Source of the DNA: Polaromonas sp. YR568 | GTDB taxonomy: Bacteria > Pseudomonadota > Gammaproteobacteria > Burkholderiales > Burkholderiaceae_C | NCBI RefSeq assembly: GCF_900116715.1 | Contig: NZ_FPBM01000004.1 | Location: 124,001 to 188,000 of the forward strand | Reading direction: 5' to 3' | Length of the DNA stretch: 64,000 bases | Shown: positions 1 to 64,000 of the stretch, in pieces | Layout of the letters: every line of letters begins with the position of its first letter | Numbering within the stretch: the first letter of the stretch is position 1 | Translations under genes and position numbers: made by a program | The notes under the pieces: model-generated | The model's database searches: none | What the model was told of the DNA's origin: nothing | The model's input: the letters and a program-made list of their open reading frames with translations, nothing else

Positions 1-384
1 GCCGATTTCCTCGCACGCTGCCATGAGGCCGGCCAGCAGCGGCCCACGCCACTGCTCTTGCAATATGGGCCGGGTGACTACAACTGCCTGCACCAGGACC
101 TGTATGGCGAACACGTGTTTCCGGTCCAGGTCGCGGTGCTGCTGTCCCGGCCTGGCGAAGACTTCACCGGCGGCGAATTTGTGCTGACCGAGCAACGCCC
201 GCGCATGCAGTCGCGGCCCGAAGTGGTGCCGCTGCGGCAGGGCGATGCCGTGGTGTTTGCCGTGCACCACCGGCCGGTGCAGGGCAGCCGCGGTTTTTAC
301 CGCGTCAACATGCGGCATGGCGTGAGCACGGTGCGCAGCGGGCACCGGCATACGCTGGGCATTATTTTTCACGACGCGGCGTAA
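1..384 (+). CDS. 2OG-Fe(II) oxygenase, 3' part (5' end outside window)
   Basis: The frame is open from the first base, so the N-terminus lies outside the window; 127 residues are visible. The fragment carries the iron-binding triad of the prolyl-4-hydroxylase-like dioxygenases: an HxD pair in LHQDLYGE, a distal His in MRHGVS, and an Arg just after it in [10 protein letters not shown] that should hold 2-oxoglutarate. Acidic and Gly residues between (GEDFTGGEF) fit the jelly-roll core. The substrate cannot be told from sequence. It ends 20 bases before alkB, another 2OG dioxygenase, and is probably co-transcribed with it, which suggests but does not prove a role in alkylation damage repair. Confidence 0.85.
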
Positions 385-404
385 CACGGCGTAAAGGAGA
401 TGGT

Positions 405-1058
405 GTGACCCTGAGGCTTTTCGATGAAACGCCGGCGCCTTACGTGGCGCCCGAGGTGATCGCGCCGGGCGCGATGCTGCTGCGCGGCTTTGCCCTCGGG
501 GTGGACGAGGCCTTGCTGCAAGCTGTGGAAGGCGTGGTCGCCGCCGCACCGCTGCGCCACCTGGTCACGCCAGGCGGCTACACCATGTCGGTCGCCATGA
601 CGAACTGCGGCGCGCTGGGCTGGGTCTCAGACCGCAGCGGCTACCGCTATGACGCGAAAGATCCGCTTTCAGGCCAGGCCTGGCCGTCCATGCCGGCCTG
701 CTTTGCCGAGCTGGCCTTGCGTGCCGCCGCAGAAGCGGGCTTCGATAACTTCCGCCCGGACGCCTGCCTGATCAACCGCTACGAACCCGGCGCGCGGCTG
801 TCGCTGCACCAGGACAAGGACGAAGGCAGCATGGACGCGCCCATCGTGTCGGTATCGCTAGGCCTGCCCGCGGTGTTTCTGTTCGGTGGTTTGAGGCGCA
901 GTGATTGCACCGCGCGGTATCGGCTGCAGCATGGCGACGTCGCTGTATGGGGTGGCCCCTCGCGGCTGGCTTATCACGGTGTGGCGCCGCTGGCAAAGGG
1001 CGAGCATGCGCGTCTGGGCGCGCAACGCATCAACCTGACATTTCGCTGCGCACGCTGA
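405..1058 (+). CDS. alkB: Alpha-ketoglutarate-dependent DNA repair dioxygenase AlkB
   Basis: 217 residues, the normal AlkB length. AlkB reverses 1-methyladenine and 3-methylcytosine damage by oxidative demethylation using Fe(II), O2 and 2-oxoglutarate. Visible signatures are the NRYEPGARLSLHQDKDE block (Tyr/Arg substrate loop and the HxD iron ligands), the distal iron His in AYHGVAPL, and the C-terminal RINLTFR where the two arginines bind 2-oxoglutarate. The start is GTG at 405, chosen for the AAGGAGA ribosome-binding site at 394-400. A strong hairpin with a T-run follows at 1065-1098. Confidence 0.93.
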   Translation: MTLRLFDETPAPYVAPEVIAPGAMLLRGFALGVDEALLQAVEGVVAAAPLRHLVTPGGYTMSVAMTNCGALGWVSDRSGYRYDAKDPLSGQAWPSMPACFAELALRAAAEAGFDNFRPDACLINRYEPGARLSLHQDKDEGSMDAPIVSVSLGLPAVFLFGGLRRSDCTARYRLQHGDVAVWGGPSRLAYHGVAPLAKGEHARLGAQRINLTFRCAR

Positions 1059-1064
1059 AGGAGT

Positions 1065-1098
1065 GCGAACGCGCTCAGGCGCGTTCGCGAATTTTTTT
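1065..1098 (+). terminator. Rho-independent terminator after alkB
   Basis: A 9-bp perfect stem (GCGAACGCG at 1065-1073, CGCGTTCGC at 1080-1088) with a 6-base loop is followed by a run of seven T (1092-1098). It terminates plus-strand transcription of alkB. The last codons and stop of the convergent isomerase gene lie inside the hairpin. Confidence 0.85.
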
Positions 1099-1908
1099 CA
1101 GCCAGCCCAACCCGGCTGGTGTGGCGCCGGCTTCTGCGCCGCGCAGCGGTTTGTACTCGCAACCCACCCAGCCGCTGTAGCCCAGTTCATCCAGCAACGC
1201 AAACAGGTAGGGGTAGTTGATCTCGCCGACATCCGGCTCATTGCGGCCCGGAGCGCCTGCAATCTGCAAATGACCGATATGGCCAGTGGGCAGGTATTTG
1301 CGCAGCTTCATCGCCAGGTCGCCTTCCACAACCTGACAGTGATAGAGATCCATCTGCACCTTGACGTTGGCCGCGCCCACTTCACGGATGATTTCATGCG
1401 CGTGGTCTTGCCGGTTCAGGAAGAAACGCGGAATGTCGCGCAGGTTGATGGGTTCGATCAACAGGTCCACGCCCACCTTGGCCGCCTGCGCGGCCGCCTC
1501 GCGCAGGTTGTTCACATAGGTGGGCTGCACGGCTTCACGCTCCATGCCTTCAGGCAACACGCCCGCCATCACGTGGATACGCGGGCAACCCAGGGCCTGC
1601 GCGTAGTCCAGCGCAATGGCAATGCCGGCACGGAACTCGGCCTCATGGCCCGGCAGGCAGGCCGTGCCTTTTTGCGAGGAAGCCCAGGCCTTCTCAATGC
1701 TGGCCACATCCGTACCACCCGGCGGCGCGTTGAACAGCACCAGCTGCTGGCCGTGCTGCTGCAGGATGGCTTTGAGTTCTTGCGGCACCCAGGCGTAGGG
1801 CGAAAGAATTTCCACCGCCTTGAAGCCGTCGCGTGCAGCGGCGGCAAAGCGTTCGGCCATGGGTAGCTCGGTGTACATCCAGCTGAGGTTGGCGGCAAAT
1901 TGAGGCAT
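1075..1908 (-). CDS. hyi: Hydroxypyruvate isomerase family protein (Hyi/OtnI type)
   Basis: 277 residues with the AP-endonuclease-2/xylose-isomerase-like TIM barrel. The opening FAANLSWMYTELP, then NAPPGG near residue 80, IEPINLRDIPRFFLNR near 150 and the closing GCEYKP are typical of hydroxypyruvate isomerase and its close relative 2-oxo-tetronate isomerase; the Glu and His metal ligands are in these blocks. It interconverts hydroxypyruvate and tartronate semialdehyde, or 2-oxo-tetronate phosphate isomers, in glyoxylate or C4-acid breakdown. It lies 5 bases after the SulP gene on the same strand. The family cannot be split into Hyi and OtnI by eye, so the symbol is provisional. Confidence 0.8.
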   Translation of the reverse strand: MPQFAANLSWMYTELPMAERFAAAARDGFKAVEILSPYAWVPQELKAILQQHGQQLVLFNAPPGGTDVASIEKAWASSQKGTACLPGHEAEFRAGIAIALDYAQALGCPRIHVMAGVLPEGMEREAVQPTYVNNLREAAAQAAKVGVDLLIEPINLRDIPRFFLNRQDHAHEIIREVGAANVKVQMDLYHCQVVEGDLAMKLRKYLPTGHIGHLQIAGAPGRNEPDVGEINYPYLFALLDELGYSGWVGCEYKPLRGAEAGATPAGLGWLKKIRERA

Positions 1909-1913
1909 GGCAG

Positions 1914-3794
1914 TCAGGAAGTGGGTGTGTCAGGGCCGGGTGCGGACTGGCATTCCCAGAATATCCGCGCGGTGCAATGCCGGCAAATCTCCGGGTCCAG
2001 CTTGTTGAAGATGGTGGCGATGGCGGTGAATTTATCGGGGAACTGGTGCTCGGGCCCGAGCACGCTGGTAAAGCCGGTCTTGCGCCACATGCGGATCACC
2101 TCGGGCCGCGGCCGATGAAAGTACAGATCGCCGCCCATGGCACGGCGCGCAGCGAGCTCGGCCTCCCACAGCTCGGCGCCGGCGAGATCGATGAAGTTCA
2201 TGCTTTTGCCCATGACCAGCAGGTGTTTTTGCGGCTGGGGCTGGGTGCGCAGCGCGTGCAGGATGTCGGCCACGTGCTGGGTCGCGCCGAAGTAGACCTC
2301 GCCTTCCATGCGTAGCAATTTGAGTTGCGGGCATTCCGGCAAGCCCTGGGCCAAGGCTTCCGCCGGCGCCTCGGTCTTTTTTGCCGGAGTGATCTCGACC
2401 CCCGCGTCAACGCTGTTGTCGATCACCACAAACTGGCGGTCCAGCCCGCGGCTGTCAAAGCCCATGGTGCGCATCGCGGGCTTTGAGGTGCGGTAGAGGA
2501 AAGACATGAGCGACAAAATCATGCCCAGCAAAATTGCAATCTCCAACCGTATGGTGACGGTGGCCATCATGGTGGCGAGGGCCACACCGAAGTCGCTGCG
2601 GCTCAGGGTGAACAGCTGACGCCAGCGCGCGAAGTCCAGCAAGGCAAACGCCACCAGCACCAGCAGCGCCGCCAGCGCGGCCATGGGGATCTGCGCGAGC
2701 AGCGGCGCACTCACCGCCACGAGCGCCAGCAGCAGCAGGGCGGAAAACACCGAAGCCATCGGCGTGCGCGCCCCGGCTTCCAGGTTGGGCATGGAGCGGT
2801 TCATGGAGCCGCAGGAGACATAGCTCGAGAAAAAGCCGCCGACGATGTTGGACAGCCCCTGCCCGCGGAACTCGCGATTCGCGTCTATGCGCTGGCCCGA
2901 ACGCAGCGCCACCGTTTTGGCGATCGAGATGGCCTGGCCCAGCGCGACGATGGTCAGCGCGAATGCCAGGCCGATCAGGTCGGCGGCCTGCGCCCAGCTG
3001 ATGCGCGGCACTTCGAATTTCGGCCAGGGTACTGGGATCTGGCCCACGGTGCGCAGCGAGGCCGATGGCGTGGCATCGGGGTGAAGAAGACTGCCCCACA
3101 CCCAGGCCAGCGCGGTGGCCGCCGCCAGCCCGATCAGCATGTAAGGCCAGTTGCGGCGCAGATGACGCAGCAGCAGCGCAACACCCAGCGTGACGGCCGC
3201 AACGCCCAGCGCCATGGGCTGGGCCGAGGTGACGTGTGTGAGCACATGCCCAAGCACCGCCGCCGCGCTGTGTTCAGGCGCCGCCGCCAGGCCCAGCAGG
3301 TCGGGCAGGGCGTGCACAGCGATCAGCAAGGCCGCGCCCGAGGTAAAGCCGAAGAGCACCGCCGGCGAAATGAAGTTGGCCAGCACGCCCAGGCGCAGCG
3401 CGCCTATCAGCCACTGCATGACGCCGACCATGACGGTGACGGCCAGCGCCAGCTGGATGTAGAGCGGGCTGAAGGCCATGGCCAGCGGCGAGAGCATGGC
3501 GAACAGGGCCAGCGAATTGGCATTGGTGGGGCCCGACATGACATGCCGACTGGAGCCGAAGAGCGCGGCGATGATGCAGGGAATGACCGCGGTATAGAGG
3601 CCGTAGGCAGGCGGCAGGCCGGCCAGCGTCGCGAAGGCAATGCCTTGCGGCAGCACCAGCACCGCGCCCAGCAAACCCGCCATTGCGTCGGCCCGCAAAG
3701 TGACGGGCGAGACCTCGCGCACCCAGTCGCCGAAAAGGCGCTCCAGGAGCGGAGCCGATGACCGGGTTGCGCTGGGGGCTGAGGGTTCCATCAC
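1914..3794 (-). CDS. SulP family inorganic anion permease with STAS domain
   Basis: 626 residues. An N-terminal region of about 400 residues has the SulP fold: LPQGIAFATLAGLPPAYGLYTA in the first helices, MSGPTNANSLALF and many further hydrophobic segments. A cytoplasmic STAS domain covers roughly 480-590 (LKLLRMEGEVYFGA, NFIDLAGAELWEAE). The tail ends in a CRHC-x6-C cluster, not part of the usual STAS fold. SulP proteins move sulfate, bicarbonate or dicarboxylates across the inner membrane; the substrate is unknown here. It sits 39 bases downstream of chrA, so it may be read through from the chromate operon, and sulfate/chromate similarity makes a link plausible but unproven. Confidence 0.88.
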   Translation of the reverse strand: MMEPSAPSATRSSAPLLERLFGDWVREVSPVTLRADAMAGLLGAVLVLPQGIAFATLAGLPPAYGLYTAVIPCIIAALFGSSRHVMSGPTNANSLALFAMLSPLAMAFSPLYIQLALAVTVMVGVMQWLIGALRLGVLANFISPAVLFGFTSGAALLIAVHALPDLLGLAAAPEHSAAAVLGHVLTHVTSAQPMALGVAAVTLGVALLLRHLRRNWPYMLIGLAAATALAWVWGSLLHPDATPSASLRTVGQIPVPWPKFEVPRISWAQAADLIGLAFALTIVALGQAISIAKTVALRSGQRIDANREFRGQGLSNIVGGFFSSYVSCGSMNRSMPNLEAGARTPMASVFSALLLLALVAVSAPLLAQIPMAALAALLVLVAFALLDFARWRQLFTLSRSDFGVALATMMATVTIRLEIAILLGMILSLMSFLYRTSKPAMRTMGFDSRGLDRQFVVIDNSVDAGVEITPAKKTEAPAEALAQGLPECPQLKLLRMEGEVYFGATQHVADILHALRTQPQPQKHLLVMGKSMNFIDLAGAELWEAELAARRAMGGDLYFHRPRPEVIRMWRKTGFTSVLGPEHQFPDKFTAIATIFNKLDPEICRHCTARIFWECQSAPGPDTPTS

Positions 3795-3833
3795 GAGGGC
3801 CTGAGCATACCGCGCCCGGCGCCCCGTTAATGC

Positions 3834-5215
<1,382 letters not shown>

Positions 5216-5219
<4 letters not shown>

Positions 5220-6097
5220 TGGGCGGCTCCGATCATGGTTTGTGGTTTCCAGCTGTGTGCTTCATCCCGCGCCTCGCGGCACCAGGCGTAGAGCGCGTCG
5301 TAGAGCGGCATGGCTGCCTCGAGCATGGCGTGGTCATCGTCCGCATGCAGGCGCGACAGGCCGAGCGAGAACGCCAGCAGGCCTGCCGATTGCGGCGCGA
5401 GTTCCAGGTTGTCTGTGTCGGCGCCGCGCACGATGCGCGCCAGCACGTTCAACGCGGGTTCATTGAGGCCAAAGGCTTTGAGCAAGCTGTCAAAACTGCA
5501 GAGCTCGCCGTCATGCGAGACCGGCGCACCGGGAATGTCGTAGGCCACGGCGCCCAGCCGTTTGGCTTCAGCCAGCACCTGCGAGGTCGGCACGTAAAAG
5601 AACTCGGCACGGGGATCGATGAAACGGCGTATCAGCCAGGGGCAGGCGATGCGGTCGATTTTGGGCCGCTCGCGTGTGATCCAGCGCGAGGCCTGTTCGC
5701 CGGTGACCCCCCAGTCGGGCCGCTTGGCGATGGTGGGCGGGCGCGGTGCGCGCCATTGGGCGATGTTTTGCGGCGTATCGGCGCCGTCTTCACCGCCCTC
5801 GATGCCACCGGCCAACACGTATGCATTCCAGCCCGCCGCGCGCAATTCAGTGACGGCATCTGCGCTGACGTTATGCCCGTAGACGCAATACACCACGGCT
5901 TCGCGTGGCGGCTGGGAAGCGGCGAAGGCCGCCACATCTTCCGGCGCGCAGCGCCGGGCGCCGGCCATCAGGTGCGGGCTCTCGCGGAATTTGGCTTCGC
6001 GCCGCACATCGAGCAGCAAAGGTGCATCCGCGCGGCCCATGCGGGCAGCGAGTTCTTGCGGGGAAACAGAGGGAACGGAAAGGATAGAGGTGTCCAC
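5216..6097 (-). CDS. chrB: Chromate resistance protein ChrB-like with N-terminal rhodanese domain
   Basis: Residues 1-115 form a rhodanese domain (LLLDVRREAKFRES, active-site Cys in VVYCVYGHNVS, AYVLAGGIEGG). Residues about 135-293 match the ChrB C-terminal domain (KIDRIACPWLIRRFIDPRAE, LCSFDSLLKAFGL, ARIVRGADTDN). In other bacteria ChrB is a chromate-sensing regulator or accessory of ChrA; this fusion lacks a recognisable ChrB HTH, so a regulatory role is not shown. GTG at 6097 is preferred over an upstream GTG at 6136 because GGAGT lies about 8 bases before it; this gives 293 residues. It is the first gene of chrBA. Confidence 0.88.
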
Positions 6098-6194
6098 GGA
6101 GTACTCCAATGAGTTGCCAGCGCTTGGACGGGACACCGTCTATCTGTGAAGATTCGGGAGGCTGAAATCCCGATGGGCGAATACTAGCACCGAC

Positions 6195-6803
6195 CTAGCT
6201 GCGCTGGAACTTGAAGACCGCCCGGCTGGCGCGGGCATTCGGCCAGAAGCGGACTTCACGGCCTTCCTGCAAGCCAAACGAATCCAGGATCTGCAGCTGG
6301 TTTTGCAGCGCGAGCGCTTCAAAGTCCTGCAGCGTGCCGACGCGGATGTTGGGCGTGTCGTACCACTGGTAGGGCAGCACCTTGGTCACCGGCATGCGGC
6401 CGCGCGCCACGGCCAAGCGGTTGGGCCAGTGGCCGAAGTTGGGAAACACGACAATGCCGGCGCGGCCCACGCGTGCGGTTTCGCGCAGCATGGTTTCGGC
6501 ATTATGCAAATGCTGCAGGGTGTCGATCTGCAACACCACGTCGAATGACCGGTCAGCAAACATCGCCAGGCCGGCTTCAAGGTTGAGCTGGATCACATTG
6601 ACGCCGCGGGCCACGCAGGCCTGAACGTTGGCGTCGTTGATCTCGACGCCGTAGCCCGAGCAGCCGCGTTCGCGGATCAGGTAGTCCAGCAGCTCGCCGG
6701 TGCCGCAGCCCAAGTCCAGCACACGAGAGCCTTGCGGCACCAGCCGCGCGATGGACAGCAAATCAGCCGAGGGCTGCGCATTGAGTTCGACGGGCAGGTT
6801 CAT
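6195..6803 (-). CDS. metW: Methionine biosynthesis protein MetW
   Basis: 202 residues with a class I SAM-dependent methyltransferase fold: motif [16 protein letters not shown], acidic motif II in [10 protein letters not shown], and the MetW block [21 protein letters not shown] with [11 protein letters not shown]. MetW pairs with MetX in homoserine acylation, where it is needed for full MetX activity in several proteobacteria; no methyl-transfer substrate is established. The ATG overlaps the metX stop by four bases, so the two are coupled and share the SAM-II riboswitch control. Confidence 0.94.
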
Positions 6804-7960
6804 ACGGCCACCTTGCTCTGGAAGTAGGAACGCACCACACCGAGATAACGGTCGTCCTCCAGCAAAAACGCATCATGCCCATGCGGCGCGTCGATTTCGG
6901 CGTAGCTGACGTCGCGCTGGTTATCGAGCAGGGCCTTGACGATTTCGCGGCTGCGCGCGGGGGAAAAGCGCCAGTCGGTCGTGAAGCTCACCAGCAGGAA
7001 TTTGGCCGTCACATGGGCCAGCGCCTGGGTGAGGCTGCCGCCGTGAGCCCGGGCCGGGTCGAAGTAGTCAAGCGCCCGGGTGATCAGCAGATAGGTGTTG
7101 GCGTCAAAGTACTCGCTGAACTTGTCGCCCTGGTAGCGCAGGTAGCTTTCGATTTCGAACTCGATGTCCTGCGTGGTGTATTTGTAGGGCGCGTCGGCCT
7201 TCACGGTTTCGGCGACAGCCTGCCGCAGCTGGCGGCCGAATTTTTCATTCATCACGTCGTCGCTCAGGTAGGTGATGTGGCCGATCATGCGGGCGATGCG
7301 CAGGCCGCGTTTGGGCAGCACGCCGTGGCGGTAGAAGTGGCCGCCGTGAAAGTCGGGGTCGGTCACGATGGCGCGGCGGGCCACCTCGTTGAAGGCAATG
7401 TTTTCGGCGGTGAGGTTGGGCGCGCTGGCCACCACCACGGCGTGGCGCACACGTTCGGGGTATTGCAGCGTCCAGGCCAGCGCCTGCATGCCGCCCAGGC
7501 TGCCGCCCATCACGGCGGCCAGGGTCTGTATGCCCAGGCGGTCGAGCAGGCGGGCCTGGGCGCTGACCCAGTCCTGCACGGTGACGACAGGGAAGTCGGC
7601 GCCGTAGAGCTCTTGCGTGTCGGGGTTGGGCTGCATGGGCCCGGTGGAGCCGAAGCAGGAACCCAGGTTGTTGACGCCGATCACGAAAAAGCGATCGGTG
7701 TCCACCGGCTTGCCGGGGCCGATCATGGTGTCCCACCAGCCTTCGGATTTGTCGATGGGCTGGCCCTGCGCGTCAAGGTACACGCCCGCCACATGGTGCG
7801 AGGCATTGAGCGCGTGGCAGATCAGCACGGCGTTGGATTTGTCGGCGTTGAGCTCGCCGTAAGTCTCATAACTCAGGTCGTAGGCGCGTATCGACGCGCC
7901 GCTTTGCAGAGGCAGCGCCCCTGCAAAATGCATGCTGAGCGGAGTGGCAATCAGTGTCAA
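6800..7960 (-). CDS. metX: Homoserine O-acyltransferase MetX
   Basis: 386 residues of the alpha/beta-hydrolase acyltransferase family that makes O-succinyl- or O-acetyl-homoserine, the first step of methionine synthesis. The nucleophile Ser is in [15 protein letters not shown], the Asp in [10 protein letters not shown] and the His in [11 protein letters not shown]; the family block [12 protein letters not shown] is present. The start is TTG at 7960, 8 bases after AGGTGA. An in-frame ATG at 7993 is rejected because it lies inside the leader terminator. Which acyl-CoA is used is not clear; betaproteobacterial enzymes of this type are often succinyltransferases. Confidence 0.93.
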
Positions 7961-7977
7961 GGAATCACCTGCAGAAA

Positions 7978-8012
7978 ACAAAAAACCCGGCATCGCTAAA
8001 GCGAGTCCGGGT
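7978..8012 (-). terminator. Leader terminator between SAM-II riboswitch and metX
   Basis: On the minus strand a GC-rich stem (arms at 8001-8011 and 7986-7997, each ending in CCCGG/CCGGG) closes on a TTTA loop and is followed by six T (7980-7985). It lies 13 bases beyond the riboswitch and 18 bases before the metX start, so it is the probable expression platform. Confidence 0.82.
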
Positions 8013-8024
8013 CGATTGGAGTTC

Positions 8025-8075
8025 GTCTTTAGCTGTACTTTTTAAGCGCCCGCAAGCTGAGCAAATCGGCGCTGC
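8025..8075 (-). promoter_or_regulatory. SAM-II riboswitch upstream of metX
   Basis: Read on the minus strand, the leader has AGCGCC (8073-8068), then GATTTG, AGCTTGC, the closing GGCGC arm, an A-rich linker and AGCTAAAG (8034-8027). This is the compact H-type pseudoknot of the SAM-II (metA/metX) motif: P1 is GCGCC/GGCGC and the loop AGCT can pair with the 3' AGCT. SAM-II elements precede metA or metX in alpha- and some betaproteobacteria and shut expression down when S-adenosylmethionine is high. A -10 box sits so that transcription would start at the first base of P1. Confidence 0.8.
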
Positions 8076-8079
8076 TGGC

Positions 8080-8085
8080 AGTATA
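8080..8085 (-). promoter_or_regulatory. Probable -10 box of the metX leader
   Basis: TATACT on the minus strand, placing the start point near 8073, exactly at the first pairing base of the SAM-II element. No good -35 hexamer is seen at 16-18 bases; TTGATG lies only 14 bases upstream. Confidence 0.55.
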
Positions 8086-8096
8086 CCAAGCTGGGG

Positions 8097-8654
8097 TCAC
8101 ATCAAGAGCGCGGCCAGCCCAAGCCCGGCAAAGATCAGTGCCGACACGATATGCACAGCGCGCAGCGGCACCAGTCGCGTAACGCGCTCGCCCAGCCAGA
8201 CCACAGGCGCGTTGGCCAGCATCATGCCCAGCGTGGTGCCCGCCACCACGCCCACGATGGCGTCGTAGCGCGCCGCCAGCATTACGGTGGCGATCTGCGT
8301 TTTGTCGCCCATCTCGGCCAGGAAGAACACGATGACGGTGGTGAAGAACACGCCGTAGCGCGGGGGCTTTTCATCTTCGTCCGCGTCGAGCTTGTCGGGA
8401 ACCAGCATCCAGGCGGCCATGGCCAGGAAGGAGGCGCCCAGGATCCAGCGCAGCACCTGCGGACTGATCAGGGTCGTGACCCAGGCGCCAGCGGCGCCGG
8501 CCAGCGCGTGGTTGACCAGGGTCGCGACCAGAATGCCTGCGACGATGGGCCAAGGCTTTTTAAAGCGGGCGGCGAGGATGAGTGCGAGGAGTTGCGTCTT
8601 GTCGCCCATTTCGGCGAGGGCGACGATGCCCGTAGAGACGAGGAAAGCTTCCAT
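8097..8654 (-). CDS. TMEM165/GDT1 family manganese exporter (MneA-like)
   Basis: 185 residues with two copies of the family signature E-x-G-D-K-T: ALAEMGDKTQLLALIL near residue 12 and FLAEMGDKTQIATVML near 112. These acidic motifs line the ion path of this inner-membrane family of about six helices, which exports Mn2+ in proteobacteria and moves Ca2+/Mn2+ in eukaryotes. An acidic cytoplasmic loop (DKLDADEDEKPP) joins the halves. Its leader contains a yybP-ykoY manganese riboswitch, which independently supports the Mn2+ role. Its 3' end overlaps the probable metX promoter region. Confidence 0.92.
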   Translation of the reverse strand: MEAFLVSTGIVALAEMGDKTQLLALILAARFKKPWPIVAGILVATLVNHALAGAAGAWVTTLISPQVLRWILGASFLAMAAWMLVPDKLDADEDEKPPRYGVFFTTVIVFFLAEMGDKTQIATVMLAARYDAIVGVVAGTTLGMMLANAPVVWLGERVTRLVPLRAVHIVSALIFAGLGLAALLM

Positions 8655-8681
8655 TCAAAAAGACTCCGGCCGAAAACCCAT

Positions 8682-8833
8682 GACTGCACGGCATCCCCGG
8701 CCTGAAGCGGAGGCTGTGCAGTCAAAGGTCTCGCGTGATCCGAAGACCGCTTGCGCCATGCTCTGAGTGAGCAAGTCTGTTGACGCAAGCCCCTTTCAGG
8801 ATTGAAAGGCTGGCTACTCCCCAATGACAGCCT
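8682..8833 (-). promoter_or_regulatory. yybP-ykoY manganese riboswitch with expression platform
   Basis: Read on the minus strand the two hallmark loops are present: GGGGAGTAGCC (8822-8812) and CGCGAGACCTTTG (8735-8723). The closing helix P1 can form from AGGCTGT (8833-8827) and ACAGCCT (8717-8711). The P1 3' strand overlaps a second hairpin with arms 8716-8723 and 8682-8689 (GACTGCAC/GTGCAGTC), giving two exclusive states. In this class Mn2+ binding stabilises the aptamer and turns on exporter expression. The exporter ATG at 8654 has CGGAG 8-9 bases upstream, just beyond the second hairpin. Confidence 0.9.
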
Positions 8834-8835
8834 GC

Positions 8836-8841
8836 ATTATA
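8836..8841 (-). promoter_or_regulatory. -10 box for the manganese riboswitch transcript
   Basis: A perfect TATAAT on the minus strand directly before the riboswitch. The expected start, 6-8 bases on, falls at the beginning of the riboswitch and may trim part of P1. No clear -35 hexamer was found. Confidence 0.55.
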
Positions 8842-8916
8842 TCGTTAGCTTTCAAAGCTTCATCCGTCCGCCGCTAAAGCCCACCAGACCGCGCCGGAAG
8901 CCATTTCCGCACGCTT

Positions 8917-8934
8917 GTGGCGCATTTCTTGCTT
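8917..8934 (+). promoter_or_regulatory. Candidate sigma-54 (-24/-12) promoter of amt
   Basis: TGGC at 8918-8921 and TTGC at 8929-8932 are separated by 7 bases, the exact spacing of the TGGCAC-N5-TTGC sigma-54 consensus, with invariant GG and GC present. It lies about 75 bases before the amt start and points at it. Ammonium transporter genes are classic NtrC/sigma-54 targets. No clear NtrC site pair was found upstream. Confidence 0.5.
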
Positions 8935-9005
8935 GCATTTGGTGCGATTCTCGGAATCGACCCAATAACGCACCAATACATCACATTTCATCTGAAGAGG
9001 GACTT

Positions 9006-10208
9006 ATGGAAGCACTAAAACAGGGCTCGGACGCCTTGTTCATTCTGCTGGGCGGCATCATGGTGCTGGCCATGCATGCCGGTTTTGCCTTTCTGGAGCT
9101 GGGCACCGTTCGCAAAAAGAACCAGGTCAATGCTCTGGTCAAGATCCTGGTGGACTTCTCGGTGTCCACCGTGGTGTATTTTTTGGTGGGTTATGGCGTG
9201 GCTTACGGCACCCATTTCTTCGTCGGCGCGGAGCAGCTGGCCGCCAGGAACGGCTATGAGCTGGTCAAGTTCTTCTTTCTGCTGACCTTTGCCGCGGCCA
9301 TCCCGGCCATCATTTCAGGCGGCATTGCCGAGCGGGCGCGCTTTTACCCGCAGCTCATCGCCACCGCCGTCATTGTGGGCCTGGTCTACCCCTTCTTCGA
9401 AGGCATTGTCTGGAACCAGCATTTCGGCGTGCAGGCCTGGATCAAATCGCTGACGGGCGCAGAGTTTCATGACTTCGCGGGCTCCATCGTGGTTCACGCC
9501 GTCGGCGGCTGGCTGGCATTGCCGGCGGTGATCTTGCTGGGCGCGCGCAGCAACCGCTACCGCAAGGACGGCGCCGTGTCGGCCCACCCGCCATCGAACA
9601 TTCCCTTCCTGGCGCTGGGCGCCTGGATTCTGACCGTGGGCTGGTTCGGCTTTAACGTGATGAGCGCACAGACCATCGACAAGATTTCCGGGCTGGTCGC
9701 CGTCAACTCCCTGATGGCCATGGTGGGCGGCACGCTGGCGGCGCTGGCCTTCGGCAAAAACGACCCGGGCTTTGTGCACAATGGCCCGCTGGCCGGCCTG
9801 GTGGCGGTGTGCGCGGGCTCCGACCTGATGCATCCGCTGGGCGCGCTGGTGACGGGCGGTGTGGCTGGCGGCGTGTTCGTCGTGATGTTCACGCTGACGC
9901 AAAACAAATGGAAGATCGATGACGTGCTGGGCGTCTGGCCGCTGCACGGCCTGTGCGGCCTGTGGGGCGGCATTGCGGCCGGTATTTTCGGCAGCCAGGC
10001 CTTCGGCGGCCTGGGCGGCGTGAGCTTTGGCGCGCAGCTGATCGGCAGCCTGATGGGCGTGGCCTGGGCGCTGCTCGCGGGCTTTGCCGTCTACGGCATC
10101 CTCAAGGCCACCATGGGGCTGCGGCTCAGCCAGGAAGAAGAGTTTGAAGGCGCCGATCTGTCGATCCACCGCATCGGCGCCACGCCGGACCGCGAAGTCA
10201 ACTGGTAG
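9006..10208 (+). CDS. amt: Ammonium transporter (Amt/Rh family)
   Basis: 400 residues with about eleven membrane segments. Family landmarks are GFAFLELGTVRKKNQVN in the first helices, ISGGIAERARF, the conserved Asp in HDFAGSIVVHAVGG with the first pore His, and the second pore His in VWPLHGLCGLWGG. It carries ammonium into the cytoplasm. ATG at 9006 is chosen for AGAGGGAC just upstream. There is no N-terminal signal sequence, unlike E. coli AmtB, and no glnK lies next to it. A sigma-54-type promoter upstream suggests nitrogen control. Confidence 0.93.
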   Translation: MEALKQGSDALFILLGGIMVLAMHAGFAFLELGTVRKKNQVNALVKILVDFSVSTVVYFLVGYGVAYGTHFFVGAEQLAARNGYELVKFFFLLTFAAAIPAIISGGIAERARFYPQLIATAVIVGLVYPFFEGIVWNQHFGVQAWIKSLTGAEFHDFAGSIVVHAVGGWLALPAVILLGARSNRYRKDGAVSAHPPSNIPFLALGAWILTVGWFGFNVMSAQTIDKISGLVAVNSLMAMVGGTLAALAFGKNDPGFVHNGPLAGLVAVCAGSDLMHPLGALVTGGVAGGVFVVMFTLTQNKWKIDDVLGVWPLHGLCGLWGGIAAGIFGSQAFGGLGGVSFGAQLIGSLMGVAWALLAGFAVYGILKATMGLRLSQEEEFEGADLSIHRIGATPDREVNW

Positions 10209-10241
10209 CAGCCGCGGCCGCCTGCCGCTAGACTTCCGGCC

Positions 10242-10808
10242 ATGCCTACTTTTGAAGAACAGCTGGTGGAGCACCGGCTCTACCTCCTTCGTTTTGCGCG
10301 CCTGCAGCTGCGCAACGATGCATGGGCGGAAGACGCGGTGTCGGAGACTTTGCTGGCGGCCTTGTCCAAGCCTCAGTCCTTCGGCAACCGTTCGCAGCTC
10401 AAGACCTGGCTGGTCGGCATCCTCAAGCACAAGGTGATTGACCTGCTTCGCAGCAACGCGCGCACAGTGGCCGCGCCGGATGCGCAGGCTGACGAAGAGG
10501 GGGATGAGCTGGACCGGCTCTCCTTCAAAGCCGACGGCCACTTTGCCGAAACACCCAATGACTGGGGCAACCCCGACCAGACCCTGCAGCAGGTGCAGTT
10601 CTTCCAGGTGCTGGACGCCTGCATGGAGCGCTTGCCGCCCGCACTGGGGCGGTTGTTCCTGATGCGCGAATGGCTGGAGCTTTCTTCGCAAGAGATCTGT
10701 AAGGAACTCTCGCTGACGCCGACCAACCTGTATGTGCAGCTGCACAGGGCCCGCTTGCGCTTGCAAGAGTGCCTGAACATTCACTGGTTCGGCAAGCCGG
10801 CCACCTGA
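10242..10808 (+). CDS. ECF-type RNA polymerase sigma factor
   Basis: 188 residues with sigma region 2 (RFARLQLRNDAWAEDAVSET, LKTWLVGILKHKVIDLLR) and region 4 (LPPALGRLFLMREWLELSSQEIC followed by an HTH). It directs RNA polymerase to its own set of promoters. The acidic linker between regions 2 and 4 (ADEEGDELDRLSF) is long. A small zinc-finger protein follows 55 bases downstream, the usual sigma/anti-sigma arrangement. The target regulon is unknown. Confidence 0.88.
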   Translation: MPTFEEQLVEHRLYLLRFARLQLRNDAWAEDAVSETLLAALSKPQSFGNRSQLKTWLVGILKHKVIDLLRSNARTVAAPDAQADEEGDELDRLSFKADGHFAETPNDWGNPDQTLQQVQFFQVLDACMERLPPALGRLFLMREWLELSSQEICKELSLTPTNLYVQLHRARLRLQECLNIHWFGKPAT

Positions 10809-10863
10809 TCGCCAGCCGTTCATTTTTTATTGACTTTTTTCACTCCTACTTCCGGCCCTCAAC

Positions 10864-11109
10864 GTGAAACCCCGCATCACCCTGCTAAGACGCACCTGCC
10901 GGGAAGCCGCAGCCCTGTTGGTCGCGCGTGAAGATCGCGCGCTCAACCTGCCGGATCACGTCGCGCTGAAACTGCACCTCATGGCTTGCGACGCATGCCC
11001 CAAGTTTGAGAACCAGCTTTTGACCCTGCGGGCGGCGATGAAGCAATGGCGGTATGACGGCGGCGCCGAATCGCCCGCCGATGCTGCAACACCGGGCAAG
11101 CCCCGCTAA
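10864..11109 (+). CDS. Small zinc-finger anti-sigma-type protein
   Basis: 81 residues. The central LKLHLMACDACPKFE has the H-x3-C-x2-C pattern of the zf-HC2 anti-sigma zinc domain, with a further Cys near the N-terminus (RRTCREAA). There is no membrane segment, so it would be a soluble redox- or zinc-responsive partner of the preceding ECF sigma factor. GTG at 10864 is the only reasonable start, with a weak ribosome-binding site. The pairing rests on the motif and gene order. Confidence 0.72.
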   Translation: MKPRITLLRRTCREAAALLVAREDRALNLPDHVALKLHLMACDACPKFENQLLTLRAAMKQWRYDGGAESPADAATPGKPR

Positions 11110-11611
11110 ATAGCGTTTGATGGCGTCACAATGGCCGCGCAACGCGCGGTTTGGCGTATGAAATGCGCTTAAAGCACCCGTCGTCATTGAAATTTTGTGT
11201 AACTATTTCCCTTTGTTTTGCATTGGGCAGGCGTTTGGCGTGCCTGGAGGAAGCGTTCCTCAACCTCTCCGGATCATGAAGGCCAGCATTGCCAGCCCGG
11301 CAAGCGTCCGGTTTCTGCCGACATTGCTCGGGGTTACGGCCCTTCAATGGGTGTGTGCACTAACTTGTTGATTTATCCAATCAGACAATAGTTGTCTGCT
11401 TCAGGAAATCGAAGTGAGCGGATATTCGGTGATGCCAGGCATGGCAGCCGGCGTAAGCGGTTCGACTTAAGAACACGGCGGTTTTTGCGCTAAAACCGGG
11501 CCAGGCGCATGCGGGTCCGCAAAGGATCCGGCTGCGGCGCCGATATGCCGAACGGCCCTGAAACCCAGCATTCATGCGGGCTGGCGCGGTCTAGGTAGTA
11601 ACGATAGTGGA
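11110..11611. other. Intergenic stretch without a recognised gene
   Basis: About 500 bases between the zinc-finger gene and the RRM-gene promoter. Short open frames here lack ribosome-binding sites and family resemblance. The only clear structure is the dyad CAGACAA-TAG-TTGTCTG at 11382-11398, listed separately. Confidence 0.5.
11382..11398. promoter_or_regulatory. Perfect 7-bp inverted repeat, possible operator
   Basis: CAGACAA and TTGTCTG are separated by three bases. It has the size of a dimeric regulator site but lies about 215 bases upstream of the nearest promoter and has no assigned protein. Confidence 0.3.
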
Positions 11612-11640
11612 TTGTGTTTTGGATAACTGAAGCATAATAT
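11612..11640 (+). promoter_or_regulatory. Sigma-70 promoter of the RRM protein gene
   Basis: TTGTGT (11612-11617) and TAATAT (11635-11640) are separated by 17 bases. The predicted start near 11647 gives a leader of about 125 bases before the ATG, a length common for cold-inducible RNA-binding protein genes. Confidence 0.6.
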
Positions 11641-11773
11641 GCTGGTGCGGGTGTCAACATTCGCACACGTTAGGTGATCGGTCAGTTTCGCGCGCTACAG
11701 CGGTACGTATCAAGATTTGTTGTGCTTTCGGGACCCCATCGCTTTTGTTTTTGTGTTTTAGAGGAGTCCCTTC

Positions 11774-12229
11774 ATGGGCAACAAACTTTACGTCGGCAAC
11801 CTGCCGTACTCGGTCCGCGACGAAGACCTGCAACAATCTTTTGGCCAATTCGGCGCTGTCACCAGCGCTAAAGTCATGATGGAACGCGACACGGGTCGCT
11901 CCAAAGGCTTTGGCTTTGTCGAAATGGGCAGCGATGCAGAAGCCCAGGCAGCTATCAACGGCATGAACGGCCAGCCTCTGGGCGGCCGTAGCGTTGTCGT
12001 GAACGAAGCCCGCCCAATGGAAGCACGTCCTCCACGTAGCGGCGGCTTCGGCGGCGGCGGTGGTGGCGGCTACGGTGGTGGTGGTGGTGGCGGTGGTTAC
12101 GGCGGCGGTGGCGGCGGTGGTCGCTCCGGCGGCGGCGGTAGCGACGGCGGTTTCCGCAGCCCATACGGCGGCGGCGGTAGCGGCGGTGGCCGTTCCGGCG
12201 GCGGCGGTGGTGGACGCGGCGGCTACTAA
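11774..12229 (+). CDS. Glycine-rich RRM RNA-binding protein
   Basis: 151 residues. Residues 1-80 are one RNA recognition motif with RNP2 (LYVGNL) and RNP1 (KGFGFVEM) intact. The rest is a low-complexity Gly/Arg/Ser/Tyr tail ending in GRGGY, resembling the cold-induced glycine-rich RNA-binding proteins of cyanobacteria and plants. It should bind single-stranded RNA and may act as a chaperone in cold or stress. The ATG follows GAGGAG at 11761-11766. A long leader precedes it and a strong terminator follows. The Gly tail is encoded by repeated GGC/GGT triplets, so its length may vary between strains. Confidence 0.92.
   Translation: MGNKLYVGNLPYSVRDEDLQQSFGQFGAVTSAKVMMERDTGRSKGFGFVEMGSDAEAQAAINGMNGQPLGGRSVVVNEARPMEARPPRSGGFGGGGGGGYGGGGGGGGYGGGGGGGRSGGGGSDGGFRSPYGGGGSGGGRSGGGGGGRGGY
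12040..12228 (+). repeat. GGC/GGT low-complexity repeat encoding the Gly-rich tail
   Basis: Near-continuous GGN triplets broken by TAC, CGC and TCC codons. The DNA is repetitive enough for slippage or recombination to alter tail length. Confidence 0.8.
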
Positions 12230-12274
12230 GCCCTGCTGAACCCTCTCTTCAGCCTCTGGTTGAAGAGCGCTTGA

Positions 12275-12309
12275 AAGGCTTCAAGACTTCGGTTTTGAAG
12301 CCTTTTTGC
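12275..12309 (+). terminator. Rho-independent terminator after the RRM gene
   Basis: AAGGCTTCAA (12275-12284) pairs with TTGAAGCCTT (12295-12304) around a short loop, followed by a T-run ending at 12307. Confidence 0.88.
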
Positions 12310-12394
12310 TTTGTAGCCCAATAAATATGGGCGCCAGCAGCTCCTGTTTTGATAGCGGGTAACGCACCGCCTCCAGAAGCCTTCAAGCAGCCGG

Positions 12395-13171
12395 TCAGCG
12401 CTCACCCTGGCGGTGCTTGCGCGCGCGGCCCGACAAAGCCTTGTCAAACACCGCATTGGGCAGCAGGCGCAGCAGCTTGGCCACCACACCCATTTGCCAG
12501 GGAATCACCCGGTAGCTATGCCCCGCCTGGATGGTGGCGAAAGCTTTTTCGGCAAACACGTCGGCCTTCATCAAAAAGGGCATGGCGTAACGGTTTTCCT
12601 GGGTCAGCGGCGTGTCGATATAGCCCGGGCAGATCGTCACCACCTTCACGCCGCTGGGGCGCAGCTCGCCGCGCAGGCTTTCGCAATAACTGATGACGGC
12701 CGCCTTGCTCGCGCAATAGGCGCCGTGGCCGGGAAGCCCGCGTATGCCGGCCACACTGCCGATGCCCACCAGGGTGCCGGAGCCCCGCGCCACCATGCCC
12801 GCCATAAAGGGATGAAACGTGGCGGCTACGCCGATGTTGTTGGTGGCGAAGGTCTGCGCCATGACGTCCAGGTCAGAACGCACCGAGGTGTCCATGCCGA
12901 TGCTGATGCCCGCGTTGGCGATCACCACGTCCGGCACGCCCTGCGCCGCAACACAGGTCTGGCCCGCCGCCACGATGCTGTCGACGTCGGACACATCAGC
13001 GCTGTAAACCTGAAACCGCCCGGCGCTGATGGCGTTTGCCTCAGCCCAGGCCTGGACTTCCGCCGTCCGGCGGGCGGCAAGCGCCAGGCGATAGCCCGCC
13101 GAATAAAAGCGCATGGCCAGCGCCTGACCGATGCCGCTGGACGCGCCGGTAATGAATACGAGTCTGGACAT
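12395..13171 (-). CDS. SDR family NAD(P)-dependent oxidoreductase
   Basis: 258 residues, classical short-chain dehydrogenase. The cofactor loop is TGASSGIG at residues 8-15, the NAG motif is VIANAGIS, the catalytic Ser is in GIGSVAG and the catalytic pair is Y-x3-K in YCASK. An Arg-rich stretch after strand 2 (AARRT) favours NADP(H). A hydrophobic C-terminal patch (VVAKLLRLLPNAVFDKAL) may touch the membrane. The substrate is unknown. It follows lptC by 35 bases on the same strand, so it probably belongs to the kdsD-kdsC-lptC transcript, though nothing ties it functionally to LPS. Confidence 0.88.
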   Translation of the reverse strand: MSRLVFITGASSGIGQALAMRFYSAGYRLALAARRTAEVQAWAEANAISAGRFQVYSADVSDVDSIVAAGQTCVAAQGVPDVVIANAGISIGMDTSVRSDLDVMAQTFATNNIGVAATFHPFMAGMVARGSGTLVGIGSVAGIRGLPGHGAYCASKAAVISYCESLRGELRPSGVKVVTICPGYIDTPLTQENRYAMPFLMKADVFAEKAFATIQAGHSYRVIPWQMGVVAKLLRLLPNAVFDKALSGRARKHRQGER

Positions 13172-13205
13172 AGTGGGCCGTGTGGGTTGAAAACTTGGCA
13201 GCGCG

Positions 13206-13970
13206 TTAGCGGGCGGCCGGATCGCTGCCTGCCGGTTTTGCCGCAGGGCTTGCCGGCGCCGGCAGGCTCAGTGTCGGGAGGCCGGCCGTATTGGCGGCAG
13301 ACCGGGGAACCAGGATTCCCCGCACGCGGCCATTCAGGTTGGCCACCTGGTCCAGGTTGTCATAAGCAAAGGTGTCGCCGGTGAACTGGTCGGTGCCACG
13401 GATGAGCAGCACGGGCTTGTGCGACTTGACGCGTTCGTCGTTCAAAAAGGCGTGCAGAAACTCGCCACGAAACTCCATGCGCGGCGTTTCCTTTCCGCTG
13501 GCGTCCCTGGTCGCCTCTCTGACCACCAGGGCATTGCCCGTCAGCTGCACCTCTGAGCCGTCGCCATTGGTGTAGGCACGATTGGCCGTGGCAGTGGTGA
13601 CGCGCCCTTCAATGCCGATGCTGCGGATGCGTGCCTGGTCGATTTCCAGGATGTCGGTGTCGGGGAAATGCCGGGCTTCAATGCCATAGATCTCGCTCTT
13701 GAGCTGCCCGCCTTCGTCAAACGTTTTCACGGTGAACTTGCGCATGAAATAGTCAATGTCGTGGCTCGCCTCTTTGGCCGGCTCGGGCGTGCTGAAAATG
13801 GGTGTATTACGCACCAGCCAGTAGGTGCCCAGCGCCAGCGCGCCCATCATCAGCAAGGGCATGTAGATGGCCATGCTGTCCCACACACGCAGAAACCGCC
13901 GCCAGGCGTTTTTCAACTGGCGCACAGGGCCTGCGCGGCCCGGGGCGCCCCCCTGCAGGGCGGTGCTCAT
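13206..13970 (-). CDS. lptC: LPS export ABC transporter periplasmic protein LptC
   Basis: 254 residues. One N-terminal membrane anchor (IYMPLLMMGALALGTYWLV) precedes a periplasmic LptC domain with the signature YFMRKFTVKTFDEGG, IYGIEARHFPDTDILEID and repeated beta strands. LptC passes LPS from LptBFG to LptA. A Pro/Ala-rich tail (PAPASPAAKPAGS) is extra. The ATG at 13970 overlaps the kdsC stop by four bases and is preferred to an upstream in-frame start at 14030. lptA and lptB, which often follow lptC, are not here. Confidence 0.9.
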   Translation of the reverse strand: MSTALQGGAPGRAGPVRQLKNAWRRFLRVWDSMAIYMPLLMMGALALGTYWLVRNTPIFSTPEPAKEASHDIDYFMRKFTVKTFDEGGQLKSEIYGIEARHFPDTDILEIDQARIRSIGIEGRVTTATANRAYTNGDGSEVQLTGNALVVREATRDASGKETPRMEFRGEFLHAFLNDERVKSHKPVLLIRGTDQFTGDTFAYDNLDQVANLNGRVRGILVPRSAANTAGLPTLSLPAPASPAAKPAGSDPAAR

Positions 13971-14590
13971 GCGCTGTACTCCTGCAGCAGCCCGGCGTAG
14001 CGCCCGCTGGCCACCAGCAACACGTCGCAAAATTCGCGCGCTGCGCCGTGGCCGCCCGCTGCCTGCGTGACATGGTGCGCGCGGGCCCGCACTTCCGCAT
14101 GCGCATTGGCCGGCGCGCAGCTCAGCGCTGCGCGGGCCATCACCGGCAGGTCGGGCCAGTCGTCGCCCATGGCGGCGGCGGCAGACCAGTCCAGGCCCAG
14201 GGCCTGCAGGGTGATTTCGGCCGCGGGGCGCTTGTCTTCGGTGCCGAAATGCGCGTGCGTGATGCCCAGCGCCTGCAGGCGCGCACGCAGCACGTGGCTG
14301 TCCCGGCCGGTGATGACCACCGGGGTAATGCCCGCCTTTTGCAACAGCTTCAGGCCGTGACCGTCCAGGGTGTTGAAGCGCTTGATGATCTCGCCTGCGG
14401 CCCGGTATCCGCCAGGCGCCAGAGCCAGTTCATGGCCGTCGGGGTACTCAGAGAAATACAGGCCACCGTCCGTGAGCACACCGTCCACGTCAAAAAAAGC
14501 CACTTTCACACCTTGCGCGCGCAGCAGCAGCTCCGGCGCGAAATTCAGGGCAGGGGCTGGCAGTGGCATGGAATCGGACTGATGCGCCAT
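13967..14590 (-). CDS. kdsC: 3-deoxy-D-manno-octulosonate 8-phosphate phosphatase KdsC
   Basis: 207 residues of the HAD superfamily C0 type. The nucleophile motif is FFDVDGVLTDG, motif II is VITGRDS and the late Asp motif is AMGDDWPDLPVM; Lys is in FGTEDKRPA. It removes phosphate from KDO-8-phosphate in lipid A core synthesis. It lies between kdsD and lptC with overlapping stop and start codons on both sides, so the three are one translational unit. Confidence 0.94.
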   Translation of the reverse strand: MAHQSDSMPLPAPALNFAPELLLRAQGVKVAFFDVDGVLTDGGLYFSEYPDGHELALAPGGYRAAGEIIKRFNTLDGHGLKLLQKAGITPVVITGRDSHVLRARLQALGITHAHFGTEDKRPAAEITLQALGLDWSAAAAMGDDWPDLPVMARAALSCAPANAHAEVRARAHHVTQAAGGHGAAREFCDVLLVASGRYAGLLQEYSA

Positions 14591-15582
14591 CAGATGACTT
14601 TGGCGCGCATCAGGTCATTGGTGTTGAGCGCGCCGCACAGCACGCCGGCTTCATCGACAACCAGCACGCTGGTGATGCGGTATTGCTCCATCAGCGCAAC
14701 CGCCTCGACCGCCAGCGCGTCCGGCCGCACGGTGCGCGGGTTGGCGTGCATCACATCGCCCGCCTTGCTGCTGCGCAAGTCGACGCCTTTTTCAACCAGG
14801 CGGCGCAAATCACCATCGGTAAAGATGCCCAACACACGCTGTGCGCCGTCGACCACGGCAGAAGCGCCCAGCCCCTTGCCGCTCATCTCGCGCATGAGGT
14901 CCGGGAAAGCGGTGTCCGGCGGCACCTTAGGCACTGCGTCGCCGCTGCGCATCACGTCACTCACATGCGTCAGCAGCTTGCGGCCCAATGCGCCGCCCGG
15001 GTGCGAACGGGCAAAGTCTTCTTCCTTGAAGCCGCGCACTTCCAGCAAAGCCACCGCCAGCGCATCGCCCAGGGCGAGCTGCGCCGTGGTGCTGGCAGTC
15101 GGTGCCAGATTGAGGGGGCAGGCTTCCTGCGCCACGCTGCTGTCGAGCGCGACGCGGGCGTGGCGGGCCAGCGCGGATTGCATCCCGCCGGTAATGGCCA
15201 CCATCGGCACGCCCTGGCGGCTCAGCACCGGCAGGATGGATGTCAGCTCTTCGCTTTCGCCGCTGTTGGAGATCGCCAGCACCACATCCTGGCCGGTGAT
15301 CATGCCCAGGTCGCCGTGGCTGGCTTCGGCAGGGTGCACAAACATCGCGGGCGTTCCGGTGGATGCCAGCGTGGCGGCGATCTTGCGGCCGATGTGGCCG
15401 CTTTTGCCCATGCCCATGACCACCACACGGCCAGTGCACGCCAGCATCAGCTTGACGGCCTCGGCAAACTCGGGGCCTACGCGTCCGGCCAAACCCTGAA
15501 CGGCCGCCGCTTCTATCTCAAAGGTCTTGCGGGCAAGGCTCAGCACCTGCCCGGTATCAAATTTCACGGCTTCAAGGTTCAT
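14590..15582 (-). CDS. kdsD: Arabinose-5-phosphate isomerase KdsD
   Basis: 330 residues: a SIS sugar-isomerase domain (about 35-170, VVVMGMGKSGHIGRKIAATLASTG split over the phosphate loop, then ISNSGESEELTSILP) followed by two CBS domains (about 205-330). It converts ribulose-5-phosphate to arabinose-5-phosphate, the first step to KDO. It is the first gene of the kdsD-kdsC-lptC unit and divergent from the antiporter gene. Confidence 0.94.
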   Translation of the reverse strand: MNLEAVKFDTGQVLSLARKTFEIEAAAVQGLAGRVGPEFAEAVKLMLACTGRVVVMGMGKSGHIGRKIAATLASTGTPAMFVHPAEASHGDLGMITGQDVVLAISNSGESEELTSILPVLSRQGVPMVAITGGMQSALARHARVALDSSVAQEACPLNLAPTASTTAQLALGDALAVALLEVRGFKEEDFARSHPGGALGRKLLTHVSDVMRSGDAVPKVPPDTAFPDLMREMSGKGLGASAVVDGAQRVLGIFTDGDLRRLVEKGVDLRSSKAGDVMHANPRTVRPDALAVEAVALMEQYRITSVLVVDEAGVLCGALNTNDLMRAKVI

Positions 15583-15710
15583 GGCTGCATTCTATAGAGG
15601 CGGGCAAAGGCCTACGCGGGCCACGGCGGCTCGCCAGAGGCCGCGCCAGCGGCCTTTCCCGAGTAGAAAGCCGCCAAGGTAATTGCATCTTCCTCGGCTA
15701 CCATCGAAGC

Positions 15711-17705
15711 ATGAGTGCGCTTGAGCTGACCCTTTTGTACCTGCTGGCCGCCGTGCTGGGCGTGGTCGCATGCCGCTCGCTCAAGTTGCCGCCCATGCTC
15801 GGCTATCTCGCTGTGGGGGTTGTTATCGGGCCCAACGCGCTGGCGCTGGCGCAAAACTCCGACAGCATCCGGCACCTGGGCGAGTTCGGCGTGGTGTTCC
15901 TGATGTTCGTGATCGGGCTCGAATTCAACCTGCCCAAGCTGCGCTCCATGCGGCGCCACGTGTTTGGCTTGGGCCTGCTGCAGGTCGTGCTGACCATCGT
16001 GCTGGCCACGGTGGGCTCGCTCTTTCTGGCCAGCCTGGCGCCCACCCTCTGGAAGATGGGCTGGCAAACCGCACTGGCCTTGTCCGGCGCGATTGCGATG
16101 AGCAGCACGGCCATCGTCGTCAAGCTGCTGTCGGAGCGGCTGGAGCTGGAGTCGGAGCACGGCAAGCGCGTCATGGGCGTGCTGCTGTTCCAGGATTTGG
16201 CCGTGGTGCCTTTGCTGGTGCTGATTCCCGCATTGGGTGCGCCGGCCGACACGCTGTTCCTGGCGCTGGCGATCGCCGGGCTCAAGGCGACTGTCCTGGT
16301 CGGCCTGCTGCTCACCGGCGGCCAGCGCGTCATGCGCTGGTGGCTCACCATCGTGGCGCGGCGCAAAAGCGAAGAGCTGTTTGTTCTGAACCTGCTGCTG
16401 GTCACGCTGGCCCTGGCCTGGCTGACCGAGCGGGCGGGGCTCAGCCTGGCGCTGGGCGCCTTCATCGCCGGCATGCTGATTTCCGAGACGGAATACAAAC
16501 ACCAGGTCGAAACCGACATACGCCCGTTTCACGATGTCCTGCTGGGCCTCTTCTTCATCAGTATCGGCATGCTGCTGGACTGGCGGCTGGTGCTTGAGCG
16601 CTGGCCCCTGGTGCTGCTGCTGATGACGCTGCCCGTGCTGTTCAAGCTGTTGCTGGTGACGGCGCTGGCCCGCGCACTGGGCGCAACGGCCGGTGTTTCC
16701 CTGCGTACGGGCCTGTATCTCGCGCAGGCCGGCGAGTTCGGTTTTGTGCTACTCACGCTGGCGCAGCAAAACAGCCTGGTGCCGCCCGCCTTGCTCAACC
16801 CTATCCTGGCGAGCATGGTGCTGTCGATGTTGGCCACGCCTTTCATCATCATGTACAGCAACCGCATTGTGATGAAGCTGGTCTCCAGCGAATGGCTGCA
16901 ACAGTCGCTGCAGATGACGACCATCGCGCGCAAATCCATCAATGCCAACAAGCACGTGATCATCTGCGGCTACGGCCGCTGCGGCCAGAACCTGGGCCAC
17001 ATGCTGGAGCGCGAAGGCATCCAGTACATGGCGCTGGACCTGGACCCCGACCGAGTGCGGCAAGCCGCCGCCGCCGGCGACTCCGTGGTGTTCGGCGACG
17101 CGGTGCGGCTGCAGGCCCTGATGGCGGCGGGCCTGGCCCGCGCCAGTGCGGTGGTCATCACCTACCTGGACACGGCCAGCGCGCTGAAGGTGTTGGCCAA
17201 CACGCGCGCCCATGCACCCACGGTGCCGGTGATTGTGCGCACCGTGGACGACCACGACCTGGAGAAGCTGCAGACCGCCGGCGCCACGGAAGTCGTGCCG
17301 GAAGCCATCGAGGGCAGCCTGATGCTGGCCAGCCACGCGCTGGCACTGGTGGGCGTGCCCATGCGCCGAGTGATCCGCGTGGTGCAAGACCAGCGCGACG
17401 CCCGCTACAACCTGCTGCGCGGCTATTTCCGCGGTGCGGACGACGACACGGTCAATGAACTGGAGCAGGAGCGCCTCTCCAACGTCACGCTTCCGCTGGG
17501 GATCAAGTCCCTGGGCAAGCCCCTGAGCGCCATGGCGCTGGAAGCCGGCGGTGTGCGCGTGGTGAGTATGCGCCGCAGTACCGGCAAGGCCGTGGCGGCG
17601 CACGATGAGGCCTTGCTGGAGGGCGGCGACACACTCGTGCTGTCGGGCAAGCCAGAGGCCCTTGCCAAGGCCGAAGAAAAACTGCTGCGCGGCCGTCCGG
17701 CCTGA
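15711..17705 (+). CDS. CPA2 family monovalent cation:proton antiporter with TrkA domains
   Basis: 664 residues. The first 380 form the Na+/H+-exchanger-like membrane domain ([50 protein letters not shown]). A TrkA-N nucleotide-binding domain follows ([14 protein letters not shown] at about 420, then LDLDPDRV), and a TrkA-C domain ends the protein. This is the KefB/KefC/YbaL layout: potassium or sodium efflux coupled to proton entry, gated by NAD(H) or glutathione adducts. No KefF/KefG-type ancillary protein is adjacent. Confidence 0.9.
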
Positions 17706-17763
17706 GCCGTTCATTCCTGATGCGAACGGCACAATACGGGCGCGCCGCCACTTTGGAGACACC

Positions 17764-18336
17764 ATGCCCGACCTGAACAGCCTCAACCACCAGACCGTCA
17801 GCCAGTACCTGAAGAACCACATTCGCACCGTGCCTGACTGGCCCGCGCCGGGCGTGCAGTTTCGCGACATCACGCCGCTGCTGCAAAACCCGAAAGTGTT
17901 TCGTGTGCTGATTGATGCTTTTGTGCACCGCTACATGGACCCGGCGCTGCGGCCCGATGTGGTGGCGGGGCTCGATGCGCGCGGGTTTATTTTGGGGGCC
18001 GTTGTGGCCTATGAACTCAACGTCGGTTTTGTACCGATCCGCAAGAAAGGCAAGCTGCCTTTTTCGACCGTGCAGGAAACCTACGAGCTGGAGTACGGCA
18101 GCGCTACGGTGGAATTGCACACCGATGCCGTCAAGCCCGGCGACAGGGTTCTGCTGATCGATGACCTGATCGCCACAGGCGGAACCATGATGGCGGGAAA
18201 GAAGCTGCTGGAAAAGCTGGGCGCGACCGTGACGGAAGGCGCTGCGATTGTGGATTTGCCGGAGCTTGGCGGGTCGGCCAGGTTGCGCGAAGCCAACCTG
18301 CCCTTGTTCACCTTGATTGATTTTGCCGGGCATTGA
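17764..18336 (+). CDS. apt: Adenine phosphoribosyltransferase
   Basis: 190 residues. The PRPP-binding motif is [17 protein letters not shown], and the type I PRTase N-terminal block is [18 protein letters not shown] with [12 protein letters not shown]. It salvages adenine to AMP in the cytoplasm. ATG at 17764 is chosen for GGAG about 7 bases upstream. It follows the antiporter gene by 58 bases. Confidence 0.95.
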
Positions 18337-18404
18337 ACGGCTCGGCGGTGAAGGCCAGGCCGGACTCAACACTCGAACGGCCTAAGCCAGAAACAACCGG
18401 AGTT

Positions 18405-19157
18405 TCAGATCAAGTCGCCGTACTGCGTGCTGCTCAGCGCCGGCGAGTTCGACTCGGGCATCTCGGTGTCTTCAAAGCCCGTGAGCAGCGTGTATGAACG
18501 CGGTGAACGCGGGCCGCTCGTGACTTTGACACCCTTCTCAGGCGCGACAGCAGGACCTTCAGCGGAAGCCGCCAGCAGTGCCTGCTTGAAAGCGGCTACC
18601 TCGTCGGCCTGGATGGGCTCATAACGTGGGGCGGGCGGCTTGGCCGGCGCGGGCGCCGCGGCATTCCCCTGCGAAGCCGGCTGCGCGGCGTCATGGGCGC
18701 TCAAGGGGGCGGGTTTGCTCACAGCAATCATTTCGTCCATACGCCAATAGACCGCAGGAACCGTGATCTCAAACCGCGCCCTGGCGTTTTGCACGATCAG
18801 GGTTTCAATCTCGCCGAGCTGCTCGGGCTGGCCGTTAAACGCCTTGGCCAGATCCATCATGACGATGAACTCGTTGCCGCGCTGGTCCAGTGAGAGCACT
18901 TTGAATTTGTAGCTGGCAGACAGCACGCCGGCGCGGGTCATGGCTTCACGAATCGCGACATACAGCTGTTCGCGGCGGGCATGGCGCTTGAGCTTTCCGG
19001 TTTCGGCTGGCGTGGCGCCCTCTGTCGGCAAACGCGACGGAACCGAAGCGGGGGAAGACCTGTCACGCCCCGTGGCACCGGCGCGTCTTTGCCCTTCGTT
19101 AGCGGCAAATTTGGGGGACTGGCTTGACTTGCCAGAAAACCAGTTTAAAAAAGACAT
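18405..19157 (-). CDS. Conserved hypothetical protein, basic N-terminus with central alpha/beta domain
   Basis: 250 residues, not recognised. The N-terminus (MSFLNWFSGKS) could form a short amphipathic membrane-touching helix. Residues 30-70 are basic and Pro/Ser-rich. A folded core spans about 75-160 (LYVAIREAMTRAGVLSASYKFKV, EFIVMMDLAKAFNG, FEITVPAVYWRMDEM). The C-terminal 90 residues are Ala/Pro-rich and end in SSTQYGDLI. ATG at 19157 is preferred to 19217 because the upstream residues look untranslated. It stands alone, so no pathway can be inferred. Confidence 0.7.
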   Translation of the reverse strand: MSFLNWFSGKSSQSPKFAANEGQRRAGATGRDRSSPASVPSRLPTEGATPAETGKLKRHARREQLYVAIREAMTRAGVLSASYKFKVLSLDQRGNEFIVMMDLAKAFNGQPEQLGEIETLIVQNARARFEITVPAVYWRMDEMIAVSKPAPLSAHDAAQPASQGNAAAPAPAKPPAPRYEPIQADEVAAFKQALLAASAEGPAVAPEKGVKVTSGPRSPRSYTLLTGFEDTEMPESNSPALSSTQYGDLI

Positions 19158-19413
19158 GGGTATTCTCGTGATGAATTCGCATTTTGTACCAATGCGCGCA
19201 GGGATGTCAGTAAGCAATATGGCAAATCGTCACCGCTGTTGTTTCCAGCGGATTTATATTGCAGATTACTTTATCGAATCACACGCGCGGCTGTCTGGTA
19301 AAAAATCACGGCCACCACAGGTTTGACGCTATTTAAGCGCCTGCCGTTTGAGAGCCAGAATCAGGGTCCGGTTGTCAGATGACTGCGCCAGCAGCCCCGG
19401 CCCGATCGGTATG

Positions 19414-19905
19414 TCAGGTCACCGCGACGCGCTTGGGGCGGTTGTAAAGGCGTTTGGCCATGACCGAGCCCATGGCCATGGTCAGCTCCAGCGCGATCGG
19501 GCTGTGCCGGTTGGCCATTTCAAGAAAGCGCATCGGCGTCAGGCACCAGAGCTTGCATGGCGTGGAGGCATGCACCGTCGCGCTGCGCGGCATGTGCGAG
19601 AAGAATGCGCCTTCACCGAGCACCGTACCGGCACCAACCAGGGCCATCCGTACACGCGCTTTTTCGTCTTCATAGTGAACGCTGAGCGTGCCGCTTTCGA
19701 CGAAATAAAGCGTGCGGTCCAGTGCACCTTGCTCCATCAGCACCTGGCCACTGTTCAGGGCAAACGGCTGCATGTAGCTGGCCAGGATGTCCCAGTGCGG
19801 CTGGTTGAATTGACAACGCAATGCATCACTGGCGTGGCAGTGCAAGATCGCTTGGGCCAGGCCCTGGATGTCAAAACGGATGGCGGCGGGTAGTGGAGCG
19901 TTCAT
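19414..19905 (-). CDS. Stand-alone cyclic-nucleotide-binding domain protein
   Basis: 163 residues forming one cNMP-binding beta-roll. Visible are LNSGQVLMEQGALDRTLYFV in the first strands, LGEGAFFSHMPRSATVHA for the phosphate-binding cassette (GEGAFF then R-S-A) and a C-terminal helix. Unlike Crp/Fnr it lacks a DNA-binding HTH, so it cannot be a classical transcription factor. The cassette resembles real cNMP binders. Partner and ligand are unknown. Confidence 0.82.
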   Translation of the reverse strand: MNAPLPAAIRFDIQGLAQAILHCHASDALRCQFNQPHWDILASYMQPFALNSGQVLMEQGALDRTLYFVESGTLSVHYEDEKARVRMALVGAGTVLGEGAFFSHMPRSATVHASTPCKLWCLTPMRFLEMANRHSPIALELTMAMGSVMAKRLYNRPKRVAVT

Positions 19906-20090
19906 AGTGGGACGGAAGATACCTTCGCACTACAAGGCCGACAAGGGACTTTAACGCCCACTTACACCTGATACAGGAAATCCGGAGTTGTAATTTCTCC
20001 TCGACAGAAAGCCATTTTTGACCGTTTTTACGCGTTTTTGGCATCGCGGCACCGCTTGTCCTCATGCAGTGCCCGCTTGTCGCGGGTTTA

Positions 20091-21491
20091 CTACTTTCCA
20101 ATACAGAATCTGGAAAAAATTTCGCCCAATAAGTCGTCCGGCGTGAAGGCCCCGGTGATCTCGCTGAGGTGAAGTTGCGCCTGGCGCAAATCCTCGGCGA
20201 GAAGGTCCAGCGCCGGCTGCTCCGCTCCAATCTGCGCGTGTGCCTTGGTGAGCTGCTGCTCGACCTGCAGCAGCGCACGCACGTGGCGTTCGCGCGCCAT
20301 GAACACGCCTTCAGGCGCGGCCTGCCATCCCACCACCTGCAGGAGCTGTTGGCGCAGTGCCTCCAGGCCGGCGCCGGTCTTGGCAGAAATGAATACCCCG
20401 CCTGACGTGTTTTTCAGGGTTGCCTCATTGGCCAGGTCCGATTTGTTCCAGACATCGATAACCGCCGTGCCTTGTGGCAGCTTTTGGCTCAGGACGCCCG
20501 CTATTCGTGCGTCAGCCGCTATGTAATTAATAGCGTCCTGTTTGTCGCGCGCGTTTTCCTGCCGCGTCAGATCGTGCAGGAACAGCACCGCATCGGCGCT
20601 TTCGATCTCGGCCCACGCGCGTTCAACACCGATTTTCTCCACCTCATCCAGTGCTTCGCGCAAGCCGGCGGTGTCCACCACGTGAAGCGGCACACCTTCG
20701 ATCTGAATCAGCTGCGAGACCTTGTCGCGCGTGGTGCCTGCAATGGGTGTGACGATGGCGAGTTCGGCGCCCGCCAGCGCATTGAGCAGCGAGCTCTTGC
20801 CGGCGTTGGGCTGACCGGCGATCACCACTTTGATGCCTTCGCGCAGGATCGCGCCTTGCGTTGCGCGCTGCATCACGCTTGCAAGCGTTGCCTGCAGCCG
20901 CTCGAGCTGCCCTTTGGCATCGGCCTTTTGCAGAAAGTCGATGTCCTCTTCGGGGAAATCCAGCGTGGCTTCCACCAGCATGCGCAGGTGGATCAACTGC
21001 TCAAGCAGCGTGTTGACCGCCAGCGAGAACTCGCCAGACATGGAGCGCGCGGCCGAGCGGGCCGCTGTCTCGGTGCTGGCGTCGATCAGATCAGCAATCG
21101 CTTCGGCTTGTGCGAGGTCGATTTTGTCGTTGAGGAAAGCCCGCTCGGTGAATTCGCCTGGTTGCGCCACACGCAGCTGCGGCATGGCCTCCAGGCAGCG
21201 CGCCAGCAGTAGTTGTAGTACCACCGGTCCGCCATGGGCTTGTAGCTCCAGCACGTCTTCGCCGGTGTAGGAATGCGGCGCCGGGAAATGGATGGCCAGG
21301 CCCTGATCGATCACTTGCGCCTGCGCGTCGCGAAAGGGCAGGTAAGTCGCCTGGCGCGCTTGCAGATTTCGGCCGCACACGGCCGCAATCACGGGCGCTA
21401 CATCTTTGCCGGAGACGCGCACGATGCCTACAGCGCCACGGCCAGGCGCTGTGGCGATCGCAACAATGGGGTCGTGGTGTCGGGCCAGCAT
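20091..21491 (-). CDS. mnmE: tRNA modification GTPase MnmE
   Basis: 466 residues. The N-terminal folate-binding domain has [13 protein letters not shown] and [10 protein letters not shown]. The GTPase domain has G1 [13 protein letters not shown]2 in GTTRDKV, G3 DTAGLRE and G4 NKSD. The C-terminus is FCIGK, with the conserved Cys near the end. With MnmG it makes the cmnm5U34 modification of tRNA wobble uridines. It lies downstream of yidC on the same strand, the usual last gene of the rpmH-rnpA-yidD-yidC-mnmE block, but an intrinsic terminator stands between them. Confidence 0.96.
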
Positions 21492-21557
21492 TAAAACAAG
21501 ATGTTAAGGGGCAAACAGAATGTTGGCCTTTAGAGGCGGCACGTCCGCTATTTCCCA

Positions 21558-21590
21558 AGAAAAAGGGCCGCGAAGCGGCCCAATTTTTTA
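21558..21590 (-). terminator. Terminator between yidC and mnmE (both strands possible)
   Basis: The stem GGGCCGC (21565-21571) / GCGGCCC (21575-21581) with a GAA loop is flanked by A-runs on the left and T-runs on the right, so on the minus strand it ends the yidC message with five T. mnmE must then have its own promoter or be reached by read-through. Confidence 0.8.
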
Positions 21591-21604
21591 GACGCACCCG
21601 CCGT

Positions 21605-23335
21605 TTACTTGAATTTCGGCAAGTTGAACTGTGGCGGCACGCCCATGCGTGTGTTGATCACCCACTGCTGCGCGATGGACAGGATGTTGTTGGTAATCCA
21701 GTACAACACCAGGCCGGCCGGGAAGAAGAAGAACATCACGCTGAAGATCAGCGGCATGAACCACATCAGCTTGGCCTGCATCGGGTCCGGCGGCGCGGGG
21801 TTGAGCGCCGTCTGCAGCATGGTCGTGAGCGTCATCAGAACAGGCAGGATGAAGAAAGGATCCGGCGCCGAGAGGTCATGGATCCACAAGATCCAGGGCG
21901 CATTGCGCATTTCAACGCTGGATAGCAGCACCCAGTACAACGCGATGAACACCGGGATCTGGATCATGATGGGGAAGCAGCCGCCCATCGGGTTGACCTT
22001 TTCTTCCTTGTAAATCTTCATCATCGCCTGCTGCATTTCCTGCGGCTTGTCTTTCAGGCGTTCGCGCATTTCCATGATCTTGGGGTTGATGGCCTTCATC
22101 TTGGCCATGCTGGCGTAGGCCTTGGCATTGAGCCAGTAGAAGGCGATCTTGAGCAGCAGCACCAGCGCCACGATGGACCAACCCCAGTTCTGGATAAAGC
22201 CGTGCAGCTTGTCGAGCAGCCAGTACAGGGGCTTGGCCAGAATCGTGAGCCAGCCATAGTCCTTGACCAGTTCGAGGCCGGGGGCAATGGCTTCCAGCGT
22301 TTTTTCTTCCTGGGGGCCTACAAAGAACTTCGCGTCAACGGTCTTGGTCGCGCCGGGCGCAATGCTGTCCAGCGAGGTGATCATGACGACGGAGTACAGG
22401 TTGTTGGCAACCTTCTGGAACAGCAGGTCGCGCTTGAGGCCATCCGGCAGTATCCAGGCGGTTGCAAAGTAGTGCTGCACCATGGCGATATAGCCGTTGC
22501 TTGCCTGCTTTTCGACGTCGACCTTGTTGTTTTCGATGTCCTTGAATTCCACCTTCTGGTACTTCTTGGCTTCGGTATAGATAGCCGGGCCGGTGAAGGT
22601 GGAATAGAAAGAAGACTCTCCGGGCGGCTTGTTGCCGTCACGCACCAGCTGGAGGTACAGCTGCGGCGACACCGCGGCCGCGCCGGTATTGACGATGTCG
22701 TGGCGCACGGCAATGTCGTAAGCACCGCGCTTGAGCGTATAGGTCTTCACCAGCTTGAGGCCGCCGACGTCTGCGGACTCGAACTTGACCTCGAGCTCGT
22801 TCAGGCCTTCCTTCAGCGAACGCTCGCCAGGAACCAGCTTCATCGGTGTTTTGTGGGTAGGAAAGCTTCCGGTCGTGCCAGGCGCCGTGACCAGGCCGGT
22901 CTGCGCCACATAAACGCGGTGGGCGCTTTCATCCAGCAGCACAAAGCCTTCGTCCTTCTTGGCTTCTTCCTTGTATTTGCTGAAAGTCGAGTGCACCAGG
23001 GTGCCGCCTTCGCTGTCGAAGGTCAGCGTGAGCACATCGGTGCTCACCACCACACGTTCGCGGGTGATCGCAGCTGCCGGGGTCGCAGCGCCTGTGGGCA
23101 CCGCACCAGGGCCTGCCGGCGTTGCATTGACAGCCTGGGGCGCGGGCACCGAAGAAGCGGCAGCACCGGCAACCGGCGCTGAAGCGGGCGCGCCGGCGGC
23201 GGGCGCTTTGGCGCTCTGCGTGGCTGAGGGGAAGAAGGTCGCCTTGTGGCCGTTATAAACCTGCCATTGGTCCCACAGAAGGACCATGGAAAAACCAAAA
23301 ATCACCCACAAGATGGTGCGGCGGATGTCGTTCAT
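21605..23335 (-). CDS. yidC: Membrane protein insertase YidC
   Basis: 576 residues, proteobacterial long form. The first helix is RRTILWVIFGFSMVLLWDQW. A large periplasmic domain (about 60-360) starts with an Ala/Pro-rich linker and contains TLTFDSEGGTLVHSTFSKYKEE in pieces. The conserved insertase core follows (GWSIVALVLLLKIAFYWL, KMKAINPKIMEMRERLKDKP, NPMGGCFPIMIQIPVFIALYW). It inserts and folds inner-membrane proteins. Its ATG overlaps the yidD stop by four bases. Confidence 0.96.
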   Translation of the reverse strand: MNDIRRTILWVIFGFSMVLLWDQWQVYNGHKATFFPSATQSAKAPAAGAPASAPVAGAAASSVPAPQAVNATPAGPGAVPTGAATPAAAITRERVVVSTDVLTLTFDSEGGTLVHSTFSKYKEEAKKDEGFVLLDESAHRVYVAQTGLVTAPGTTGSFPTHKTPMKLVPGERSLKEGLNELEVKFESADVGGLKLVKTYTLKRGAYDIAVRHDIVNTGAAAVSPQLYLQLVRDGNKPPGESSFYSTFTGPAIYTEAKKYQKVEFKDIENNKVDVEKQASNGYIAMVQHYFATAWILPDGLKRDLLFQKVANNLYSVVMITSLDSIAPGATKTVDAKFFVGPQEEKTLEAIAPGLELVKDYGWLTILAKPLYWLLDKLHGFIQNWGWSIVALVLLLKIAFYWLNAKAYASMAKMKAINPKIMEMRERLKDKPQEMQQAMMKIYKEEKVNPMGGCFPIMIQIPVFIALYWVLLSSVEMRNAPWILWIHDLSAPDPFFILPVLMTLTTMLQTALNPAPPDPMQAKLMWFMPLIFSVMFFFFPAGLVLYWITNNILSIAQQWVINTRMGVPPQFNLPKFK

Positions 23336-23646
23336 GACGGCGTCTTTTTAGAAGGGGTAGGGGCCACAGGGGTGACCAGGCGGGAGAAAAGTGAAATCGG
23401 GGCAGGCGGCACCGGATCGTGCCCGCCTTCGCACCAGGGCTGGCAGCGGGCCAGGCGGTGCAAGGTCAGGTAGCTGCCGATGGCAGCGCCATGCTGTTGC
23501 AGCGCCTCAAGAGAATAAGCAGAGCAGGTGGGCTCAAACCGGCAGGCGGAGCCCAGCCAGGGGCTGAGCAGCAGGCGGTAGCCTTTGACGATGCCGATCA
23601 AAACGGTCTGCGGCAAGCGGACGAAAGCGGCGATCACGGGGTTCAT
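23332..23646 (-). CDS. yidD: Membrane protein insertion efficiency factor YidD
   Basis: 104 residues, slightly longer than usual. The signature is IGIVKGYRLLLSPWLGSACRFEPTCSAYSLEAL with its two conserved Cys (quoted here only as a family landmark in two parts: RLLLSPWLGSACRF and PTCSAYS), then HRLARCQPWCEGGHDPVP. It aids YidC-dependent insertion at the membrane. It overlaps rnpA by four bases upstream and yidC by four bases downstream. Confidence 0.94.
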   Translation of the reverse strand: MNPVIAAFVRLPQTVLIGIVKGYRLLLSPWLGSACRFEPTCSAYSLEALQQHGAAIGSYLTLHRLARCQPWCEGGHDPVPPAPISLFSRLVTPVAPTPSKKTPS

Positions 23647-24062
23647 GACGCCTTGACCCCGGCCTGCATCAGCGCGATGACCTCGGCGCGAACAGCCTGT
23701 TTGAGCTGATCGGAGGTGGCGCTGATGAATTCTTTACGGGAAAAATCACGCCGCAAGCGAACCACATAAGCGGCCTCTGGGTACTGATGCGAAAAATCAG
23801 CGCTCACGGTATAGATTTGTCGTTTGATGGCGTTGCGCGTCACGGCCCGTTTGGCCCAGCGCTTGGGGACCATCGCCCCGAGCCAGACATCCTGGATGGG
23901 GAACAGAGGCCTTGCCCTGGATGTATCAACAAGCTCGCCGGGTTCGGCTTGCACGGGCTTTGCGTCCAGCGCATTGCGGTGCAATGCGAAGTGCGTTGTT
24001 TTTGCAACAATGGCGCCGGCAAGGACTGCCTGGAACTGTGGTCGGTTTTGAAGCCGCTGCAC
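23643..24062 (-). CDS. rnpA: Ribonuclease P protein component
   Basis: 139 residues. The RNR motif is in KRAVTRNAIKRQIYTV, preceded by MVPKRWAKRAV. An insertion between the first strands (NALDAKPVQAEPGELVD) is typical of Comamonadaceae. It binds the RNase P RNA to mature tRNA 5' ends. It lies 50 bases after rpmH and overlaps yidD. Confidence 0.93.
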   Translation of the reverse strand: MQRLQNRPQFQAVLAGAIVAKTTHFALHRNALDAKPVQAEPGELVDTSRARPLFPIQDVWLGAMVPKRWAKRAVTRNAIKRQIYTVSADFSHQYPEAAYVVRLRRDFSRKEFISATSDQLKQAVRAEVIALMQAGVKAS

Positions 24063-24112
24063 GAGCGCCAGGCGTCAGTTCAAAGAAACTGCGGTGGCCA
24101 GCAACAACAGGC

Positions 24113-24247
24113 TTATACAGCCAGGCGCTTGCGGCCTTTGGCGCGGCGTGCAGCGATCACTGCGCGGCCGCCGCGCGTTTTCATGCGCGTGAGGAAGCCG
24201 TGCGTACGGGCGCGTTTGACTTTGGAGGGTTGGTATGTGCGTTTCAT
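24113..24247 (-). CDS. rpmH: Ribosomal protein bL34
   Basis: 44 residues, beginning [19 protein letters not shown] and ending GRKRLAV, the near-invariant bL34 sequence. It is a basic large-subunit protein. The ATG is at 24247. It is the first gene of the minus-strand operon running from the origin. Confidence 0.97.
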
Positions 24248-24703
24248 GATTGAGTCCTACTAGCCGGTTAGCTACAAAGCTCCCCTTTGCCTTTTGCTTT
24301 GCCTTACTTGGTTACCCGGTTGGGGTAATCAAGAGCCAAATTCCGTTGGGCGATTCAAATGATCTTGGTGGCCGTACAACACAACCAACTCTGCAAGTCT
24401 TTCAAAAGCGGGCAAACCCGCTGCGAATCAGGGAAACCCATGATTATCGCAGATTTCCCAACGCTGGCAACAAGTTAGCCCGCCCATTTGGGGTAAAGAC
24501 TGAGATGCGCCCGGACGGCCATTTCAGGGCCGTCCAACTACCACAATCAGGCCCCGAAAATAGGTTGAAACCCGAAGCAATTATTTTGTGGATAACTCCC
24601 CGCCCGGACTACAATTACCGGTGCTCAAAATTAACAATATCCACAAGCAGCAACCCGCTGCCCGGCGCCTCTTGCCAGGCCAGCAACCCCCTCAAAACCA
24701 GCC
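24248..24703. promoter_or_regulatory. Divergent rpmH-dnaA intergenic region
   Basis: 456 bases without a gene. It holds the dnaA promoter (TTGTGG 24586-24591, 18-base spacer, TACAAT 24610-24615), a perfect DnaA box on the minus strand (24587-24595) overlapping that -35, and a one-mismatch box ATATCCACA at 24637-24645. The rpmH promoter must also be here but no convincing hexamer pair was found. No AT-rich unwinding element is seen. Confidence 0.65.
24587..24595 (-). promoter_or_regulatory. Perfect DnaA box in the dnaA promoter
   Basis: TTATCCACA on the minus strand, covering the -35 hexamer of the probable dnaA promoter. DnaA bound here would block polymerase, the known autoregulation of dnaA. 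Confidence 0.8.
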
Positions 24704-26098
24704 ATGAGCGAGGCATCCGTCCAACACCTGAGCCAGGATTTGTGGCAAAGCTGCGTCGACCATCTGGCCCAGGAACTGCCTGAACAGCAGTTCAATACCT
24801 GGATCCGCCCTCTGGTCGTGGACGTCGCGCCCGACCTCTCCAAAGTCACCGTTTTGGTGGGTAACCGCTTCAAACTGGACTGGGTCCGGGCCCAATACGC
24901 CGGCCGGATTTCCGCTCTGCTCGAGAAGGTTTCCGGCCAGAGCATCCCTCTTGAGTTAGCGCTTGCTCCTCGTGAAGTAGCCGCCAAGTCGTCATCTTTG
25001 GTTCGAAATTTTGAAGGATCAGGAATTCCCGAACCCATTGGCCTGGGCGTTCCTGAAGAAGCCGCCGGCGCGCCGTTTAAAAACCGGCTCAACAGCGCAC
25101 TGACCTTCGACACCCTGATTGAAGGCACGGCCAACCGCATGGGCCGCGCCGCCGCGCTGCATGTTTCCAGCAGCCTGGGGCAGCTTTACAACCCGCTCTT
25201 TATATATGGCGGCGTCGGTCTGGGCAAAACCCATTTGATGCACGCCATCGGCAATAAATTGTTGTCGGACAACCCGGCCGCCAAAGTTCTCTACATCCAC
25301 GCTGAACAATTTGTTTCAGATGTGGTTAAAGCTTACCAGCGCAAGACTTTTGATGAATTTAAAGAGCGTTATCACTCGCTCGATTTGCTGCTGATTGACG
25401 ACGTCCAGTTCTTCGCCAACAAGGACCGCACCCAGGAAGAGTTTTTCAACGCTTTCGAGGCCTTGCTGACCAAAAAGTCGCACATTGTGATGACCAGCGA
25501 CACTTATCCCAAGGGTCTGACGGATATCCACGAACGCCTGGTTTCTCGCTTCGATTCCGGCCTCACGGTCGCCATCGAGCCGCCCGAGCTCGAAATGCGC
25601 GTCGCCATCCTGATCCGCAAGGCCGAGGCCGAGGGCGCCTCCATGCCTGAAGAAGTCGCCTTCTTTGTCGCTAAAAACGTCCGCTCCAACGTGCGTGAGC
25701 TTGAAGGCGCCCTGCGCAAGATCCTGGCTTACTCACGCTTTAACTTGAAGGAAATCTCCATCCAGCTGGCCCGGGAGGCCCTGCGCGACCTGCTGTCCAT
25801 CCAGAACCGCCAGATTTCCGTCGAAAACATCCAGAAGACGGTCGCCGACTATTACAAGATCAAGGTCGCCGACATGTATTCCAAGAAGCGGCCCGCCAGC
25901 ATTGCCCGGCCGCGGCAGATCGCCATGTACCTGGCCAAGGAACTGACCCAGAAGAGCCTGCCCGAGATCGGTGAGCTCTTTGGCGGCCGTGACCACACCA
26001 CCGTGCTGCACGCCGTGCGCAAGATGTCTGCAGAGCGCCAGCAAATGACCGAGCTCAACCAGCAGCTGCACGTGCTCGAACAAACCCTGAAAGGCTGA
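24704..26098 (+). CDS. dnaA: Chromosomal replication initiator protein DnaA
   Basis: 464 residues. Domain I covers about 1-85 ([21 protein letters not shown] in part: [15 protein letters not shown]). Domain III is the AAA+ module with Walker [17 protein letters not shown], Walker [11 protein letters not shown] and the arginine finger region [12 protein letters not shown]. Domain IV has the DnaA-box-binding signature [14 protein letters not shown]. It melts the origin and loads the helicase. A DnaA box lies in its promoter and the probable unwinding site lies directly downstream. Confidence 0.98.
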
Positions 26099-26220
26099 AG
26101 AGCGGCCACCATGTGTGAAATGAATCCTTTAGCGCTCATATCCCCCTGGTTTCCGGGCAATATGCAGGGCCAAACCAGGCCCTCAATAAGTTTGGGGACA
26201 ACTTTTGAACAACCCATGGC

Positions 26221-26229
26221 TTATCCACA
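26221..26229 (+). promoter_or_regulatory. Perfect DnaA box in oriC
   Basis: TTATCCACA exactly matching the consensus, 130 bases before the box that adjoins the DnaA-trio run. Confidence 0.85.
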
Positions 26230-26338
26230 GAAGCAGATGACAATCGAAAGTTGTTCATATCCGGCACGGTACTTCAAAGGCGTCTGAACACATGGTTAAA
26301 CAAACGCCAAGTGGTTGATCAAAAAGGGGAAAATAGCG

Positions 26339-26405
26339 CTATCCACAGATTGGCGCCGCCCTTATCTACTACTACTAATTTGAATTAAAGAATTAAAGAT
26401 AAATA
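26339..26405 (+). promoter_or_regulatory. Basal unwinding element: DnaA box, GC spacer, DnaA-trios, AT-rich DUE
   Basis: CTATCCACA (26339-26347), GC-rich spacer (26348-26360), CTACTACTACTA (26366-26377) and then almost pure A/T to 26405. DnaA filaments extend from the box over the trios on one strand to open the duplex. Confidence 0.75.
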
Positions 26406-26416
26406 CAGAGGAAGTC

Positions 26417-30285
<3,869 letters not shown>

Positions 30286-30290
30286 GCACC

Positions 30291-30548
30291 ATGACCGAAG
30301 AAACCAAAACAGCAGAACGCCCCGCGCTGCCCGACCACCTCTCCACCGACGAGCGCAGCCCGCACTTCGTCAGAGCCATCTTTGAGCACGATATCGGCAT
30401 CCGCTTTAACGACAAAGAACGCAACGACGTTGCCGAGTACTGCATCAGCGAAGGCTGGATCAAGGTGCCCGTCGGCAACAAGGTAGACCGCAAAGGCAAC
30501 CCGCTGATGATCAAGCTCAAGGGGCGGGTCGAGTCGTTTTACAAATAG
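30291..30548 (+). CDS. DUF3297 family protein
   Basis: 85 residues, a small soluble protein of a conserved proteobacterial family without known function. Family features seen are LPDHLSTDERSPHF near the N-terminus, FEHDIGIRFNDKER and a C-terminal MIKLKGRVE. It starts 5 bases after the gyrB stop, so it is co-transcribed with gyrB, and a strong terminator follows. Confidence 0.85.
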   Translation: MTEETKTAERPALPDHLSTDERSPHFVRAIFEHDIGIRFNDKERNDVAEYCISEGWIKVPVGNKVDRKGNPLMIKLKGRVESFYK

Positions 30549-30594
30549 GCGAAAGCCTGGCCCGGGTTAGTCATCTATTTACCCGATCATGATC

Positions 30595-30642
30595 AACACC
30601 ATGAAGCTTCAACCTCCCGCAGGTGAACTTTATGGTGTTTTT
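30595..30642 (+). terminator. Rho-independent terminator of the gyrB operon
   Basis: A long stem runs from AACACCATGAAG to CTTTATGGTGTT (one G-T wobble), extended by TTCA/TGAA and CCT/AGG with two single-base bulges, and ends in TTTTT (30638-30642). Confidence 0.85.
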
Positions 30643-30680
30643 CATTGGGGCAGTCACGTCACAGAAACCATGAGCCATTC

Positions 30681-31299
30681 ATGAGCCGTATTGCCGTCAT
30701 CGACTTCGAAACCACAGGCCTCTCACCCGCCATGGGCGACCGCGCCACCGAAGTCGCCATCGTGCTCGTCGAACACGGCCAGGTCGTCGACAGGGTTCCA
30801 AAGCCTGATGAACGCAGGCCGCTACATCCCGTCCTTCATCGAAAGCCTGACAGGCATCAGCAACACCATGATCGCCGCCGCACCAGCAGCCGAGAAAATC
30901 ATGGCCGAGGCCAATCGCTTCGTTGGCAACACCCCCATGGTGGCCCACAACGCCTCCTTTGACCGCAAGTTCTGGGAAGCCGAACTCAGCCGCGCAGGAG
31001 AGCAGGCCACCCAACCCTTCGCCTGCACCATGCTCGTCGCCAGAAGGCTTTATCCCCACGCGCCCAGCCACAAGCTGGGCGTGCTGATCGACTACCACTG
31101 CCTGCCCAAAGCCGGGCGGGCGCACAGGGCTATGGCTGATGCGGAGATGGCGGCGTCTTTGCTGGGTCAGATTCAGGATGACCTGCGTAGCCGTCATCGC
31201 GTGACTCGGCCTGACCATGCTTTGCTGCTTGCGCTGCAGCGATGTGCGAAGCCGGCCGTCTCGGCTCTGATGTCGAAATACGCCGAGCCGGTGAGGTAA
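30681..31299 (+). pseudogene. DnaQ-like 3'-5' exonuclease, broken by a one-base insertion
   Basis: A DEDDh exonuclease split over two frames. The first 38 codons give MSRIAVIDFETTGLSP (ExoI motif, catalytic Asp and Glu); after codon AGG at 30792-30794 the family continues one base on (FQSLMNAGRYIP, then ExoII NASFDRKF and ExoIII HRAMADAEM). Removing one G of the GGG at 30793-30795 restores a 205-residue protein with all catalytic residues. It resembles the DNA polymerase III epsilon/RNase T family and would trim DNA or RNA 3' ends. Either the gene is newly inactivated or the base is a sequencing error. It borders the restriction island. Confidence 0.82.
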
Positions 31300-31380
31300 G
31301 GCCTTTGATTATTCCGATGCCTTGGATCCGTTTCTGAGAAGAAAACGAGGAGCAGAGTGGGAGCTATGCCCCACAAGTCG

Positions 31381-31839
31381 CTACACCCGTTGTTCTTTGC
31401 CTAAGACCCCAATACTTTCGACTCCATCAATCCACGAGGTTAGGCTCGTGGTTAACGACTCGATACTTTGCGAGGGCCGTATAAAGCACTCCCATACTGT
31501 CAAAACACGCCATCCCATTTTCTGCAGTGCGTAAATGGCTTGCTCGTCTCGATATACGTTGCCTTCGAGCTTCTTTTTCCAGAAGTCAGCTCTTGTCGCG
31601 GGTAACTTGGAGAGAGAACAATTTTGATGCAAGTGCCAAAAGCAACCGTGTACGAAGATAGCGATACGTCGCTTAGGGAGGACAATATCTGGACGGCCTG
31701 GCAGGTCTTTTCGATGTAGCCGAAATCGGTAGCCGGCTGCGAATAATGCTTTACGGATGATAAGTTCTGGCTTGGTATTTTTTCCTTTTATACCGGACAT
31801 CATTGCACTTCGGGTCTGAGGTGAAACAACATCAGTCAT
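31381..31839 (-). CDS. vsr: Very short patch repair endonuclease Vsr
   Basis: 152 residues. Family blocks are TRSAMMSGIKGKNTKPE near the N-terminus, PGRPDIVLPKRRIAIFVHG with the catalytic Asp, HGCFWHLHQNC with the active-site His and zinc ligands, and WRVLTVWEC. Vsr nicks 5' of the T in T:G mismatches left when 5-methylcytosine deaminates, and usually accompanies a Dcm-type methyltransferase. Here it starts 3 bases after the EcoRII-like endonuclease and is the last gene of the methyltransferase-endonuclease-Vsr unit. Confidence 0.95.
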   Translation of the reverse strand: MTDVVSPQTRSAMMSGIKGKNTKPELIIRKALFAAGYRFRLHRKDLPGRPDIVLPKRRIAIFVHGCFWHLHQNCSLSKLPATRADFWKKKLEGNVYRDEQAIYALQKMGWRVLTVWECFIRPSQSIESLTTSLTSWIDGVESIGVLGKEQRV

Positions 31840-31842
31840 GGC

Positions 31843-33300
31843 TTAGCTCCAAATACCCATAGCTCCCCATATGGGTTTTCTGCGCTGCATCAATTCCTCG
31901 GTGAAAAATTCCGAGAACGTAAGTACGTTTGGTTCCTTAGCGTACTCAACCACAGTACCTTGAGCTTTAAAAGCTTCGGGAACGACCAGAAGAACGGATT
32001 TTCCATTCATTTCACGAACGGCTGAACGAGTAACCTTTTCATCCATTGTTGCCAAGAATATTGAACAGCTTCGCCCTTCCATGGGCACTTGTTTCCAGCG
32101 CTCTCGAAGAGTGGTTTTGGCGGCCAGTACCAGCGCATCTGGTGAGTTATCTAAATACATCCTGCCAACCGGCAATACAAAATCTGGGCGACGAGTACCG
32201 ACAACAAGTTGCTCTTCGTAAGGAATTTGGCCTTCGTCCAACATTCTTTTTATATGAGCCTCAAAGCCAGCCCCGACGCGAGTGCGACGTTGTTGGGAAG
32301 CGTCGCGCATAACCTCGTACAGCGGAATGAAATGCCGAACGACCCGCGTGACGATTTGCTGCGTGGAAGGAGCGATGCCGTCTCTAAACAAAATCTCCAG
32401 CACTTGGGATGCTCTATATCGAAGCTCGTGTCTCCGATATATCGTGAACTCAACCTCCGTGGTTAACTCCATTAGTGAGTTGCCGGGAGTTTTTTGGGAG
32501 AACGGGTCAAAAGAGTTTGCTGAGTCTTTCGCAAGCCATTCCTCTTGGGCCTGTTTGGCAATCAAGCTTGAGTTTGGTATTTGGCGATACCTAGCAATAA
32601 GCTGGGAGAGCGTCTTGGCATGTATTGCGGCGATGAATTCAGCGATGAGTTGATCTAGCTCATCGACCAGACTTTGGGGCAGTGTGTCCGGTTTTGGTGC
32701 TTCAAATACGCCTGCAAGAAATGTATGCTGCAGATCAAAACGAGCCTCGATGAGGGAATAGACCGTCGAATTAGAGTCAACGGTCAGGCATTCGAAATAA
32801 AGCTGGCCATTCTCGTCGCGCGTGCGACCCATGACCAAGAACGATGCAGGACTCAGATCCGAAAAGGCTTTTTTTGGTGGAACAGTAAGGTGCCCTTCCG
32901 TTCCTTTATTGGTAAATCGGCGATAGAGATGCGTAAGAATCTCACCGGAGATTGCAGGCCACTTAGCTCGAATCTCCTCCATGTAGATGTGCGGCTTGTC
33001 TTCACGACGTGCCATTTCTGAATCAGCGGGAAAGAAGGGTCCTCTGAACTCCAGCGGCACGTAAAAGCCGGCTTGGTGTCCTTCTTGGACATGCCAAGCC
33101 CATGCGCGATCGTTTTTCGATAATTTTTTGATCGCTACCTTATCCGACACCTCATAGAGACGATCGAGTAACTTTAGTTGTCTCAAGTCGTCCTCAGTGA
33201 GGACCCCATCCTCCGGAGACTCTTCAGATAGCTCGAATTGAATTGGGGTGAAGGCGGGCATTTTTTTGAGGCTGATTTGACATGCAAATGTAACCCGCAT
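31843..33300 (-). CDS. EcoRII-family type II restriction endonuclease
   Basis: 485 residues. The C-terminal third carries the EcoRII-C PD-(D/E)xK nuclease: GAGFEAHIKRML with Glu at about 347, RRPDFVLP with Asp about 373, and AAKTTLRERWKQ with Lys about 395 and Arg about 401. The N-terminus (IKKLSKND at 57-64, GHQAGFYVP at 74-82) resembles the EcoRII N-terminal effector-binding domain. EcoRII cuts CCWGG and is activated by a second site; this protein is about 80 residues longer than EcoRII. Codon use is AT-richer than the host genes. A second possible start is ATG at 33261; neither has a good ribosome-binding site. Confidence 0.85.
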   Translation of the reverse strand: MRVTFACQISLKKMPAFTPIQFELSEESPEDGVLTEDDLRQLKLLDRLYEVSDKVAIKKLSKNDRAWAWHVQEGHQAGFYVPLEFRGPFFPADSEMARREDKPHIYMEEIRAKWPAISGEILTHLYRRFTNKGTEGHLTVPPKKAFSDLSPASFLVMGRTRDENGQLYFECLTVDSNSTVYSLIEARFDLQHTFLAGVFEAPKPDTLPQSLVDELDQLIAEFIAAIHAKTLSQLIARYRQIPNSSLIAKQAQEEWLAKDSANSFDPFSQKTPGNSLMELTTEVEFTIYRRHELRYRASQVLEILFRDGIAPSTQQIVTRVVRHFIPLYEVMRDASQQRRTRVGAGFEAHIKRMLDEGQIPYEEQLVVGTRRPDFVLPVGRMYLDNSPDALVLAAKTTLRERWKQVPMEGRSCSIFLATMDEKVTRSAVREMNGKSVLLVVPEAFKAQGTVVEYAKEPNVLTFSEFFTEELMQRRKPIWGAMGIWS

Positions 33301-33400
33301 GGAGCTGAGCCGCCAGTTGATCTAATCAAGTGGACGTTATAAAGCGAAGGCCATAGCACGGCCTCAAAGAGGGGTCACAGCGTCGCTTCAAGCGACAAGG

Positions 33401-34669
33401 TCAGGCCGCTCGGGGAATAGGCTGTTGCTCCTGGCGGATAGATTCAAGAATCAAGGGCTGCATTGCACGGGCAACAGCGCTCATGACGGGTACGACAACG
33501 GAGTTGCCGAATTGTTTATACGCGCGAGTATCTGAAACCGGGATTCTCATACTGTCGGGGAAGCCCATTAGGCGCGCGCATTCCCGAGGTGTTAGTCGAC
33601 GAGGGTTCTTTTTGCTGCCTTGGCTTACGAGTATCTCGGAGCCATCCTTGTAATAGCGGGCAGACAGCGTACGGGTAACGCTGTCTGGAGTGACAAGGCC
33701 GAACCCGAACCCATTGCCAGCTTCTTGGTGCTTCTTTTTGTAGGCTTGCAGATACGCCCAGAGCTTGTCAGTCAGCGTGTACTTGTCGAGCACTTTGTGT
33801 TTTGCATGGTCGTAATACTTGGACCCATCCCACTCCAGCTCAGGCTCGCCAGTCTTTTTGTGAAGAATCTCGCCGAGAGTATGTTGGCCTTTGCCTGGCA
33901 GAGTAACCATATCCCAGTCAAATATGACGGGGTCACGGAATCCAACGATGATGATTCGTTCTCGGTGCTGCGGCACAAAGTGCGCGCCATCTATTACCTT
34001 GCAGAAAACTTGGTAGCCCAGCTCGTCGCGCAGAGTTTTCAGGATGACATCAAAGGTGCGCCCTTTGTCATGCGACTGAAGGTTTTTGACGTTCTCGAGC
34101 AGAAAGGCGCGAGGCTTTTGTTCTGCAATGATTCGCGCCACATCAAAGAACAGGGTGCCTTGGGTTGCATCGGCAAAACCGTGTGCTCTTCCCAACGCAT
34201 TTTTCTTTGAAACTCCGGCGATGGAGAAGGGTTGGCAGGGGAAGCCTCCCAACAGAACGTCGTGTTCAGGAATGTCTTTTTCGTGGATTTGAGTAATGTC
34301 ACCGTTCAGGGAATGACCACCTTGGAAGTTCTCTGTGTATGTCTTCTGGGCGTATGAATCCCATTCGCTTGTGAAGACGCATTCGCCGCCAATAGCTTCA
34401 AATGCCAGCCGGATGCCGCCGATGCCGGCGAACAAGTCGATGAACTTGAAGTCACCATTGCCGGGAAGCGGGCCGAAATTGAGGAGGCGCTGCAGTTCGG
34501 CTGCAATGTGGGCTGGCGGGGGCAGCTCGCCTGTTTCCCAGCGGCGCAAGTGGCGTGGACTTACCTTGAGATGTTTGGCTACTGATTCTTGGCTATGGGT
34601 TTTACGGGCGGCAGCCAAATAGGCGATGGCTGCGGAATGGTCGGCGGTGGTAAGGGCAGTGGTTTTCAT
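33401..34669 (-). CDS. dcm: DNA (cytosine-5-)-methyltransferase with N-terminal HTH (Dcm/SsoII type)
   Basis: 422 residues. Residues 15-65 form an XRE-like HTH ([20 protein letters not shown], then ETGELP). The m5C methyltransferase motifs follow: I DLFAGIGG at 78-85, [11 protein letters not shown] with catalytic Cys 145, VI ENVKN at 192, [15 protein letters not shown] and [10 protein letters not shown]. Methylation should protect host CCWGG-like sites from the adjacent endonuclease. ATG at 34669 is chosen because an in-frame extension upstream would run through the GGACA/TGTCC operator. In the M.SsoII and M.Ecl18kI relatives this HTH represses its own gene. Confidence 0.93.
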
Positions 34670-34685
34670 ACGGCGGGAATAATTT

Positions 34686-34700
34686 CGGACATTTTGTCCG
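34686..34700. promoter_or_regulatory. GGACA/TGTCC operator before the methyltransferase gene
   Basis: CGGACA (34686-34691) and TGTCCG (34695-34700) form a perfect inverted repeat with a TTT spacer, 17 bases before the methyltransferase ATG. A third half site TGTCC lies at 34706-34710. It matches, as I recall it, the GGACA-N3-TGTCC site bound by the HTH of M.SsoII-type methyltransferases, so it is the probable autoregulatory operator. Confidence 0.7.
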
Positions 34701-34940
34701 CTTTTTGTCCCCTTGTACATCCATCCAGTGGTTTTATTTTGAGTGTTGTGAATTGGCGGCAGGATAGGGCGCGCTTCTGCTGAACTTGCCAGCAGGCCTC
34801 TCAGCTTGTAAACCGTCTTGGCGTTATGGTTGGTGAAGCTGTTGCTATTTCTTGGGGTGAGCGATGTACTGTCGCGACAGCTCCCAAAGTCACAGCTCAT
34901 GTGGAGAGGCGTTATTGCCGTACTTAATCAAGGCTCACTT

Positions 34941-35390
34941 ATGGAAAACCGGGTACCGCTACCAACCGACAACATTTTTAAGTTTTACGCACTTTTTGGA
35001 TTAGTGCTTTTCATATTTTGTTTCGCCACTACTCTCTACAACACGAAAACCACGAACGAATTCATGTCATCTGCGTTCGTTGAGCTAGAGGAGCTAAAGG
35101 CTATGGCTTCGCCTACGAATCGAGACGTCGCCAGGCGCGAGATCTTGTTACGTCAAATAGAAGTGGCGAAGCAGGATAAGGATTTTTATAAATGGGCGTG
35201 TGCTGTTATCGGGGGCATCGGAACGTTGGGCATGGTGGTCGGATTTACCAAGTGGCATAGAGAAATTCAACCGATGTTGGATGAAATCTCTCAGTTGCAG
35301 CTGGCGAAGTTGCGGCACGAAGTGAGTCAACTAAGCGCCAACCCTAGCAAGGCTCGGCGGATTTTGCCGAACCGCCTGCGCCGAATGTGA
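34941..35390 (+). CDS. Hypothetical protein with two membrane segments
   Basis: 149 residues, not recognised. Two hydrophobic segments are seen (KFYALFGLVLFIFCFATTLY near residue 14 and WACAVIGGIGTLGMVVGF near 95) separated by a charged helical stretch (FVELEELKAMA, ARREILLRQIEVAKQDKDF). A second charged helix follows and the tail is basic (RRILPNRLRRM). It resembles a small helical-hairpin membrane protein. It is divergent from the restriction operon and shares its AT-rich composition, so it probably arrived with the island. ATG at 34941 has AAGG upstream; an earlier in-frame GTG-type start would overlap the methyltransferase promoter region. Confidence 0.65.
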   Translation: MENRVPLPTDNIFKFYALFGLVLFIFCFATTLYNTKTTNEFMSSAFVELEELKAMASPTNRDVARREILLRQIEVAKQDKDFYKWACAVIGGIGTLGMVVGFTKWHREIQPMLDEISQLQLAKLRHEVSQLSANPSKARRILPNRLRRM

Positions 35391-35486
35391 TGAGCTGACA
35401 TGACCTGCAGAGTTGCGGGTCAATTCATTGCCAAGTCAGATCGGCGAAGCTAAGCTTTTTCTTCTTAATCAACAAGGAAACAGCCC

Positions 35487-35900
35487 ATGCCAAACACCAC
35501 CTCCCTCCCCGAAAGCATCATGTCCCACGTCTCCATCGGCACGAACGATTTTGATCGTGCCAAGGCCTTCTATACCGCCGTGTTGGGCGCGATGGAGATC
35601 AAGGTGATCATGGAGCACCCTGGCGCTATTGCTTATGGGCGGGCTTATCCAGAGTTTTGGGTGGGGGTGCCGCATGACGGGGGTAAGGCGCATGTGGGCA
35701 ATGGCTCGCACTTTGGCTTTTTGGCTGTGTCCAAGGAGCAGGTGGATGCGTTTTATGCCAAGGCGCTGGAGATGGGTGGGCAGGGTGATGGCGCGCCTGG
35801 CCCGCGGCCTTTGTATGGGCCGCAGTATTACGGCTGTTTTGTGCGGGACCTGGATGGGCACAAGATTGAGGCGCAGTTTTCGGATACCTCTGCGGGTTGA
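35487..35900 (+). CDS. VOC family protein (glyoxalase/bleomycin-resistance fold)
   Basis: 137 residues, one pair of beta-alpha-beta-beta-beta modules. The first metal-ligand position is HVSIGTNDFDRAKAFY, typical of the family, and the second half has HFGFLAVSKEQVDAFY and FVRDLDGHKIEAQF with a closing Glu. Proteins of this kind are usually lyases, dioxygenases or resistance proteins; the substrate is unknown. ATG at 35487 has AAGGAAAC upstream. It marks the return to host-like base composition after the restriction island. Confidence 0.83.
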   Translation: MPNTTSLPESIMSHVSIGTNDFDRAKAFYTAVLGAMEIKVIMEHPGAIAYGRAYPEFWVGVPHDGGKAHVGNGSHFGFLAVSKEQVDAFYAKALEMGGQGDGAPGPRPLYGPQYYGCFVRDLDGHKIEAQFSDTSAG

Positions 35901-36073
35901 CCGCACGCTGCCGGGCGCCTCGTCTTGTCGCGCCTGGGTATGGGGTGCTGTCTGACATGGGTGGGCAGTTCGGCTTTCCAGAATGGTTGATACGCGGGGC
36001 GGTTTCAGCAGCACATCACCAGTGATTAGCTGTTTGCCGGCCTCTTGTTCAAACCCTTATCTGGAGACCCACC

Positions 36074-36346
36074 ATGGCCAACAAGCCCAATACCGCCAAA
36101 ACCAACAAGCAGGACACGCGGGGCAGCGCGCGCAAGCCCGTCGATGACGGCAGCGTGCAGGACAGCACGCCCAAGGCCTCGGGCCACGGCGGCAAGGTTG
36201 AGAACGACTTCAACCAGGTGGGTGAGCAAAAGCCCACGCAGCGCAATGAGGGCCAGCGCACGGCCAACAGCCGCAGTGACCGCGAATCCCACGTCGGTGG
36301 CAGCAACCAGCTGCAGTCGCGCCGGGGTGGCAATAGCGCGCGCTGA
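36074..36346 (+). CDS. Small hydrophilic, probably disordered protein
   Basis: 90 residues with no hydrophobic core, rich in Gly, Gln, Asn, Ser, Lys and Arg (KPTQRNEGQRTANSRSDRES). It looks like the small intrinsically disordered proteins often linked to general stress in proteobacteria, but no family is recognised. ATG at 36074 is supported by GGAG about 8 bases upstream. It stands alone. Confidence 0.6.
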   Translation: MANKPNTAKTNKQDTRGSARKPVDDGSVQDSTPKASGHGGKVENDFNQVGEQKPTQRNEGQRTANSRSDRESHVGGSNQLQSRRGGNSAR

Positions 36347-36564
36347 GGCTGACAGCGCGTAAAGGCCCCTGAAAGCCCGCACCGCCGGCATGGGCGTGGG
36401 CTTGAATCTGTAAAGAAGATGGCCCGCCGGCCCGCGCCGCGCGGGCATTGGCGCAATTTGATACATAGCGCAACACTGCAGACGCACGGCTCTAAGCCTG
36501 GCGGCGCAGGATAAAACCTTTGCTGCTGCCGGCTTGGCGGCGACTTTGAGCCGAGGTGAATGCC

Positions 36565-36786
36565 ATGAAGAAGATTGCCAACTTTTTGTTCCGGCCGCGT
36601 TATTTGCGGGCCATTCCTTCGCTGGTGGTGCTGACGACCGCGATGGCTTGGGGAGTGGCGCCGGACCCGGATACGGATATGACGGACGCGGTGCAGAAGC
36701 GGGCCAGCGTGACGCTGTCGCTAAGCCATGACACCATTGGCAACAGCCCTGGCGACAAGCCTCTGGATCCCTCCGAAGAAGCCTGA
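36565..36786 (+). CDS. Small single-pass or exported protein of unknown function
   Basis: 73 residues. A basic N-terminus (KKIANFLFRPRYLR) precedes one hydrophobic segment (AIPSLVVLTTAMAWGVA), which could be a signal peptide or membrane anchor. The rest is acidic (DPDTDMTDAVQ) and ends in DPSEEA. ATG at 36565 is chosen for GAGGTG six bases upstream. No family is recognised. Confidence 0.6.
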   Translation: MKKIANFLFRPRYLRAIPSLVVLTTAMAWGVAPDPDTDMTDAVQKRASVTLSLSHDTIGNSPGDKPLDPSEEA

Positions 36787-36823
36787 GCCCGCTTCAGCGG
36801 TTCAATTTAGACCCAGGCGGCGA

Positions 36824-37663
36824 TCACCTGGCCGCGATGATCCAGCGGCTGATCTTGCCGACCACGTCGGCTTCTATGCCGTTAAAGCCGTGGTAGGCCT
36901 GGGGTTCGCAGGGGTCGCCCCGGCTTTGGCCGCCGGTCACGCTGATGAGTTCGGCTTTTGGGGTTTTGGCGAGCTTTTCCATCATGGCTGGGATCTCGCT
37001 GAAAGGGCAGACCTTGCAGCCGTCGTTTTCGTGGTGCACCACCAGTACGGGGATGGTCAAGCTTTCAAGCGGCATTTTGGGCACGGCGCGGCCGCCCGGG
37101 TCAACCAGGATGGTGGAGGTCAGCACCAGGCCATCGGGGCCGCCTTGCGTTGGGCCCGCTTCGGTGGCGATGTAGGCGGCTGACTGGGTGCCGCGGCTGG
37201 TGCCGACCAGCCACACGGGTGCGGGTGATTGCTGCCTGAGCCAGGCGATGACGGCGAGCACGTCGGTGCGGTGCTCGGGCCGCTGCCGGTTGCCGCCCAG
37301 GTAGGGTGGCGACTGTTTGTCTGACGGCGCATCGATTACCGCGACGGCAAAACCCGCATCGGCAAACTGCTGGCGCATGCGCACCAGGAAGTTGCCGCCC
37401 AGCCCGCCAAAACCACCGCTCTCGTTGATCTGCAAACCGCCGTTGCCGCCGGCGAAGAGGATGACGGCTGCCTTGGGCGGGTTGGCGGTGGCGGGCGCGA
37501 TATAGACAAAGCGCTGGGTGACGCCGGTACGTGTGGGAATGTCGACCACGCGGGGCGCGGTTTGCGCCCGGGCGCTTTGACCGGCCACGGCCATGCACAG
37601 CAGCAAGCCCGCGGGCAGGGCGTAACGCAGCCACAGGCGCCGGGCAGAGGGGAGCGGGTTCAT
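36824..37663 (-). CDS. Exported alpha/beta hydrolase
   Basis: 279 residues. A signal peptide is clear (RRLWLRYALPAGLLLCMAVA then AQSARAQTA-type cleavage near residue 33). The fold has VILFAGGNGGLQI for the oxyanion region, the nucleophile in LVGTSRGTQSAAYIA and a probable C-terminal His in QAYHGFNGIE; Cys pairs (CKVC, DPCEP) may form disulfides. It probably cleaves an ester or amide in the periplasm; the substrate is unknown. ATG at 37663 follows AAGGAG. A second exported hydrolase lies 42 bases upstream in the same direction. Confidence 0.82.
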   Translation of the reverse strand: MNPLPSARRLWLRYALPAGLLLCMAVAGQSARAQTAPRVVDIPTRTGVTQRFVYIAPATANPPKAAVILFAGGNGGLQINESGGFGGLGGNFLVRMRQQFADAGFAVAVIDAPSDKQSPPYLGGNRQRPEHRTDVLAVIAWLRQQSPAPVWLVGTSRGTQSAAYIATEAGPTQGGPDGLVLTSTILVDPGGRAVPKMPLESLTIPVLVVHHENDGCKVCPFSEIPAMMEKLAKTPKAELISVTGGQSRGDPCEPQAYHGFNGIEADVVGKISRWIIAAR

Positions 37664-37704
37664 GGGCTGGCTCCTTGTTGAAGATGTTGAAGGGGGTTGC
37701 GGCT

Positions 37705-38520
37705 TCAGGGCGCGGTGGCCACCTTGATCCACTGCGCCACCGCCTCGCTGGCGACCACTGGCGTCGTCAGGTGGGTGGCCTTGACTTCGAGGTACTGGCT
37801 TTTGGGGTTGGCTGGCAGCTTGTCGGCAAAGTAGGGTTTGGCGTATTTGCTGATGCCGTCTTCATCACCCACCACGGTGAGCACGGGCGTGCCGGGCGGG
37901 ATGCGCGGCGCGGTGACGCTCATCTCGGCGTCTGAGGCGGGGTCAAAGTAGCTCAGGTAGTCTTTGGCGGTGGCCGCCACGGGCTGCTGCTTGCCCTGGT
38001 TGATGTCGTTGAAGCGCTCACGCGAATCGCCCTTGCCGGCGGCGACCAGCTTGCGGGCTTCGTCCACGCTTTCGCGCACCGAGGTGTTTTGCTGGAAGGC
38101 GTAGTAGCGCGCGGGAACATGGCCGGGCGCCAGCAGCACCAGGGCCTGCACGTCGCCGCCGCGCGCGGCAAAGCCCATGGCGGCGGGCACGCCCATGCTG
38201 TGGCCGGCGATGACGATTTTGGTGGCGCCCTGGCTGCGCAGGCTTTGCACATGCGTGGCCATCTCGGCCATGGCCTTGTCCCAGTTGCCGTCGAGGTAGC
38301 GGCCGCGCGACCAGGGCATGTCGGGGTAGAGCACCAGCATGCCCGCGCCTTCTAGCACGGGTTTGAGGCGGCTCATGTTGGGGTCGTTGTTGTTGCCCGG
38401 GCTTTTGCCGTGCAGCATGAGCACACCTATCTTGTCTTGCGCCTGGGCGATGCCGCCCAGCAGGGCCGTGGCGGCGAGCAGGGCGAGGGTGATGAGGCGG
38501 CGGGTGAGCTGGCTGCGCAT
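37705..38520 (-). CDS. Exported alpha/beta hydrolase
   Basis: 271 residues. A signal peptide (RRLITLALLAATALLGGIAQAQ) is followed by an alpha/beta hydrolase core: VLMLHGKSPG, nucleophile IAGHSMGVPAAMGFA, acid LTVVGDEDGIS and a C-terminal His in ATHLTTPV. The target is unknown. ATG at 38520 has AAAGG upstream. It shares direction and an exported fate with the next gene, so the two may be an operon of related function. Confidence 0.82.
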   Translation of the reverse strand: MRSQLTRRLITLALLAATALLGGIAQAQDKIGVLMLHGKSPGNNNDPNMSRLKPVLEGAGMLVLYPDMPWSRGRYLDGNWDKAMAEMATHVQSLRSQGATKIVIAGHSMGVPAAMGFAARGGDVQALVLLAPGHVPARYYAFQQNTSVRESVDEARKLVAAGKGDSRERFNDINQGKQQPVAATAKDYLSYFDPASDAEMSVTAPRIPPGTPVLTVVGDEDGISKYAKPYFADKLPANPKSQYLEVKATHLTTPVVASEAVAQWIKVATAP

Positions 38521-38636
38521 GAAGGCCTTTGGTTGGGGGCGGATTGCCGGGAGGGTATGCGGCATCGTACCCGCGTGCTTGCCGCCCTGCAGCCGGGTTT
38601 GCACGCGGCGGTGGGCCTTTCTACAATGCCTGAATC

Positions 38637-39476
38637 ATGATGAACGCCGCCCCGCAAGCCGCCGCCAGCCCTTTAGCCCCCACCACGCTGCTGGCCAGCG
38701 AGCCTGAGCGCGCCGCCTACCGCGACTACGCGCAGCCGGGCATAGACAGGGTGCGCACTTTTTACCGCAATAACCACCAGCACCAGACGCTGGACTTTGT
38801 GCTGGCCAAGAAGGCGCAGTGGTTGACGTTCTCTCAGCGCGAGATGACGCCCTGGGCGGCGCTGGAATTCCTCAATACGCTAGTGGATGAGTCTGACCCC
38901 GACATCGAGCTGCCGCAGATCAGCCACCTGCTGCAGACCGCCGAAGCGATTCGCGCCGACGGCCACCCCGACTGGTTTGTGCTGACGGGGTTTATCCATG
39001 ACCTGGGGAAGGTGCTGTGCCTGTTTGGTGAGCCGCAGTGGGCGGTGGTGGGGGATACGTTTCCGGTGGGGTGCCGGTTTTCAGAGCGGGTTGTTTACCC
39101 GGAATACTTTGACCTGAACCCCGATAGCCGCGACGCACGCTACAACACGGAGAACGGCATTTATGCGCCGGGCTGTGGGCTGGATGCGGTGCATATGTCT
39201 TGGGGGCATGACGAGTACCTGTACCAGCTGATGAAGGCGCACCTGCCGCTGCCGGCGCTGTACATGATTCGCTATCACTCGTTCTACGCTTGGCACCGCG
39301 AGGGGCAGTATGGGCATCTGACCGATGCCCAGGATGCGGCTCACCTCGAATGGGTGCATAAGTTCAATCCTTATGACCTGTATTCCAAGAATGACAAGCC
39401 GCCTGTGTTGGCGGAGCTCAAGCCTTATTACGAGGACTTGATGGCTAAGTATTTGCCTTCGATGCTCAAGCTCTAG
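38637..39476 (+). CDS. myo-Inositol oxygenase family protein
   Basis: 279 residues, close to the animal enzyme length. All six diiron ligands can be placed: His 97 ([11 protein letters not shown]), His 121 and Asp 122 (FIHDLGK), His 191 (SWGHDEYLY), His 214 (RYHSFYAWH) and Asp 247 (FNPYDLYSK). The substrate-lid block [17 protein letters not shown] also agrees. It converts myo-inositol to D-glucuronate with O2. The family is common in animals, plants and fungi and rarer in bacteria. No uronate or inositol genes lie next to it, so its substrate here is inferred from the fold only. ATG at 38637 or 38640 could be used. Confidence 0.88.
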
Positions 39477-39522
39477 TTTTCCCGGTTCTTGTTCCGGCTG
39501 GCGCTTGCCCTGTTGAGGGTGG

Positions 39523-39720
39523 CTGGCCGGGGGTTGCCCGGCGGCAACTCACTTTTCTTTGCTTCGCCAAAGAAAAGTAAGCAAAAGAAAGGCGACCCTA
39601 CTGTCTGCGTCCCCTGCGCTTCGCTCCGGGGCAGCCTGCGGTGCTCGGTCCAGACGGGGTCAAAAACAACTCGCCTTCGGCTCAAACAAGTTTTTGCCCT
39701 TATCCGTCTGGCCCTGTGCT
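39523..39720. repeat. Dispersed-type palindromic repeat (Comamonadaceae family)
   Basis: Non-coding, between the inositol oxygenase gene and minE. It holds a perfect 11-bp inverted repeat, ACTTTTCTTTG (39551-39561) and CAAAGAAAAGT (39568-39578), with a CTTCGC loop, followed by AGCAAAAGAAAGGCGACCC and short purine/pyrimidine blocks with CTTCG motifs. I recall this TTTTCTTTGCTTCGCCAAAG sequence as a repeat found many times in betaproteobacterial genomes. The remaining 39477-39805 holds nothing else I recognise. Confidence 0.65.
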
Positions 39721-39805
39721 CCTCGGCGCAGACAGAAGGGGCAATCGGGTGCGGGAACGGATTCGGATTCGGGATCGGGAACCGAATACCGGAGTTAACC
39801 CGTCT

Positions 39806-40066
39806 TCACTTTTTGTCCGGCAACTCAATCTTCACTTCCAGCACATCCAGGTTGTCTTGCCGTTCCAGGTGCAGCTTGATGTGGTCGGGGTTGATGGGGA
39901 TGTATTTGGCGATGACTGCAATCAGGTCGCGTTGCAGGGCCGGCAGGTAGTCGGGTTTGGGGCTGCGGTCTGTGCGTTCGTGGGCGAGGATGATTTGCAG
40001 CCGCTCTTTGGCGACGTTGGCGGTTTTCTTTTTCTCGCCTAAGAGGAAGGACAAAAAAGACGCCAT
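39806..40066 (-). CDS. minE: Cell division topological specificity factor MinE
   Basis: 86 residues. The anti-MinCD helix region is [20 protein letters not shown], followed by the dimer beta strands ([27 protein letters not shown]). It drives MinD oscillation so that division occurs at mid-cell. It starts 3 bases after the minD stop. Confidence 0.96.
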
Positions 40067-40069
40067 GCT

Positions 40070-40888
40070 TTATTTGCCTCCAAACCAGCGCTTGAAGATC
40101 CCGGGTTTTTGGGCGTCGATGAAGCGCATGGGTTTGTCTTTGTCGCCGAGGAAGCGGTCGACCACGTCTTTGTAGGCTTCTGACACATCGCTGCCTTGCA
40201 GGTGCACCGCGGGCACGCCCTGGTTGGAGGCTTGCAGTACGGACTCAGACTCGGGGATGACGCCTATGAGTTTGATGCGCAGGATGTCTTTGATGTCTTC
40301 TAGCGACAGCATCTGCCCCTGGTCGACGCGGCCGGGGTTGTAGCGGGTGATGAGCAAGTGCTCTTTGATCGGGTCGCCGCCGTCTATGGCGCGTTTGGTT
40401 TTGCTGGAGAGCATGCCGAGGATGCGGTCGGAGTCGCGCACGGAGGAGACTTCGGGGTTGGTCACCACCAGCGCCTCGTCGGCAAAGTGCATGGCCATGA
40501 GGGCGCCGGTCTCTATGCCGGCGGGGGAGTCGCAGACGATGTATTCAAAGTCCATCTCGCCCAGGTCTTTGAGGACTTTTTCCACGCCGTCTTTGGTAAG
40601 CGCGTCCTTGTCGCGGGTTTGCGAGGCGGCCAGCACAAAGAGGTTGTGGCATTGCTTGTCTTTGATGAGGGCCTGGTTGAGGGTGGCTTCGCCGTGGATG
40701 ACGTTGATGAGGTCATACACCACGCGGCGCTCGCAGCCCATGATGAGATCGAGGTTGCGCAGGCCCACGTCGAAGTCGATGACGGCGGTTTTGTGGCCGC
40801 GCAGCGCCAGGCCGGTTGCAAAGCTGGCGCTGGTGGTGGTTTTACCCACGCCGCCTTTGCCGGAGGTGACCACGATGATTTTTGCCAT
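40070..40888 (-). CDS. minD: Septum site-determining ATPase MinD
   Basis: 272 residues. Deviant Walker A VTSGKGGVGKTTTSA, switch DFDVGLRNLDLIMG, switch II CDSPAGIETGAL and a C-terminal amphipathic membrane-targeting helix (GIFKRWFGGK). It is a membrane-bound ATPase that recruits MinC and responds to MinE. It lies between minC and minE in the usual order. Confidence 0.97.
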   Translation of the reverse strand: MAKIIVVTSGKGGVGKTTTSASFATGLALRGHKTAVIDFDVGLRNLDLIMGCERRVVYDLINVIHGEATLNQALIKDKQCHNLFVLAASQTRDKDALTKDGVEKVLKDLGEMDFEYIVCDSPAGIETGALMAMHFADEALVVTNPEVSSVRDSDRILGMLSSKTKRAIDGGDPIKEHLLITRYNPGRVDQGQMLSLEDIKDILRIKLIGVIPESESVLQASNQGVPAVHLQGSDVSEAYKDVVDRFLGDKDKPMRFIDAQKPGIFKRWFGGK

Positions 40889-40953
40889 GCTTGAATTTCC
40901 TTGGAAGCGAGAGAGATCGGGAGAGGTGTTGGGTGGGAGGAGGATTGCCGTGC

Positions 40954-41736
40954 TTATGCCGACATGACATTCATGACCAGCTTGTCGCCTTCTTCGCCGG
41001 GGACGAGCCGCACTTGGGTCGGCTTGCCCGCCATGCCGGCAGGCAGCGGATGTTCGCTGGTTCGGTATACGCCGGCAATCGACAGCAGCTCGGCCTCCAG
41101 CGCCAGCGAGAAGATGCGTGCGTCCGCATTGCCGCGCGCGCCGGCCATGGCTTTGCCGCGCAGTGGCGCATAGACATGGATGTGGCCGTCGGCAATCACT
41201 TCAGCCCCGGCATTGACCATGGCCAGCACCACCAGGTCGCGGCCGCGCGCATAGACCTGCTGGCCTGAGCGCAGGGGTTTGTCGATGACCATGGCGCCTT
41301 GCGGTGCCGGGGGAGGGGCGGCGACGGGTGCGTGTGCAGGCTCTGCTGCGGGTGTTGCGGCAGGCGCGGGCCGCGTGGGCACCAGGTGCGCATCGGGCAC
41401 GGGCAGCAAGCCGGCCTGAAGCGCCGCGGCCATTTGCGCCGGGTTGCCGCCCTTGGCGGAGATGGGCACCAACTGGTAGCTGCCCAGCAGGGTGATGAGG
41501 GAGGGGAAGTCGATCTCGCCCACAGGCTGGCCGGCCTGCGCTGCGGCTTGCAGCGGCGAGAGGTCGATGATCAGCGCATCCTGGTCGAAGAAGTCGGGGA
41601 TATCGCCAAAGCGGGCTTCAAGCTCGCGCGCCAGCGCAACAAGGTCGGTGGACTTGAGCAGCAAGGCCACCAGGGGCAGGTTGGCGCTCTTGATTTCAAA
41701 GGTGGCGGGAGTGGTGGCCTGTATGGCAACGGTCAT
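40954..41736 (-). CDS. minC: Septum site-determining inhibitor MinC
   Basis: 260 residues. The N-terminal domain begins with FEIKSANLPLVALLLKSTD and the C-terminal beta-helical domain has PLRSGQQVYARGRDLVVLA, ADGHIHVYAPLRGKAMAGA and FSLALEAELLSIAGVYRT. A Pro/Ala linker (PAPAATPAAEPAHAP) of some 45 residues between them is longer than in E. coli. It blocks FtsZ polymerisation away from mid-cell. First gene of minCDE. Confidence 0.95.
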   Translation of the reverse strand: MTVAIQATTPATFEIKSANLPLVALLLKSTDLVALARELEARFGDIPDFFDQDALIIDLSPLQAAAQAGQPVGEIDFPSLITLLGSYQLVPISAKGGNPAQMAAALQAGLLPVPDAHLVPTRPAPAATPAAEPAHAPVAAPPPAPQGAMVIDKPLRSGQQVYARGRDLVVLAMVNAGAEVIADGHIHVYAPLRGKAMAGARGNADARIFSLALEAELLSIAGVYRTSEHPLPAGMAGKPTQVRLVPGEEGDKLVMNVMSA

Positions 41737-41959
41737 GGAGTCATGGGCAAAAGAAAACGGGCTGCCGGCGAGGGCCGCACAAAAGAATGAGAAAAGAAGA
41801 GATCAAAAGATCGCCGAGGGTAGCCGCCGGCGCAGCGTATCCAGCCGCACGCTTTGTCGCACTTGTGAGTGGGTGAAACGTTTGTGGTCCGGGGCGGCGG
41901 CATCAAGCGGCACTGATGTGGTGCGCCGGCGCCGCGGTAAAAAACCACGCAAGCATTGA

Positions 41960-43168
41960 ATGCACGGGGCCCGCACCCATATGCAGGGCTTCGCACCCTG
42001 GATCTTTTTTATGAACTTCCTGCCTCTGGCGCTTGTAACCGCGCTGCTCCATGTTTACATTGGCGCACGCCTTGTGCCTGAGCTGGCCGCCTACCCCACG
42101 GGTCAATGGCTGTTGATGGCGGGCCTGGCGATCTCTGCGCTGGTGATGCCGCTGGGCCTGATGGCCGGGCGTGTGGCCAAACAGCCGCTGGCCGACGTGC
42201 TGACCTGGGTGGGCCTGCTCTTTATGGGCCTGTTCTCGTCGATGCTGGTGTTGACGCTGGCGCGCGATGCGGGCTTGCTGCTGCTGTGGCTGGTGGATAT
42301 GGCTGCACCGGGCAACTTGCCCATGGCCTGGCTGCGCACCACCTCGGCCGAAGCCGTGCCGCTGCTGGGCGTGGTCATCACTGTGCTGGGCTTTTTGAAT
42401 GCGCGGCGCACCGCCGCCGTGGTGAAGGTCGATGTGCCCATCAAAAACCTGCCGCCCGCGCTGCAGGGCTTTACTCTGGCGCAGATCAGCGACATCCATG
42501 TGGGGCCGACGATCAAGGCGGCGTACTTGCGCCGCATCGTCGACAAGGTCAACGCACAGCATGCCGACGTGGTGGCGATTACCGGCGACCTGGTGGACGG
42601 CAAGGTGAGCGAGCTGGCGGACCATGTTGCGCCGCTGGCTGATCTGGCCTCACGCCACGGCACTTACTTTGTGACGGGCAATCACGAGTACTACTCTGGC
42701 GCGCATGCCTGGATTGATGAGCTGCGCCGCCTGGGGCTGACGGTGCTGCTCAACCAGCATGTGGTGATTCGCCCGCCCGCTGAGGTGTCGCAGGGCGGTA
42801 TGCCACTGGTGTTGGCGGGTGTGACGGACTACAGCGCCGGCCACTTTGATCCGCTGCATCGCAGCGACCCGGAGCTGGCCTTGCGTGGCGCGCCGCTGAA
42901 TGCCATACGTGTGCTGCTGGCGCACCAGCCGCGCAGTGCGGCTGCTGCGGCCAAGGCCGGGTTTGATTTGCAGCTTTCCGGCCACACGCATGGCGGGCAG
43001 TTTTATCCCTGGAATTTGTTTGTGCGGTTTCAGCAGCCGTTTACTGCGGGCTTGCACAAGCTGCAGAACCTGTGGGTTTACACCAGCCGTGGCACGGGGT
43101 ACTGGGGGCCGCCCAAGCGGTTTGGGGCGCCTTCGGAGATTACGGTTTTGCGCTTGGTGGCGGGTTAA
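41960..43168 (+). CDS. Membrane-anchored metallophosphoesterase (YkuE-like)
   Basis: 402 residues. Four to five membrane segments fill the first 155 residues. The calcineurin-like domain has all five metal motifs: ISDIHVGP, ITGDLVDGK, VTGNHEYYS, a His in LLAHQPRSA and SGHTHGGQFYP. The last block and closing TSRGTGYWGPPKRFG are typical of the YkuE/YaeI subfamily, whose members hydrolyse phosphodiesters such as UDP-diacylglucosamine. The active site should be cytoplasmic-face or periplasmic depending on topology, which I cannot fix. The start is uncertain among ATGs at 41960, 41981 and 42011. Confidence 0.88.
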   Translation: MHGARTHMQGFAPWIFFMNFLPLALVTALLHVYIGARLVPELAAYPTGQWLLMAGLAISALVMPLGLMAGRVAKQPLADVLTWVGLLFMGLFSSMLVLTLARDAGLLLLWLVDMAAPGNLPMAWLRTTSAEAVPLLGVVITVLGFLNARRTAAVVKVDVPIKNLPPALQGFTLAQISDIHVGPTIKAAYLRRIVDKVNAQHADVVAITGDLVDGKVSELADHVAPLADLASRHGTYFVTGNHEYYSGAHAWIDELRRLGLTVLLNQHVVIRPPAEVSQGGMPLVLAGVTDYSAGHFDPLHRSDPELALRGAPLNAIRVLLAHQPRSAAAAAKAGFDLQLSGHTHGGQFYPWNLFVRFQQPFTAGLHKLQNLWVYTSRGTGYWGPPKRFGAPSEITVLRLVAG

Positions 43169-43302
43169 GGCCTGGTTTGGCCGCTGGAGCAAGCCTCCAA
43201 ATCGGCCTGCAGGCCAATAGACAAGGGTCTAAGCGGCTATAAATCTAATAGCACCTAACAAACCGCTTGAACAATCCCAACCCCGTCCGCTAACCTCCCC
43301 AC

Positions 43303-43731
43303 ATGCCGGAAAGCAGCTCCCCCCAAGCCCTGGTCCTCCGCCTGGCCCCAGGCGAAGACCTCCGCACAGCGCTGGACGCCGCATTCGCCCAACTGCAGGC
43401 GGAGCAGGGCGCGCAGGCCGCTTGCGTCATCTCCGCCGTGGGGAGTCTTTCCCGCGCGGTGCTGCGCTATGCGGCGGAACCGGGCGGCACGGTGCTGGTG
43501 GAAGCGCTGGAATTGATCACGCTCTCGGGCACGTTGAGCGCGGACGGCGCGCACCTGCATGCCAGCGTGGCCGACGCGCGTGGCCAGGTGCGGGGCGGCC
43601 ATGTGATGCCGGGCTGCATGGTGCGCACGACGGCGGAGATTGTGCTGGCGCCTTTGCCGGGCTGGGCGTTCACGCGGGAGCAGGATGCGCAGACGGGCTT
43701 CAAGGAGCTGGTGGTCCGGCGCACGGTTTGA
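43303..43731 (+). CDS. PPC (DUF296) domain protein
   Basis: 142 residues forming one PCC/DUF296 domain. The landmarks are VLRLAPGEDLRTAL at the N-terminus, CVISAVGSLSRAVLRYA, the metal-binding block HLHASVADARGQVRGGHV (His residues and Asp) and a GCMVRTTAEI strand. In plants this domain sits in AT-hook proteins; bacterial single-domain forms are trimeric and of unknown function. There is no AT hook here. It stands 134 bases after the metallophosphoesterase. Confidence 0.85.
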   Translation: MPESSSPQALVLRLAPGEDLRTALDAAFAQLQAEQGAQAACVISAVGSLSRAVLRYAAEPGGTVLVEALELITLSGTLSADGAHLHASVADARGQVRGGHVMPGCMVRTTAEIVLAPLPGWAFTREQDAQTGFKELVVRRTV

Positions 43732-43831
43732 GGGGCCAGCGGGCAGCGGCGTAAAGTGAACTTCATTGCGCGCCTGTTGATCTATCTTGTAGGCGAGTGA
43801 ACCCACTACACGCAACCCAGGAGGTATGGCC

Positions 43832-44197
43832 ATGCAACAAGCAAAGAAACAATTAACTGCTGCCGTGATGCAAGGCGCTGGCGTTTCGCTCGCCGCCTTG
43901 CTGATGTTGGCGGCCGCTCCCTGGGCGGCAGCCCAGACAGAGCCGGGCCCGTCGGCTCCCGCGGTGAAGCCGCAGCCTGCCACCAGCCCCAGCACGCCGC
44001 GGCCAAATCGCATCAACCGCAACCCGGCGTTCCGTGAGCAGTTGCCTGAGGCACCCCCTCCGCCGCCGGACCCGCGTGACTCCAGCATCCGGCCGACGAC
44101 ACCGCCGGGCACGAGTGATGGCCGTGACACGGTGTTGCCCCAGCCGGGACAAGCGCCCGTGCCGGGTGCGGCGTCATCGGCGCCGCGTCAGCCCTGA
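43832..44197 (+). CDS. Exported Pro-rich protein of unknown function
   Basis: 121 residues. A signal peptide (AAVMQGAGVSLAALLMLAAA then AAAQT near the cleavage) is followed by a low-complexity Pro/Ala/Ser/Thr chain (PEAPPPPPDPRDSS) without a folded domain. ATG at 43832 is preferred to 43826 because GGAGG lies 7 bases upstream of it. Probably periplasmic or outer-membrane associated; no function can be given. Confidence 0.65.
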   Translation: MQQAKKQLTAAVMQGAGVSLAALLMLAAAPWAAAQTEPGPSAPAVKPQPATSPSTPRPNRINRNPAFREQLPEAPPPPPDPRDSSIRPTTPPGTSDGRDTVLPQPGQAPVPGAASSAPRQP

Positions 44198-44234
44198 GTA
44201 GCCCTGAGTTCAGCGCCCTGAGCGCACGCCGCTG

Positions 44235-45194
44235 CTAAATCGACAGCGACCGGCCGGAGGCCTGGCCGCTGCCCGAAGCACCTGATGCGCCTCTGGCTGC
44301 ATGGGTGTTGCGCGTGCCGGTGGAGGACGGCTTGGCGCGTGGCCGGCTTTTGCGGTAATGGCGGGGCTGCTCTTTTTGCATCAGCCGCCGGCGCAGGCGG
44401 TCGGGGTGAAAGACCTGCTCGTAGAAGGTGAGCCAGCGCTGCTCGCTGGCGTCGGGCGTGGGCGCGGCGCTTTTGCCGGCTGCCGGGCCAAAGCGCAGGG
44501 CGACCACCGGCTCCTGGGGTTTTGCCACGGCGTACTCTGCGCCGCCGGCATGCCGGGCGTGGCCGAAGTTTTGCGGGCCCAGGTAGTCGGCTTCGACGCT
44601 GCCTTCGGGTGTGAGGATGGCCCAGCGCATGTGTGCAAAGCGTTTGGCAAACAGCGGTGCGACGGCGTCCATGATGTGGTGCTCGGGCTCGAACCAGGCT
44701 ACATGCAGCGGCCCGCCCTGGGGCCGGCTTTTGAAGGTGTCGTCTTGCACCGAGTGAAAGCGCAGCTGGGCCTTCATTTTCTGCATGTCGTGGCGCACTT
44801 CTTCGGCCATCTGGCGGGCCAGCGCCATGTCGGCGTCTAGCTGGTTGTGGCGCAGCTCGGGCTCGTGCACCAGGCGCCACAGCAGGCGGTAAAGCAGGTT
44901 GAAACGCTGGGGGCTGCTGTGCATGACGGCCAACTGGCAAAGGGCGACGTATTCGGGCGGTACGCTGACGGCGGGTGCGTCGCTGAGCGCGGGGCCGGTG
45001 GCCTCGGCGCCTTCAGCGCCTCCAAATGGCGTGCTGCTGCACTGCCAGCTCACCTGCTCGGGCAGGATGTTTTGGGCGAGCATGCCGCGCGCGGCACGGC
45101 GAAAGCCCTCGTAATCTGCCTGACCCTGCAGCGTGACGGGCAGCAGCGCCTGGGGAAAGAGGTCGTTCGTCAGCAGGTCATTCATCACACCCAT
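44235..45194 (-). CDS. DUF4130 (TIGR03915) putative DNA repair/metabolism protein
   Basis: 319 residues. Family blocks are MHSSPQRFNLLYRLLWRL, VRHDMQKMKAQLRFHSV, LHVAWFEPEHHIMDAVAPLF, MRWAILTPEG and LMQKEQPRHYRKSRP. This domain is usually a partner of a radical-SAM protein (TIGR03916) or fused to the UdgX uracil-DNA binding domain. Here neither is present: after the domain there is only a basic Ser/Gly tail of about 45 residues. A canonical LexA box lies about 150 bases upstream, pointing to SOS control and a DNA damage role. ATG at 45194 follows AAAGGA. Confidence 0.82.
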   Translation of the reverse strand: MGVMNDLLTNDLFPQALLPVTLQGQADYEGFRRAARGMLAQNILPEQVSWQCSSTPFGGAEGAEATGPALSDAPAVSVPPEYVALCQLAVMHSSPQRFNLLYRLLWRLVHEPELRHNQLDADMALARQMAEEVRHDMQKMKAQLRFHSVQDDTFKSRPQGGPLHVAWFEPEHHIMDAVAPLFAKRFAHMRWAILTPEGSVEADYLGPQNFGHARHAGGAEYAVAKPQEPVVALRFGPAAGKSAAPTPDASEQRWLTFYEQVFHPDRLRRRLMQKEQPRHYRKSRPRAKPSSTGTRNTHAARGASGASGSGQASGRSLSI

Positions 45195-45342
45195 GCGTAC
45201 ATCCTTTCTTCTTTCTTCACGTCAGACTTCATGGTGCGGTGTTGGGTTGCACCGCGCCTGTAGGCAAAGAGGCCGAGTTCCCGGGGGCGCGTAACCCATG
45301 AGCGGGAAGGAGGGCGGCCACAGCCTTAAAGCCCAAAATATA

Positions 45343-45358
45343 CTGTATCAATATACAG
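45343..45358. promoter_or_regulatory. LexA (SOS) box
   Basis: CTGT-ATCAATAT-ACAG matches the CTGT-N8-ACAG consensus exactly; with the flanking TA and TG it is nearly the E. coli ideal. The gene on the other side ends here (45454, minus strand), so the box can only serve the DUF4130 gene. Confidence 0.85.
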
Positions 45359-45453
45359 TGTTTGTGGGTTTTGGTGTGAAAGTGGGCGCAAGGCCCTGGC
45401 CAACTTGTGGCTTTGGCGCCTAAAAACCGCCTAAAAGCAGGCGAAATGGGTGA

Positions 45454-46449
45454 TCAGCGTGCCGGGCGGCGTAACTGCCTGGCTTTGGCTTCCATCACCA
45501 GGTAAGTCGCCGCCGCCACACCCAGCGGTACCAGGTAATAGACCACGCGGTAGGCCACCAGCGCGGCCAGCAGCTCGGCCTGCGGCATCAGGTGGGAGAG
45601 CAGGGCGACAAACACCGCCTCCAGTACGCCCAGCCCGGCCGGGATGTGGGTGATGACGCCGGCGATGGCGGCCAGCAGCAGCACGCTGACGACGGCCGAG
45701 AACTCGATGCGGTGCTGCAGCAGGATAAAAATAATCGACGACATGATGAGCCAGTTGCCCGCGCCCATCACCAGCTGCAGGGCGGCCAGGCGGAATGAGG
45801 GCAGCTCGATCTCATGGCCGCGCAGCCCCAGCGAGCGCCGGCGCGAGAAGGCGCAAATGGCGAGATAGCCGGCGGCAACGGCCAGCAGCACACAACCGAT
45901 CAGGCGCAGGTGATCACTGGTGATGGGCCAGCCGGGCGGCAGGGTGGGCGGCTTGAGGCTGAACACCAGGCCTGCCAGCAGCAGGTAGCCCATCCAGTTG
46001 GCGAGCATGCTGATGGACATGATGCGGGTGATGGCGCCATTGCGCAGGCCCAGCCGTGAATAGAGGCGAAAGCGAAAGGCCACGCCGCCCACCAGCGAGC
46101 CCAGGTTGAGGTTGAAGGCGTAACTCACAAAGGTCACCAGCATCACCGTGGGGGTGCGCAGGGTGTGGCCGGTGTAGTGGCGGCCCAGCAAGTCAAAGCA
46201 GCTGTAGAGCGTGAAGCTGGCCAGCATCAGCACCACCGCGCCCCAGGCCGCGGTGACGGGGTAGTCCTCTAGCGAGGTGAGGACCTGGCTCCAGTCTATG
46301 GTGCGGGCCTGCGACACGAGCAGGCCGGCGACCAGCGCAAAGAAGACGAGCGTGGCGCCGCGTTTGAGCCAGGTCCACCAGGGCTTGTGACGGCTGATGT
46401 GAGGGGCGGGGGCCTGGCCGGGTATTGGCAAGGTGCGGCTTTGGGCCAT
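45454..46449 (-). CDS. ybhN: YbhN-like flippase-domain membrane protein (LPG synthase TM superfamily)
   Basis: 331 residues with about eight membrane segments of the lysylphosphatidylglycerol synthase transmembrane (UPF0104) family. Landmarks are FTLYSCFDLLGRHYTGHTL, FNLNLGSLVGGVAFRFRLYS near residue 115 and the late GVITHIPAGLGVLEAVFVALL. The family lacks the synthase domain; members are thought to move lipids or lipid-linked molecules across the inner membrane. It lies 7 bases after clsB, as in the E. coli ybhP-clsB-ybhN cluster. Confidence 0.88.
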   Translation of the reverse strand: MAQSRTLPIPGQAPAPHISRHKPWWTWLKRGATLVFFALVAGLLVSQARTIDWSQVLTSLEDYPVTAAWGAVVLMLASFTLYSCFDLLGRHYTGHTLRTPTVMLVTFVSYAFNLNLGSLVGGVAFRFRLYSRLGLRNGAITRIMSISMLANWMGYLLLAGLVFSLKPPTLPPGWPITSDHLRLIGCVLLAVAAGYLAICAFSRRRSLGLRGHEIELPSFRLAALQLVMGAGNWLIMSSIIFILLQHRIEFSAVVSVLLLAAIAGVITHIPAGLGVLEAVFVALLSHLMPQAELLAALVAYRVVYYLVPLGVAAATYLVMEAKARQLRRPAR

Positions 46450-46456
46450 CAGGGTC

Positions 46457-47752
46457 TCACACCGGTTTGGCCTGGCCCACCGGCTTGGAAGCTGGGGAAG
46501 CGGCTGGCGCAGCGGGGGCGGGCATCAGCGTGCCGGCGGGCGTCAGGCGCGGCGCGTGCGCCGGCAGCCAGCCGGCCCAGGCGGGGTAGCGGCGCAGCAG
46601 GTGAAACACAAAATAGCTGCGCAGCTTGCGCCACCAGGTCGATTCGACCAGGTCTTCGCGGGCAATCTGCTTGCAGCTGTGCTGCATCAGCGCGTCCAGC
46701 CGCTCGTTCAAATGCTGGTTGAAGGCGCGGTCGCGGATGACGACATTGGCCTCGAGGTTGAGCGAGAGGCTGAGCGGGTCCAGGTTGCTGGAGCCCACGG
46801 TGGCCCATTCGTCGTCGATGGCGGCGACCTTGCCGTGCAGCGGCCGCTCGCAGTATTCGTAAATGCGCACGCCGGCGTCCAGCAGGTGGTGGTACAGCAT
46901 GCTGGCTGCCGTCTTGACGATGGCCATGTCGGGCTCGCCCTGCAGGATGAGGCGCACGTCAACGCCGCGCCGTGCGGCGTGGCGCATTTCCCGCAGCAGC
47001 CGGTAGCCGGGGAAGAAATAGGCGTTGGCGATCACCACGCGCTGGCGCGCCGTGCGAATGGCGGCGCGGTAGTGGCGCTCGATGTCGTTGGTGTGTTTGC
47101 GGTTGTCGCGTGTCACAAAAAGCGCCGAGGCCTCGCCCACGGGTGTGGGAACGCTGTCGCCGCGCCAGGTGCCGGCCAGCGAACGCGCGCGGTTGGTAAA
47201 ACGCTCGCGCAGGCCGGGTGGCGGTTCCGCGCCTGCATTGCGGTGGCCTGCAGCCAGGGCTTTGTGCACAAAGGTGTCGATGTCGCCGACGATGGGGCCT
47301 TCGATTTCAACCGCGTAATCCTGCTTGGCCTCGGGGCCGAAGTCGGCCAGGTGGTCGGCCGAGTAATTGATGCCGCCGACAAAGGCGCGCTCGCCATCCA
47401 CCACCACAATCTTGCGATGCATGCGGCGGAACACGTTGGTGCGCCAGCCCCAGAGCTTGGGGCCTGGGTCAAATACATGGATGCGCACACCGGCGCGCGT
47501 GAGGGTGGAGATGAATTCGGGCGAAAGATCGGGCGAGCCGTAGCCGTCTATGGTCAGGTCGACCTGCACGCCGCGCCGCGCGGCCGCATGCAGCGCCGCG
47601 TGCAGCTCTTCACCGACCTTGTCTTCAAACAGGATGAAGGTTTCCACCATCACTTCGCGCTTGGCCGCGGCGATGCACTCAAAGACGCGGGGGAAAAACT
47701 CCTCGCCGTTTTCAAGCAAGCGAAACTGGTTGCCACTCACCCATCTGGACAT
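46457..47752 (-). CDS. clsB: Cardiolipin synthase B (phospholipase D superfamily)
   Basis: 431 residues with two HxKxxxxD motifs: MHRKIVVVDGERAFVGG near residue 110 and LHGKVAAIDDEWATVGSSN near 285. Other family features are FILFEDKVGEELHAAL and NQHLNERLDALM. ClsB condenses phosphatidylglycerol, or PG and PE, to cardiolipin at the inner membrane. No N-terminal membrane segments, as expected for ClsB rather than ClsA. It starts 2 bases after the ybhP stop. Confidence 0.93.
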   Translation of the reverse strand: MSRWVSGNQFRLLENGEEFFPRVFECIAAAKREVMVETFILFEDKVGEELHAALHAAARRGVQVDLTIDGYGSPDLSPEFISTLTRAGVRIHVFDPGPKLWGWRTNVFRRMHRKIVVVDGERAFVGGINYSADHLADFGPEAKQDYAVEIEGPIVGDIDTFVHKALAAGHRNAGAEPPPGLRERFTNRARSLAGTWRGDSVPTPVGEASALFVTRDNRKHTNDIERHYRAAIRTARQRVVIANAYFFPGYRLLREMRHAARRGVDVRLILQGEPDMAIVKTAASMLYHHLLDAGVRIYEYCERPLHGKVAAIDDEWATVGSSNLDPLSLSLNLEANVVIRDRAFNQHLNERLDALMQHSCKQIAREDLVESTWWRKLRSYFVFHLLRRYPAWAGWLPAHAPRLTPAGTLMPAPAAPAASPASKPVGQAKPV

Positions 47753-47754
47753 AT

Positions 47755-48666
47755 CTAGAGCTCGATTTCTGCCGCTAGCGGCGCATGGTCAGAGAGATGC
47801 GACCAGGGCCGCAATGGCAGCACCACGGGCGCATGGCCAATGGCGTTGCGCACATAAATGCGGTCCAGGCGCAGCAGGGGCAGGCGCGCGGGGAAGGTCC
47901 GCGCCGCCTGGCCGTTGGCCTGCACAAAGACTTCGTGCAGCTCGGCGCCTTTTTCAAGCCGCGCATGGGCGCGGTGCCGCCAGTCGTTGAAATCGCCGGC
48001 CACCACCACGGGTGCATGCGGCGGAATGTCTTTGCGCACCAGCTCGCAGAGCATGTCCATCTGCTGCTCGCGGTGCGACTCCATCAGCCCCAGGTGCACG
48101 CAGATGGCATGCACATTCACGCTGCGGCCGGGGATTTGCAGCTCGCAATGCAGCAGGCCGCGGCGCTCGGGCCCGCTGATGGAGACGTCGCGGTTTTCAA
48201 AACGCACGATGGGAAATTTCGACAGCACCGCGTTGCCGTGGTGGCCGTTGGTGTACACGGCGTTGCGGCCGTAGGCGAACTGCGGCCAGATGGTGTCGGC
48301 CAGGAATTCGTAGTGCGGGGTTTCGGGGTAGTTGTCGAACTTGTCCTGGTGCTTGACGTGGTTGCCGGTGACCTCTTGCAGGAAGACCACGTCGGCGCCC
48401 ACGCTGCGCACGGCTTCGCGCAGCTCGGGCAGGATGAACTTGCGATTGAAGAAGGTAAAGCCCTTGTGGATGTTGACCGTGAGCACCTTGAAGGAAAACG
48501 AGGACTCGGGGCTCACCGCGGCCAGGGCGGTTTGCGTGTCGGCCTCGACAGCGGCCATGTCGACCCGCGTGCCCGCCTTGGGCGGCTTGACGGGAACGGC
48601 CACGGACAGCGCGTCGGGCGCGCTGCGGCGGGAGGCATCGGAAGAGTCGGGAACAGGAGGCTGCAT
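47755..48666 (-). CDS. ybhP: YbhP-like endonuclease/exonuclease/phosphatase family protein
   Basis: 303 residues. The EEP fold shows in [16 protein letters not shown], the catalytic Glu in [23 protein letters not shown], the catalytic Asp in [12 protein letters not shown] and the terminal [12 protein letters not shown]. It is a Mg-dependent phosphodiesterase, possibly acting on phospholipid headgroups given its fixed link to clsB and ybhN. ATG at 48666 is taken; the frame is open upstream to 48828 but those residues look non-coding. No clear ribosome-binding site exists for either. Confidence 0.85.
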
Positions 48667-49035
48667 AAAAAGAGAAGGCAAAAGTGGCGGGGCGCGGTGT
48701 AAAGAAAAAGAAGAAGGAACAGGATACGCGCCCGCCGGACACCTTGGTAGAGACCTTGATGTTGACCTTGGCGTTGATTGTGTCTCTGGGGCTTTTGCCC
48801 GGGGTGTAGGACAGAAACTTATTTGCACGCCCGGCTGGCGCGCCTTCCATGCCGCCGTAGAGGAGGGGGCTGCGCAACCACAGGCTGCGGGCGCAGTGTC
48901 CTACATGGTGCGGCGTGCCTCTCCGGCAAGTTCACCGCAGCTTGCCACTTAAATTGAAATCAGCCCCGTCATCACATCAGGGCATGTTTATCAAACGCGC
49001 CTTATTAACGGGGCTTAACTGAAGAGGAAATAACC
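48667..49035. other. Divergent intergenic stretch
   Basis: 369 bases between ybhP and the first small exported protein gene. No RNA, repeat or operator was recognised, and no convincing -35/-10 pair. If ybhP starts at 48828 part of it is coding. GAAGAGGAAA at 49021-49030 is the ribosome-binding site of the next gene. Confidence 0.5.
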
Positions 49036-49359
49036 ATGACGAAGTTCTCCATGAAATCCATTCCTGTCGCCGCTGCAATGGCCGCTGCTCTGCTCGTGGG
49101 CGCTCAGGTCCATGCACAGACCGACACCGCCACGCCGCCCGGCAGCACCAAGGCGCAGGACCAGGTCAAGGCAGCCCCGATGGGCGGCACGCCCACAACA
49201 CCTGAAGCGCGCACGGCCGCCAAGGCTGAACGTGCGGCTGCCCGTGCTGAAAAGCGCGAAAAACGCGCCGCCAAGCGCGCGAAGAACTCCGCAGCGCGTG
49301 ACGCCGCTGCCACCTCCACAGGTGGCGCACAAGGCCCTGCCGCCGGCGGCACCAAGTAA
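49036..49359 (+). CDS. Small exported Ala/Lys-rich protein
   Basis: 107 residues. A signal peptide (MTKFSMKSIPVAAAMAAALL, cleavage after VHAQ) precedes a highly charged Ala/Lys/Arg helix-forming region (ARAEKREKRAAKRAKNSAA) and a GGTK end. Resembles no known domain. The ATG has AGAGGAAA upstream. The next gene encodes a second exported protein with a related leader and the same last four residues, so the two look like divergent copies of one design. Confidence 0.7.
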   Translation: MTKFSMKSIPVAAAMAAALLVGAQVHAQTDTATPPGSTKAQDQVKAAPMGGTPTTPEARTAAKAERAAARAEKREKRAAKRAKNSAARDAAATSTGGAQGPAAGGTK

Positions 49360-49435
49360 TTAACCCAACCCGCCTGGAGAAGCTGCCTTTTGGCACGCTC
49401 ACCTTCAAGCCCATCGTTTTTCCAAGGAGATTGAT

Positions 49436-49972
49436 ATGTCCAAGTTCACTATTCGTTCCACCATTCGTTCTATTCCCGTTGCTGCTGCCCTGACGCTGGC
49501 TGCGGCGTTTGCTTCCCCTGCCGTGTTCGCACAGGGCCTCGGCGTAGGCGTGGGTGCCGGTGTCGGCGTGAATGCCGGTGCGGGCACACGCTCAGCAGGC
49601 GTTGGCGCCAACACGGGTGCGGGTTTGGGCGTGTCGCTCGGCCAGAACACCAACATTGATGCCGGTGTGCGCGCCAATGCGGCCGCCAGCGGCGGCGGTG
49701 ACAGCGGCCTGGGCTCCGGCATGAGCAGCGGCCGGGTGGGCGCAGGCGCCAATGCGGGCGTGGGCGTGAATGCATCCGGCGCCAGCAACGTGGGTGGCCA
49801 GGCCGCAGGCGTGGTAGATGGCACGGGCCGTGCCGTTGCCCGCACGGGCAGCGCCGTGAAGAGCGGCGCCAAGCGCACCTATAACGGTGTGAGCAATGCT
49901 GCAGGCGGTGTGCAGGGTGGCGTGCGGGCCGGCGTGCAGGGCGGCGCCGACCTGAGCGGCGGCACCAAGTAA
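49436..49972 (+). CDS. Small exported Gly/Val/Ala-rich low-complexity protein
   Basis: 178 residues. The leader (RSIPVAAALTLAAAFASPAV) ends near AQGLG. The mature part is repetitive Gly/Val/Ala/Asn (GVGVGAGVGVNAGAG) with few charges, then TGRAVARTGSAVKSGAKRTY and an end in GGTK. It may form a surface or cell-envelope coat, but no family is recognised. A strong terminator at 50050-50086 ends the two-gene unit. Confidence 0.7.
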   Translation: MSKFTIRSTIRSIPVAAALTLAAAFASPAVFAQGLGVGVGAGVGVNAGAGTRSAGVGANTGAGLGVSLGQNTNIDAGVRANAAASGGGDSGLGSGMSSGRVGAGANAGVGVNASGASNVGGQAAGVVDGTGRAVARTGSAVKSGAKRTYNGVSNAAGGVQGGVRAGVQGGADLSGGTK

Positions 49973-50049
49973 GCGTTAGACGCTTAGCCTGAATTCAAGC
50001 GCTAAGTGCGCTTGGGTTCTTGCCACCGGATAACAAGCACTTTACGAAT

Positions 50050-50086
50050 ACCGGGCGCGGGTTGAACCTGCCGCCCGGTTTTTTTT
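50050..50086 (+). terminator. Rho-independent terminator
   Basis: ACCGGGCG (50050-50057) pairs with CGCCCGGT (50072-50079), followed by at least seven more T. It ends the two small exported protein genes. Confidence 0.9.
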
Positions 50087-50101
50087 ATGTGCGGCTTGCT
50101 T

Positions 50102-51172
50102 TTATTTTGGCCGTGGCCGTTGCAGGCTCTTGTCCGGCTGCGAAAGCGTGCCGGCGCGCAGTGACTTGACGGCAGCGGCGACGGCCTTGGCCACATTGCG
50201 CACCTCGGTCAGCACGGCCTTGTCGGCATCCAGCGTGCTGTGGCTGGTGGCATAGGGTTCGTAGTAGCCGATAAAGCGGTCCAGCCGCGCCTGGGTGCCG
50301 GCGTCGATGAGGCCCATCCAGTCCAGCCAGTCCGTCAGGCTGCGGCGCGCGCCCTCAATGCCGGCGACATCGCCGTGCACCACCACGCCATAGGCGCGGC
50401 CGGCCAGGTGCTTGGGGTAGTCCCAGCCGTTCATTTCCAGCGCCTTGGCTTCCGACGGCTTTTTGCCGTGCGTGCTGGTCGGGTCTGGGTTGCCGCCGTC
50501 GGCGCAGACCAGGCGGTCGATCATGAGCTTGAGCGGGCTGGGCGACTGGTACCAGTACACCGGCGTGAGGATGATGACGCCGTGCGCGGCCGTCCAGCGT
50601 TCGTAGATTTCGGCCATCCAGTCGCTGGTTTGCCCCAGTGAGTGGTTGGGGTAGCAGCTGCAGGGCCAGTGGCACAGCGGCATGGCGGTAGAGACGCAGC
50701 CCTTGCAGGGGTGGATGTTGAGGTGGTAGCTGGAGGTGAGCAGGCTCAAGTCGAGCACATCGCAGGCCATGCCCGCGCTTTCGAGCGAGGTTTTGGCGGT
50801 GTTCAGCAGTCGCCAGGTTTTGGAGATTTCGCCGGGGCAGGTGCCGTCGTTGCGGGCCGAGCCGCAGATGAGCAGCACGCGTGAAGGCGTGGCGGGTTTC
50901 TTCCACGCGGCTTGGGCCTTCTTCAGGGCTGCGCGTGTTGCAAGCCACTCCGTCGACAGGTCGTACTCGGGGTCGGCAAAGCCCTTGCCGGCCTTGCGTG
51001 TGAACGGCGCCTTGCGGCCTTCTTTATAGGCTTCCCACGCCACCTGCTCAAGGCGGGCCAGGGCTTCGTCTTCGCTGCGGAAGGCGGGGTCGACGAAGGA
51101 CTGCATGAAGCGCTCGTGGAAGGCGCTGCGCGTGAGGACGGCCGGCGCCTGGCCCTTGCGTACTTTGATCAT
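50102..51172 (-). CDS. Flavodoxin-fold NAD(P)H-dependent FMN reductase family protein
   Basis: 356 residues. An extra N-terminal region of about 95 residues (VDPAFRSEDEALARLEQVAW) precedes a flavodoxin-like domain: VLLICGSARNDGTCPGEIS as the FMN phosphate loop, VIILTPVYWYQSPSPLKLMIDRL for the isoalloxazine site, and a Gly-rich VVHGDVAGIEG loop. Between these lies a cluster of five Cys at about 156, 159, 167, 171 and 173 (PCKGCV, LCHWPCSCY). The reduced substrate is unknown. It stands alone on the minus strand. Confidence 0.82.
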   Translation of the reverse strand: MIKVRKGQAPAVLTRSAFHERFMQSFVDPAFRSEDEALARLEQVAWEAYKEGRKAPFTRKAGKGFADPEYDLSTEWLATRAALKKAQAAWKKPATPSRVLLICGSARNDGTCPGEISKTWRLLNTAKTSLESAGMACDVLDLSLLTSSYHLNIHPCKGCVSTAMPLCHWPCSCYPNHSLGQTSDWMAEIYERWTAAHGVIILTPVYWYQSPSPLKLMIDRLVCADGGNPDPTSTHGKKPSEAKALEMNGWDYPKHLAGRAYGVVVHGDVAGIEGARRSLTDWLDWMGLIDAGTQARLDRFIGYYEPYATSHSTLDADKAVLTEVRNVAKAVAAAVKSLRAGTLSQPDKSLQRPRPK

Positions 51173-51268
51173 CGAATCAGTTTAGTGACGCGACGCGGTC
51201 TGAACGGGTGGTTTCGATGCCGTCCTACGCGGGCTTCCGGTGGTGTCTGGGGCGGCTTCAGCCAGGCA

Positions 51269-51301
51269 CAAAAAAGCCCGCACCGGGTTGCGGTGCGGGC
51301 T
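51269..51301 (-). terminator. Rho-independent terminator of the Spy-like gene
   Basis: On the minus strand AGCCCGCACC (51301-51292) pairs with GGTGCGGGCT (51284-51275) around a 7-base loop, followed by six T. Confidence 0.88.
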
Positions 51302-51331
51302 GGGGCAGGAGCGCTTTAACGCACCGGGGGT

Positions 51332-51892
51332 TTAGCCCTTTTGCGGGGCTGGGCCACCGTGGCCGCGCGGGCCGCCGCCGTGGTGACGGCCGAACTTCTT
51401 GTGCTCGGTGTCAAAGGTCTTTTGCTGCTCAGGCGTCAGGGCCGCGTAGAAGGTCTTGGTGGCTTCGCCGCGTTTGTCCATCGCCGCGTTCATCTCGGCC
51501 ATGCGCTGGGTGCGCATTTCCTTCATCTTGTCGATGCGCTGGGGCGTAGTCAGCTTGTCGAACTCGGCGCGCTGCTCAGGCGTGGGGCGTGCGCCGCGTG
51601 CGGGCGGCTGCATGGAGGCCGTGTAGCTGGTCCATGCGCCTTCCTGCGCGGGCGTGATCTTGAGCTTGGCCTTGAGCTCGGCCTGGCGCTTGGCGATCCA
51701 TGCCTGCATCTTGGCCGGGTCATGGCGCGCCATGCGGTCACCGTGGTGGCCGGCGGGTTTGCCTGCGACGGGCGGCGAGCCGGCCGGTGCGGGGGGAGGG
51801 GTTTGCGCCATGGCGCCGGCGCCTGCGGTTGCCAGCAGGCCGGCGAGTACGAGGCTATTGAGTGAAGCACTGCGGTTGAATGCGAATTTCAT
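51332..51892 (-). CDS. Spy/CpxP-like periplasmic protein (LTxxQ motifs)
   Basis: 186 residues. A signal peptide (SLNSLVLAGLLATAGAGAMAQ) precedes a helical domain with the LTxxQ-type repeats LKITPAQEGAW and YAALTPEQQKTFD, and many Met, Arg and Lys residues (MKEMRTQRMAEMN). The tail is His/Gly-rich (KKFGRHHGGGPRGHGG), suggesting metal binding. Spy and CpxP are envelope-stress chaperones or inhibitors; this is the likely role. ATG at 51892 follows AAAGGAAG. Confidence 0.85.
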   Translation of the reverse strand: MKFAFNRSASLNSLVLAGLLATAGAGAMAQTPPPAPAGSPPVAGKPAGHHGDRMARHDPAKMQAWIAKRQAELKAKLKITPAQEGAWTSYTASMQPPARGARPTPEQRAEFDKLTTPQRIDKMKEMRTQRMAEMNAAMDKRGEATKTFYAALTPEQQKTFDTEHKKFGRHHGGGPRGHGGPAPQKG

Positions 51893-52063
51893 GGAGAACT
51901 TCCTTTCAAAGAGAAGAAGCCTGAAATCCATCGCCCGTGACATACGGCTTTTGGCTTCAGGTTGAAAGCAAGTGTGGCGGCCGTGTGTATCCACGCCATT
52001 GCCCGCCGATGACGGTATGTAAAGTTTCTTGAACGCTCACCCCTGTTGGGCTGCCTGCCGCCG

Positions 52064-53368
52064 TCAGGCGGTGCCGTGCAGCAGGGTCTGGAACAGGTCT
52101 TCGCTGCCCATTTGCCCACCCTTGAGCATGATCTCCATGCCGTCGAGCGCAGCCTCGTCGCTGTGCAGGCGGCACAGGGCGACGCCGGGTGCGAGTTGCG
52201 CCGCGTAGGACAGGCCCCAGGCGTTGAGCGCCTGCACGGCGTGGCTGGAGGTGTCGCCGCCGGCAATGCCGAGGCGGCGCAGGGGAGCGGCTTTGAGCAC
52301 GCGCGCCAGCAGCTCGCCACAGGCTTGCGCGAGTGCGCGGCTGTCTACGGCGCTGCCGGGCGCAGGGTCTGGCGCTGAAGTGCAGGCCAGCACGTGGCGG
52401 CCCTGGGCCAGCAGCCCCGCAATTTGCGCCGACATCTGCTGTGCGTAGTCTGCATCGCCGGTAAGGCGGGCAGCGTCCAGTGCGACCTGCCGGTAAGAGC
52501 TGGCTGCCTGGACCTGCAGCGCCGTCATGGGCGAGAGGCTGCCGGCCAGCACCAGCACGGGGCCGGTGGCCGCAGCGATGCGGGTTGTGGTGGCCTCTGC
52601 ATTCGCCTGCCAGTGCGCGGCCAGGGCCTGCACAACGCTGCTGGGGCCGACGGCCAGCAGGCGCTGGGTTTGTGCGCGTTGCCAGATCAGCCGGCCCACA
52701 GTGGCCAGGTGGCCGGTGTGGGCAACGTCGAGCAAGACCGCGTCAGGCTTGCGGGCCAAAAGCGCATCGAGCTGCCGGCTCAGCGCTTCGGCGTCCTGGT
52801 CGTAGCTGGGGTAGTCCACGCCCGCAACCTGCGCCAGGCCTTGCGCGGCCAGGTGCTTGCGCAGGTCGGCTTCGTGCATGGGCGTGACGGGGTGCCGGCT
52901 CATGGTGGGGTGGCGGTCTATGCGGTGGATGTTTTCACCGGCGCCTGCGAACAGGTTGCCGAACACGCAGTAGCGCCTGAGGTTGGGCTGGCCGCCCACG
53001 ATGGGCACCAGGGCGTTGCCGGCGTGCGGCTGCAGGATGCGGATGGCCGCGCCTATGCTGCCGACGTGGGGTGCGCTGTCGAAGGTCGAGCAGGTTTTGT
53101 AGTGCATGACCGGCGCGCCCAGGCGCGCGAACAGCTGGCCCACCGGTTCGAGTTCAGCGCGCATTTCGTCGGGGCTCATCGCACGGGCCGCGCCGGCAAT
53201 GCCCAGGCAGTCGAGCGGGCCTGCGCGCTGCAGTTGCGCGTCGGTTGGCAGGCCGAGGAAGAGCAGTGTGCGAAGGCCCGCTCGCGCGGCGGTGGCCAGC
53301 GTGTCGGTGGCGCCGGTGAAGTCGTCACCGTAATAGGCCACCTTGAGCCGGCCGTCGTGCGAAGCCAT
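52064..53368 (-). CDS. DUF1537 four-carbon acid sugar kinase family protein (OiaK/OtnK-like)
   Basis: 434 residues. The N-terminal Asp-rich motif is AYYGDDFTGATDTL near residue 11, the middle has VLVLAGSLSPMTALQ and the C-terminal nucleotide site is GIAGGDTSSHAVQAL. Members phosphorylate 3- or 4-carbon and branched sugar acids (OtnK, DtnK and, in D-apiose breakdown, OiaK on 3-oxo-isoapionate). It starts 3 bases after the RuBisCO-like gene, so the two are coupled. The same pairing with a RuBisCO-like protein occurs in OiaK/OiaX, which is why that role is preferred, but the substrate is not established. Confidence 0.85.
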   Translation of the reverse strand: MASHDGRLKVAYYGDDFTGATDTLATAARAGLRTLLFLGLPTDAQLQRAGPLDCLGIAGAARAMSPDEMRAELEPVGQLFARLGAPVMHYKTCSTFDSAPHVGSIGAAIRILQPHAGNALVPIVGGQPNLRRYCVFGNLFAGAGENIHRIDRHPTMSRHPVTPMHEADLRKHLAAQGLAQVAGVDYPSYDQDAEALSRQLDALLARKPDAVLLDVAHTGHLATVGRLIWQRAQTQRLLAVGPSSVVQALAAHWQANAEATTTRIAAATGPVLVLAGSLSPMTALQVQAASSYRQVALDAARLTGDADYAQQMSAQIAGLLAQGRHVLACTSAPDPAPGSAVDSRALAQACGELLARVLKAAPLRRLGIAGGDTSSHAVQALNAWGLSYAAQLAPGVALCRLHSDEAALDGMEIMLKGGQMGSEDLFQTLLHGTA

Positions 53369-53371
53369 GGT

Positions 53372-54658
53372 TTACTTGCCGAAGAAGGCGAGTGCGGCCG
53401 CCAGCTCTGGCGCCTCACGCGCATGGTCGGCCAGCGTGACGCCCGCACGCGCGGCCGCCCAGGCCTGGCGGATGCTGGCGACGCCCGCGGCCGGGCCGCC
53501 CGGGTGCGCGAGGATGCCGCCGCCGGACATAAAAAGCAGGTCGTCGTTCTTCACCGCGGCCCAGGTGGCGGGCACGGTGCCGGCCCATTGGCCTGACGAG
53601 AAGGCCGGCATGACGCGATCGTCCACGCTGTTGATGCCATCTGTCAGTGGCGTGTAGCAGTCGTGCGCCGACTCGATGACCTCTTCGTCGGGTTGCGAGA
53701 ACTTGCCCTGCAAGCCGTGCACATGCATGTGGTCGACGCCTGCCAGTCGCCACAGCGTTTGATAAGCCTGAAAGGACATGCCCAGCAGCGGGTGCCGCGA
53801 CAGCGCGCCATAACCGTTGCGGTGGCCATGGATGGCCAGGCCGGTGTGGCGGCGCAGGGTCTGCATGCCTGAATGGCCGCACCAGTTGAGGCTGGCCATG
53901 ACGCAGCTGCCGCCTTCGCGCTCGACAAGGTCGGCATGGCGTTTCATGGCATCGGTTTCATCGGTGATGTTGAAGGCCACCATGACGTGTTTGCCGGTGC
54001 GCTGCTGGTGCTCGCGCACCACGGCCATCACGGCGGGCACGCGCTGGGCCAGCGGGGCATGGGCCGGGTCGGCGCAGACTTCGTCGTCCTTGATGAAGTC
54101 CACACCGGCTGCGCACAGGCGCGCCACCAGTTCGGCGGTTTGCGCGGCGCTGAAGCCGACATTGGGTTTGATGATGGTGCCGACCAGCGCGCCTGCAGCT
54201 ACGCCCGTGGCCTTGCGTGTGCCGGCGATGCCGACCTGGGGCATGTCGAACTGCGCGCGGTAGGCGGCGGGCAGCTTCATGCTTTCAAGCCGCAGGCCGC
54301 TGGCTTCGCCCAGGTCGTAGAGGTTGCCGGAGACGGTGGCGGCCAGTGTGGGCAGGTTGGCGCCGATATTGGCAACAGGGAAGGAAATGCGCACGCGCGC
54401 GCGCCGCCAGGGGCCGCCCTTGGGTCCGGTATGGCCTTTGCGTTCCAGCAGGGCGTTGGGCAGGCTGGGCGCGTTCACGGATTCCAGCTCGTCGATCTGC
54501 TCGACGGTGGCGCGGGCGCGCTGGCGCAGCTCGTCGGTCTCGCCCTCCACGCGGGTGAAGGTGCCGCAGGACTGCTCGCCCGCCATCACCTCGGCCACCT
54601 GCGCGGGCGCCAGCGGGGTTTCGATCAGGTAGGTGGCTTCAAAGCGGTCGGCTTGCAT
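53372..54658 (-). CDS. RuBisCO-like protein (form IV, OiaX/non-photosynthetic type)
   Basis: 428 residues with nearly all RuBisCO active-site positions: Glu 28 and Thr 33 in AGEQSCGTFTRVEG (Trp 66 of RuBisCO replaced by Phe), Asn 112 in SGNLYDLG, Lys 164 in TIIKPNVGFS, the carbamate Lys-Asp-Asp-Glu at 190-193 (DFIKDDE), His 277 and Arg 280 in AIHGHRNGYG, DHMHVHGLQGKF with loop-6 Lys 319, and SGGGILAHPGG. It should enolise a phosphorylated beta-keto acid. OiaX of the D-apionate pathway works this way on 3-oxo-isoapionate-4-phosphate. The gene order with a DUF1537 kinase supports this; the VOC neighbour does not belong to that known pathway. Confidence 0.9.
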   Translation of the reverse strand: MQADRFEATYLIETPLAPAQVAEVMAGEQSCGTFTRVEGETDELRQRARATVEQIDELESVNAPSLPNALLERKGHTGPKGGPWRRARVRISFPVANIGANLPTLAATVSGNLYDLGEASGLRLESMKLPAAYRAQFDMPQVGIAGTRKATGVAAGALVGTIIKPNVGFSAAQTAELVARLCAAGVDFIKDDEVCADPAHAPLAQRVPAVMAVVREHQQRTGKHVMVAFNITDETDAMKRHADLVEREGGSCVMASLNWCGHSGMQTLRRHTGLAIHGHRNGYGALSRHPLLGMSFQAYQTLWRLAGVDHMHVHGLQGKFSQPDEEVIESAHDCYTPLTDGINSVDDRVMPAFSSGQWAGTVPATWAAVKNDDLLFMSGGGILAHPGGPAAGVASIRQAWAAARAGVTLADHAREAPELAAALAFFGK

Positions 54659-54666
54659 GGCGGTGC

Positions 54667-55206
54667 TCAGAGTTTGCTCAGATCTGGGAAGGGGCGCACC
54701 GGGTCGCTGCCGTCCCAGCCTTCGCTGGAGCTGCGGATCAGGTCGAACATCTTGCCCTTGGGGCCGGCGACTTCGGAGAGCTCGATCACGGTGCCGGGGT
54801 GGTATTCGGTGTCGAAGTAGATGAAGCGGCCGTTCTGGCCGACCTCGCCCTTCATGACCGGCTTGAAGCCCTGTTTGAGCAGGCGCTCCAGGTCGGCGTC
54901 GTAGTTGGTCGTCCAGTAGGCGACGTGCTGCAGCCCGGTGCGGCCGGCTTGCAGGAAGTCGCGGTACATCGAAGGCACGTCGTTGCGCGTCTGGATCAGC
55001 TCGACCTGCACAAAGCCTGAGTTGGCCAGCGCCACCGAGTTGTGCGGCTCATGCGACTCGCCTTTGTAGCTGTAGTTTTTGATGGGCACCTTGGGGTTGT
55101 AGAACCAGGGGCCGACGCCAAGCGTTTCGCTCCAGTACTTCATCGCGGCCTCGATGTCGGGCACGACGTAGCCCAGCTGGCGGATCTCGCCAAAAAATTT
55201 GCTCAT
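54667..55206 (-). CDS. VOC family enzyme (glyoxalase fold)
   Basis: 179 residues with two VOC modules: LGYVVPDIEAAMKYWSETLG (first ligand position is Tyr instead of His), VALANSGFVQVELIQ with a Glu, GLQHVAYWTTNYDADLERLL with His, and GTVIELSEV with Glu. At least three metal ligands therefore survive. It may be an isomerase, lyase or dioxygenase. It starts 28 bases after dctQM and ends 8 bases before the RuBisCO-like gene, so it is part of the same operon and probably acts on the same or a derived substrate. Confidence 0.85.
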   Translation of the reverse strand: MSKFFGEIRQLGYVVPDIEAAMKYWSETLGVGPWFYNPKVPIKNYSYKGESHEPHNSVALANSGFVQVELIQTRNDVPSMYRDFLQAGRTGLQHVAYWTTNYDADLERLLKQGFKPVMKGEVGQNGRFIYFDTEYHPGTVIELSEVAGPKGKMFDLIRSSSEGWDGSDPVRPFPDLSKL

Positions 55207-55234
55207 GTTGTTTTGCTCCAGTGAAATGGACGGA

Positions 55235-57118
55235 TTAGTTTTTGAGGAAACCGGTAGAGAACCAGGGCACGGCCGCCACCAGGGCCAGGCCGACCAGCAG
55301 CGCGCCCATGTAAGCCCAGATGTAGGGAATGCCTTCGTCGGGGTCGACCTTGCTGACCGCGCAGGCGCCGTAGTAGCCGACGCCGAAGGGCGGCGCGAAG
55401 AGGCCTATGCCCATGGCGAAGATCACGACCATGGCGTAGTGCACGTCATGCACGCCGACCATGCGGGCGATAGGAAAAAGCAGCGGGCCGAACAGCACGA
55501 TGGCGGGGATGCCTTCGAGCACGCTGCCCAGGATGACAAAAGCGACGATGGACACGGCGAGGAAGCCGTAGGCGCCGCCGGGCAGGCTGCCCATGATGCG
55601 CGCCAGGTCTTGCGAGAAACCCGACTGCGTGAGGCCCCAGGCCATGGCGGTGGCGCAGCCGATGATGAACATGATGGCGCCGGTGAGCGAGGCGGTTTCG
55701 ATCAGCATGGGCATGAGGCGGCGCCACGGAAACTGCCGGTACAGAAAGAGCCCCGCCAGTACCGAATAGATGATGCCGATGGTGGAGACCTCGGTGGCGG
55801 TGGCCACGCCTTCGACCACTGCCGCGCGGATGACAAAGGGCAGGATGATGGCGGGCAGGGCGATCAGCAGCAGCTTGCCGATTTCGCGTTTGCTGTAGCG
55901 GGCGACGCCGCTCAGGTCTTCATGGCGGTAGCGCCACCACACGACGGTGCAGAGCGCCAGCCCCAGCACCACGGCGGGCAGCAGGCCGCCGGTGAAGAGC
56001 GCGGCAATCGACACGCCGGTGACGGAGCCGATAGTGATGAGCACGATGGAGGGCGGAATCGTTTCGGTCTGCGCGCCGGTGGCCGACAGCAGCGCCACCA
56101 GGTCGCCGGGCTTGGCGCCGCGCTTTTTCATTTCAGGAAAGAGCACGGGCGCAATCGCGGCCATGTCGGCGATCTTGGAGCCCGAGATACCCGAGACCAG
56201 GTACATCGCACCAATCAGCACATAGCTGAGGCCGCCGCGCACATGGCCGAGCAGGCTGGCGAGGAACTGGATCATGGCCTTGGCCATGCCGGTCATCTCG
56301 ATCAGCGCGCCCAGAAAGATAAAGAGCGGCACCGCCAGCAGGATCATGTGCGACATGCCTTCGTCCATGCGGCCGACCATGACTAGCAGCGGCGTGGAGG
56401 TGGTGAGCGCGAGGTAGCCGAAGGTGGCCAGCGCGAACGAGAACGCGATAGGCACACCCGACAGCACGGTGCCGGCCACGATGACGACAAAGAAGATGAT
56501 CAGGTTGAGCTTGCCCAGCGGTTGCAGCAGCGGTTGCGCGAACCAGAACAGCGCGACGACGGCAGCGGTGCCGGCCAGCGCGATGCCGGTTTGTTTGAAG
56601 GTGCTGATGCGCAAGAGGCGCAGCACGGCGACCACGACCATGAGCCCCATGCCGACCGGAATGGCCGAGGCACGCCAGGCGTTGTTGACTTCCATCGCCG
56701 CGGTGACGATGAAGCTTTCTTCATAGGCGTATTCACCCGCCGGGTAAATCACCAGCACCAGGAAGGCGATGGAGGCGGTGATGGCGATGGTGTCGAGCAG
56801 CGCGCGGGTGTGCGGGCTGACGTTGTTGACCAGCGCCGTCATGCGCATGTGTTCGCCGCGGCGCAGCGCGACGACCGCACCCAGCATCGACAGCCAGAGG
56901 AACATGATGGACGCGAGCTCGTCTGACCAGACCAGCGGTGAATGGAAGACGTAGCGCGAGACCACGCCGGCGAACAGCACGATGATTTCGGCCAGCACCA
57001 GGGCGGCGGCGATGGACTCCACCACATAACCCAGGCCGCGGTCGACCTTGTGCGCGAGGCCGCTCAGCGGGTTCGCGGGCGGTGCGTCGGCGGGCGGTTG
57101 AAGGGAAGCGTGGGACAT
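55235..57118 (-). CDS. TRAP transporter fused permease (DctQ-DctM)
   Basis: 627 residues. The N-terminal part (about 1-180) is a DctQ-type small permease of four segments (LVWSDELASIMFLWLSMLG, RRGEHMRMTALVNN). From about 200 the DctM large permease of twelve segments follows (SGVPIAFSFALATFGYLAL, LAVPLFIFLGALIEMTGMA, ISGSKIADMAAIAPVLFPE, LGSVLEGIPAIVLFGPLLFP). It uses the sodium gradient to bring in an organic acid captured by the DctP binding protein. The two subunits are separate genes in most systems, so the fusion is a variant. Confidence 0.93.
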   Translation of the reverse strand: MSHASLQPPADAPPANPLSGLAHKVDRGLGYVVESIAAALVLAEIIVLFAGVVSRYVFHSPLVWSDELASIMFLWLSMLGAVVALRRGEHMRMTALVNNVSPHTRALLDTIAITASIAFLVLVIYPAGEYAYEESFIVTAAMEVNNAWRASAIPVGMGLMVVVAVLRLLRISTFKQTGIALAGTAAVVALFWFAQPLLQPLGKLNLIIFFVVIVAGTVLSGVPIAFSFALATFGYLALTTSTPLLVMVGRMDEGMSHMILLAVPLFIFLGALIEMTGMAKAMIQFLASLLGHVRGGLSYVLIGAMYLVSGISGSKIADMAAIAPVLFPEMKKRGAKPGDLVALLSATGAQTETIPPSIVLITIGSVTGVSIAALFTGGLLPAVVLGLALCTVVWWRYRHEDLSGVARYSKREIGKLLLIALPAIILPFVIRAAVVEGVATATEVSTIGIIYSVLAGLFLYRQFPWRRLMPMLIETASLTGAIMFIIGCATAMAWGLTQSGFSQDLARIMGSLPGGAYGFLAVSIVAFVILGSVLEGIPAIVLFGPLLFPIARMVGVHDVHYAMVVIFAMGIGLFAPPFGVGYYGACAVSKVDPDEGIPYIWAYMGALLVGLALVAAVPWFSTGFLKN

Positions 57119-57166
57119 GAGGTCTCCGGGAAGAGGGCGAGAGGATTGCGGCTACTGGTTTTAGCG

Positions 57167-57273
57167 CCTTCCCCCGCTGGGGGAAGGTTGGGATGGGGGC
57201 TTGCGGCAGAAGCAAAAGCGCTTGCTCAATCGCCGCTGGCCCTCACCCCTACCCTCTCCCAGGGGGAGAGGGG
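57167..57273. repeat. REP-like palindromic repeats between dctP and dctQM
   Basis: Two G/C hairpins: CCTTCCCCC-GCT-GGGGGAAGG (57167-57187) and CCCTCTCCC-AGG-GGGAGAGGG (57253-57273). The CCCTCTCC/GGGAGAGG core is a well-known dispersed bacterial motif. In this position it could stop polymerase or protect the upstream dctP message. Confidence 0.65.
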
Positions 57274-57291
57274 GGAAGAGAGGGGAAAGCC

Positions 57292-58311
57292 TTAGGCCAG
57301 TTTGCCGACTGACTGTTCTAGCAAGCCCCAGGCCTCGGCGCCAAAACGCTCCTTCCACTCGCCATAAAAACCGGCTTCACGCAGCTTGGCACGGAAGGTA
57401 TCGGCTTGCGGGCGGTTGATGGTGAGGCCCTTGGACTGCAAATCGGTGACCACGGTCTCGTTGAGCTTTTTGATGTCGTCGCGCTGTTGCAGGCCGGCTT
57501 CGTTGATGGCGCGGGCCACGATGGTCTTGAGGTCGGCGGGCAGCTTCTCCCACGCGCGGCCGTTGGCGATGAACCAGTAGCCATCCCAGATGTGGTTGGT
57601 CAGCGAGCAGAACTTCTGCACTTCGTACAGCTTGGCGACCTGGATGATGGGCAGCGGGTTTTCCTGCGCGTCGACGATCTTGGTTTGCAGCGAGGAATAC
57701 ACCTCGCTGAACTGCAGGCTGGCGGGCGCGGCGCCCAGGCCCTTGAACATGGAGATCGACAGCGGGCTCACCGGCACGCGGATCTTCAGGCCGTCCATGT
57801 CTTTGGCTGTGGTGACGGGCGCCTTGCTGCTGGTGGTCTGGCGGAAGCCGTTGTCCCACATCTTTTCAAAAGCATAGAGGCGCGATTTGCTGATGGCTTC
57901 GCGCACATGCGCGCCCAGCTTGCCGTCCATGGCGCCCCAGACCTGGTTGTAGTCGCTGAAGGCAAAACCGACGGCGTTGATGGCGGCCACCGGCACCAGG
58001 GTGGCGATGACCAGGGCCGACGGTGTGAAGAACTCGATGCCGCCGGAGCGCACCTGGGCCAGCATGTCGGTGTCGCCGCCCAGCTGGTTGTTCGGGAAGA
58101 TCTTGATCTCGACCCGGCCGTTGGTTTCTTTGAGGATGCGGTCGGCGGCCTGCTGGGCGCGGATGTTGAGCGGGTGGGTGACGGGCAGGTTGTTGCCGTA
58201 CTTGTAGGAGAACTCGGCGGCGCGGGCCATGGAGGGCAGGGCGGCGGCGATGCCGGCGGCGGATGCGGCGGACAGGGTGCGCAGCACGCTGCGGCGGGTG
58301 ACTTCGGTCAT
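57292..58311 (-). CDS. TRAP transporter substrate-binding protein DctP
   Basis: 339 residues. A twin-arginine-like leader (EVTRRSVLRTLSAASAAG) precedes the DctP fold: NNLPVTHPLNIRAQQAADRI, GRVEIKIFPNNQLGGD, GLKIRVPVSPLSISMFKGLG and a late Arg in the RVP motif that binds the carboxylate. It scavenges an organic acid in the periplasm for the DctQM permease. ATG at 58311 follows GGAGACA; an upstream ATG at 58392 would run through the operator region. First gene of the operon. Confidence 0.92.
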   Translation of the reverse strand: MTEVTRRSVLRTLSAASAAGIAAALPSMARAAEFSYKYGNNLPVTHPLNIRAQQAADRILKETNGRVEIKIFPNNQLGGDTDMLAQVRSGGIEFFTPSALVIATLVPVAAINAVGFAFSDYNQVWGAMDGKLGAHVREAISKSRLYAFEKMWDNGFRQTTSSKAPVTTAKDMDGLKIRVPVSPLSISMFKGLGAAPASLQFSEVYSSLQTKIVDAQENPLPIIQVAKLYEVQKFCSLTNHIWDGYWFIANGRAWEKLPADLKTIVARAINEAGLQQRDDIKKLNETVVTDLQSKGLTINRPQADTFRAKLREAGFYGEWKERFGAEAWGLLEQSVGKLA

Positions 58312-58342
58312 GGTTTGTCTCCAGTTTTGTTTTGATGCAATT

Positions 58343-58352
58343 TGATGCATCA
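58343..58352. promoter_or_regulatory. Palindrome TGATGCATCA, likely operator of the LacI regulator
   Basis: A perfect 10-bp palindrome in the gap between dctP and the LacI-type gene. The half-site TTTGATG recurs at 58331-58337 and 58418-58424. Such spaced sites between a divergent regulator and its operon fit a LacI-type operator, though no binding data exist. Confidence 0.5.
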
Positions 58353-58425
58353 TTGGGTGAAAGCAGCGCAACGATAGGCGCGGGGTATTCAATCGTCAAA
58401 CAGGAAAAATGATGGATTTTGATGT

Positions 58426-59490
58426 ATGAGGGTTATCCCTGATGGATTGGAGGGGCAGCAGCAGCGGGCTCGCGTGGTCGACATTGCGCGGGCCGCGGGT
58501 GTTTCCACCGCCACTGTAGACCGCGTGCTGAACCAGCGCCCCGGCGTGCGCGGGGCCACCGCGCAAAAAGTGCTCAAGGCCGCGGCCGAGATGGACTACC
58601 TGCCAGAGACGGGCCTGTATGCCGCGCTCGCCGCGCCGCCCATGCGCCTGACGTTTTTGCTGCCCGACGGCAGCAACCGCTTTATCCGCATGCTGGGCGA
58701 CACGGTGGGTTATTCGCAGGAGCACCTGACGCCCTTTAACGTGAAGTGCCGTACAGAGCTGTTTGAAAGCTTCAACCCGCAGCAGCTGGCCGCCAGCTTG
58801 CTGCAACAGGGCAAGCGCAGCGAGGGCATTGCCTTTATGGCGCTGGAGCACCCGGCGGTGCGCGAAGCGGTGAGCGAGCTGGCCGAAAAAGGCGTGCCCA
58901 CCATCACGCTGATCTCGGACCTGTCGGGCTCGCAGCGCGCCGGTTATGTGGGGCTGGACAACCGCGCGGCGGGGCGTACGGCGGGCTACCTGGTGGGCCG
59001 CTTCATCGGCCCTGGCGCGCGCGCCGGCAAGGTGGCGCTGATCGCCGGCTCGCTGAGCTACCGCGCGCATGAGGAGCGCGAAGCCGGTTTCCTGCATGTG
59101 ATTGAAGAGATGTTTCCCACGCTGCAGGTGGTGGGCCTGCGCGAAGGGCAGGACGACGCGCAGAAGAACTACGAGCAGACGCGCACGCTGCTGGAGCAAT
59201 ACCCCGACCTCGCGGGCATTTACAACATCGGCGGCGCGTCTGACGGCGTGGCTCGGGCGTTAAAGGAGAGCGGGCGCGAGCACAAGGTGGTGTTTATCGG
59301 CCACGGCCTCACGCCCGACACGCGCGCGATGCTGATTGACGGCAGCATGGACGCGGTGATTACCCAAAGCCCGCAGACGGCGATGATGAGTTGCGTGCGG
59401 ATGTTTACCAACCTGCGGGATAGGCGGGATGTGATGAGTGGGGTTGATGCGGTACGCAGCCAGGTGATCTTCAGGGAAAACCTGCCCTAG
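58426..59490 (+). CDS. LacI family transcriptional regulator
   Basis: 354 residues. The LacI HTH is RVVDIARAAGVSTATVDRVL with the hinge helix region VLKAAAEMDYLP, and the sugar-binding PBP-like domain follows (LTFLLPDGSNRFIRML, VPTITLISDLSGSQRAGYVG, GIYNIGGASDGVARAL, VFIGHGLTPDTRAML). It should repress the divergent TRAP/RuBisCO-like operon in the absence of its sugar-acid ligand. The ATG at 58426 has only a weak ribosome-binding site. A TGATGCATCA palindrome lies between the two units. Confidence 0.9.
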   Translation: MRVIPDGLEGQQQRARVVDIARAAGVSTATVDRVLNQRPGVRGATAQKVLKAAAEMDYLPETGLYAALAAPPMRLTFLLPDGSNRFIRMLGDTVGYSQEHLTPFNVKCRTELFESFNPQQLAASLLQQGKRSEGIAFMALEHPAVREAVSELAEKGVPTITLISDLSGSQRAGYVGLDNRAAGRTAGYLVGRFIGPGARAGKVALIAGSLSYRAHEEREAGFLHVIEEMFPTLQVVGLREGQDDAQKNYEQTRTLLEQYPDLAGIYNIGGASDGVARALKESGREHKVVFIGHGLTPDTRAMLIDGSMDAVITQSPQTAMMSCVRMFTNLRDRRDVMSGVDAVRSQVIFRENLP

Positions 59491-61692
<2,202 letters not shown>

Positions 61693-61714
61693 GGTTTCCT
61701 GGGTTGTTTTTGAT

Positions 61715-62806
61715 ATGAGCAATTTGCACATCGGCATCGCGGGCGCGGGCCTGGCTGGCCGCACGCTGGCCTGGCGCCTGCTGCGCGCCGGCTGCCGCGT
61801 GAGCCTGTTCGATGCGCGCCGCCGCGATGACGTGGCCACGGCTTCGATGACGGCGGCGGCCATGCTGTCGCCGCTGGCGGAGCTGGCGGTGTCGGATGAG
61901 GCGGTGTTTGCGATGGGCCAGCGCTCGATGCAGCTGTGGCCGCAATGGATTGCCGAGCTGGCGGCTGAAGGTTTGCCGGTGTATTTCCGCCGTGAGGGAA
62001 CCCTGGTGGTGGCGCACGCGCCTGACCAGAGTTCCCTGGCGCATTTCACAGGCCTGCTGCTGCACAAGCTGCCAGAGGCCGTGCGGGCACAGGTGCACAC
62101 ACTGGATGCAGCCGCGCTGGGTGTGGCCGAGCCGGCGCTGGCAGGGCGCTTCGGTGGCGGGCTGTTGCTGGATGGAGAGGGCCAGCTGGCCAACGACCAG
62201 TGGATGGCGGCGCTGGCCACTGAGATCGACCGGCTGGGCGGCTCATGGATGGAGGGCTGTGCCATCGACGGGGTGGAGGACGACCACATCGAGTGCGCGG
62301 GCAAGACCTATGGAATGGACATCACGGTCGATGCGCGTGGCGTTGGCGCCAAGGAGAGTTGGCCGCAATTGCGCGGTGTGCGCGGCGAGGTGCTCACGGT
62401 GGAATGCCCGGGCGTGACTTTGCAGCGCCCGGTGCGCCTGATGCATCCGCGCTACCAGCTCTATGTGGCGCCGCGGCCCGGCAACCGTTTTGTGGTGGGC
62501 GCGACGGAGCTGGAGTCGGAAGACACCGGCCCGGTGACATTGAGATCTACCCTGGAGCTGGGCAGTGCCCTGCACAGCCTGCACCCTGCCTTTGGTGAGG
62601 CGCGTGTGTTGCGGCTGGCAGCCGCCCTGCGCCCGGCGCTGGACGACCACCGGCCCACGGTGCAGCAGCGCGACGGCGTGTGGCATATCAATGGCCTGTA
62701 CCGCCACGGCTACCTGTGCGCGCCGGCATTGGTCGACGGGCTGGTGCAGCAATTGACGGGAAGCACGGCTGTCCTGAAGGCCCTGAAAGAAGAGAGAGTG
62801 ACATGA
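61715..62806 (+). CDS. thiO: FAD-dependent glycine oxidase ThiO
   Basis: 363 residues. The Rossmann FAD motif is IGIAGAGLAGRTLAWRLL, and the DAO-family features include SMTAAAMLSPLAE and a closing GLYRHGYLCAPALVDGLV. It oxidises glycine to iminoglycine for the thiazole ring in aerobic bacteria lacking ThiH. ATG at 61715 is preferred over an in-frame start at 61640 inside thiC. Its stop overlaps the thiS start (ATGA). Confidence 0.92.
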   Translation: MSNLHIGIAGAGLAGRTLAWRLLRAGCRVSLFDARRRDDVATASMTAAAMLSPLAELAVSDEAVFAMGQRSMQLWPQWIAELAAEGLPVYFRREGTLVVAHAPDQSSLAHFTGLLLHKLPEAVRAQVHTLDAAALGVAEPALAGRFGGGLLLDGEGQLANDQWMAALATEIDRLGGSWMEGCAIDGVEDDHIECAGKTYGMDITVDARGVGAKESWPQLRGVRGEVLTVECPGVTLQRPVRLMHPRYQLYVAPRPGNRFVVGATELESEDTGPVTLRSTLELGSALHSLHPAFGEARVLRLAAALRPALDDHRPTVQQRDGVWHINGLYRHGYLCAPALVDGLVQQLTGSTAVLKALKEERVT

Positions 62807-63024
62807 CAACACCACAACACGCGATGAAGATTTCACTGAACGGCGAAGCCATTGAGACGGATGCGCCCACCTTGCAGGCGCTGCTGATTGCACGGGGCTA
62901 TGAATTGCAGGGCGCGTTTGCCTGCGCAATCAACCGCGCTTTTGTGCCGCGGCCGCAATGGCCTGAACGCGCATTGCAAAGTGGCGACCGGATCGACATA
63001 GTCACACCGATCACGGGAGGTTGA
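62803..63024 (+). CDS. thiS: Sulfur carrier protein ThiS
   Basis: 73 residues of the ubiquitin-like beta-grasp fold ending in the required Gly-Gly (DIVTPITGG). The C-terminal Gly carries the thiocarboxylate sulfur for the thiazole ring. ATG at 62803 overlaps thiO; an internal ATG at 62824 would give the more usual 66 residues. The stop is directly followed by the thiG start. Confidence 0.95.
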   Translation: MTTPQHAMKISLNGEAIETDAPTLQALLIARGYELQGAFACAINRAFVPRPQWPERALQSGDRIDIVTPITGG

Positions 63025-63846
63025 ATGGACACGCCCACGACCTCATCTCCGATTGCCCACGGTCAACCCTGGACGGTTGCCGGCACCACGATCTCGAGCC
63101 GCTTCTTTCTCGGCACCTCGCACTACCCTTCGCCGCAGGTAATGAGCGACGCGGTGCGCGCCAGCGGCACCGAAGTATTGACGGTGGGCCTGCGCCGCCT
63201 GCAGCCTGAAAGCGGCGGCGGCAACAGTTTCTGGCAGCGCATCCAGGCGCTGGGCTGCCACATCCTGCCCAACACGGCGGGCTGCCATAGCGCTGAGGAG
63301 GCCATCACGCTGGCGCAGATGGCGCGCGAGATCTTCGGCACGACCTGGATCAAACTGGAAGTTGTAGGTGACGACTACACGCTGCAGCCCGACACACATG
63401 GCACGGTGCATGCGGCCACGGTGCTGGCCAAAGAGGGCTTTGCCGTGTTTGCCTACACCACGGACGACCTGGTGATTGCCCAGCGTCTGCGCGATGCGGG
63501 CTGCGCGGCCGTGATGCCCTGGGCCGCGCCCATAGGCACAGGCCGGGGGCCGCTCAACCCCTTTGCACTGGAGACCATGCGCCGCCGCCTGCCCGACACA
63601 GTGCTGGTGGTGGATGCGGGCCTGGGCCGGCCATCGCACGCTGCAGCGGTGATGGAGCTGGGCTTTGACGCCGTGCTGCTGAACACCGCGGTGGCTCAAG
63701 CCGGCGACCCGGTGCGCATGGCGCGCGCCTTTGCCGACGGCGTGGCCGCGGGCCGCGCGGCGTATGAGTCGACGCCCATGCCTGAGCGTGCGGCGGCACA
63801 GGCTTCCACTCCCACAGTCGGTGTGCCGTTCTGGCACGCGCCTTAA
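63025..63846 (+). CDS. thiG: Thiazole synthase ThiG
   Basis: 273 residues, TIM barrel. The N-terminal [18 protein letters not shown], the Schiff-base Lys in [18 protein letters not shown] and the phosphate-binding blocks [14 protein letters not shown] and [13 protein letters not shown] are present. It makes thiazole phosphate from DXP, ThiS-thiocarboxylate and iminoglycine. Cells with ThiO rather than ThiH agree with an aerobic lifestyle. Confidence 0.96.
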
Positions 63847-63857
63847 AAAAGATCACC

Positions 63858-64000
63858 ATGAAGACAGACGCATTCGCACCGCTCACCGGCCCCATCGGCT
63901 TTTACCCTGTTGTGCCCAACGCTGCCTGGGTGCGGCGCCTGCTGGGTTGGGGTGTGCGCACCATCCAGCTGCGCATCAAGTCGGCGGACCACGATGCGGA
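63858..64000 (+). CDS. thiE: Thiamine phosphate synthase ThiE, 5' part (cut by window end)
   Basis: The first 47 codons read MKTDAFAPLTGPIGFYPVVP and NAAWVRRLLGWGVRTIQLRI, the typical beginning of this betaproteobacterial ThiE, including the first beta strand and the QLRIK block for pyrimidine phosphate. It joins HMP-PP and thiazole phosphate. The ATG is 11 bases after thiG. The rest lies outside the window. Confidence 0.88.
   Translation, partial: MKTDAFAPLTGPIGFYPVVPNAAWVRRLLGWGVRTIQLRIKSADHDA

Follow-up and report, generated by a model that had tools for sequence, protein, structure and literature searches.

A recurrent operon joining a VOC-superfamily enzyme, a RuBisCO-like protein and a DUF1537 kinase, possibly for the breakdown of a branched sugar acid

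The locus described here, found in a window of 64,000 nucleotides from Polaromonas sp. YR568 (the window being the whole stretch of DNA that was analysed), is a single instance of a cassette that is widely distributed, a point missed in the initial annotation. Among 80 homologous loci, the VOC gene lies directly before the gene for the RuBisCO-like protein (RLP) in 79, the single miss being at a contig edge; the kinase follows the RLP in all 80, and a divergent LacI gene is found in 78, the two misses (L005 and L031) lying at contig ends. The transporter is of the TRAP type in 67 loci and of the ABC type in 12. A conserved VOC and TRAP partner, which a neighborhood comparison had been suggested to look for, is there, and the absence of VOC from all homologous loci, named earlier as grounds for abandoning a new pathway, is not what is seen. 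In 397 genomes drawn across the phylum of the window, a cassette-type VOC (at least 68% identity) was present in 9 (counting that of the window), always with an adjoining RLP; in eight of these nine the RLP is 60–100% identical to that of the window, and the seven of those eight placed in the tree are all in the cassette clade. There is, we believe, an even chance that the locus is a self-contained cassette which breaks down a small branched sugar acid, with VOC in the place of ApnO; gene content and order, conservation, clades, residues, an exchange of the RLP–kinase pair in one genome, and the lack of ApnO matches are observed, and the substrate and reactions are inferred from them.

The six genes, including the divergent LacI, lie where the initial annotation had put them, with their families confirmed by NCBIfam and Pfam (Table 1), and its spacings are borne out: 3 bases between kinase and RLP, 8 between RLP and VOC, and 28 between VOC and DctQM. 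The gap from DctQM to DctP is 173 bases in window coordinates. The ATG of DctP at 58314 is a more likely start than the TTG, because 30 homologues share it in an alignment of 31 sequences and because the TTG form would cross the operator. A palindrome noted earlier between LacI and the operon, TGATGCATCA, is present in the window; as a conserved element it did not hold: among 79 LacI intergenic regions it is exact in only 12 and has at most one mismatch in 26, and it was dropped as the operator. The conserved regulatory sequence is instead the direct repeat CATCA-N5-CATCA, found in 69/79 of these regions, with two or more copies in 47/79, compared with 0.1% of shuffled regions. The two sites of the window are 77 bases apart, and scanning the window genome for an operator pattern gave both of them and one further site inside open frames. 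Since the annotated start of LacI is one base from an operator-like site, its true start may be further inside the frame.

Table 1. Features of the cassette, in window coordinates
Feature	Position	Strand	Length	Evidence and remarks
DUF1537 acid-sugar kinase, SBD_N + NBD_C	52064..53368	−	434 aa	Pfam 190 and 108 bits
RuBisCO-like protein (RLP), clade including PDB 3nwr	53372..54658	−	428 aa	Pfam, trees, residues
VOC-superfamily enzyme, proposed isomerase	54667..55206	−	179 aa	Pfam Glyoxalase_4; Gln10-Glu69-His94-Glu142
TRAP transporter membrane subunits, fused DctQ-DctM	55235..57118	−	627 aa	Pfam DctQ and DctM
TRAP solute-binding protein DctP	57292..58314	−		Pfam DctP; open frame extends to TTG at 58392
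Operator-like CATCA-N5-CATCA direct repeat, transporter side	58333..58347	−		G000:C12:182333-182347
Operator-like CATCA-N5-CATCA direct repeat, LacI side	58410..58424	−		G000:C12:182410-182424
LacI-family regulator, Peripla_BP_4 domain	58426..59490	+		Pfam; divergent from operon

The RLP has a RuBisCO domain (Pfam PF00016, 209 bits) with an altered active site, which makes it a form IV protein. The alignment set it against four open frames (L162, L163, L270, and L271) that were treated as RuBisCO on the basis of their motifs; RuBisCO positions are given in RuBisCO numbering. The residues first listed as kept (E28, T33, N112, K164, K190-D-D-E, R280, and K319) are indeed kept, as is H312 (RuBisCO His327), but the RuBisCO His294 position is H279 and not H277, itself also a histidine. 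The statement that only Trp66 changes was wrong: the positions of Thr173 (I162), Lys177 (N166), and Gly380 (S355) are changed too, and with these four alterations the full active-site set of forms I–III is lacking. In the tree, the cassette RLPs and PDB 3nwr form one clade and OiaX a separate branch, both at 100/100, so the proposed tree check puts the RLP outside OiaX; L084 alone of the OiaX rows is annotated as such, the rest being assigned by 64–69% identity to it. PDB 3nwr matches the RLP with 644 bits, its title saying only “a rubisco-like protein”; its place in this clade had escaped the initial annotation, as had the ABC transporters and the added SDR dehydrogenase gene of 12 of the 80 loci. 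Glu28, Asn112, and His312 are found in 43/43 cassette RLPs, with Asp, Gly, and Gln there in 5/5 OiaX rows.

Family models give the same separation. The RLP scores 434 bits on the OiaX model NF042437, below the equivalog cut-off of 700, where the annotated OiaX of L084 reaches 761. The kinase, a DUF1537 acid-sugar kinase by the presence of both of its Pfam domains, scores 344 bits on the OiaK model NF042436 (cut-off 700) and 181 on 3-oxo-tetronate kinase (cut-off 350) in NCBIfam. OiaX and OiaK are the best-scoring named families for the two proteins, both far below their cut-offs, and window RLP and kinase are in clades separate from both. In L038 the RLP and kinase occupy a single open frame.

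Carter and colleagues reportedly described in 2018 a breakdown of D-apionate with OiaK and OiaX. The route also appears in PMC6302742, which names the RLP of Xanthobacter autotrophicus as a 3-oxo-isoapionate-4-phosphate transcarboxylase/hydrolase. The cassette RLP is probably nearer to the latter in its active site, as Glu28, Asn112, and His312 are also those of the non-OiaX apionate-locus RLPs, which differ in having Ser and Asn at the cassette Asn166 and His314 positions. With the OiaK/OiaX system the cassette shares the DUF1537 kinase–RLP pair, a TRAP transporter in some loci, and the carbamate and loop-6 lysines of the RLP; it differs by the VOC and by LacI in place of a NanR-like regulator. 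The window genome has no match to ApnO or to ApnL, two genes that the D-apionate pathway would require; the ApnO query found members in G245 (65%) and G328 (57%), while the sole positive control for ApnL was the marker search of the loci. In none of the 80 locus stretches does a match to either protein exceed 100 bits.

Nine other VOC-cassette genomes were tested for ApnO: G245 and G328 have it, and there is no credible match in the remaining seven, G303 giving a 29% partial match at E 5e-4. The initial annotation would have yielded to an RLP inside the OiaX clade with apionate genes elsewhere in the genome; this is not the situation in the window, although two of these nine genomes do carry ApnO. 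Their ApnO, and the standing of OiaX and OiaK as best-scoring families, are what favor a reading in which scattered genes break down D-apionate in the ordinary way, the cassette being OiaK/OiaX under another name and the VOC accessory or detoxifying. Given the scores far below the equivalog cut-offs, the separate RLP clade, the lack of ApnO and ApnL matches in the window genome, and a VOC kept between transporter and RLP in all loci but one, we hold this to be very improbable. The same recurrence of VOC, tree, and scores support the earlier suggestion of a variant route with another entry enzyme.

More telling is a natural exchange in G185, where the LacI (61%), DctP (77%), DctQM (75%), and VOC (80%) resemble those of the window while the trees of RLP and of kinase both place its copies in the apionate/LysR clade; forcing the G185 RLP into the cassette clade was rejected (p-AU 0.0008). 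The G185 genome has no match to the ApnO query that detects those of G245 and G328. Because LacI, TRAP, and VOC are kept here with an apionate-clade pair and no ApnO match, the VOC most likely replaces ApnO, feeding an acid of the 3-oxo-isoapionate type to kinase and RLP; the swapped pair itself would, from its clade, act on 3-oxo-isoapionate. Convergence of the VOC and ApnO routes is not certain, since two of the nine genomes have ApnO. G245 and G328 have both cassette and ApnO, and G245 has in addition a second, apionate-type RLP–kinase pair (L192) and an ApnL-like gene (36% identity) some 3 kb away from the VOC cassette (L175), so the two routes may act on different substrates or have some other connection. 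G485 has LacI, DctP, and VOC (73%) without RLP, kinase, or DctQM there, and an ApnO-NanR-RLP-kinase locus elsewhere; its VOC locus may be decaying.

The VOC protein belongs to its superfamily by its Glyoxalase_4 domain, fold, and candidate metal ligands. Gln10-Glu69-His94-Glu142 is invariant in 89/89 cassette VOCs and 20/20 relatives, and glyoxalase I has the same Gln-Glu-His-Glu metal set. A fold search with the AlphaFold model (pLDDT 94.5) gave 3gm5, a putative methylmalonyl-CoA epimerase, as nearest (Z 16.8), followed by a tie of epimerases (Z about 11–13), glyoxalase I (12.0), and HPPD-type dioxygenases (up to 12.4); on the methylmalonyl-CoA epimerase model TIGR03081 the protein scores 32 bits, missing the cut-off of 114.95. 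The ligand set and the nearest fold suggest a proton-transfer isomerase, sharing its fold with methylmalonyl-CoA epimerase and glyoxalase I but differing from both by sitting in a sugar-acid operon. Relatives at 47–59% identity have other surroundings, viewed more widely for 7/11 of one set and 11/13 of a second, which point to no function. G430 has a 62% VOC near a DUF1537 kinase, PdxA, and an aldolase, and no RLP was found in its genome.

ApnO reportedly carries both activities, oxidation and the isomerase half (again Carter and colleagues, 2018). These could be divided, with an SDR in the operon or elsewhere oxidizing D-apionate at C2 and the VOC moving the hydroxymethyl group to give 3-oxo-isoapionate itself. 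Such an alpha-ketol step agrees with the G185 swap, with the lack of a credible ApnO match in seven of the nine genomes and in the window genome, with the SDR adjoining 12 cassettes, and with a match of ApnO to the acetohydroxy-acid isomeroreductase domain (30 bits), as migration would suggest; it is nevertheless unlikely, as no VOC enzyme known to us performs a ketol migration, the nearest fold belongs to an epimerase-type protein, 68/80 cassettes have no SDR, and ApnO is also held by two of the nine. The epimerase-like fold fits with a linear, four-carbon tetronate-type substrate, where the VOC would epimerize C2 of a 3-oxo acid in the manner of methylmalonyl-CoA epimerase, the kinase would form 3-oxo-tetronate 4-phosphate, and the RLP would decarboxylate this to dihydroxyacetone phosphate. 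The 3-oxo-tetronate route LtnD/OtnI/OtnK/OtnC, reportedly described by Zhang and colleagues in 2016, has the same logical order (dehydrogenase, isomerase, DUF1537 kinase, decarboxylase); its OtnI and OtnC are of folds other than VOC and RLP. Three RLP loci (L085, L190, and L192) lie near otnK/otnC genes, and the kinase does match 3-oxo-tetronate kinase, but its OiaK score is well above that match, the swapped G185 pair belongs to the apionate/LysR clade, and an ordinary OtnC would do the step of the RLP, making a linear acid quite improbable.

For the branched acid that we favor, LacI would regulate the operon in response to the acid or one of its products, and the acid would be imported by TRAP, or by ABC in other bacteria. 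Where its gene is present, the SDR would oxidize the acid first; as most cassettes are without it, either what is imported would need to be an oxo- or aldehyde-acid from the start, or a dehydrogenase gene would lie at another locus (in the window genome, the best match to the SDR is at 49%). The VOC, its metal held by the four invariant residues, would move a proton between neighboring carbons to give the 3-oxo acid, of the 3-oxo-isoapionate type, needed by the kinase; the swap of the RLP–kinase pair supports placing it at the ApnO step. The DUF1537 kinase would phosphorylate the terminal hydroxyl, and the RLP would use a carbamylated Lys190 and the loop-6 Lys319 to break or move the carboxyl-bearing bond. 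Transcarboxylation/hydrolysis to 3-phosphoglycerate and a short acid appears somewhat likelier than plain decarboxylation, because the RLP keeps the Glu28, Asn112, and His312 that are replaced in OiaX.

LysR-type cassettes (L085, L089, L094, L182, L183, and L240–L242) hold an RLP, DUF1537 kinase, SDR, TRAP transporter, and pyruvate kinase. They have SDR, RLP, kinase, and, in 7/8 (none seen in L242), a related DctQM (63–70%) in common with the VOC cassettes, and differ in having no VOC, another regulator, and a pyruvate kinase nearby in 7/8 (not seen in L182); L085 is a mixed case that also has ApnO and NanR. Since L182 combines RLP and kinase with a related SDR (56%) and has no VOC, the SDR alone may suffice there.

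The nearest solved chain to DctP, whose predicted model is poor (pLDDT 64.8), is 4oan (461 bits), reportedly modeled with 2-acetolactate. That compound is among the new TRAP ligands in PMC5812351. The ligand is only a weak lead to the cassette substrate, because the 4oan gene belongs to another TRAP locus, in which neither RLP nor VOC markers were present (two copies viewed, L210 and L211). The substrate might also be a branched uronic-type sugar acid, for which aceric acid (3-C-carboxy-5-deoxy-L-xylose, from the rhamnogalacturonan II of plants), an apiose-type uronic acid, and 2-carboxyarabinitol are candidates. With the uronic-type acids no dehydrogenase would be called for, in line with the 68 cassettes that have no SDR. 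The VOC would then be an aldose–ketose isomerase forming a 2-hydroxy-2-alkyl-3-oxo acid, to be followed by the kinase and an RLP transcarboxylase/hydrolase yielding 3-phosphoglycerate and a short hydroxy acid. To our knowledge, the VOC fold is not known as a sugar-acid aldose–ketose isomerase, and we judge this new pathway distinctly unlikely; if true, it would provide a function for the whole PDB 3nwr clade.

We found no description of the cassette in the open-access literature, which carries little weight as most subscription papers were outside its scope. Few functions are known for RuBisCO-like proteins, and this one keeps the same gene partners across many bacteria, soil bacteria among them, in an operon whose solute-binding protein is directly screenable. 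If the VOC is an isomerase, it would represent a new fold for sugar-acid isomerization and an ApnO-free entry to RuBisCO-like carbon chemistry.

The cassette of the window is probably a complete operon, and the tight spacing of its genes described in the initial annotation was borne out. Its RuBisCO-like protein (RLP) and DUF1537 kinase have as top curated families OiaX and OiaK, the RLP and kinase of the known D-apionate pathway, at 434 and 344 bits against a cut-off of 700 in each case, and by that test are therefore members of neither. The nearest solved RLP is 3nwr (644 bits; runner-up 174 bits), whose title gives just "a rubisco-like protein".

Positions of features in the window and in related loci
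Feature	Stretch	Position	Strand
DctP, fused DctQ-DctM, VOC-superfamily protein, RLP, DUF1537 kinase	window		minus
LacI gene	window		divergent from the minus-strand cassette genes
Operator-like direct repeat	window	58333-58424	
chrB-b RNA (ordinary Rfam match)	window	6117-6173	
Manganese riboswitch (ordinary Rfam match)	window	8660-8834	
TPP riboswitch (ordinary Rfam match)	window	59568-59691	
RLP and kinase in one open frame	L038	10001-12586	
ApnL-like gene and VOC cassette	L175 (genome G245)	200-9300	
VOC relative and TRAP genes near other enzymes	L215	6500-14505	

A scan of species genomes gave at least 583 relatives, the best 80 of which form the locus set; these loci are not independent, since many come from close Variovorax, Azospirillum or Achromobacter relatives. 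Among these best 80, the kinase lies downstream of the RLP in all 80 and the VOC gene upstream in 79. A TRAP system is the transporter in 67, its place being taken in 12 by an amino-acid-type ABC system, as in L028 with its SBP_bac_3 protein (solute-binding family checked in one case). LacI is divergent in 78/80, the exceptions (L005, L031) being at contig ends, and an SDR gene stands between LacI and transporter in 12/80. The cassette was also seen on four alphaproteobacterial plasmids among those viewed. In Paenalcaligenes niemegkensis (L038), RLP and kinase share one 861-residue open frame; the two genes may be naturally fused, or this may be an assembly error.

Some genomes of the other samples repeat members of the 80 loci. 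An even draw of 397 genomes across the phylum contains nine (the window's own included) with a VOC of at least 68% identity, all nine adjoining an RLP; the next match is at 53%. Of 387 genomes sampled from the class to which genome G185 belongs, three have a VOC of at least 71%, all within the cassette; relatives at 54–59% occur in 13 (E limit 1e-60), and no RLP, DUF1537 kinase or TRAP marker was found near these in 11/13 viewed. Thirteen genomes hold an RLP 76–93% identical to 3nwr, and VOC, kinase, TRAP and LacI surround it in 8/8 of those examined.

LacI-family regulators usually bind palindromes, and a palindrome had been noted here between the divergent genes. The conserved element, judged on the window and 78 of the 80 loci (L001-L080), looks like a direct repeat instead: of the 79 regions separating LacI from the first gene, 69 contain CATCA-N5-CATCA (at least two copies in 47), against 0.1% of shuffled regions; a spacing of four is seen in two regions and of six in one. 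Two or more copies of a looser form are present in 67/79, the first-to-last distance being 76–78 bases in 41. A pattern of 12 fixed bases matches the window's genome at the two cassette sites and once more inside open frames. A LacI-family regulator putatively reading a direct repeat would be unusual.

The cassette is not the apionate pathway as known. Cassette RLPs and 3nwr form one clade and OiaX another (SH-aLRT 100 in a 77-row tree, 100/100 in a 40-row tree), and the kinase tree splits as the RLP tree does. Apionate-type loci carry an oxidoisomerase (ApnO) or lactonase (ApnL) with a NanR-like regulator and an RLP, the kinase adjoining in most (the stretches of L181 and L194 showed none), and those viewed hold no cassette-type VOC. 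The reported lack of such entry genes nearby extends to all 80 stretches, none of which matches ApnO or ApnL at more than 100 bits; nor does the window's genome match either one. A credible ApnO is absent from 7/9 other VOC-cassette genomes (one, G303, has a 29% partial match, E 5e-4) and present in G328 (57%) and G245 (65%), so the query works; G245 also has an ApnL-like gene (36% identity) about 3 kb before its VOC cassette.

RLP columns were read from an alignment with open frames taken as RuBisCO and are given in RuBisCO numbering. The residues listed initially are indeed kept (Glu60, Thr65, Asn123, Lys175, Lys201-Asp-Asp-Glu, Arg295, Lys334), as are His294 and His327, but Trp66 is not the only change: Thr173, Lys177 and Gly380 differ too. 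OiaX has Asp for Glu60, Gly for Asn123 and Gln for His327 in 5/5 rows; all three residues are kept in 43/43 cassette RLPs and in 12/12 others, namely 11 non-OiaX RLPs of ApnO/ApnL loci and that of L164, which have Ser and Asn where cassette RLPs have Asn166 and His314 (numbers of the window's RLP). We infer that the cassette RLP may carry out a transcarboxylation; the one published transcarboxylase/hydrolase RLP, from Xanthobacter autotrophicus, is named in PMC6302742.

Further RLP-kinase groups exist. Eight LysR-type cassettes (L085, L089, L094, L182, L183, L240-L242) combine RLP, DUF1537 kinase, SDR and TRAP, 7/8 with pyruvate kinase; pyruvate kinase or enolase in such cassettes fits a 3-phosphoglycerate product in those groups. 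L090, L185 and L186 form another clade. In L090 (Croceibacterium) the pair sits amid annotated glycosidases (fucosidase, galactosidases, an arabinofuranosidase domain), which suggests breakdown of a pectin type. ApnO has no match in the genomes that carry L185 and L186.

In the VOC protein, Gln10, Glu69, His94 and Glu142 are invariant (89/89 cassette members, 20/20 more distant relatives). Gln-Glu-His-Glu is the metal set of glyoxalase I, unlike the two-His-one-Glu iron site of dioxygenases of this fold. The predicted structure (pLDDT 94.5) has as its closest match the putative methylmalonyl-CoA epimerase 3gm5 (Z 16.8, rmsd 2.2 over 138 aligned residues); next, level with one another, come methylmalonyl-CoA epimerases (Z about 11–13), HPPD-type dioxygenases (up to 12.4) and glyoxalase I (12.0), so fold alone does not decide the role. 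Given the residue set and the position of its gene in the operon, the best-supported role is that of an isomerase or epimerase working ahead of the kinase. L215 has a VOC relative at 62% together with related TRAP genes, and its neighbours include a DUF1537 kinase, a PdxA-family protein and a DeoC/LacD-type aldolase; a search of the same genome gave no RLP.

As to substrate, genome G185 is informative. Its LacI (61%), DctP (77%), DctQM (75%) and VOC (80%) resemble those of the window, while its RLP (55%) and kinase fall among apionate-locus and LysR-type pairs (OiaK score 551 bits against 344 for the window kinase). A tree constrained to group this RLP with those of the cassette is rejected (p-AU 0.0008), its exact place within the other clade varying between trees, and ApnO is without a match in G185. 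On the simplest interpretation, the VOC product is usable by an apionate-type kinase and RLP, which would indicate 3-oxo-isoapionate or a near relative. Genome G485, found in a separate search, keeps LacI, DctP and VOC (73%) together without RLP and kinase, and carries an ApnO-NanR-RLP-kinase locus elsewhere, whose RLP match has one TGA near its end; as DctQM is also missing, the VOC locus may be decaying. Against the shared-product reading, G245 retains both cassette kinds, each with its own RLP, which would be odd had the routes fully converged. Branched acids (aceric acid, an apiose-type uronic acid, 2-carboxyarabinitol) are chemically sensible candidate substrates. The cassette is more interesting than a single odd locus: it is a conserved operon with an uncharacterised RLP clade, in which a VOC enzyme stands in place of the apionate entry enzymes.
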